IMG/VR virus record: IMGVR_UViG_3300026457_000105
Coordinates: 1 to 24,533 of that record
Direction: 5' to 3' (one strand)
Length of the DNA: 24,533 bases
Source of the DNA: a virus
Each line of letters begins with the position of its first letter. Position 1 is the stretch's first letter. Under the pieces are notes generated by a model. The model worked only from the letters and a program-made list of their open reading frames with translations. It made no database searches and was not told the DNA's origin. This document shows, piece after piece, positions 1 through 24,533 of the stretch. Made by a program: the position numbers and the translations under genes.

Positions 1-325
1 CCATTTCCTTGTATTGCCAATCGTGGAAACTCTCAAAATCCTTTTCAGGTTCTTTTGGAAGTTCAATAGTTCCCTTTGGCAAGGAGAACGATACATTTAT
101 TTCGCCATTGTAGCGAGTGTGAGCAGACAAGTCCTCTGCCTTAGAGATTTGACCAAGTGCTAACTTAGCAATCTCTTTGTTATACTTTTCTTGTGCCTTT
201 GAGAACTTTTCCTCATTGACTTTCTGATTAGCCTTATCCTTTTGGAGTTGGGCTAGTTTAGTTTCAAGTGCCTTGATTACTTTGGTCGTAGCAATCTTGA
301 CATTTATGGCTTTGCCTCTTGACAT
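1..325 (-). CDS. Hypothetical coiled-coil phage protein (partial, C-terminus outside window)
   Basis: An open frame runs from an ATG at 325 leftward off the window edge. It begins MSRGKAINVKIATTKVIKAL and is open for 108 codons. Residues about 10-65 are rich in Lys, Glu, Gln and Ala with heptad-like spacing (KALETKLAQLQKDKANQKV), suggesting a coiled coil. The later part (YNGEINVSFSLPKGTIELP) looks like beta strands. A good RBS (AGAAAGGAAAA) lies just upstream, and a 17-bp-spacer promoter is at 361-389. I have an impression of similar short proteins in actinobacteriophages but know no function. Confidence 0.75.
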   Translation of the reverse strand, partial: MSRGKAINVKIATTKVIKALETKLAQLQKDKANQKVNEEKFSKAQEKYNKEIAKLALGQISKAEDLSAHTRYNGEINVSFSLPKGTIELPKEPEKDFESFHDWQYKEM

Positions 326-360
326 TGTTTTCCTTTCTGTTTGGTGTTTGGGCTTATCCT

Positions 361-389
361 ATACTAGCATTTTCTAGTAAAGAAATCAA
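361..389 (-). promoter_or_regulatory. Leftward promoter for the gene at 1-325
   Basis: Minus strand: -35 TTGATT at 384-389, 17-bp spacer ending in TGC, and -10 TAGTAT at 361-366. The TGCTAGTAT extended -10 is the same as in the rightward promoter at 6452-6480. Confidence 0.65.
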
Positions 390-438
390 GTGAGCAGTTT
401 AGCCTCCACTTGCTCAGGTGGCGTTAGCGTTTGCTAAA

Positions 439-609
439 TTAGTTGGATTTAGGTGTCCAAGTAGTCCAGCGTGTAGCACCCTCAACATCTAAGCGAACAC
501 GAACATTACCATTTGCCTGTGGCACGATTTCCTTGATAACGCCTGTCTGCTTTGACTTTTGGCTTGTGTAGGTATCTCCTACTTTGTATAGTGCTGTATT
601 TACTGCCAT
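439..609 (-). CDS. Small basic hypothetical protein (56 aa)
   Basis: The frame begins MAVNTALYKVGDTYTSQKSK and ends TRWTTWTPKSN. It is strand-rich and basic, with a KVGDTYTSQKS...TGVIKEIV...VRVRLDV pattern that resembles a small SH3-like barrel or nucleic-acid-binding fold. This is inference from composition. The RBS AAAGGAG lies 7-8 nt before the ATG, and a promoter is at 643-671. I remember similar short proteins in actinobacteriophage genomes but no assigned function. Confidence 0.75.
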   Translation of the reverse strand: MAVNTALYKVGDTYTSQKSKQTGVIKEIVPQANGNVRVRLDVEGATRWTTWTPKSN

Positions 610-642
610 TTGTTTTTCTCCTTTTGTTAGGTTGATGTATTT

Positions 643-671
643 ATTATTTCATTTATTTTTGGGCTTGTCAA
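643..671 (-). promoter_or_regulatory. Leftward promoter for the gene at 439-609
   Basis: Minus strand: -35 TTGACA at 666-671, 17-bp spacer ending TGA, and -10 AATAAT at 643-648. A CRP-like palindrome at 706-721 lies about 77 bp upstream of the inferred start of transcription. Confidence 0.7.
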
Positions 672-683
672 GTTATTTCCCCC

Positions 684-703
684 TAAAATCTCAAAATGTG
701 AGA
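684..703. repeat. Copy 1 of a 20-bp intergenic repeat with internal TCTCA/TGAGA dyad
   Basis: TAAAATCTCAAAATGTGAGA here differs by one base from the copy at 3635-3654. Each copy lies a few bases from a CRP-like palindrome and upstream of a leftward promoter. It is probably a regulator-binding site. Confidence 0.6.
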
Positions 704-705
704 TA

Positions 706-721
706 TGTGAGGTAAATCACT
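706..721. promoter_or_regulatory. CRP/GlxR-like operator site
   Basis: TGTGAGGTAAATCACT matches TGTGA-N6-TCACA at 9 of 10 defined positions. It overlaps the 3' end of the 22-aa membrane-peptide gene by five bases and lies upstream of the leftward promoter at 643-671. Confidence 0.55.
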
Positions 722-785
722 TTCTATGTCCCATGCCTGCGAAAAACAAGGCTAAGACTAATAGTGTTATTATTAATACTTCCAT
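717..785 (-). CDS. 22-aa membrane micro-peptide
   Basis: The frame reads MEVLIITLLVLALFFAGMGH plus RK. It is one hydrophobic helix of about 17 residues followed by a positive C-terminal tail, so probably a single-span inner-membrane peptide. Its reality is supported by the strong RBS (AGAAAGGAAAG, about 5 nt from the ATG) and a good dedicated promoter at 807-835. Function is unknown; possibilities include modulating a host membrane protein or holin-like action, both speculative. Confidence 0.55.
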   Translation of the reverse strand: MEVLIITLLVLALFFAGMGHRK

Positions 786-806
786 GCTTTCCTTTCTGTT
801 TTTGCC

Positions 807-835
807 ATTGTAGCATTTTTAGGGGTATTTGGCAA
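807..835 (-). promoter_or_regulatory. Leftward promoter for the 22-aa membrane peptide
   Basis: Minus strand: -35 TTGCCA at 830-835, 17-bp spacer ending TGC, and -10 TACAAT at 807-812. Confidence 0.65.
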
Positions 836-850
836 GTCCCCCTAGATCCC

Positions 851-1570
851 CTACTTTTTCTTAGCAGAGAAAACTATATTTGCTTTATTTTCAATACACA
901 ATCCACACGATACACACGCAGAGCCAGCGGTAGAAATAAGCGGAATAGCCTTTTTATTCTCAGGGCATTTAGCGCCTACTTTACCAATCATCTCTTTCAT
1001 GTCTGACTGTCCTATTGCAAAAGTATCTGCAAGGTATGCTAATTTAATTCCTTTATCTTTATTAAGATTAATAGCAATTTCTTTATTCTCACTATCAGTA
1101 GAAAAATAGAGAGATAGGTTTTCGATACCCTTTAGCATATCTGCAGCGGCAGCCACACGGGTATATACCCAAAACTTTATATCAGGATTATTTAGAATGA
1201 CATGCTTCCATGCGAATGCATATTCATCTGAAAAGAAATCGCCATCCCAATGGATACGGAATAGCATAGGTGCGTCTTTCTTTTCACAATCTTTTCTGAA
1301 ATCATTAATCATATCTGTGAGCAATGCTTCCATAGTGTCATGGTCTGCGTCTTTTAGTAATTCCCAGTTATGAAGTAATACTTCTCTTACTCCTTTATAT
1401 ACCCTTTCAAGTTTTCCTGCGTAGCAGACTTTGCTACATACAGAGGTTTCACCAGGGCATGAGTAAGCCTTTCCACTAGGCAATCCAAAAGTGTTGGCAA
1501 TTGTTGGGGTCTTTCCATTTTTCGATACAGCATTAGTTACCTTTCTGTCCATGCTTCTTTTTAGTTTCAT
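851..1570 (-). CDS. Gp88-like phage protein, Cys-rich (239 aa)
   Basis: The protein has the hallmark of the phage Gene product 88 family: a KTPTIANTFGLPSGKAYSCPG segment (residues about 20-40) followed by C45 and C49 in VCSKVCYAGKLE. A second cluster at the C-terminus has C219, C222 and C225 (CVSCGLC), plus an isolated Cys in KCPEN. The paired clusters suggest metal or Fe-S binding, but the family has no reaction that I can name with confidence. The centre contains FRIHWDGDFFSDEYAFAWK and KFWVYTRV, which look like barrel strands. The start overlaps the stop of the upstream 48-aa gene as ATGA, and a promoter at 1593-1621 lies inside that upstream gene. Confidence 0.85.
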   Translation of the reverse strand: MKLKRSMDRKVTNAVSKNGKTPTIANTFGLPSGKAYSCPGETSVCSKVCYAGKLERVYKGVREVLLHNWELLKDADHDTMEALLTDMINDFRKDCEKKDAPMLFRIHWDGDFFSDEYAFAWKHVILNNPDIKFWVYTRVAAAADMLKGIENLSLYFSTDSENKEIAINLNKDKGIKLAYLADTFAIGQSDMKEMIGKVGAKCPENKKAIPLISTAGSACVSCGLCIENKANIVFSAKKK

Positions 1571-1713
1571 GAGCGCCTTTCTTTCTTTTCTAATTCTAAC
1601 ATTTTTTTGCTACTTTGTCTAGTGTATTTTTTCTTATTTAATTTTGGGGAAGCAGCATTAGATCGCCTTAATTCCATTAAGCGTCTTAGGTCTTCACTAC
1701 TCTTTTTAAACAT
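1567..1713 (-). CDS. Basic 48-aa hypothetical protein, likely leaderless
   Basis: The frame begins MFKKSSEDLRRLMELRRSNA and ends EKKERRS. It is very rich in Lys and Arg and predicted helical, so it may bind nucleic acid. Its stop overlaps the start of the Gp88-like gene by 4 bp (ATGA). There is no RBS: the -10 (TAAACT, 1719-1724) ends only 5 bp before the ATG, so the mRNA would begin at the start codon. The ATGA overlap and promoter placement favour a real gene, but the length is short. Confidence 0.5.
   Translation of the reverse strand: MFKKSSEDLRRLMELRRSNAASPKLNKKKYTRQSSKKMLELEKKERRS
1593..1621 (-). promoter_or_regulatory. Leftward promoter for the Gp88-like gene
   Basis: Minus strand: -35 TAGACA at 1616-1621, 17-bp spacer ending TGT, and -10 TAGAAT at 1593-1598. 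It lies inside the 48-aa gene, giving the Gp88-like gene a second start of transcription. Confidence 0.6.
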
Positions 1714-1718
1714 AATCT

Positions 1719-1747
1719 AGTTTAACATTTTTAGGGGAAAAAATCAA
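1719..1747 (-). promoter_or_regulatory. Leftward promoter, leaderless start at 1713
   Basis: Minus strand: -35 TTGATT at 1742-1747, 17-bp spacer ending TGT, and -10 TAAACT at 1719-1724. The inferred transcription start coincides with the ATG at 1713. Two AAAACGGAC boxes lie upstream at 1764-1781. Confidence 0.55.
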
Positions 1748-1795
1748 ATCGTACTTAATTCACAAAACGGACAAAACGGACGGGTCGGGGGGTTT

Positions 1796-2029
1796 TTATT
1801 CAGTCTCTACAAAAACATACCATTTAACTTTATCATCTTCAGTTAAAAACAATTCTGTTTCATCACCAAAGTCATCAGATAAAATTAATTGATATCCTTC
1901 TTTTGTTTCATTAATTGAAACGACTGTCAATAAATTATCCTCTACCTCAATTAGATCTTCTTCCATTAATTGATTAGGAAAAAGATAATCAGCGAAGCGT
2001 AGTTCCATGTTTGTCATTGTAGCAGTCAT
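1796..2029 (-). CDS. Acidic hypothetical phage protein (77 aa)
   Basis: From the ATG at 2029 the protein begins MTATMTNMELRFADYLFPNQ and is strongly acidic toward the end (FGDETELFLTEDDK). I chose 2029 because it makes a 4-bp ATGA overlap with the gene before it; an in-frame ATG 15 bp earlier is possible. The pattern of a predicted strand-rich region (NLLTVVSINETKEGYQLIL) followed by FGDE resembles short actinophage proteins of unknown function. It is the last gene of the unit starting at 2790. Confidence 0.75.
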   Translation of the reverse strand: MTATMTNMELRFADYLFPNQLMEEDLIEVEDNLLTVVSINETKEGYQLILSDDFGDETELFLTEDDKVKWYVFVETE

Positions 2030-2235
2030 TTTATAGATACCCACCCATTTCTATAAAAAGTTTTGGTATACATTTTACCAATAGGGTCTGATAGGTTGTA
2101 AGTAGCATATTCTTTAGCATCGCCAAAGTCTACGCATTTATTCCAAGCATTTACAATTTCTAGTAAATCTGCGGTGCGTGTTGTTGATACAAGTTCTCCG
2201 TCATAGGAGATAGTTAGAGAATAGTTATATTCCAT
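2026..2235 (-). CDS. Hypothetical phage protein, YSLTISYDGELVSTTRT family (69 aa)
   Basis: The protein begins MEYNYSLTISYDGELVSTTR and continues with a helical segment LLEIVNAWNKCVDFGDAKEY and ATYNLSDPIGKMYTKTFYRNG. I recognise this pattern from short conserved actinobacteriophage proteins without known function. The start at 2235 is chosen over one 21 bp upstream because it sits right after the upstream stop (TAAAATG) with a GAGAGG RBS in the end of that gene. Confidence 0.8.
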   Translation of the reverse strand: MEYNYSLTISYDGELVSTTRTADLLEIVNAWNKCVDFGDAKEYATYNLSDPIGKMYTKTFYRNGWVSIK

Positions 2236-2236
2236 T

Positions 2237-2536
2237 TTAGTAGTCCTCTCTTTCAATAATCCAAGCGTCTAAGTGGTGATTAGAAATAATAGCATGGGCA
2301 GGTGCGCTAGTCAAACCTCTCCAAGATACGCCTTCAGGCAGGGGAATTTCTAAGTCCCATAGTCCTAAATCATTTACGGCGTCAATAGCCTCAATACAAG
2401 GTTGAACCATTGACTTAGGTACGGGTGGATAGTGATTAGCAGATAAGTGAATACCTATCTGAGTTTCTAAATCTAGGTGAATACCTAAATCCTCTAGTGT
2501 TCCGTCTGCCATTTCAGTAGCAAAATTACTTCCCAT
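2237..2536 (-). CDS. Conserved hypothetical phage protein, FATEMADGTLEDLG family (99 aa)
   Basis: The protein begins MGSNFATEMADGTLEDLGIH, then LSANHYPPVPKSMVQPCIEA and LPEGVSWRGLTSAPAHAIIS. This set of motifs is familiar from actinobacteriophage genomes; function unknown. The start at 2536 follows the upstream stop as TAAAATG with a GGAGG RBS inside the upstream gene's last codons, so an 11-residue upstream extension is rejected. The two genes are probably translationally coupled. Confidence 0.85.
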   Translation of the reverse strand: MGSNFATEMADGTLEDLGIHLDLETQIGIHLSANHYPPVPKSMVQPCIEAIDAVNDLGLWDLEIPLPEGVSWRGLTSAPAHAIISNHHLDAWIIEREDY

Positions 2537-2537
2537 T

Positions 2538-2762
2538 TTAGTTAGCCTCCATAGTTCCAAATATAGCAAGTTCAGGCTCAGTTAGCAAGCCGTTGTCCCA
2601 AATAACGTCTCCGTCTTGGTCTAAGATAATATCATAGAGATTACACTCACAACTTTCAGCGTCAAAGTAGTCCTCTCCATTTCCGTAGTAGTGATAACCT
2701 GTGCCATTACAAATATGGCAACTCTTTATTAGGCGTAGAGCCAATTCAAGTTTTTCTGTCAT
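2538..2762 (-). CDS. Small zinc-ribbon-like protein (74 aa)
   Basis: CHICNGTGYHYYGNGEDYF followed by ESCECN (residues about 15-40) forms a CxxC...CxC set like one half of a DnaJ-type zinc finger, so Zn binding is likely. The rest is acidic. The Cys module is clearly shared with the rightward 36-aa gene at 7126 (CxxCNGxG...G...DY...CEC). It is the first gene of a four-gene leftward unit with an AGAAAGGAAA RBS and a promoter at 2790-2818. Partner or target unknown. Confidence 0.8.
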   Translation of the reverse strand: MTEKLELALRLIKSCHICNGTGYHYYGNGEDYFDAESCECNLYDIILDQDGDVIWDNGLLTEPELAIFGTMEAN

Positions 2763-2789
2763 TAGTTTATTTCCTTTCTTTATAAATAA

Positions 2790-2818
2790 ATCCTATCATG
2801 GGGGACTGACAAAATCAA
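2790..2818 (-). promoter_or_regulatory. Leftward promoter with TGTCAG-type spacer
   Basis: Minus strand: -35 TTGATT at 2813-2818, spacer TTGTCAGTCCCCCATGA, and -10 TAGGAT at 2790-2795. It drives 2762 down to 1796 and belongs to the WTGTCAGT spacer family. Confidence 0.7.
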
Positions 2819-2832
2819 ATCCCCCACGCCTT

Positions 2833-3330
2833 TTACCATGAAGAAGTGTAGTAAAAGGACAATTTGGACATTTCAGGCAATTCAAGCACACGCTTCAGTT
2901 TCTTGATAGTGTCCTTGATATCTGCCCAATACCATTCATCGATATCATATGAGCCAAAGAAAAATCCTGGCTGTGGTGGCAATAGATTAGGGTCTTTATT
3001 GAATAGAGCCTGTTGGCAGGTAGTCAATAATTCTTTCAATTTCTCATGGGATACATAGTAATCACCGCAGTCATCTTCACCCTGTTGTACATTATCTACA
3101 AACCATTTGTGTATCTGATTAGCCTTGCGCCAATAAGCACAAGTTACATCTACATGAACGCCATAGATATCAGTAGCAACACCTGCCATTCCAGCAGTAT
3201 CTACAATATCATTCCAAAGTGGATTAATCACTTCAGGGCTGTCCATACTTATATCGTTATCACGATCAAGTTTATTCCAGTCAATTTTTTCCACATACTT
3301 TCTAGCGTGGAGATACATATCTAGTCCCAT
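2833..3330 (-). CDS. Conserved phage protein, MGLDMYL...YWRKANQIHKWF family (165 aa)
   Basis: The N-terminus MGLDMYLHARKY, the block CAYWRKANQIHKWFVDN (64-80), DDCGDYYV (86-93) and PGFFFGSYDIDEWYW (121-135) mark a widespread family of phage-encoded proteins of unknown function. It is soluble, with no signal peptide. It is the second gene of a unit, 16 bp after the gene at 3347-3562, with its own GAAGGAAAA RBS. No catalytic motif is recognised. Confidence 0.9.
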   Translation of the reverse strand: MGLDMYLHARKYVEKIDWNKLDRDNDISMDSPEVINPLWNDIVDTAGMAGVATDIYGVHVDVTCAYWRKANQIHKWFVDNVQQGEDDCGDYYVSHEKLKELLTTCQQALFNKDPNLLPPQPGFFFGSYDIDEWYWADIKDTIKKLKRVLELPEMSKLSFYYTSSW

Positions 3331-3346
3331 TTATTTTCCTTCTTTC

Positions 3347-3562
3347 TTAGTAGTCTGAAACTCTTACGGCAACTGTAGCCCACTCATCTTTTAGTGAGCC
3401 TGTTGGGCGATAGCGAATAGCAAAGTGTTCCCACCCTTCAGGTGGATAAGTGTCCTCACGCTTTTCAGCGAAGTTTATTATGCCACCATTGAAACGGCGG
3501 CGTAGTGAAGTAGGCGCATAGTATTGGTCTACTAGTAAATCAACAATAGAATAACCTCTCAT
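3347..3562 (-). CDS. Hypothetical protein, IRPTxSL family, copy A (71 aa)
   Basis: The protein begins MRGYSIVDLLVDQYYAPTSL and ends YRPTGSLKDEWATVAVRVSD plus Y. It is a paralog of the gene at 4513-4716: both share YSI..LLV, an AEK centre, (I/Y)RPT.SL and a terminal T.AV(R/K)VSD. No function known. An AGAAAGGAAAAAA RBS and a promoter at 3594-3622 make it first in its unit. Confidence 0.8.
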   Translation of the reverse strand: MRGYSIVDLLVDQYYAPTSLRRRFNGGIINFAEKREDTYPPEGWEHFAIRYRPTGSLKDEWATVAVRVSDY

Positions 3563-3593
3563 TGTTTTTTCCTTTCTTTATTTTCAGGCTTCC

Positions 3594-3622
3594 AGCCTAT
3601 CATTTTCTACTGACATTTTCAA
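3594..3622 (-). promoter_or_regulatory. Leftward promoter with TGTCAG spacer and ACGGCGTGTCG upstream box
   Basis: Minus strand: -35 TTGAAA at 3617-3622, spacer ATGTCAGTAGAAAATGA, and -10 TAGGCT at 3594-3599. The box ACGGCGTGTCG (minus strand, 3625-3635) sits 2 bp upstream of the -35, exactly as at the rightward promoter 6773-6801. Confidence 0.7.
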
Positions 3623-3634
3623 ATCGACACGCCG

Positions 3635-3654
3635 TAAAATCTCAAAATCTGAGA
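3635..3654. repeat. Copy 2 of the 20-bp intergenic repeat with TCTCA/TGAGA dyad
   Basis: TAAAATCTCAAAATCTGAGA, one mismatch to 684-703. It is placed between a leftward promoter and a CRP-like site, in the same order as copy 1. Confidence 0.6.
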
Positions 3655-3663
3655 AAATATTTT

Positions 3664-3679
3664 CGTGATTATAATCACA
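3664..3679. promoter_or_regulatory. CRP/GlxR-like operator site
   Basis: CGTGATTATAATCACA contains a perfect 14-bp palindrome (GTGATTATAATCAC) and matches TGTGA-N6-TCACA at 9 of 10 positions. It lies about 84 bp upstream of the inferred start from 3594-3622. Confidence 0.55.
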
Positions 3680-3691
3680 TTCCCCTTAAAG

Positions 3692-3708
3692 TTATCCACA
3701 TATCCACA
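3692..3708 (+). other. Two tandem DnaA-box-like 9-mers
   Basis: TTATCCACA (3692-3700) is the consensus DnaA box. ATATCCACA (3700-3708) overlaps it by one base and differs from consensus at one position. They lie in a non-coding gap with AT-rich flanks. A role in phage replication initiation or DnaA titration is possible; two boxes alone do not define an origin. Confidence 0.4.
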
Positions 3709-3767
3709 GGGTCGGGGCATTTAGTTGAAATTTCAAGCAGTTTTAAATCATGCTTAGGATCTGAAAA

Positions 3768-3869
3768 CTACAATCCGTTTTCTTTTATATCTTGAATCAT
3801 TAATCGCACAAGATAAATTGTTACAGTTAGCAAAGATAACTGAACGATAGTTGTTAGAAATCTACTCAT
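3768..3869 (-). CDS. 33-aa single-span membrane peptide
   Basis: The peptide is MSRFLTTIVQLSLLTVTIYL followed by VRLMIQDIKENGL. A hydrophobic helix (about residues 4-21) is flanked by Arg, with a charged C-terminal tail. Its ATG overlaps the stop of the upstream gene (ATGA), so it is likely translationally coupled as the last gene of the five-gene unit from 4716. Function unknown. Confidence 0.6.
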   Translation of the reverse strand: MSRFLTTIVQLSLLTVTIYLVRLMIQDIKENGL

Positions 3870-4057
3870 GCTGGAATTAATCCTAACTCATCAATGCCAC
3901 ACGCTTTTTCAAATCGTGCTTTATCAAATCGCTCATTATCAGAAGCAAAATATTGTGCGAATTCCTCTACTAAATCTTCAAAAACTGCTGGGTGAATTTC
4001 CTCTGAAAATCCACGCAGAATGTCTGAAGTTTTTACATAGTCTTTTCTAGTCATCAT
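3866..4057 (-). CDS. Conserved phage protein, MTRKDYV...FAQYF family (63 aa)
   Basis: MTRKDYVKTSDILRGF, then FEDLVEEFAQYFASDNERFD and FEKACG, is a pattern I recognise from many short phage proteins, all helical and acidic and of unknown function. It starts with tandem ATGs. The first (4057) overlaps the upstream stop as TAATG with a GAGGAGAA RBS inside the upstream gene; the second may also be used. Confidence 0.85.
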   Translation of the reverse strand: MMTRKDYVKTSDILRGFSEEIHPAVFEDLVEEFAQYFASDNERFDKARFEKACGIDELGLIPA

Positions 4058-4314
4058 TAGTTATTCTCCTCATCTAATAGAATGAAAGCATGAGTGCCAC
4101 CATCATTTACACGCTCTAATTCTGCGAGTAATTCGTTACGAGTAAATTTAGAAGCGTTACCTATGATTTCTGTAACTGCTTGAATGTTCATGTCGTTGAT
4201 AACCTGAACGGGTAGCATAGCAATTCTGCCTGCGAATGGTGAATCATTATGTATGCGAGAAATAAATTTCACGCCATTAGTAGTGAATGGATAGTCTGTA
4301 TAAGTTGTGTTCAT
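4057..4314 (-). CDS. Hypothetical phage protein (85 aa)
   Basis: From 4314 the protein begins MNTTYTDYPFTTNGVKFISR and ends HAFILLDEENN. An N-terminal strand-like part is followed by a helical part (FTRNELLAELERV). The start at 4314 overlaps the upstream stop (TAATG) with AAAGGAAAA before it; an upstream 16-residue extension into the previous gene is rejected. Function unknown. Confidence 0.8.
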   Translation of the reverse strand: MNTTYTDYPFTTNGVKFISRIHNDSPFAGRIAMLPVQVINDMNIQAVTEIIGNASKFTRNELLAELERVNDGGTHAFILLDEENN

Positions 4315-4496
4315 TATTTTAGTTTTCCTTTCAGAGTTCCTCTTACGCCAAGTAGGTCGCAAGAAATTTTTACAGAGATACCTTGTGGTAATTGTTCAGG
4401 GTAAGTAGAAATAAATTGTGCTACTGCGCCTTTAGAGGGAAGTGTGATAGTTTTTACTGAACCATTGAAGGTTTCAATTTTTACAGGATAGTTCAT
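4314..4496 (-). CDS. Hypothetical protein, SCDLLGVRGTLKG family, copy A (60 aa)
   Basis: The protein begins MNYPVKIETFNGSVKTITLP and ends KISCDLLGVRGTLKGKLK. It shares length and layout with the rightward gene at 7348 (KITCDILGIDGYLQG), so the two are paralogs on opposite strands. The 50-aa product at 6958 has the same opening layout (KIET...NG...T..L..PS). Its own RBS AAGGAAAAC precedes the ATG. Function unknown. Confidence 0.8.
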   Translation of the reverse strand: MNYPVKIETFNGSVKTITLPSKGAVAQFISTYPEQLPQGISVKISCDLLGVRGTLKGKLK

Positions 4497-4512
4497 TGTT
4501 AGTTTTCCTTTC

Positions 4513-4716
4513 TTAGTCTGAAACTTTTACAGCGAGAGTGCGATAAGTATTACGCAGAGAATTAGTAGGGCGAATTTCTACAAGATAACTTTCGCAATTC
4601 TCATACCATACAGCGTGAGGGTGCTTTTCAGCATTTACAATTTCTCCCACTACTGAGCGAGAGCGATAAGTTTTTCCTACAAGTAGATTTTCTATTGAAT
4701 AGACATTTGCGGACAT
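4513..4716 (-). CDS. Hypothetical protein, IRPTxSL family, copy B (67 aa)
   Basis: The protein begins MSANVYSIENLLVGKTYRSR and ends VEIRPTNSLRNTYRTLAVKV plus SD. It is a paralog of 3347-3562. It is first in a five-gene leftward unit (4716 to 3768), with an AAAGGGGAAC RBS and a promoter at 4758-4786. Function unknown. Confidence 0.8.
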   Translation of the reverse strand: MSANVYSIENLLVGKTYRSRSVVGEIVNAEKHPHAVWYENCESYLVEIRPTNSLRNTYRTLAVKVSD

Positions 4717-4757
4717 TTAGTTCCCCTTTCAAGAGACTTTCATTTTCTTACTCTGTA

Positions 4758-4786
4758 AGTTTAGCATTTATCAGCGACAAAATCAA
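4758..4786 (-). promoter_or_regulatory. Leftward promoter for the unit 4716-3768
   Basis: Minus strand: -35 TTGATT at 4781-4786, spacer TTGTCGCTGATAAATGC (a variant of the TGTCAG spacer), and -10 TAAACT at 4758-4763. Confidence 0.65.
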
Positions 4787-4822
4787 ATCCAAAATGCTAT
4801 CAAAACGGACATTTTGAAAAAA

Positions 4823-4838
4823 TGAGAGATTTATCACA
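4823..4838. promoter_or_regulatory. CRP/GlxR-like operator site
   Basis: TGAGAGATTTATCACA matches TGTGA-N6-TCACA at 9 of 10 positions. It lies about 79 bp upstream of the inferred start from 4758-4786, with an AAAACGGACA box at 4802-4811. Confidence 0.5.
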
Positions 4839-4859
4839 TCTTACGTAAGGTGCGACACG

Positions 4860-4874
4860 CCCGAATGCGTCGGG
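4860..4874 (-). terminator. Short GC hairpin after the unit 5493-4901
   Basis: CCCGA, 5-nt loop, TCGGG. It lies about 26 bp past the stop at 4901 in the leftward direction. There is no T-tract in that direction, so termination is uncertain. Confidence 0.35.
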
Positions 4875-4900
4875 GCATTTTTATGCAGTGCTATGAATTT

Positions 4901-4987
4901 TTATTCATCAATCTCATCTAGCAATTCCAAAAGAATTGGTTCTAATTCTTTTGCAGCGAGATCTAATTTTTCTTGTAGCGTTTTCAA
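4901..4987 (-). CDS. 28-aa acidic helical peptide with TTG start
   Basis: MKTLQEKLDLAAKELEPILL then ELLDEIDE (TTG start). It is leucine/glutamate-rich and amphipathic, probably one helix or a coiled coil. The start is supported by an AAAAGGAG RBS about 7 nt upstream and by a TTGA overlap with the preceding stop. Last gene of its unit. Function unknown. Confidence 0.5.
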   Translation of the reverse strand: MKTLQEKLDLAAKELEPILLELLDEIDE

Positions 4988-5100
4988 TTGTAACTCCTTT
5001 TACATTCTGAGCAAACAAAATTAATTTTGCAATAGCAACCTACTGCAAGTAGATTATCATTCTGATAGTCATAGTAGTCATCATAGAAATCTTTTTTCAT
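4984..5100 (-). CDS. 38-aa Tyr/Asp-rich peptide with CxC and CxxC
   Basis: MKKDFYDDYYDYQNDNLLAV then GCYCKINFVCSECKRSYN. An acidic aromatic N-terminus is followed by a Cys module CYC...CSEC, suggesting a minimal zinc knuckle. The RBS GAAAGGATAA precedes the ATG, and the stop overlaps the TTG of the next gene by 4 bp. Function unknown. Confidence 0.6.
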   Translation of the reverse strand: MKKDFYDDYYDYQNDNLLAVGCYCKINFVCSECKRSYN

Positions 5101-5104
5101 TTAT

Positions 5105-5260
5105 TTATCCTTTCACGCAGCATGAACAATGGGTAGGTAGAGAGAATAAGTACTTTAGCAAAGCCTTACGCTCAGACATAGAAATTTCAGGGTGATAGTT
5201 TTTTACACCACCATGCTGATATTCATATACGATTTTATCTAGTGTATTTTGAGATAACAT
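5105..5260 (-). CDS. 51-aa hypothetical protein with C-terminal CxCC
   Basis: MLSQNTLDKIVYEYQHGGVK, then a helical SMSERKALLKYLFSLPTHCS and CCVKG. The start overlaps the upstream stop (TAATG). The end (THCSCCVKG) may contribute to metal binding. Function unknown. Confidence 0.65.
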   Translation of the reverse strand: MLSQNTLDKIVYEYQHGGVKNYHPEISMSERKALLKYLFSLPTHCSCCVKG

Positions 5261-5493
5261 TAGGCATACACTCCTTTCGCAATTAGAGAGTCTAACTTAG
5301 CAGATAGTTCATCTGCTTCATCTGAAACCCATTCAGAGATTTCATAGGTAGTCATGAATTCAGCAAGAGTCATTAGACCCTTGTATTCATTACAAGATAC
5401 GCAGAAATTTTCATTAGCGTATTGTGAGCAGAAGCAACATACGATTTTATTAGCGTATGAAGCAGGTAAAGTGTTTATTGTATAGTGAGTCAT
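5260..5493 (-). CDS. Small zinc-ribbon protein (77 aa)
   Basis: The N-terminal half has CCFCSQYANENFCVSCNEYKG (about residues 19-39): two CxxC pairs separated by 8 residues, typical of a zinc ribbon. The C-terminal half is an acidic helix (SEWVSDEADELSAKLDSLIA). It is first in a four-gene unit with an AAAGGAG RBS and a promoter at 5542-5570. A DNA- or protein-binding adapter is plausible but inferred. Confidence 0.8.
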   Translation of the reverse strand: MTHYTINTLPASYANKIVCCFCSQYANENFCVSCNEYKGLMTLAEFMTTYEISEWVSDEADELSAKLDSLIAKGVYA

Positions 5494-5541
5494 TTTGACT
5501 CCTTTCTTTGAGATAACCTTTATCTCATCTTGATAGTATCT

Positions 5542-5570
5542 ATCCTAACATAGACCACTGACATTCTACT
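5542..5570 (-). promoter_or_regulatory. Leftward promoter with TGTCAG spacer for the unit 5493-4901
   Basis: Minus strand: spacer ATGTCAGTGGTCTATGT and -10 TAGGAT at 5542-5547. The -35 position (5565-5570, AGTAGA) is poor, so the spacer motif or an activator may replace it. Confidence 0.6.
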
Positions 5571-5592
5571 GACGAGTATGCGTACAAAACGG

Positions 5593-5606
5593 ACATTTCG
5601 AAATGT
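5593..5606. repeat. Perfect 14-bp palindrome ACATTTCGAAATGT
   Basis: It overlaps the AAAACGGACA box (5586-5595) and the CRP-like site (5604-5619). The equivalent positions at 4809-4823 and 6358-6373 hold looser versions. Confidence 0.45.
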
Positions 5607-5619
5607 GATTCGTATCACA
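5604..5619. promoter_or_regulatory. CRP/GlxR-like operator site (perfect)
   Basis: TGTGATTCGTATCACA is an exact TGTGA-N6-TCACA match. Its centre is about 76 bp upstream of the inferred start from 5542-5570. Confidence 0.6.
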
Positions 5620-5643
5620 CGCCCCGACCTTTAGGATCGGGCG
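5620..5643. terminator. Strong GC-rich hairpin
   Basis: CGCCCCGA ... TCGGGCG with an inner CC-TTTA-GG (one bulged C). TTTT follows on the plus strand. It lies 14 bp past the stop of the leftward gene at 5658, where it would act without a U-tract. Confidence 0.5.
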
Positions 5644-5657
5644 TTTTAGTGTAGAAA

Positions 5658-5804
5658 TTACTCTACATCTAAAACTGTAAATGCATCAAACTTTTCTAAT
5701 TCTTCATCAGAAAGTTTATGCAAAATTTTGTTTAAACTAAACACTGCATCAATATCAGTTTCAGCATCAGTTACAAAACTAATTAAAACATTTTTCTTAG
5801 TCAA
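5658..5804 (-). CDS. 48-aa conserved phage protein with TTG start
   Basis: MTKKNVLISFVTDAETDIDA, then VFSLNKILHKLSDEELEKFD and AFTVLDVE. The KKNVLISF opening and D.VFSLNK...LSDEEL pattern is familiar from actinophage small proteins. The TTG is 8-9 nt after GGGGGA and overlaps the previous gene by 8 bp; no ATG fits. Last gene of its unit, followed by the hairpin at 5620-5643. Confidence 0.65.
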   Translation of the reverse strand: MTKKNVLISFVTDAETDIDAVFSLNKILHKLSDEELEKFDAFTVLDVE

Positions 5805-6006
5805 GGTAAATTCCCCCTTTCACATTTTTATGATTTACACACACATTACCTTTTGGAATTGGTGTGTGGCACTTGAAGCAAAGCATTTGCATAGGTGCTT
5901 TAGTTACGATTGCTAATTCAAGGTCTAGCAATTCTGCAGTGGTAGCATCTTCAATGTCTACCCACCCTGCACCCTCATTATTCATGCGGAAAATTTCTAT
6001 TGACAT
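5797..6006 (-). CDS. Small zinc-ribbon protein (69 aa)
   Basis: MSIEIFRMNNEGAGWVDIED is followed by a helix (TTAELLDLELAIV) and a C-terminal CFKCHTPIPKGNVCVNH set. The CxxC...C.NH residues could bind one Zn. The RBS AGAAAGGATAA precedes the ATG, 14 bp after the upstream gene. Function unknown. Confidence 0.75.
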   Translation of the reverse strand: MSIEIFRMNNEGAGWVDIEDATTAELLDLELAIVTKAPMQMLCFKCHTPIPKGNVCVNHKNVKGGIYLD

Positions 6007-6020
6007 TTAGTTATCCTTTC

Positions 6021-6281
6021 TTAGAGATTACAAGCGACATGTTCGCTATGTGTATGATTTTTTTCTATGCAATTTTTTCTTAGTTCATGGAAACTACTGC
6101 AACGCATTTCGTGATAGTTTATCCAATCTTTATGGACTACCTTATCACAAGTTAGGCAGAAGTGCCATTTGTGGTTATCTTTTTTGATAACCTTTCCGTC
6201 TACTACATCGTAGCGTTCAACGAATTTTTTAGAGTGTGAGCAATCATTTACTCTACATTTATTTACTTTAGTGTTAGTCAT
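6021..6281 (-). CDS. Zinc-finger-like protein (86 aa)
   Basis: From 6281 it begins MTNTKVNKCRVNDCSHSKKF. It contains C..(4)C.H, then KWHFCLTCDKVVHKDWINYH and MRCSS, so two Cys/His clusters. The start is chosen for its AGAAAGGTTAGG RBS; a longer 40-residue extension would run through the promoter and is rejected. First gene of the unit driven by 6316-6344. A nucleic-acid-binding role is plausible. Confidence 0.75.
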   Translation of the reverse strand: MTNTKVNKCRVNDCSHSKKFVERYDVVDGKVIKKDNHKWHFCLTCDKVVHKDWINYHEMRCSSFHELRKNCIEKNHTHSEHVACNL

Positions 6282-6315
6282 TTTTAGACCTAACCTTTCT
6301 TTATTTGATACTAGT

Positions 6316-6344
6316 ATCCTAACACCTACCACTGACATTTTGAG
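6316..6344 (-). promoter_or_regulatory. Leftward promoter with TGTCAG spacer for the unit 6281-5658
   Basis: Minus strand: -35-position CTCAAA (6339-6344), spacer ATGTCAGTGGTAGGTGT, and -10 TAGGAT at 6316-6321. An AAAACGGACA box is at 6351-6360 with two abutting CRP-like sites just beyond. Confidence 0.65.
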
Positions 6345-6370
6345 GGGTATAAAACGGACATTGTGGACAT

Positions 6371-6402
6371 TGTGATGTAAGACACATGTGATGTAGACCA
6401 CA
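6371..6402. promoter_or_regulatory. Two abutting CRP/GlxR-like operator sites
   Basis: TGTGATGTAAGACACA (6371-6386) is followed without a gap by TGTGATGTAGACCACA (6387-6402). Each matches TGTGA-N6-TCACA at 9 of 10 positions. Confidence 0.55.
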
Positions 6403-6414
6403 GCGCCCGACCCG

Positions 6415-6430
6415 TGTGGTGTAAATCACA
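6415..6430. promoter_or_regulatory. CRP/GlxR-like operator site, rightward promoter
   Basis: TGTGGTGTAAATCACA, 9 of 10 positions. Its centre is about 64.5 bp upstream of the inferred start of the rightward promoter 6452-6480. Confidence 0.55.
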
Positions 6431-6451
6431 TGCGACACGCCGTGCTAGGAC

Positions 6452-6480
6452 TTGACTTTTGGAGGGTAGTGTGCTAGTAT
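6452..6480 (+). promoter_or_regulatory. First rightward early promoter
   Basis: -35 TTGACT, 17-bp spacer ending TGC, and -10 TAGTAT (6475-6480). A CGACACGCCGT box is at 6433-6443. It is divergent from 6316-6344 and drives the gene at 6568. Confidence 0.75.
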
Positions 6481-6567
6481 TCTACTATAGAAAATTAAAT
6501 AAGGGTAGAAATAGTAAATAGGCGAAATCCCTGCCACTAGAATTAAAAAAAAGAAAGGTGGTCTCAA

Positions 6568-6744
6568 ATGACTACATTAACACTCAATGATAAAATCGCT
6601 ATCGCTGCAGAAAAGGTAGCCAATGGCGAACTAGTATCCTTTAGAGGTGCTAGTGTTACTACATACGCTAAGGTTATGCGCCTTGCTAATAGAATTAAGC
6701 AAGAGCGAGAATTCCCACAATGCCCATGTGGAGAGTGTGACTAA
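6568..6744 (+). CDS. 58-aa hypothetical protein with C-terminal CPCGEC
   Basis: MTTLTLNDKIAIAAEKVANG, then a helical TTYAKVMRLANRIKQEREFP and QCPCGECD. The last residues form CxCxxC, a likely metal site. The RBS AAGAAAGGTGG is 9 nt upstream of the ATG. It is transcribed from 6452-6480 and probably ends before the hairpin at 6754-6766. Function unknown. Confidence 0.7.
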   Translation: MTTLTLNDKIAIAAEKVANGELVSFRGASVTTYAKVMRLANRIKQEREFPQCPCGECD

Positions 6745-6753
6745 CACCACACA

Positions 6754-6766
6754 ACGCCTACGGCGT
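6754..6766. terminator. Small hairpin ACGCC-tac-GGCGT
   Basis: Perfect 5-bp stem with 3-nt loop, 9 bp past the stop at 6744. Its right arm is part of the ACGGCGTGTCG box (6760-6770) next to the following promoter, so it may be regulatory rather than a terminator. Confidence 0.3.
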
Positions 6767-6772
6767 GTCGTC

Positions 6773-6801
6773 TTGACTTTTGGCGGTATGTCTGATAGGA
6801 T
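6773..6801 (+). promoter_or_regulatory. Second rightward early promoter
   Basis: -35 TTGACT, 17-bp spacer beginning TTTGGCGG (compare TTTGGAGG at 6458) and ending TGA, and -10 TAGGAT at 6796-6801. ACGGCGTGTCG lies 2 bp upstream. Confidence 0.7.
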
Positions 6802-6836
6802 ACTCAGTATCAAAACTAAATAAAGGACACAAGGCT

Positions 6837-6891
6837 AATGAGCCTAAGCAAATAAGTGTGATACAAATCACAATGAGCCTTAGCAAATAAG
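6837..6891 (+). repeat. Direct repeat of a 20-bp MSLSK mini-ORF flanking a CRP-like site
   Basis: AATGAGCCTAAGCAAATAAG (6837-6856) and AATGAGCCTTAGCAAATAAG (6872-6891) differ at one base. Both read ATG AGC CTN AGC AAA TAA (MSLSK, stop); the change is synonymous. The first has AAAGGA about 10 nt upstream. Between them lies the operator at 6857-6872. It may be a leader mini-cistron pair or simply a duplication. Confidence 0.5.
6857..6872. promoter_or_regulatory. CRP/GlxR-like operator site (perfect)
   Basis: TGTGATACAAATCACA, an exact TGTGA-N6-TCACA match. Its centre is about 64.5 bp upstream of the inferred start of the promoter 6894-6922. Confidence 0.6.
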
Positions 6892-6893
6892 TA

Positions 6894-6922
6894 GCCAAAA
6901 TGTCAGCCCCCTAGTATAAGAT
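6894..6922 (+). promoter_or_regulatory. Third rightward promoter with TGTCAG spacer
   Basis: Spacer ATGTCAGCCCCCTAGTA and -10 TAAGAT (6917-6922). The -35 position GCCAAA is poor, which fits an activator-dependent promoter. Confidence 0.55.
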
Positions 6923-6957
6923 AGAACTATAAACAGAAAGAAAGAATAGGAAATAAA

Positions 6958-7110
6958 ATGAAAATCGAAACAGCAATTTGGAATGGTAAGAAAACACGAG
7001 TATTGGCAGTGCCATCATTCTCATCATCAGAGGAAGCCCTAGAGTTTCTAAAAGAGATACAGAAATTAGATAAAGACGCTACTCTTACTATCACCTCAGT
7101 AAGTCAGTAA
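6958..7110 (+). CDS. 50-aa hypothetical protein
   Basis: MKIETAIWNGKKTRVLAVPS, then a helix (SSEEALEFLKEIQKL) and a last strand (DATLTITSVSQ). The layout (two strands, helix, strand) resembles the 60-aa proteins at 7348 and 4314. The RBS AGAAAGAATAGG precedes the ATG. First gene of the unit from 6894-6922. Confidence 0.7.
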   Translation: MKIETAIWNGKKTRVLAVPSFSSSEEALEFLKEIQKLDKDATLTITSVSQ

Positions 7111-7125
7111 GAAAGGATAACTAAA

Positions 7126-7236
7126 ATGATAAACTCAGTTTATGTAGCAGAATGCTCAACATGTAACGGCAAAGGCATGGTGTTCTTTGGCGATAACTAT
7201 GATTACTCAATAGAGCCTTGCGAGTGTGTTGCGTGA
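7126..7236 (+). CDS. 36-aa zinc-knuckle peptide, relative of 2538-2762
   Basis: MINSVYVAECSTCNGKGMVF, then FGDNYDYSIEPCECVA. CSTCNGKG...G...DY...CEC aligns with CHICNGTG...G...DY...CEC in the leftward 74-aa protein. The RBS GAAAGGATAA lies 5-6 nt before the ATG. The stop overlaps the next start (GTGA). It is probably a minimal Zn-binding module. Confidence 0.7.
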   Translation: MINSVYVAECSTCNGKGMVFFGDNYDYSIEPCECVA

Positions 7237-7406
7237 TATCTGAAAGAGATAGACGCAGAGCACACCTAGAAGCAGGGGGTACCATAGAAAACTATGACCG
7301 CTCACATTACCCCCAATGGTACAAAGATAAATTAGAAAAGGAAAGAAATGAAACTAACAATAACAAGCATGGCAGGCAACACCAGCACAATGGAATTGCC
7401 AACTAA
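7233..7406 (+). CDS. Hypothetical basic protein with GTG start (57 aa)
   Basis: MISERDRRRAHLEAGGTIEN, then YDRSHYPQWYKDKLEKERNE and a His/Asn-rich tail. The GTG at 7233 overlaps the previous stop by 4 bp (GTGA); an in-frame TTG at 7218 is less likely. The first 40 residues look like a genuine phage protein (RDRRRAHLEAGGT...YDRSHYP). The tail overlaps the next gene by 59 bp and may be poorly conserved. Confidence 0.6.
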   Translation: MISERDRRRAHLEAGGTIENYDRSHYPQWYKDKLEKERNETNNNKHGRQHQHNGIAN

Positions 7407-7530
7407 AGAAAATGTATTTTATTTTATTGACTTATACAAAAAGTCACTAAAGAAAAATCAACGTGTAAAAATTACATGTGATATTTTAGGAATTGACGGA
7501 TACCTACAGGGTACAGCGCCTTTGCGCTGA
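7348..7530 (+). CDS. Hypothetical protein, SCDLLGVRGTLKG family, copy B (60 aa)
   Basis: MKLTITSMAGNTSTMELPTK, then FYFIDLYKKSLKKNQRVKIT and CDILGIDGYLQGTAPLR. Paralog of the leftward gene at 4314-4496 (same length, same TCDILGIDG / SCDLLGVRG core). The RBS AAAAGGAAAG is inside the previous gene. A hairpin CAGCGC-cttt-GCGCTG (7514-7529) covers its last codons. Confidence 0.75.
   Translation: MKLTITSMAGNTSTMELPTKENVFYFIDLYKKSLKKNQRVKITCDILGIDGYLQGTAPLR
7514..7529 (+). terminator. Hairpin at end of early rightward cluster
   Basis: Perfect 6-bp stem CAGCGC/GCGCTG with a 4-nt loop, overlapping the stop codon. A run of eight Ts starts about 20 bp later. This is not a textbook terminator but is plausible. 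Confidence 0.4.
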
Positions 7531-7612
7531 TCCTTGTGGTGTGCTCACTATTTTTTTTATTTTTATTTTTATAAATCATGCATCATACATCTTAGAAAAA
7601 TTTTCAGATTTT

Positions 7613-7621
7613 TGCTATAAT
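7613..7621 (+). promoter_or_regulatory. Extended -10 promoter, leaderless start at 7628
   Basis: TGCTATAAT, 6 bp before the ATG. No clear -35. First of the perfect TGnTATAAT class. Confidence 0.65.
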
Positions 7622-7627
7622 AAAAAC

Positions 7628-7786
7628 ATGACCTTTTGCAAACATGTATATCAAGAAATGGAAGAAGAGATTTGCCCTATTTGTGGCGGGTATACACATA
7701 AACTAGATTGGGCATATCAAGCAGAGTTACATAGAGAATGGATCGCATCTGGAAAAGCCACATTACAGGGCTGGTGGTCTATTTGA
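7628..7786 (+). CDS. Zinc-ribbon protein CPICGGYTHKLDW family (52 aa), leaderless
   Basis: MTFCKHVYQEMEEEICPICG, then GYTHKLDWAYQAELHREWIA and a GWWSI end. C4/H6 with CPIC can bind one Zn; the G.TH...DW...LH.EW pattern is familiar from small marine-phage proteins. The start at 7628 is chosen because a perfect TGCTATAAT ends 6 bp before it and there is no RBS; 45 extra upstream codons would run through the promoter. Confidence 0.75.
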   Translation: MTFCKHVYQEMEEEICPICGGYTHKLDWAYQAELHREWIASGKATLQGWWSI

Positions 7787-7866
7787 AATTTGCGGCGGTA
7801 TTATTACTAGCAATTTTTATATTTTTAAACTACATGGCATATCTACAACAACAGTCCTGGGGATAA
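7783..7866 (+). CDS. 27-aa membrane peptide with TTG start
   Basis: MKFAAVLLLAIFIFLNYMAY, then LQQQSWG. It is a single hydrophobic helix. The TTG overlaps the preceding stop by 4 bp (TTGA) with a GGTGG RBS-like sequence just upstream. Function unknown; it may be membrane-targeted. Confidence 0.5.
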   Translation: MKFAAVLLLAIFIFLNYMAYLQQQSWG

Positions 7867-8073
7867 CTACCATTTCCCTATAGGACAATATGCTTTTTCT
7901 AATTGTGTTTTTAATTTCATAAAACATCCACACTTTTTACATCTCTGGGATAATTTAGAAAAATGTTCACAACCTCTGCATATTTCAAGGCGGTATGCAG
8001 CCAATTCTTCTGGCGATCTTGGAGAACCATTAATTAAATCCCAAGGTGTAACATCCTTATTGTCTGAAGACAT
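7867..8073 (-). CDS. Cys-rich phage protein, CRGCEHF...CPIGKW family (68 aa)
   Basis: CRGCEHFSKLSQRCKKCGCF (about residues 32-51), then MKLKTQLEKAYCPIGKW. The CxxC, CxxCxC and final CP are a metal-binding set known in many phage and some bacterial small proteins (possibly the DUF6171 group; name from memory). The start at 8073 (ATG) is preferred over a TTG 24 bp upstream. It overlaps the 28-aa membrane peptide upstream by 17 bp. Confidence 0.8.
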   Translation of the reverse strand: MSSDNKDVTPWDLINGSPRSPEELAAYRLEICRGCEHFSKLSQRCKKCGCFMKLKTQLEKAYCPIGKW

Positions 8074-8143
8074 TTTTAATAATACTCCATATGCCAATAC
8101 TAATTATCAGAGCAATGCTCATTTCTAACAAAAACTCCCACAT
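8057..8143 (-). CDS. 28-aa membrane peptide, leaderless
   Basis: MWEFLLEMSIALIISIGIWS, then IIKNVFRQ. A hydrophobic helix with a basic C-terminal end. A perfect TATAAT (8150-8155) ends 6 bp before the ATG, so the mRNA would be leaderless. It overlaps the start of the Cys-rich gene in another frame. Function unknown. Confidence 0.5.
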   Translation of the reverse strand: MWEFLLEMSIALIISIGIWSIIKNVFRQ

Positions 8144-8149
8144 CCTTTA

Positions 8150-8178
8150 ATTATAGCCTATGCCAGAGATAAACACAA
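8150..8178 (-). promoter_or_regulatory. Leftward promoter for 8143-7867
   Basis: -10 TATAAT at 8150-8155, 17-bp spacer, and a weak -35 TTGTGT at 8173-8178. Divergent from 8283-8291. Confidence 0.55.
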
Positions 8179-8183
8179 CTTTC

Positions 8184-8219
8184 TAGACATAGTGTATGCT
8201 TGCATACATTGTTTGTCTA
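8184..8219. promoter_or_regulatory. Nested palindrome between divergent promoters
   Basis: A perfect 16-bp palindrome TGTATGCTTGCATACA (8193-8208) is enclosed by TAGACA (8184-8189) and TGTCTA (8214-8219). It is centred between the leftward promoter at 8150 and the rightward one at 8283, as expected for an operator. Confidence 0.5.
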
Positions 8220-8282
8220 TAGGAAGGTTTGTAACTCTATTTTCGGCTTCGGTTTATACCCGCCGAATTTTATCTCAAATAA

Positions 8283-8291
8283 TGATATAAT
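8283..8291 (+). promoter_or_regulatory. Extended -10 promoter, leaderless start at 8299
   Basis: TGATATAAT, 7 bp before the ATG at 8299. No good -35. Confidence 0.65.
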
Positions 8292-8298
8292 TCATTTC

Positions 8299-8526
8299 AT
8301 GACTGCACAAGATTGGGCTGGAATGATTTTAACGGTTTTGTCCATAATTGGCATTGTCGGAGTAGGTGCGAGGTGGATTGTGAAAAAATACGTCGAAGAG
8401 ATTTTGTCCGAACTTAAGCCAAATTCTGGATCAAGTTTAAAAGATCAGGTTACACGGCTTGAAGATAAAATGGATAAAGTGTTTGATTTAATGATTGACC
8501 ATCTTAAAGATCACCCTAGCAAATAA
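8299..8526 (+). CDS. Holin-like single-span membrane protein (75 aa)
   Basis: MTAQDWAGMILTVLSIIGIV is followed by GVGARWIVKKYVEE, then a coiled coil (SSLKDQVTRLEDKMDKVFDL). One N-terminal membrane helix (about residues 7-27) plus a charged cytoplasmic-type tail is common in small phage membrane proteins near lysis genes. Holin function is inferred from topology only, and the lysozyme-like gene is 10 kb away. The start at 8299 fits the promoter 7 bp upstream; 33 extra upstream codons would cross it. Confidence 0.7.
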   Translation: MTAQDWAGMILTVLSIIGIVGVGARWIVKKYVEEILSELKPNSGSSLKDQVTRLEDKMDKVFDLMIDHLKDHPSK

Positions 8527-8674
8527 TTACTATTTACTATATATATAATATATAAAGATATTTAATTTATTAAGATATTTCTTTTTTCTTTATATATTTA
8601 AATTATACACTTAATATCCTGGCTTGTCAAGTCAATTCCTGGTTTTCTTTATAACTTTTTGATAACTTTTAATA
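8527..8674. other. Very AT-rich spacer between convergent genes
   Basis: Almost pure A/T from 8530 to 8612, including TATATATAATATATA and two AAGATATTT copies. No ORF with an RBS. It contains the orphan promoter at 8602-8630. Confidence 0.6.
8602..8630 (-). promoter_or_regulatory. Perfect-consensus orphan promoter, antisense to 8299-8526
   Basis: Minus strand: TTGACA (8625-8630), exactly 17 bp, TATAAT (8602-8607), with TG one base further (AAGTG before TATAAT). No gene follows: transcription would run into the 3' end of the holin-like gene on the opposite strand. Confidence 0.65.
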
Positions 8675-9391
8675 TCACTGGTAATTTTTCTTTTTCCAAT
8701 ACTTATTTTTGTAGTAACCTCTGAATTTAGAATTTTGCCTGGTCTTTTCGTAATTAGCCCATTCCATAAGTTTTCCAGTTTTATCTTGTACTCCACGCCA
8801 GTCATCACGCTTAAACGGTAATACGTGGATAATTGGAGTTCCAGCGGGGATTACACCTTCAAAACCTTTTTGTAGATAGAATGGCTGATTTCCCCAAATG
8901 CCCCACTCATCAGTATCCATAATTCCGCTTGTTGTTATAAAAGGAAGATCTGAGCGATTAAGCGGGTGCGTAAATAAACAACTATATCCTTTGGGTGTCT
9001 TAATTCCCCAATGACTCCACCAACTAAAAATTAATGGTTCAAATCCAACAGGAACAGGCATATGGCTTGGAACGCTTCTACTTTCGACTTGTCTTAACTC
9101 TTCTTCTTTATGAAGCCAAGTAATTCTTGGACCGCCATTTACTTGTCTAATTTGTATATCTGCCCAAAGATTAAAAGTATACCCACTTGTAAAAGAATCT
9201 AAAAATGGCATACATGTTTTTGCCGTTGTATTAATATCATTATTTTCTACAATCATAGTACCTTTAGGCACACCAGAAATATCTTCGTAACTAGGAATTT
9301 TTTTATACCAGTCTGGAATCTCTACTTTTTTAGGTGCAGGAACAACTTCTTCTACAAGTTTAGAACTTGGATAAAAAATAATTTCTTTCAT
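8675..9391 (-). CDS. DUF6065-like phage protein, copy A (238 aa)
   Basis: Shares with 13473-14213: an N-terminal P.W(Y)KK, CMPFLDSFTSGYTFNLWADI, KTPKGYSCLFTHPLNR, GIMDTDEWG and IPAGTPIIHVLPFKRDDW. The strand-rich PAGTPI..V.PFKR end and G(F/I).DTD motif resemble DUF6065-type proteins as I remember them; no activity is known. The C-terminus is aromatic and basic (GYYKNKYWKKKN). RBS AAGGGGGT, promoter 9408-9436. Confidence 0.75.
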   Translation of the reverse strand: MKEIIFYPSSKLVEEVVPAPKKVEIPDWYKKIPSYEDISGVPKGTMIVENNDINTTAKTCMPFLDSFTSGYTFNLWADIQIRQVNGGPRITWLHKEEELRQVESRSVPSHMPVPVGFEPLIFSWWSHWGIKTPKGYSCLFTHPLNRSDLPFITTSGIMDTDEWGIWGNQPFYLQKGFEGVIPAGTPIIHVLPFKRDDWRGVQDKTGKLMEWANYEKTRQNSKFRGYYKNKYWKKKNYQ

Positions 9392-9407
9392 ATTACCCCC
9401 TTAGTAA

Positions 9408-9436
9408 ATTCTAGCACAAATAATGTTATAATTCAA
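9408..9436 (-). promoter_or_regulatory. Leftward promoter for 9391-8675
   Basis: Minus strand: -35 TTGAAT at 9431-9436, 17-bp spacer ending TGC, and -10 TAGAAT at 9408-9413. It overlaps the rightward -10 at 9427-9432. Confidence 0.65.
9424..9432 (+). promoter_or_regulatory. Extended -10 promoter in front of a non-coding hairpin
   Basis: TGTTATAAT. The inferred start is near 9439. No ORF starts before the next promoter at 9503, so it would make a short RNA or a long leader. Confidence 0.55.
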
Positions 9437-9438
9437 AT

Positions 9439-9503
9439 TGCTGGCACCCTAGGTTGCTCTCTACCCACCCCCACTGCCCCTAGGGTGTTCAGCCTTATTT
9501 TGT
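9439..9503 (+). ncRNA. Candidate small RNA or structured leader with C-rich loop
   Basis: CACCCTAGG (9445-9453) and CCTAGGGTG (9479-9487) are a perfect 9-bp inverted repeat around a 25-nt pyrimidine-rich loop. The loop has C-runs that could pair with G-rich ribosome-binding sites. TTATTTT follows. It is locally much richer in G+C than the surroundings. It could instead be a terminator, an operator or a DNA-processing site. Confidence 0.4.
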
Positions 9504-9511
9504 GATATAAT
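9503..9511 (+). promoter_or_regulatory. Extended -10 promoter for the 9520 unit
   Basis: TGATATAAT, 8 bp before the ATG at 9520 and with no RBS in between, so the mRNA is leaderless or nearly so. Confidence 0.65.
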
Positions 9512-9519
9512 CAAACATT

Positions 9520-9945
9520 ATGGCATGTTCTTCCTGCGCTACATCTCTTGAACAATTCGGTGCTGAACCAGTTAATGTTCAGTGGAAAGTTGTACGTGGA
9601 AGTAATGGAAGTTTAACAATTGACTTTTTAGAGATTGATGAAACTACCTCTTTTGACACGTCTGGCTGGACCTATAAGGCAACTTCATATGATCCGCTAG
9701 GTAATGTCTTAGACAACTTGCCAGTAGAGGCTACAACAGGATCTGTAACAATTAGCGTTGATGGTTGTATTACAGAAAATTGGGGAACAGGATATAAAAA
9801 TATTGTTGCCGAATTACCATTTGATTTACAAGTAACAATTCCAAATGAAACTGTTAGTGGAGTAACTGCAGAAGATATAATTTGGACACCAGTTATTGGT
9901 ACAATATGTGTATTAGGTAATGTAACTCCAGGAGGAAGTCTATGA
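9520..9945 (+). CDS. Baseplate/fibre-type structural protein (141 aa)
   Basis: MACSSCATSLEQFGAEPVNV, then a beta-rich domain with WKVVRGSNGSLTIDF, DTSGWTYKATSYDPLGNVL and a C-terminal IIWTPVIGTICV. The pattern (W..VRG....DF/Y, D.SGW) resembles 10040 and 19978, so all three probably share a small beta-sandwich domain like the N-terminal part of baseplate upper proteins. First gene of a unit running to 10965. Exact virion position unknown. Confidence 0.7.
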   Translation: MACSSCATSLEQFGAEPVNVQWKVVRGSNGSLTIDFLEIDETTSFDTSGWTYKATSYDPLGNVLDNLPVEATTGSVTISVDGCITENWGTGYKNIVAELPFDLQVTIPNETVSGVTAEDIIWTPVIGTICVLGNVTPGGSL

Positions 9946-10040
9946 CAAATCTACCGCCAGTCATTAAGGTTAGTAGCCCACGTCCAGAACTTCCACCTTT
10001 AATTAAAGTCGACAATAAGGTTTATAAGGTGAGAGCATAA
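9942..10040 (+). CDS. 32-aa proline-rich peptide
   Basis: MTNLPPVIKVSSPRPELPPL, then IKVDNKVYKVRA. The start overlaps the previous stop (ATGA) and the stop overlaps the next start (TAATG), so it is embedded in a coupled operon. This strongly suggests it is translated. Two PP-VIKV / PPLIKV repeats are visible. Function unknown; perhaps a linker or a structural accessory. Confidence 0.55.
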   Translation: MTNLPPVIKVSSPRPELPPLIKVDNKVYKVRA

Positions 10041-10387
10041 TGGCATTTCCAGGTACATATAATTTTAGTTACTATAAAGGCGATACAAATGAATTTGTTA
10101 TCCGCCCAAAAAATTCTGATGGATCTGCTTTTGATCTAACAGGGTTTAGCGCAGATTTTTTTATTGCAACTAGCCGTGGTGATAATCCTACATACAGTGT
10201 TGAAGCACAGGCTGTTGTAGATTCTACAAACGATATTGTTACTTGTACAATTCTGCCAGGTGTTGGATCTACTTTAGATGCTGGCACATACGTTTATGAC
10301 GTTGAAATTACATCTGGACCTTCTGTTATTTACACTTTAATCACTGGCACAATTACGGTAACAGAACAAGTCACAGGTGCTGCATAA
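10040..10387 (+). CDS. BppU-like N-terminal-domain structural protein (115 aa)
   Basis: The opening YNFSYYKGDTNEFVIRPKNS and the DGSAFDLTGFSADFFIATSR segment are typical of the beta-sandwich domain at the N-terminus of phage baseplate upper/fibre-anchoring proteins (Y.GD...F.....DG..FDLTG). The rest is also strand-rich. It lies between two coupled genes (TAATG at both ends). A role in attaching fibres to the baseplate is inferred. Confidence 0.75.
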   Translation: MAFPGTYNFSYYKGDTNEFVIRPKNSDGSAFDLTGFSADFFIATSRGDNPTYSVEAQAVVDSTNDIVTCTILPGVGSTLDAGTYVYDVEITSGPSVIYTLITGTITVTEQVTGAA

Positions 10388-10965
10388 TGCCAGAGGTATT
10401 ACTTTCTAACGACGATATTACAGTTCTTGGTCCACCACCAATTGTTGAGGTATTGGTTGATATTGGACCACAAGGAACTCGTGGAAGCCAATTTTTTGTT
10501 GGGGTAGGAAATCCAAATATTATAGATATTGGACAAACGCCTAACCTTAATGATTTATATATAAATACATCACCTGGTGGAGAACTAGGTTATATTTATC
10601 AGTATCAGGCTTCTCCAGGAGGAAACTCTTGGGTAGAGGTTCTTGACATTTATCCTGCTGTTTACTCAACTAACTATGATGTTACATTTGAGTCAGGCAG
10701 TGCAGAAGTAGTTATTCCAATTGCAGACATTGTTACTGTTACTGGTACCCCGCTTACTGCAGAAAACTTTAGTGTTCAGTACAGCATTGCACATACAAAT
10801 CCAGTTGCTTCAGCAATGCAGATTCCACCACTTGTAGGATCTGGAGATAACTTAGTTATTAATCTTGAAGCCATAGAATATGTAAGCAGTGCTTGGTCAG
10901 GACTTGACGAGCCAGTTACTGTACATTTCCATATCAGTATCGTTGAGGCTCCAACGGTATCATAA
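10387..10965 (+). CDS. Tail-fibre-associated protein with short collagen-like GPQGTRG (192 aa)
   Basis: Residues about 1-25 (PEVLLSNDDITVLGPPPIVE) are followed by DIGPQGTRGSQFFVGVGNPN and DLYINTSPGGELGYIYQYQA, then a beta-rich domain (VTFESGSAEVVIPIADIV...VTVHFHISIV). The short Gly-X-Y element and the ..FFVG.GNPN..IGQTP..NDLYIN signature are common in actinophage fibre proteins. The start overlaps the previous stop (TAATG). Confidence 0.75.
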   Translation: MPEVLLSNDDITVLGPPPIVEVLVDIGPQGTRGSQFFVGVGNPNIIDIGQTPNLNDLYINTSPGGELGYIYQYQASPGGNSWVEVLDIYPAVYSTNYDVTFESGSAEVVIPIADIVTVTGTPLTAENFSVQYSIAHTNPVASAMQIPPLVGSGDNLVINLEAIEYVSSAWSGLDEPVTVHFHISIVEAPTVS

Positions 10966-10968
10966 TTA

Positions 10969-10977
10969 TGGTATAAT
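10969..10977 (+). promoter_or_regulatory. Extended -10 promoter for cassette 1
   Basis: TGGTATAAT just after the stop at 10965. It is followed by a normal RBS (GGAGAGGTG) and the ATG at 10995. Confidence 0.6.
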
Positions 10978-10994
10978 TTTGGAGAGGTGACCTA

Positions 10995-12143
10995 ATGGCA
11001 ACAGAATCAATCGGAGTGTTAATTCCAACAGCAATCCCAGGATATGCTGATGCAGCAGACATTCAAGCAGCACTACGTGCTTATCACTACGGATCTTACT
11101 CATATGATCCAGCAAATACATCTGCAAACAATCTTGTTACGCCATCTATGGCAAAAACTATTTATGATATTCAGGCAGATATCACAGATCTTGAAAATCG
11201 TCCATCATCAGGTGGAGAAGTAAATAATACTCAGCCAGTACCAGGAGATTTTACTCCTGCAGAAATTCCAGACGGCTTTATCTGGGTAGATTCTGACGGT
11301 ACAATTGGTGGAGCACCAACATCTGCTACAGCAATTTTTACAAACTCTGCTCCAACATCTGGATTAACAACAGGTCTTGTTTGGGTAGATAAAGATGCAG
11401 CAACAATTACAGATAATCCTTTTATTCCACAATCAGTAATTAATGCTAAAGGAGATATCATAGTTGGTACTGCAAATGATACTGCTTCTGTTTTGAATGT
11501 TGCAGCAACTAATGGATATGTTCTTTCTGTTAACTCATCAACAACAAGTGGACTTGAATGGATTACTCCTCCAGGAGATATTTTAGGAGTTACAGCCTCA
11601 ACAGGTTTAACAGGTGGCGGAACATCTGGTACTGTTTCTTTGGCGGTAGATACAACAGTAGTTGCAACAACAAATAATACTTTAACAATGTCAGCAAAGA
11701 CATTAACATCACCAACTATTACTGGTCCAACTATTACTGGTACAACAAATATTCAACAGTTACTTGAAAAAGTTACTGTATCAACATCTGCTCCTACAGC
11801 AACAACAACTTATGATGTTTTGACAAATGGAGCAGTTACATATATTACAGCAAGCAATACAAGCAACTGGACATTAAATGTTCGTGGAGATGCTACAACA
11901 AGCCTTAATACTGTTATGTCAACTGGACAGTCTTTGACAATTGCTTTGCTAACTACAAATGGCGCAACAGCATATTATCAGTCAGGATTCCAGGTTGATG
12001 GAGCATCTGTTACTCCAAAGTGGCAAGGTGGAACTGCCCCTTCTTCAGGAAACACTTCTTCAGTAGATATTTATTCAATTACAATTGTAAAGACAGGAAA
12101 CGCTGCTTTCACAGCATTTGCTTCACAATCTAAGTTTGCATAG
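10995..12143 (+). CDS. Tail fibre protein, cassette 1 (382 aa)
   Basis: The N-terminus (MATESIGVLIPTAIPGYADA, ADIQAALRAYHYGSYSYDP) probably anchors the fibre. A shaft follows with VTASTGLTGGGTSGTVSLAV and LTMSAKTLTSPTITGPTITG repeats, typical of phage fibres. The C-terminal about 125 residues (VLTNGAVTYITASNTSNWTL, ... VTPKWQGGTAPSSGN ... FASQSKFA) form a knob-like domain shared with 16540-17436. A 69-bp stretch (11586-11654) is identical in DNA to that gene. Confidence 0.85.
   Translation: MATESIGVLIPTAIPGYADAADIQAALRAYHYGSYSYDPANTSANNLVTPSMAKTIYDIQADITDLENRPSSGGEVNNTQPVPGDFTPAEIPDGFIWVDSDGTIGGAPTSATAIFTNSAPTSGLTTGLVWVDKDAATITDNPFIPQSVINAKGDIIVGTANDTASVLNVAATNGYVLSVNSSTTSGLEWITPPGDILGVTASTGLTGGGTSGTVSLAVDTTVVATTNNTLTMSAKTLTSPTITGPTITGTTNIQQLLEKVTVSTSAPTATTTYDVLTNGAVTYITASNTSNWTLNVRGDATTSLNTVMSTGQSLTIALLTTNGATAYYQSGFQVDGASVTPKWQGGTAPSSGNTSSVDIYSITIVKTGNAAFTAFASQSKFA
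11586..11654 (+). repeat. 69-bp perfect direct repeat, copy 1
   Basis: Identical base for base to 16885-16953, encoding the GVTASTGLTGGGTSGTVSLA shaft segment in both fibre genes. The flanks diverge at once. Confidence 0.85.
11995..12031 (+). repeat. 37-bp perfect direct repeat, copy 1
   Basis: Identical to 17288-17324, encoding DGASVTPKWQGG in the C-terminal domain of both fibres. Confidence 0.8.
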
Positions 12144-12154
12144 GGGAGATACTG

Positions 12155-13042
12155 ATGCCATTAATTGGAACTCGTGGTGGTGCATCTGCAAGAGGTTTTG
12201 GTAGATTTAATGGTGGCGCATCAGGAAAAATAATTTCTGTTCTTATGGTTGCTGGCGGTGGCGCTGGTCAAGGTAATATGGGTGGCGCAGGTGGTGGCGG
12301 TGCGGGTGGTGTTGTATATTCAGATACATTCACAGCAGCAATAGGAACACAATATTCAATTTCTGTAGGATCTGGCGGTACAGGTGCTGGATATAATAAA
12401 ACAAGTGGATCTAATGGCGGTAATTCAACTTTTTCTAATTTTACTGCATATGGTGGTGCAGGAGCAGGTTGCGGTGGCTTAACAGTTAGTGGTGGATCTG
12501 GTGCAGGTGGCGGAGAAGACTGCGGTACACCTGGAAACTCAACACAAACAAACTTTAGTAGCGCAGAGGGAAATGCAACAGGATACGGTAACCCTGGAGG
12601 AAATACAAATAACGCTAATGCACGTCGTGGTGGCGGAGGCGGAGGCGCTGGAACCGCTGGAGGAAATGCTGATGCCAATAAGGCTGGAGATGGCGGAAGT
12701 GGTTTAAGTACTTGGTCAACATGGGCAACTGTTACATCTAGTGGTTCAGGTGGATTTTATGCTGGAGGTGGCGGAGGAGCAAGTAACTCTGGTACAAATG
12801 GTAGCGGTGGTTCTGGTGGAGGAGGAAGCGCACAAGGTGGCGCTGGTACTTCATTAACTGGTGGCGGAGGAGCAGGAATTTCTCCAGGCGGTACAGTTGG
12901 TGGTAACGGTGGCTCTGGTGTTGTTATTGTTAGAATGGCTGATAGTATTACTCCAGCATCAACAACTGGATCTCCAACATCTTATACAAGTGGTGGATTC
13001 CGTTATTATAGATATACAGGGGCAGGGAGTATAACTTTCTAA
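12155..13042 (+). CDS. Glycine-rich adhesin-like protein, cassette 1 (295 aa)
   Basis: After MPLIGTRGGASARGFGRFNG the core (residues about 35-245) is full of GGGGAGG-type runs separated by short variable stretches, as in fibre-tip adhesins with polyglycine-II sandwiches (T-even Gp38 type). Each paralog also has the strand VLMVAGGGAG...Y.I.VGSGG and ends GSGVVIVR...YRYTGAGSITF. The loops between Gly runs probably contact the host receptor. RBS AGGGGAGAT. Confidence 0.8.
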   Translation: MPLIGTRGGASARGFGRFNGGASGKIISVLMVAGGGAGQGNMGGAGGGGAGGVVYSDTFTAAIGTQYSISVGSGGTGAGYNKTSGSNGGNSTFSNFTAYGGAGAGCGGLTVSGGSGAGGGEDCGTPGNSTQTNFSSAEGNATGYGNPGGNTNNANARRGGGGGGAGTAGGNADANKAGDGGSGLSTWSTWATVTSSGSGGFYAGGGGGASNSGTNGSGGSGGGGSAQGGAGTSLTGGGGAGISPGGTVGGNGGSGVVIVRMADSITPASTTGSPTSYTSGGFRYYRYTGAGSITF

Positions 13043-13431
13043 TGGCACATTTTGCAAAACTAGATGAAAGCAACATTGTATTAGAAGTACAACTTGTTGC
13101 TAATGAAGCCCTTGATCCTAATAATGAAGAAGGATCAGGTATTGCATTTTTAACAGAATGGTCTGGTGGACATTCTAACTGGAGACAAACATCTTATAAT
13201 ACAGTTGGTGGCGTTCATCTTTTAGGTGGTACACCATTTAGAAAAAATTATGCAGGAGTTGGATATTTATATGATCCAATTAGAGATGCTTTTATTCCTG
13301 TAAAAGATTTCCCATCATGGATTTTTAATGAAGAGACTTGTAGATGGGATCCGCCAACACCATATCCAAATGATGGTGAAGACTATTCTTGGGATGAAAT
13401 AAATCAATCCTGGATTCCATCAGCAGTTTGA
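13042..13431 (+). CDS. FRKNYAG-family fibre accessory protein, cassette 1 (129 aa)
   Basis: MAHFAKLDESNIVLEVQLVA, then QTSYNTVGGVHLLGGTPFRK, NYAGVGYLYDPIRDAFIPVK, PSWIFNEETCRWDPPTPYPN and a W(D)E..QSW end. The family is very common next to fibre genes of marine and freshwater phages; function unknown (assembly, capping or receptor binding possible). The start overlaps the adhesin stop (TAATG). Paralogs at 16104 and 18341. Confidence 0.8.
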   Translation: MAHFAKLDESNIVLEVQLVANEALDPNNEEGSGIAFLTEWSGGHSNWRQTSYNTVGGVHLLGGTPFRKNYAGVGYLYDPIRDAFIPVKDFPSWIFNEETCRWDPPTPYPNDGEDYSWDEINQSWIPSAV

Positions 13432-13456
13432 CATACTACTTTTAGTGTAGTATACT
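13428..13456 (+). promoter_or_regulatory. Full-consensus promoter with internal inverted repeat
   Basis: TTGACA (13428-13433, sharing bases with the TGA stop), 17 bp, TATACT (13451-13456). ATACTAC (13433-13439) and GTAGTAT (13447-13453) form a 7-bp inverted repeat covering the -35/-10 interval. It drives 13473. Confidence 0.7.
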
Positions 13457-13472
13457 TTTATTAGGTGGGGTT

Positions 13473-14213
13473 ATGAAAAAAAATATTATTAAGTTTATTC
13501 CAGTTGATGACATATCTTTTATTGAGCCTGTTCCTGCATCAAAATTTATTCCAGATTGGTATAAAAATGCAGAAGGTTATGTAGGCGGTAAAAAAGCAAA
13601 AGTAAAAGATAGTCCTGTTGGCAAACCAACAATTAAAAAATGTATGCCAGTATTTGATTCAATGACTGCTGGGTATATAATGTTTACTCAGGTTGATATT
13701 TCTTTTAGTGATGAGATGGAATATGATCCATTTGGAAATGAAATAGGAAATGTAAAATATTGGCATTATGCTTCTAGTAGTGACTTTACTAAACCAGTAA
13801 CTGCTCATGACGCACATCAATTGCCTGACTACCCTGGTTTTGATGACAGTTTAGGCGGGGCAGGAAAGTTTGAGCAACCTTTTGCAATTAAAACACCAAA
13901 AGGATATTCCTGTCTTTTTATAAATCCAGTTCATAGAGATACTCAGCCTTTTGAGATTTTAGAGGGTATAGTAGATACTGACCTTTACCATGGTCCAATT
14001 AATTTTCCATTTATTTTTAAAGACAATACATATACTGGCATAATCCCAGCAGGTACTCCAATTGCTCAAGTTATACCTTTTAAAAGAGAGTCTTGGCAGA
14101 TGAATGTCGATAAAACTGACATAGATCAGGTTTTAATGCAAAATAAAAAGTTGCATACTGTTTGGTGGGAAGGCTATAAAAGATGGTGGTGGAGCCGCAA
14201 AGAATTCAAGTGA
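13473..14213 (+). CDS. DUF6065-like phage protein, copy B (246 aa)
   Basis: Paralog of the leftward gene 8675-9391: PDWYKN, CMPVFDSMTAGYIMFTQVDI, IKTPKGYSCLFINPVHRDTQ, GIVDTDLYHG and IIPAGTPIAQVIPFKRESWQ are shared motifs in the same order. The C-terminus is Trp-rich (VWWEGYKRWWWSR). It sits between cassettes 1 and 2 with its own promoter and an AGGTGGGG RBS. No activity known; distant DUF6065 likeness is from memory. Confidence 0.75.
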   Translation: MKKNIIKFIPVDDISFIEPVPASKFIPDWYKNAEGYVGGKKAKVKDSPVGKPTIKKCMPVFDSMTAGYIMFTQVDISFSDEMEYDPFGNEIGNVKYWHYASSSDFTKPVTAHDAHQLPDYPGFDDSLGGAGKFEQPFAIKTPKGYSCLFINPVHRDTQPFEILEGIVDTDLYHGPINFPFIFKDNTYTGIIPAGTPIAQVIPFKRESWQMNVDKTDIDQVLMQNKKLHTVWWEGYKRWWWSRKEFK

Positions 14214-14217
14214 AATG

Positions 14218-14240
14218 TGGTACAATTAATCTGATATAAT
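14218..14240 (+). promoter_or_regulatory. Tandem extended -10 promoters for cassette 2
   Basis: TGGTACAAT (14218-14226) and TGATATAAT (14232-14240). An RBS (TAGGAGG) follows before the ATG at 14258. Confidence 0.6.
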
Positions 14241-14257
14241 TCCATGTAGGAGGAATA

Positions 14258-14566
14258 ATGGCAACTATCAACACCACAGATCCGAAACCAGGGTATGTAT
14301 ACAATCAAGACGATGATACATGGTATCCACTATTAGGATTAACAACACAATCTCTTGATTCACTAACAGATGTTTCTATTACATCTCCTACAACAAGTCA
14401 GGTTTTAAAATATAACGGAACAGTTTGGGTAAATGGCGAAGACGCAGGTCTACCATCACTATCTGGAAACGCTGGCAAATATTTATATACAGATGGAACC
14501 ACATCTTCATGGGCTGTAGTTGATTTAAGTTCACTAGAGATCATGAATATTATGGGTGCATACTAA
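14258..14566 (+). CDS. Short tail-fibre protein, cassette 2 (102 aa)
   Basis: MATINTTDPKPGYVYNQDDD (compare GKPGYMFQQ in 16540), then the fibre-type LTDVSITSPTTSQVLKYNGT and WVNGEDAGLPSLSGNAGKYL. It looks like only the N-terminal and shaft part of a fibre, without the C-terminal knob found in cassettes 1 and 3. It may be a reduced fibre. Confidence 0.75.
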   Translation: MATINTTDPKPGYVYNQDDDTWYPLLGLTTQSLDSLTDVSITSPTTSQVLKYNGTVWVNGEDAGLPSLSGNAGKYLYTDGTTSSWAVVDLSSLEIMNIMGAY

Positions 14567-14587
14567 AAGAAAAAGGAGTAGTAATTA

Positions 14588-14902
14588 ATGGCTACAACAT
14601 CTAAGGTACTGTATCGTGGAGCAGCAACAACATCATCTACCACGCTTTATACACAACCAAATACCTCAACAACAACAGTAGTTACAGATATTGTTGTTAC
14701 AAATACTGCTGCAACTGGTGCAACATATGAATTAAATATTGCAGGAACTGTATTAGCAAAAACAGTTTCAATTGCTGCAAATGATTCTGTTGTTATTGGC
14801 ATCAAGCAGGTTATTCCACCTAGCAATCCAGCAGCAACAATTACAGGTCTTGCATCTGCTACAACAGTAAACTTCCATATTTCTGGAGTGGAGATAGCAT
14901 AA
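14588..14902 (+). CDS. Small beta-rich structural protein (104 aa)
   Basis: MATTSKVLYRGAATTSSTTL, then VVTDIVVTNTAATGATYELN and NFHISGVEIA. Thr/Ala-rich with alternating strands, like many phage-tail accessory proteins that form a beta-sandwich. The RBS AAAAAGGAG is well placed, and the stop overlaps the next start (TAATG). Virion role inferred from position. Confidence 0.75.
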   Translation: MATTSKVLYRGAATTSSTTLYTQPNTSTTTVVTDIVVTNTAATGATYELNIAGTVLAKTVSIAANDSVVIGIKQVIPPSNPAATITGLASATTVNFHISGVEIA

Positions 14903-16104
14903 TGACAATCCGCAGATTTAGCGCATCAAGTATTAACTCTGGTGTTGAATATAATGCATTTTCTGCGGGTGTAACACCAATTCCATCTGTTCCTACTATT
15001 AGCGCTGTAACATCTAATACACAAACAAGCGCAACACTTACTATCACACCAGGAACATATGCTGGAACTACTTATACTGCAGTATCAACTCCAGGAAATA
15101 TTTCTGCATCATCAACATCAACTACTATTACAGTAAATGGTGTAACTAGTGGTACTTCTTATACATTTACAGTTACTGCATCAAACTCTACGGGAACTTC
15201 TGCAGCAAGTGCTCCAAGTACTTCAGTAACAATTTTAAGTTTGCCTACCGTTAGCGGTGGCATTTTAACTTCAGACTCAACATACTATTATAGAACATTT
15301 ACAAGTAATTCAAGCCTTACAGTTACAAATGGTCCAGTAACTGCTGACGTTCTTGTTGTTGGTGGAGGTGGATCTGGTACACAGGCAGGTGGCGGTGGTG
15401 GTGGTATTTTCTATGCAACTAACCAATCACTTGCTTCATCTTCATGGACTGTAACAGTCGGTAGTGGTGGACCATATAATACAACACAAGTACCTTCTAC
15501 GTCTTATGCTGGTCAAGATAGCATCTTTGGAACTTTAACTAGAGGAAAAGGTGGCGGTAATGGTGGAGCAAATAATGGTATTAACGTACAGGCAAATCTA
15601 ATTGGCGGTTGCGGTGGTGGTGGTTGCGGATCTGACGCACAAGCAGCACAGCCTGGAGGTCAAACTAATCAGACTGGAACTGGTGGCACAGGATACGGAA
15701 CTGATAATAGCAGTTGTATCGGAGCACGTCGCTCTGGTGGAGGTGGCGCATCTCCAGCAGGAGCAGGAAGTTCTGCGGGTTCTTCCGATAATGGAGGTAA
15801 CGGAGCAAATGGGTTTACCTCATTCTCTTCTTGGATCAATGTTATTAAAACTGGAATGGATGCAACATTCCAATCTGTTGTAGGTAACTCAGGTTATCTT
15901 GGAGCAGGTGGTGGTGGATCTGGTGAATTTAATGGCAATTCTGGCGGTGCTGGCGGAGGCGGAAATGCTTCTAGAGCATCGGCAAATGCTGGAGCAGCAA
16001 ATGTTGGAGCAGGTGGCGGTGGATCTTACACACTAGGCGGTAATGGCGCTGGCGGTTCTGGTCTTGTAATTGTTCGTTATACAAAAGCACAGGTAGGTGG
16101 ATAA
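14902..16104 (+). CDS. Fibronectin-III plus glycine-rich adhesin-like protein, cassette 2 (400 aa)
   Basis: Residues about 28-112 (VPTISAVTSNTQTSATLTIT ... TSYTFTVTASNSTGTSAASA) form an FN3-type domain. A Gly-rich adhesin core follows from about residue 140 (VLVVGGGGSGTQAGGGGGGI ... GAGGSGLVIVRYTKAQVGG). The FN3 part is missing from the paralogs at 12155 and 17445. The start overlaps the previous stop (TAATG). Likely a receptor-binding tip. Confidence 0.8.
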   Translation: MTIRRFSASSINSGVEYNAFSAGVTPIPSVPTISAVTSNTQTSATLTITPGTYAGTTYTAVSTPGNISASSTSTTITVNGVTSGTSYTFTVTASNSTGTSAASAPSTSVTILSLPTVSGGILTSDSTYYYRTFTSNSSLTVTNGPVTADVLVVGGGGSGTQAGGGGGGIFYATNQSLASSSWTVTVGSGGPYNTTQVPSTSYAGQDSIFGTLTRGKGGGNGGANNGINVQANLIGGCGGGGCGSDAQAAQPGGQTNQTGTGGTGYGTDNSSCIGARRSGGGGASPAGAGSSAGSSDNGGNGANGFTSFSSWINVIKTGMDATFQSVVGNSGYLGAGGGGSGEFNGNSGGAGGGGNASRASANAGAANVGAGGGGSYTLGGNGAGGSGLVIVRYTKAQVGG

Positions 16105-16502
16105 TGGCTCACTGGGCAGAATTAGATGAAAATAATGTAGTTCTTCGTGTAACAGTTGGAGACAATAACGATCCAGCAGGTGACGAAGGTTATTCTTGGC
16201 TAATTAATAATTTGGGTGGAAGATGGGTAAAAACTTCTTACACAGCAAGAGCAGGAAAAAAATTAAATCCAGAAGATTGGCAACCAACTGATCAACCAGG
16301 ATTTAGAAAAAACTTTGCTGGTGCTGGATATACATATGATGAAGAACGTGATGCATTTATTGCACCAAAACCATATCCTTCCTGGATATTAGATGAAGAT
16401 GAATGTTGCTGGTACGCACCAGTTCCAAAACCTACAGATGATGCTTCATACGAATGGGATGAAGAAAATCAACAGTGGGTTGAAATTCCACGAGCAGACT
16501 AA
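16104..16502 (+). CDS. FRKNYAG-family fibre accessory protein, cassette 2 (132 aa)
   Basis: MAHWAELDENNVVLRVTVGD, then QPGFRKNFAGAGYTYDEERD, AFIAPKPYPSWILDEDECCW and YEWDEENQQWVEI. Same layout as 13042 and 18341, each directly after a Gly-rich adhesin with a TAATG overlap. Confidence 0.8.
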   Translation: MAHWAELDENNVVLRVTVGDNNDPAGDEGYSWLINNLGGRWVKTSYTARAGKKLNPEDWQPTDQPGFRKNFAGAGYTYDEERDAFIAPKPYPSWILDEDECCWYAPVPKPTDDASYEWDEENQQWVEIPRAD

Positions 16503-16524
16503 GATTAGGAGATGCAGTTAATTC

Positions 16525-16533
16525 TGCTATAAT
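16525..16533 (+). promoter_or_regulatory. Extended -10 promoter, leaderless start at 16540 (cassette 3)
   Basis: TGCTATAAT, 6 bp before the ATG at 16540 with no RBS between. Confidence 0.65.
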
Positions 16534-16539
16534 ATCACT

Positions 16540-17436
16540 ATGGCAATAACAATAGACTCAAGCGGTAAACCTGGATATATGTTTCAGCAGGGGGCAACCT
16601 CTACTGATGGTGTTTGGTATTTACTTGCTGCTAAATCTGACACCGCTTCTGGTTACGACTGGTATGGAGCACATACATTTTTTAATACTGTAACAACAGA
16701 TGCTACTGTTATTTTAAGAGATGGTTTTAATAACTTTCTTAATCCTGCTGCAAGAGATGCAGCAATAACATCTCCAGTACAGGGAACACTTGCTTTTGTT
16801 CGTCAAGACTCTGGTGGAAACACAATAAACCAAATTCAATACTACTCTGGATCTACATGGACAGCAGTAGATGCTGATATTACTGGAGTTACAGCCTCAA
16901 CAGGTTTAACAGGTGGCGGAACATCTGGTACTGTTTCTTTGGCGGTAGATACAGCCGTAGTAGCAACTACAAATAACACTCTTACAATGAGTGGTAAAAC
17001 ATTAACAACTCCAACATTAAATACTCCAGTAATTAATCAGGGAATTTTAGTTTCACCAGAAGAGCGTGTAAATGTTGTTGCATCTGCAGCAACTGGAACA
17101 GTAGCACTAGATGCCCTTACTGCAGGAACAATGCTTTATACATCAAATGCAACAGGTAACTGGACACTAAATGTTCGTGGTAGTTCTTCAACATCTCTTA
17201 ATTCAATTTTAACAACTGGAGACTCGATTACTGTTGTATTTTTAAATACTAATGGAGCAACAGCATACTATCAAACTGCTTTCCAAATTGATGGAGCATC
17301 TGTTACTCCAAAGTGGCAAGGTGGTACAGCGCCATCTTCTGGTAATACATCAAGTATTGACTCCTATGTATTTAATATCATTAAAACAGCATCTGCTACA
17401 TATACAGTTCTAGCATCTCAAACTAAGTTTGCGTAG
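16540..17436 (+). CDS. Tail fibre protein, cassette 3 (298 aa), leaderless
   Basis: The N-terminus MAITIDSSGKPGYMFQQGAT differs from 10995. The shaft segment VTASTGLTGGGTSGTVSLAV and the C-terminal knob (NWTLNVRGSSSTSLN, VTPKWQGGTAPSSGN, LASQTKFA) are close copies of it, including 69-bp and 37-bp identical DNA stretches. It probably forms trimers. The start is set by the promoter 6 bp upstream. Confidence 0.85.
   Translation: MAITIDSSGKPGYMFQQGATSTDGVWYLLAAKSDTASGYDWYGAHTFFNTVTTDATVILRDGFNNFLNPAARDAAITSPVQGTLAFVRQDSGGNTINQIQYYSGSTWTAVDADITGVTASTGLTGGGTSGTVSLAVDTAVVATTNNTLTMSGKTLTTPTLNTPVINQGILVSPEERVNVVASAATGTVALDALTAGTMLYTSNATGNWTLNVRGSSSTSLNSILTTGDSITVVFLNTNGATAYYQTAFQIDGASVTPKWQGGTAPSSGNTSSIDSYVFNIIKTASATYTVLASQTKFA
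16885..16953 (+). repeat. 69-bp perfect direct repeat, copy 2
   Basis: Identical to 11586-11654, in the shaft of the paralogous fibre. Confidence 0.85.
17288..17324 (+). repeat. 37-bp perfect direct repeat, copy 2
   Basis: Identical to 11995-12031, in the C-terminal domain. Confidence 0.8.
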
Positions 17437-17444
17437 GTAGTCCC

Positions 17445-18341
17445 ATGAGTCCATTAACAGAACTCATAGGTGGTGCAAAGGCTTATGGATTAAATTCAAA
17501 TGCAAAAACAATTACCCCAACAGTTGAACTTTTACTTATTGCTGGTGGCGGCGGTGGTGGTAATGGAAATATTGGATCTGGAGCAGGTGCTGGTGGCTAT
17601 AGATATTTTGCATCTCAAACAACTCCAAATGGTTCTTTTACTATTACTGTTGGTAGTGGTGGTGGTGCACAAACAAAAGGAAATAATTCAGTTTTTTCTA
17701 CTTTAACTGCTACAGGTGGTGGTAATGGAATAAATCAATCAAGCGCTCCTGGAACTGGTGGTTCTGGAGGTGGTGGATCTTGGAATGGATCATATCCATC
17801 AGGTGCACCAGGTGCTGCTGGTAATGAGGGCGGTTATTCACCAGTAGAAGGTTATGCTGGAGGTAAAGGACACGGCGCTGCTGCTTCATCTGCTTATGCA
17901 TATCCACCAGGTGGCGGTGGTGGTGCAGGTGCAGTCGGTGTTGACTGGAATGGTTCAAATAAAGTAGGTGGTGCTGGCGGTGCTGGCGTTTCTTCATCAA
18001 TAACTGGTTCATCAGTTACTCGTGGTGGCGGTGGAGGTGGGGGAGCCTACGGACCTGAAGGTGGTTCTGGAGGTGCTGGTGGTTCTGGTGGTGGCGGTGC
18101 TGGAACTGGAAGCGGTGGCGCAAGTTCAGGAACTGCAAACACAGGTGGTGGAGGCGGAGGAAGTGGAACAGGTGGTAGTGGTGGTTCTGGTGGATCTGGA
18201 ATTGTAATTATTGCTTATCCAAGTTCATATCCAGATATAACAAGTATTGGTGCAGGATTAACATATACAAAAGACACTTCTTCAAGAAGTGGATATAAAG
18301 TTTATTCATTTACAGCAGGAACAGGTTCGGTGACATTCTAA
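17445..18341 (+). CDS. Glycine-rich adhesin-like protein, cassette 3 (298 aa)
   Basis: Begins MSPLTELIGGAKAYGLNSNA, then VELLLIAGGGGGGNGNIGSG and a long Gly-rich core (residues about 30-255), and ends GSGIVIIAYPSSYP ... YKVYSFTAGTGSVTF. Paralog of 12155 with different inter-glycine loops. The RBS is weak (TAGGTAG, 6 nt before the ATG), so translation may depend on the gene before it. Confidence 0.8.
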   Translation: MSPLTELIGGAKAYGLNSNAKTITPTVELLLIAGGGGGGNGNIGSGAGAGGYRYFASQTTPNGSFTITVGSGGGAQTKGNNSVFSTLTATGGGNGINQSSAPGTGGSGGGGSWNGSYPSGAPGAAGNEGGYSPVEGYAGGKGHGAAASSAYAYPPGGGGGAGAVGVDWNGSNKVGGAGGAGVSSSITGSSVTRGGGGGGGAYGPEGGSGGAGGSGGGGAGTGSGGASSGTANTGGGGGGSGTGGSGGSGGSGIVIIAYPSSYPDITSIGAGLTYTKDTSSRSGYKVYSFTAGTGSVTF

Positions 18342-18718
18342 TGGGACACTATGCATTTTTAGATGAAAACAACATCGTTACAGAAGTAATTACTGGAAAA
18401 GATGAAAATGAAGTTGTAGAAGGTATTTCTGATTGGGAAACTTACTATGGTGAATTCCGTGGTCAGGTTTGTAAAAGAACTTCTTATAATACATATCACA
18501 ATGAACATAAATTAGGCGGTACACCATTTAGAAAAAACTATGCAGGCATTGGCTATACGTATGACGAAAAAAATGATGCTTTTATACCACCAAAACCATT
18601 TCCATCATGGATTTTAGATACAACAATTTTTGATTGGATTTCTCCAGTTCCATATCCAGAAGATGGTGGTCTTTATATTTGGGATGAAGTAACACAATCT
18701 TGGATTGATTTTCAATAA
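18341..18718 (+). CDS. FRKNYAG-family fibre accessory protein, cassette 3 (125 aa)
   Basis: MGHYAFLDENNIVTEVITGK, then RTSYNTYHNEHKLGGTPFRK, NYAGIGYTYDEKNDAFIPPK, PFPSWILDTTIFDWISPVPY and WDEVTQSWIDFQ. Closest in sequence to 13042 (shared SYNT....LGGTPFRKNYAG). The terminator at 18733 follows. Confidence 0.8.
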   Translation: MGHYAFLDENNIVTEVITGKDENEVVEGISDWETYYGEFRGQVCKRTSYNTYHNEHKLGGTPFRKNYAGIGYTYDEKNDAFIPPKPFPSWILDTTIFDWISPVPYPEDGGLYIWDEVTQSWIDFQ

Positions 18719-18732
18719 ATATTAAAAAAATA

Positions 18733-18768
18733 ACCCCCAAGGCATAAAGCCAAGGGGGTATTTTTATT
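18733..18768. terminator. Bidirectional rho-independent terminator
   Basis: ACCCCC-aa-GGC-ataaa-GCC-aa-GGGGGT, followed by ATTTTTATTT on the plus strand and by an A-run on the left that gives a T-run on the minus strand. It serves the convergent genes 18341-18718 and 18774-19328. Confidence 0.9.
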
Positions 18769-18773
18769 TCCAA

Positions 18774-19328
18774 TTATTTATTAGGAAATTTATTTAACCA
18801 TTTATTCGCAGCACCAGTTTTTATTGATGACCATGAACTCCAGTCTTCTCCGCCTTTAGTCATGTGAAACACGGCTTCTGCGTTTTTAACTGGGCTAAAT
18901 AGTTCAGCATTTAAATCAAGATCAAGTTTATCCCTACGATCTGGACCTAAAGTTCCAAGCATGTTAATCTGAAAGATACCATAAGAGGAATCTCCAGTCT
19001 TGGTGTTTCCATTAAAAGCAAATGGACGACCATTGGATTCAGCCTTAGCAACTGCCCAAGCAGTTCTTAGACCTTTTCCAGTGAACCCTACTGCCTTAAG
19101 TAATTCAACCAACTGGCTGTCAGTCAAACTTGTCGCATTTTCATACTTAGTAAGTATTTCTTTATTTTTATCCTTAGAAAGCAGAAAAGCCACCTTTGGG
19201 GTGGCAAGAGAAACTGCTCCCTTTTTAGATAAATTATTACTAGCAGCATTACTTGGAATAGCCCCCAAAATAGAGACCAAAACAAATGTGCAACTAATTA
19301 CCCCTACAAGCATTTTATTGTTATTCAA
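18774..19328 (-). CDS. Secreted lysozyme/transglycosylase-like protein (184 aa)
   Basis: From the TTG at 19328 the protein begins MNNNKMLVGVISCTFVLVSI, a Lys-plus-hydrophobic signal peptide with a likely cut after SNA (ASNN). The catalytic domain has AKAESNGRPFAFNG (E97 as candidate acid) and DSSYGIFQINMLGTLGPDRR, as in lysozyme-like peptidoglycan hydrolases. It probably cleaves cell-wall glycan, either at lysis or as a virion enzyme. The TTG is chosen because AGGAGG lies 6 nt before it; an ATG 21 bp upstream would lack that RBS. Confidence 0.8.
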   Translation of the reverse strand: MNNNKMLVGVISCTFVLVSILGAIPSNAASNNLSKKGAVSLATPKVAFLLSKDKNKEILTKYENATSLTDSQLVELLKAVGFTGKGLRTAWAVAKAESNGRPFAFNGNTKTGDSSYGIFQINMLGTLGPDRRDKLDLDLNAELFSPVKNAEAVFHMTKGGEDWSSWSSIKTGAANKWLNKFPNK

Positions 19329-19362
19329 GTTTTTCCTCCTAAAATGCATATAGCACCATAAC

Positions 19363-19376
19363 AGTGCTATAGCACT
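19363..19376. promoter_or_regulatory. 14-bp perfect palindrome at the lysin transcription start
   Basis: AGTGCTATAGCACT lies just downstream of the lysin -10 (19377-19382), covering the inferred start. A further ATAGCAC copy is at 19350-19356. It is probably a repressor operator or an RNA hairpin controlling lysin. Confidence 0.55.
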
Positions 19377-19406
19377 AGTATAACATAAATATTACCCGCA
19401 AGTCAA
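19377..19406 (-). promoter_or_regulatory. Leftward promoter of the lysin gene
   Basis: Minus strand: -35 TTGACT (19401-19406), 18-bp spacer ending TGT, and -10 TATACT (19377-19382). Confidence 0.65.
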
Positions 19407-19417
19407 GTTACGTGAAG

Positions 19418-19431
19418 TGATATAATATAAT
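19418..19431 (+). promoter_or_regulatory. Extended -10 promoter for the second fibre region
   Basis: TGATATAAT (19418-19426) plus an overlapping second TATAAT (19426-19431); the ATG at 19436 is 9 or 4 bp away. Divergent from the lysin promoter. Confidence 0.6.
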
Positions 19432-19435
19432 AACT

Positions 19436-19978
19436 ATGGCATCAGGTGAAACAACAATATATGATATTCCTTACCCTGTCAATTCTGACCCAGTAGATGT
19501 TGCTGGAGATATTCAAGCATTAGCAGAGCGTATAGAGGTTATTTTACCTACTATTGGTTTGCCTTATCATACTATTGAAGTTACAAATGATAGTGGTGTA
19601 ACAATAAATAAAGCAGATCCAGTTTATATTTCTTCATATAATTCTACAAGTGGTAAGCCCGAAGTTACAAAATCACAAGCAAGTGATATAACAACATTTC
19701 CAGTAATAGGATTAGCACAAGCATCAATTGGAAATGGTAGCGATGGTGTAGTAGTTATTTCTGGTGTGTTTACAGGAGTTGATACTTCTACATATACCGC
19801 TGGAGATACACTATATGTTGGATCAAGCGGTGGTCTGACTGCAACGCAACCAATTACAGCAACAACAAACTCAGGTGTAGTCGGAGTTGTTTCAAAAGCA
19901 AATGTTAATGGAACTATTTTAGTTGGTTCATTTAAAGGTAATGGCACTTGGGGATCTATGAAAGCAGGGTTAGCATAA
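19436..19978 (+). CDS. Tail fibre/baseplate protein with DIPYPVNSDPVDVAGDIQAL N-terminus (180 aa)
   Basis: The N-terminal motif YPVNSDPVDVAGDIQALAER is typical of phage tail fibres. The rest (VTINKADPVYISSYNSTSGK ... PVIGLAQASIGNGSDGVVVI, GDTLYVGSSGGLT) is a beta-rich domain common in structural proteins. The promoter is immediately upstream and no RBS is seen, so translation may be leaderless. The stop overlaps the next start (TAATG). Confidence 0.8.
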   Translation: MASGETTIYDIPYPVNSDPVDVAGDIQALAERIEVILPTIGLPYHTIEVTNDSGVTINKADPVYISSYNSTSGKPEVTKSQASDITTFPVIGLAQASIGNGSDGVVVISGVFTGVDTSTYTAGDTLYVGSSGGLTATQPITATTNSGVVGVVSKANVNGTILVGSFKGNGTWGSMKAGLA

Positions 19979-20358
19979 TGGCACAATATCGAAATCAGTC
20001 ACCATATCAAATTGGCTCTATACCACCACAATCCGTATGGACAATTGTTAGAGGAGATACGGCATCTTTTAAAATGTATGTACAGGATGACTCTGGAAAT
20101 CCTTTGGTAATTCCTGATTGGACAATTAAAATGGATTTTTATAGAGAAGGCGCAACAAGCAATCCAGTTCTTGAAGTATTTCCAGAAGCAGATCCAGATG
20201 ACGGTAGCGGTGAGTTTACAGTATTTTTAGAATCTTCTGAAACAGAGATTTTACAAACTGAAGACCAGTTTGATATTCAAATGTCTCTACCATTAGATGA
20301 GGTAGTTTGGACAGTTTTGCAGGGTACCGTAACAATGGTAGAGGATATCACTGACTAA
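19978..20358 (+). CDS. BppU-like N-terminal-domain structural protein (126 aa)
   Basis: MAQYRNQSPYQIGSIPPQSV, then WTIVRGDTASFKMYVQDDSG and NPLVIPDWTIKMDFYREG: the same VRGDT..F......G.P....W pattern as 10040 and 9520. An anchoring beta-sandwich is inferred. TAATG overlaps at both ends. Confidence 0.7.
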   Translation: MAQYRNQSPYQIGSIPPQSVWTIVRGDTASFKMYVQDDSGNPLVIPDWTIKMDFYREGATSNPVLEVFPEADPDDGSGEFTVFLESSETEILQTEDQFDIQMSLPLDEVVWTVLQGTVTMVEDITD

Positions 20359-20558
20359 TGGCAACAGCCACTGTTATTAATACAGACAGTCAAAGGGTTG
20401 TTGAAATTAACCCTACCTGTAAAAATAGAGAATCTATTGTTTTATATGAACTTCCTTTTAAAATAAGAATAACAAATATTAAAGTCCCAGGTTATAGCCC
20501 TATAGATGTGCCTCCAATTGGCATTGCTATCGTTGGTTTGAATAACTATATTTTATGA
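20358..20558 (+). CDS. 66-aa hypothetical structural-region protein
   Basis: MATATVINTDSQRVVEINPT, then CKNRESIVLYELPFKIRITN and IKVPGYSPIDVPPIGIAIVG. The VPPIGIAIVG end looks like conserved actinophage proteins of this region. Its TGA stop is also the TGA of the next extended -10 (20556-20564). Confidence 0.65.
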   Translation: MATATVINTDSQRVVEINPTCKNRESIVLYELPFKIRITNIKVPGYSPIDVPPIGIAIVGLNNYIL

Positions 20559-20564
20559 TATAAT
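20556..20564 (+). promoter_or_regulatory. Extended -10 promoter, leaderless start at 20571
   Basis: TGATATAAT, 6 bp before the ATG. Its TGA is the stop codon of the gene before. Confidence 0.65.
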
Positions 20565-20570
20565 CACAAT

Positions 20571-21008
20571 ATGGCAATCCTACCCATCAATCAACTAAAA
20601 GCAAAATTTGAGACTGGCGATAGACCAACAGGACAAGACTACGCTGATTTGATTGATACAGCATCTTTTAGAGCAGACTCTTTAGGCGGGGATGGAAATA
20701 ACGCCGTAACAGTAAATGGTATAGAGTCAGCAACAGTCTTTGACACTATTGATACCTCTGTATGGAGAACTGTAAAGTATATGATTCAGTTGTCACATGT
20801 TGGGTCAAATTCTTATAGAAGTACTGAAATTAACTTAGTTTTTGATGGAACTAACCAAAATGTTACAGAGTTTGCCTCAGTTGCTAATACTGGAAATAAT
20901 GTTGGAAATATAACTGCCAGTTTAAATTCTGGTACAATTAGCATGACGGTAACACCAACACTAACGCCGATGACCATAAGGTACTACCGCACTGGTTTGA
21001 AGGCTTGA
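20571..21008 (+). CDS. Tail fibre protein with C-terminal domain shared with the 768-aa fibre (145 aa)
   Basis: MAILPINQLKAKFETGDRPT, then GQDYADLIDTASFRADSLGG (a fibre N-terminus). The C-terminal about 95 residues (WRTVKYMIQLSHVGSNSYRS TEINLVFDG ... MTPTLTPMTIRYYRTGLKA, condensed) match the end of 21025-23331 (SAKYIVQMTNGNDVEVLEVL). Probably a fibre tip or chaperone-like knob. Leaderless. Confidence 0.75.
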   Translation: MAILPINQLKAKFETGDRPTGQDYADLIDTASFRADSLGGDGNNAVTVNGIESATVFDTIDTSVWRTVKYMIQLSHVGSNSYRSTEINLVFDGTNQNVTEFASVANTGNNVGNITASLNSGTISMTVTPTLTPMTIRYYRTGLKA

Positions 21009-21024
21009 CCCAAAGGAGTAAAGA

Positions 21025-23331
21025 ATGGCTACAGTCGACAAAGCCTTTCGTATTAAAAATGGGCTTGTAGTAGAAGGATCATCTGCTACAGTCAATGGCT
21101 CTAATGTTTTGACAGAAGCCAGCACAGAGTTTCTCCAAGACACAACTGGAGCAATGTTTACAAATGGTACCTATACAGGTATTACATTTACTTATAACGA
21201 CTCAACAGGTGTAATTGATGCTGCAGTATCTACAACACCTACATTTTCAGATAGAATTATTTTTGAAGGCTTAACCCCTGACGCATATGAATTAACACTT
21301 CTTTCACCAGAACCAACACAAGATGTTACAGTAACACTTCCAAATGCAACAACAACTCTTGTTGGTAAGGATACAACAGATACATTTACAAATAAAACTT
21401 TTAATACAGCATCAACTGGAAATACACTTCAGATTAATGGAAATACTGTAAACTCTTATGTAGGATCTGGATCAAATGTTGTTCTTAGCAGCAGCCCTAC
21501 AATTACTTCTCTATATGTTGCAAATGGTCTTAATGTTAATGGTGCAACAACAGGAACTACACAAATTGTTGCAGCAAATACAGCATCAGGTGTTTTAACA
21601 CTACCTGCAGCAACAGGAACAATTGCTCTTACTTCTGATATCCCATCTTTGACAGGGTACGTAACAGAAACTGGTACACAGACACTAACAAATAAGACAA
21701 TTTCTGGTACATCAAATACAATTACAAACATTGCAAATGGTTCTCTTGAGAATTCATCAATTACAATTAATGGTACAGCGACTTCACTTGGTGGAACTCG
21801 TACACTCGTAACAGATGATATTTCTGAAGATGCATCACCAACAAATAAGTGGTTTACTGATGAACGAGCACAGGATGCAGTAGCACAGGCAATTGCAAAT
21901 GGTACTCAAACAAATATTACAATTACCTACGATGATACTGCAAACTCACTATCATTCAACGCCTCTGGCGGAGTATCAAGCATCTCTGGAACAGCAAACC
22001 AAATTGCTGCATCAGCATCTACTGGAGCAGTAACTCTTTCTCTTCCAAATGCAGTAACATTCCCAGGAACTGTAACACTTAATGCAGATCCAGTAAATGC
22101 TCTTGAAGCAGCAACAAAGCAATATGTTGATGCTGTTGCACAGGGTTTAAATGTTCATGCTGCTTGCCGTGTTGCAACAACAAGTAATGTTGATTTATCA
22201 AATGCTCTTGAAGCAGGAGATGTAGTAGATGGCGTAACGCTAGTCGCTGGTGATCGTGTTCTTGTTAAATCACAGTCAACGACTTCTCAAAATGGTATTT
22301 ATGTAGTACAGTCTTCTGGAGCAGCAGTTCGTGCAGCAGACTTTAATACACCAACAGAAATTGTTCCAGGTGATTTTACATTCGTATCTGAAGGAACACT
22401 TTATAACAATACTGGATGGGTACAAACAGAAGTAGTAACTACAGTAGGAACTAGCCCAATTGTATTTGAGCAGTTCTCTGGTGCTGGAACATACTTGGCT
22501 GGCAACGGTATAACACTAACTGGAAATACATTTGCAATTGACACAGCAATTACTGTAGATCTAAACTCTACTCAAACTCTTACAAATAAGACTCTAACAA
22601 GTCCAAGTTTGACAAATCCAACAGTATCAGGACTATATCTCTCAGACAATAACATTGTTATTGAGGGTACAAACGATACACACGAAACCACATTAACATT
22701 TACAGATCCTACACAGGATAATACAATTACATTTAAAGATGCTACAGGTACCGTTGCATTTACATCAGATATTGAAACTGCTGTAGATAACTTTGGTAAT
22801 GCAGTAACTGGTGGTACAGGAATTAGTGCTTCATATGCATCAACTTCAAATGTACTAACAATTACAAACGTAGGCGTAACAAGCATTGCAGGAACTGCTG
22901 ATCAAATTTCAGCAACTGCTTCAACTGGTTCAGTAACATTGTCTCTACCACAGAGCATTGCTACAACATCTAGCCCAACATTTGCTAGTGCAACACTTGG
23001 ATATATTACTCTTGCAGATGCATTTATTGGAACTGCTACAACAAGCATTTCTGGCACAAGCGCAACTGTAGTTGATTCATGGTCAGCAGCATCATTTGGT
23101 TCAGCAAAGTATATTGTTCAAATGACAAATGGAAATGACGTTGAAGTTCTTGAGGTTCTTGTAACTGTAGATGGAAATAACAATGTCTATCTAACAGAAT
23201 ATGCAGATATTCAGAGCAATACACAACTTGGTACAACAGATGCAGATTATTCAGGCGGAGATGTTCGTCTGCTAGTCACATCAACAAATGGTACATCAGT
23301 AAAGGTACACAAGACGCTTATCGAAGCGTAA
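21025..23331 (+). CDS. Large tail fibre protein (768 aa)
   Basis: N-terminal MATVDKAFRIKNGLVVEGSS, then many shaft repeats (TLTNKT, GTIALTSDI, GAVTLSLP), a central domain with EAATKQYVDAVAQGLNVHAA and DRVLVKSQSTTSQNGIYVVQ, a second shaft, and the C-terminal KYIVQMTNGNDVEVLEVLVT domain shared with 20571. Typical beta-helical trimeric fibre of cyanophage/actinophage type; the main elongated fibre of this region. RBS AAAGGAG. Confidence 0.9.
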   Translation: MATVDKAFRIKNGLVVEGSSATVNGSNVLTEASTEFLQDTTGAMFTNGTYTGITFTYNDSTGVIDAAVSTTPTFSDRIIFEGLTPDAYELTLLSPEPTQDVTVTLPNATTTLVGKDTTDTFTNKTFNTASTGNTLQINGNTVNSYVGSGSNVVLSSSPTITSLYVANGLNVNGATTGTTQIVAANTASGVLTLPAATGTIALTSDIPSLTGYVTETGTQTLTNKTISGTSNTITNIANGSLENSSITINGTATSLGGTRTLVTDDISEDASPTNKWFTDERAQDAVAQAIANGTQTNITITYDDTANSLSFNASGGVSSISGTANQIAASASTGAVTLSLPNAVTFPGTVTLNADPVNALEAATKQYVDAVAQGLNVHAACRVATTSNVDLSNALEAGDVVDGVTLVAGDRVLVKSQSTTSQNGIYVVQSSGAAVRAADFNTPTEIVPGDFTFVSEGTLYNNTGWVQTEVVTTVGTSPIVFEQFSGAGTYLAGNGITLTGNTFAIDTAITVDLNSTQTLTNKTLTSPSLTNPTVSGLYLSDNNIVIEGTNDTHETTLTFTDPTQDNTITFKDATGTVAFTSDIETAVDNFGNAVTGGTGISASYASTSNVLTITNVGVTSIAGTADQISATASTGSVTLSLPQSIATTSSPTFASATLGYITLADAFIGTATTSISGTSATVVDSWSAASFGSAKYIVQMTNGNDVEVLEVLVTVDGNNNVYLTEYADIQSNTQLGTTDADYSGGDVRLLVTSTNGTSVKVHKTLIEA

Positions 23332-23360
23332 TGTGAACCACGAAGGGACAGTGAACTTCA

Positions 23361-23762
23361 GTGGCAACAACAAATAAAGACTTTGTAGTAAAGCAAGGAC
23401 TCAAGGTTGCTACTGGAGTTACATTTCCAGATAATTCTGTACAAACAACAGCCTATACAGGTTCACCACTAACTGTAGGATCAACATTTCCAGTAAGTCC
23501 ATCTACTGGCGCTATGCATTTGGACACAGTAACATCAAAAATATATTATTATTATAACTCTACTTGGAATCCTTTAGCAAATTATGATGATACACAAAGT
23601 GTTGTTGATCATGATCACGATGCTGGTGGTTTTGTAGAAGATACATATCAGTACACTGGAAATGGTGTAACATTGCCAGCATTTATTTGGAAAGATTTTG
23701 ATGGTGGATCTCCATCTACAACGTCATTTTCAGCAGTTATAGACGGTGGGGCAGCAGTATGA
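23361..23762 (+). CDS. Short tail fibre protein with GTG start (133 aa)
   Basis: MATTNKDFVVKQGLKVATGV, then TFPDNSVQTTAYTGSPLTVG and MHLDTVTSKIYYYYNSTWNP. The N-terminal KDFVVKQGL resembles the opening of 21025 (KAFRIKNGLVV). The RBS is weak (AAGGGA, 13 nt away). It may be an auxiliary fibre. Confidence 0.7.
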   Translation: MATTNKDFVVKQGLKVATGVTFPDNSVQTTAYTGSPLTVGSTFPVSPSTGAMHLDTVTSKIYYYYNSTWNPLANYDDTQSVVDHDHDAGGFVEDTYQYTGNGVTLPAFIWKDFDGGSPSTTSFSAVIDGGAAV

Positions 23763-23769
23763 CAAATTT

Positions 23770-23778
23770 TGGTATAAT
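23770..23778 (+). promoter_or_regulatory. Extended -10 promoter for 23802
   Basis: TGGTATAAT, followed by a GGAGG RBS and the GTG at 23802. Confidence 0.6.
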
Positions 23779-23801
23779 AGAACCTAACATGGAGGTAAAT
23801 C

Positions 23802-24533
23802 GTGGCAGTTAGAATTCAGATGCGTAGGGGCACGACCTCCGAATGGAATAATGCAGACCCAACACTAAATGCAGGAGAGATTGGCTACAATACAACCCTG
23901 GCAGCATTTAAAATTGGAGACGGATCTACAGTATGGTCTGAGTTAGATTATTATCAGACAGCAGCCAGTATTACTCCACAAGAAATCAATGCTATTGATA
24001 TATCTGAAAAGGGTGCAGCAAATGGTGTTGCAGAACTTGATGGAGATAAAAATGTTATAACTGCAAGCAAGGTTGTTTTTGAAGGTGCTACAGTAGATGC
24101 CTATGAAACGTACATTCAACTTGGTGCAGAGCCAGCAGTAGCAGATACTACATTTACTCTACCAACAACTTCTGGAACTATTGCATTAACTTCAGATCTT
24201 TCTGCATATGCTCTTCTAACAGGCGCTACTTTTTCAGGTGCTGTGACAGTTAATGGTGACCTAACAGTTACTGGTACTACAACAACCATTGATACACAAA
24301 ATCTACAAGTAGAAGACAAAAATATTGTTCTTGGCTATGGTGCAACATCAGATGCTGCTGTAGATGGTGGCGGTATTACATTAACAGGTGCTACAAACAA
24401 AACATTTACATGGGTAGATGCAACAGATGCATGGACCTCATCAGAACATATGAATCTTGTTTCTGGTAAATCATATAAGATAAATAATACTGCAATATCA
24501 GCAGCCTTACCATCCCTTACATGGGGAGATGTT
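23802..24533 (+). CDS. Tail fibre with Mtd-like N-terminal domain (partial)
   Basis: From the GTG at 23802 the protein begins MAVRIQMRRGTTSEWNNADP and continues TLNAGEIGYNTTLAAFKIGD, the major-tropism-determinant N-terminal signature (R..RGT...W...P.L..GEIG......KIGDG). Fibre repeats follow (GAVTVNGDLTVTGTTTTIDT, QNLQVEDKNIVLGYG). It is open for 244 codons to the window edge. The start has GGAGG 6 nt upstream. Probably a receptor-binding or side fibre. Confidence 0.85.
   Translation, partial: MAVRIQMRRGTTSEWNNADPTLNAGEIGYNTTLAAFKIGDGSTVWSELDYYQTAASITPQEINAIDISEKGAANGVAELDGDKNVITASKVVFEGATVDAYETYIQLGAEPAVADTTFTLPTTSGTIALTSDLSAYALLTGATFSGAVTVNGDLTVTGTTTTIDTQNLQVEDKNIVLGYGATSDAAVDGGGITLTGATNKTFTWVDATDAWTSSEHMNLVSGKSYKINNTAISAALPSLTWGDV

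Follow-up and report, generated by a model that had tools for sequence, protein, structure and literature searches.

Near-perfect CRP/GlxR-type sites lie upstream of most early promoters of the phage studied here and its relatives, on the same face of the helix. This suggests that the first genes of these viruses are switched on by an activator of the host. Early transcription in uncultured actinophages is essentially unknown. We analyzed a stretch of 24,533 nucleotides (the window) from a phage which extends further in a 54.6-kb contig.

CRP-type sites in the window and in related viruses

Nine sites in the window match TGTGA-N6-TCACA at 9 or more of the 10 positions, all inside positions 1-8200, where 0.31-0.41 sites are expected (Markov order 1-3; maximum 3 in 200 draws). 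Positions 8201-24533 contain zero sites at this threshold. The original prediction had listed eight of them (706, 3664, 4823, 5604, 6371, 6387, 6415, and 6857), and all eight were recovered. The list was incomplete, however, since the ninth site, at 6736 with a 9/10 match, had been overlooked; it overlaps the stop codon of the ORF at 6568-6744. With two mismatches permitted, the window holds 14 sites against 16.5 by chance, i.e. no excess, and therefore the signal resides in the near-perfect sites. The features used below are as follows, with promoters and transcription starts inferred by a sequence model (promoter scoring) and distances measured from site centers to the inferred starts.

643-671, minus strand: predicted promoter TTGACA-17-AATAAT, partner site 706
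706-721: CRP-type site TGTGAGGTAAATCACT, 9/10, upstream of a leftward promoter, center at −77.5
851-1570, minus strand: GP88-family gene (PF17338), the anchor for collecting relatives
3594-3622, minus strand: predicted promoter TTGAAA-17-TAGGCT with a TGTCAG element, partner site 3664
3664-3679: CRP-type site CGTGATTATAATCACA, 9/10, center at −84.5 of a leftward promoter
4758-4786, minus strand: predicted promoter TTGATT-17-TAAACT, partner site 4823
4823-4838: CRP-type site TGAGAGATTTATCACA, 9/10, center at −79.5 of a leftward promoter, off the family phase
5542-5570, minus strand: predicted promoter with TGTCAG and extended −10 TAGGAT, partner site 5604
5604-5619: CRP-type site TGTGATTCGTATCACA, 10/10, center at −76.5 of a leftward promoter
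6316-6344, minus strand: predicted promoter with TGTCAG and the extended −10 TGTTAGGAT, partner sites 6371 and 6387
6371-6386: CRP-type site TGTGATGTAAGACACA, 9/10, inner site of a tandem pair, −69.5 of a leftward promoter, out of phase
6387-6402: CRP-type site TGTGATGTAGACCACA, 9/10, outer site of the tandem pair, −85.5 of a leftward promoter, in phase
6415-6430: CRP-type site TGTGGTGTAAATCACA, 9/10, −64.5 of a rightward promoter
6452-6480, plus strand: predicted promoter TTGACT-17-TAGTAT, partner site 6415
6736-6751: CRP-type site TGTGACTAACACCACA, 9/10, −64.5 of a rightward promoter
6773-6801, plus strand: predicted promoter TTGACT-17-TAGGAT, partner site 6736
6857-6872: CRP-type site TGTGATACAAATCACA, 10/10, −64.5 of a rightward promoter
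6894-6922, plus strand: predicted promoter GCCAAA-17-TAAGAT with TGTCAG downstream of the −35, partner site 6857

In 80 related virus loci, we found 763 sites, 350 of them perfect, where letter-permuted palindromes average 49 and 2.4, respectively. The excess in these relatives is confined to a spacer of 6. Among 403 nonredundant sites the spacer prefers T-n-TA-n-A, with T/A at both central positions, which bears out the central TA noticed in the window. This preference agrees with the published GlxR consensus TGTGANNTANNTCACA (PMC4254451), and we count the agreement as support for a GlxR-type site. Intergenic DNA holds 495 of the 763 sites, whereas its share of the DNA is 27%, and in relatives of 108-117 kb the intergenic sites cluster in an early region of ~10-20 kb. 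The counts in the window and the relatives thus agree with the strong enrichment expected in early intergenic DNA, and near-perfect sites are more than 10 times as frequent as in shuffled and permuted controls. By their sequence, the palindrome and its TA-centered spacer support an assignment to CRP/GlxR-type operators, at which protein binding is putative.

Promoter forms and helical phasing

A second element, TGTCAG, is found just downstream of the −35. The promoters are either of the form TTGACt-17-TAtaAT or combine TTGAAA with a subsequent TGTCAG and the extended −10 TGnTAgaaT. TGTCAG was also tried as the −35 itself and rejected; the strict pattern gave a weak period, and the composition around TGTCAG puts it 3' of the true −35. 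The expected frequency of about one site per early promoter roughly holds, as 124 of 204 nonredundant TGTCAG-class promoters at GP88 loci have a site no more than 94 bp away. Visual inspection shows no CRP-type site at the leftward promoters near positions 2790 and 1600 of the window. The proposed range of 64-86 bp upstream of the start is consistent with the independent promoter scoring. For the rightward sites the distance of about −64.5 was right but their number was not, being three (6415, 6736, and 6857) rather than two. The sites at 6371 and 6387 form a tandem pair serving one leftward promoter.

The promoter model matched 248 flanks of sites, compared with 3 in shuffled sequence. Site distances peak at 53.5, 64.5, 74.5/75, and 84.5-85.5 upstream of the inferred starts, and an unconstrained period scan gave a best period of 10.50 bp (R 0.70, null maximum 0.20). 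The helical repeat of DNA is 10.5 bp. When each flank cluster contributed a single distance (n=32), R was 0.595 with a null maximum of 0.514. The gaps of 339 single-site TGTCAG promoters were concentrated at 28 (73), 38 (74), and 48-49 (64), with R 0.75, and a virus-wide scan unseeded by this phage returned identical gaps and peaks. A virus-wide scan with TTGACT was noisier (R 0.27 at 10.5 bp), and its largest peaks were at gaps 10 and 21. Such phasing is the mark of an activator that contacts RNA polymerase from a single side of the helix rather than that of a repressor. The activator-type placement proposed originally for a few sites is in this way extended by 10.5-bp helical phasing over hundreds of promoters.

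As in class I activation of the lac type in E. coli, the palindromes lie upstream of the −35, on one helical face, and their distances change in one-turn steps. The E. coli class I positions are −61.5, −71.5, and −82.5. The phage peaks (−53.5, −64.5, −74.5, and −85) do not match this register but fall ~3 bp further upstream, a comparison that depends on inferred starts, and the phages additionally use −53.5 and the TGTCAG element. We count this offset against the activator reading, together with the window sites 4823 (−79.5) and 6371 (−69.5), which are out of phase; 6371 has an in-phase tandem partner.

The candidate host and its CRP

This large freshwater phage group probably infects actinobacteria. 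The candidate host order is the one to which a MAG with a related contig belongs, and this tentative link to a host is based on WhiB and one binned contig of 4.7 kb. A search of genome contigs for GP88 returned mixed MAGs and Geodermatophilus chromosomes and is not decisive for the host. The combined code of CRP site and TGTCAG promoter occurs in 0/296 genomes of the candidate order and 1/397 of the phylum and therefore named no host.

A CRP of ~230-260 aa is present in 75 of 81 genomes of the candidate order, which has one CRP with a GlxR-type recognition helix. This helix, LVGASRETVNKAL, is identical to that of M. tuberculosis CRP. Perfect sites are not in excess on the chromosomes of the order (81 genomes), and therefore the expected host motif match fails at the level of genome enrichment but holds for the recognition helix. 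In the complete 1.16-Mb genome G054, there is 1 intergenic site matching at least 9/10 versus 2.6 for controls, a de novo palindrome search of the candidate host revealed no CRP-like palindrome that stands out, and its genome is not enriched in the TGTCAG promoter. Just 23 of 247 Actinomycetota genomes have perfect GlxR sites. Class III adenylate cyclase, the only class searched for, was found in 0/61 genomes of the candidate order. The suggested coupling of early genes to the cAMP state is unsupported by these results, and CRP binding may be constitutive.

The other source considered originally, a mimic encoded by the phage, is likewise unsupported. Genes of the CRP family (cNMP-binding PF00027, HTH_Crp PF13545) were recognized in 0/30 relatives (1.9 Mb, several of at least 100 kb), and we rejected a phage-encoded CRP on this basis. 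We also rejected a phage-encoded sigma factor as the reader of the TGTCAG promoters, with sigma-70 region 2 absent from 25 relatives. Actinobacterial WhiB is encoded by 19 of the 30 relatives and is the only regulator among the Pfam and PHROGs matches listed for 117 early-region proteins of four relatives, which include neither a cNMP family nor HTH_Crp or any other HTH family. The families listed for 50 proteins of a fifth relative include no cNMP, HTH_Crp, or other HTH.

A CRP/GlxR-type activator of host origin probably acts at these sites. First-wave promoters require their factor at infection, and therefore a host protein is its simplest supply. The protein at the operators would most likely be the host's own CRP, which the phage would exploit to turn on its early operons. 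As a dimer it would occupy the palindrome, which lies 50-85 bp ahead of the start and on a single helix face, and recruit host RNA polymerase to strong promoters in a class-I-like geometry. Judged by the phasing, CRP may touch the polymerase at its alpha C-terminal domain. We infer the identity of the binder, its activating role, and the early timing of the regulated genes.

A close likeness is to GlxR of Corynebacterium glutamicum, which acts mostly as an activator (PMC4254451); the phage motif fits its consensus, and the candidate host CRP is of the same actinobacterial type. In contrast to that system, the operators here are phage-borne, include many perfect copies, and together make up a dedicated early regulon, whereas the candidate host chromosome has neither such a regulon nor a class III cyclase. 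Host control of phage promoters, as proposed here, resembles that of phage T1, whose pir, dam, and recE promoters are under host cAMP-CRP control (PMC6737242). In T1 CRP represses, whereas the sites here are placed as for activation, and this arrangement runs throughout the early region in a clade of phages.

Tentatively, this widespread clade of freshwater actinophages may have built its own early promoter class, a phased near-consensus CRP site plus TGTCAG, on a host CRP that acts as a cAMP-independent activator in streamlined hosts that lack both class III adenylate cyclase and consensus CRP sites of their own. If true, the phages own a larger and cleaner CRP regulon than the host. The results raise the questions of why the phages' CRP sites are better than those of the presumed host and what CRP senses where the usual adenylate cyclase is missing. 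The promoters, hundreds of natural variants whose site is stepped by whole helical turns, provide a test set for actinobacterial CRP activation, and the promoter signature can be used to find and link such phages.

Alternative readings of the sites

The early code may instead be entirely viral, with a phage activator of unknown fold that converged on or replaced CRP specificity and a second phage factor that reads TGTCAG. The lack of enrichment of both elements in the candidate host genome, the near absence of the combined code from order and phylum, and the many early proteins without a family match favor this reading. We nevertheless consider it rather unlikely, given the agreement of the motif with GlxR, spacer included, the early-protein matches listed, among which WhiB is the only regulator, and the simpler supply of a first-wave factor by the host.

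Repression is improbable. The stoperators of cluster A mycobacteriophages are similarly numerous and dispersed between genes, and near-identical sites between early genes would suit such operators. Cluster A phages also have a related GP88 gene, whose protein is ~55% identical to the GP88 studied here. Stoperators are asymmetric repressor sites. The sites here are palindromic, sit upstream of the −35 instead of covering it, and keep a helical phase to promoters. No repressor family was recognized in the early-region proteins examined, and in both Daishi, a cluster A phage, and a stretch of a Streptomyces phage there is a single site, as chance would give.

It is very improbable that the sites mainly act as decoys titrating host CRP off host genes. 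They are much nearer the consensus than any in the candidate host chromosome, as a decoy reading would predict, but a decoy would not need the fixed distance and helical phase to promoters seen here; titration could be a side effect. Chance, or a compositional artefact of AT-rich intergenic DNA, would fit the two-mismatch count but is already refuted by the excess of near-perfect sites over the controls and by recurrence of the pattern in the 80 relatives.

Distribution of CRP-type sites

All eight TGTGA-N6-TCACA sites of the original prediction were found at the places it named, and a ninth that it had overlooked lies at 6736-6751. The proposed early enrichment also held. Positions 1-8200 carry nine sites matching at 9 or more of 10 positions, against about 0.3-0.4 expected from Markov models, and the remaining 16 kb of the window carries none at this threshold. 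When two mismatches were tolerated, the window count was no more than chance, indicating that near-perfect sites carry the signal.

Over positions 1-19059 the virus record (24.5 kb, GC 38%) matches, at 99.995% identity, the end of G001, a virus contig of 54.6 kb with more CRP-type sites past the left edge of the window. Using the GP88 gene (PF17338; 851-1570, minus strand) as query, we collected 80 related loci (1.12 Mb). These contained 763 sites of at least 9/10, 350 of them perfect, whereas 29 letter-permuted palindromes averaged 49 and 2.4 in the same loci. Among spacer lengths of 0-12, six was enriched and all others were near background. Intergenic DNA, 27% of the loci, held 495 of the 763 sites. 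In the 108-117-kb relatives, intergenic sites were restricted to about 10-20 kb around GP88, and the few sites beyond were mostly within coding DNA. The aligned spacers prefer T-n-TA-n-A, consistent with the GlxR consensus TGTGANNTANNTCACA (PMC4254451) and with the GlxR likeness originally noted.

Promoter forms and helical phasing

The flanks of 403 nonredundant sites revealed two strong promoter forms, and 248 flanks exceeded the threshold of the promoter model (3 when shuffled). The relevant features are as follows.

Promoter form 1, site flanks: TTGACt-17-TAtaAT
Promoter form 2, site flanks: TTGAAA, then TGTCAG, then extended -10 TGnTAgaaT
Window near 3611, 5554 and 6331, leftward: TGTCAG promoters
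Window near 6901, rightward: TGTCAG promoter
Window 6371-6402: tandem CRP-type sites, the inner one centred at -69.5 and the outer one at -85.5, exactly 16 bp apart on opposite helix faces

TGTCAG promoters occur in the early region only; in many early promoters of these phages the element lies just 3' of the -35 (about -28 to -23), together with an extended -10. Distances from site centre to predicted start peaked at 53.5-54.5, 64.5, 74.5 and 84.5-85.5. A free period scan (6-16 bp) gave 10.50 bp as the best period, with a vector strength of 0.70 (n=195), where the null reached at most 0.20. When each cluster of similar flanks contributed a single distance, the vector strength was 0.595 and the null maximum 0.514; thus shared ancestry is not the full cause of the phasing, in an independent sample that is small (n=32). 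As an independent test, the whole virus collection was scanned, without GP88, for a perfect site followed by TGTCAG within 20-50 bp. At least 190 nonredundant cases were obtained, and the gaps among the matches listed were 28 (42 cases), 38 (44), 48-49 (37) and 33-34 (24). A site of at least 9/10 lay within 94 bp upstream of 397 of 664 nonredundant TGTCAG-N10-TANNNT promoters (shuffled, 2), a set that takes in loci fetched for having a site; the GP88 loci alone gave 124 of 204. Single-site TGTCAG promoters (n=339) had gaps of 28 (73), 38 (74) and 48-49 (64), with a vector strength of 0.75. Many out-of-phase sites at gaps of 33/34 have an in-phase partner 16 bp farther out, like 6371/6387, and such tandems also occur in L003, L007, L036 and other relatives.

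With starts predicted from promoter sequence, we read this phasing as a sign that a CRP-family dimer activates in a class-I-like manner. The dimer would bind upstream of the -35 on a single helix face, with several turns allowed, a placement that would bring it into contact with RNA polymerase. A repressor or decoy is disfavoured because neither needs a fixed helix face or turn. Since the register is about 3 bp off the E. coli class I CRP positions and the starts are predicted, we do not claim membership of the E. coli class. Phage T1, with promoters that host cAMP-CRP represses (PMC6737242), already shows that host CRP can act on a phage. A limited literature search turned up no earlier description of phased CRP sites forming an early regulon across a phage; this does not itself prove novelty.

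Repeated AAAACGGACATT (ATGTCCGTTTT) lies between CRP site and promoter of leftward operons at about 4803, 5586, 6353 and 1757, and ATGTCCG occurs 90 times in the flanks of nonredundant sites. An inverted repeat, TCTCA-N5-TGAGA, adjoins two CRP-type sites (about 690-705 and 3637-3655), with 33 cases in site flanks of relatives.

Candidate host and acting protein

The phage and its relatives are probably actinophages, because WhiB is present in 19 of 30 relatives (G001 among them) and within the control set in C. glutamicum only; whiB is an actinophage marker in the freshwater literature (PMC6802176). Among cultured phages, the best GP88 matches, at about 50-56% identity, come from cluster A mycobacteriophages and Streptomyces phages. 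GP88 homologues L122-L127 are located on chromosome contigs of Geodermatophilus and Blastococcus, with no CRP-type sites close by.

One related contig, L129, is binned in a 1.3-Mb actinobacterial MAG. Genome sizes and the low GC of G054, a complete genome of its order, suggest that the order may be Ca. Nanopelagicales (GC 42%; PMC6802176). A cNMP-binding protein above cut-off was present in 75 of 81 genomes of the order; with few exceptions it was a CRP of about 230-260 aa. M. tuberculosis CRP has the identical recognition helix, LVGASRETVNKAL. Class III adenylate cyclase occurred in 0 of 61 genomes of the order. These streamlined actinobacteria, the order of G031, keep a CRP with an intact-looking cyclic nucleotide pocket.

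We favour host CRP, with some reserve, as the candidate acting on the sites; a host protein would be the simplest supplier for first-wave promoters. The predicted motif match failed at the genome level, with no excess of perfect sites in the candidate order. In G054, intergenic CRP-type sites were not above controls and no other CRP-like palindrome was found. The TGTCAG promoter was not enriched in the candidate host (7 vs 6.3), and site and promoter combined occurred in 0 of 296 genomes of the order and 1 of 397 of the phylum. Three readings would suit these deficits: the phages may infect a different actinobacterium, they may exploit a host CRP that has few sites of its own, or a viral factor of unknown fold may take part, which we consider less likely than host CRP. 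In the phages, cNMP-binding and HTH_Crp domains were absent from 30 relatives, sigma-70 region 2 from 25, and HTH families from 117 early proteins of four relatives and from the families listed for a fifth.

Elsewhere in the window, the genes at 8675-9391 (minus strand) and 13473-14213 (plus strand) are similar by eye. The former belongs to phrog_7084; halophages such as HF1/HF2 have relatives of it at about 35%, and no other isolate phage had one above threshold. Tail-fibre-like modules (phrog_5906 and phrog_2295) are duplicated at 10995-13042 and 16540-18341, with DNA stretches 77-87% identical.
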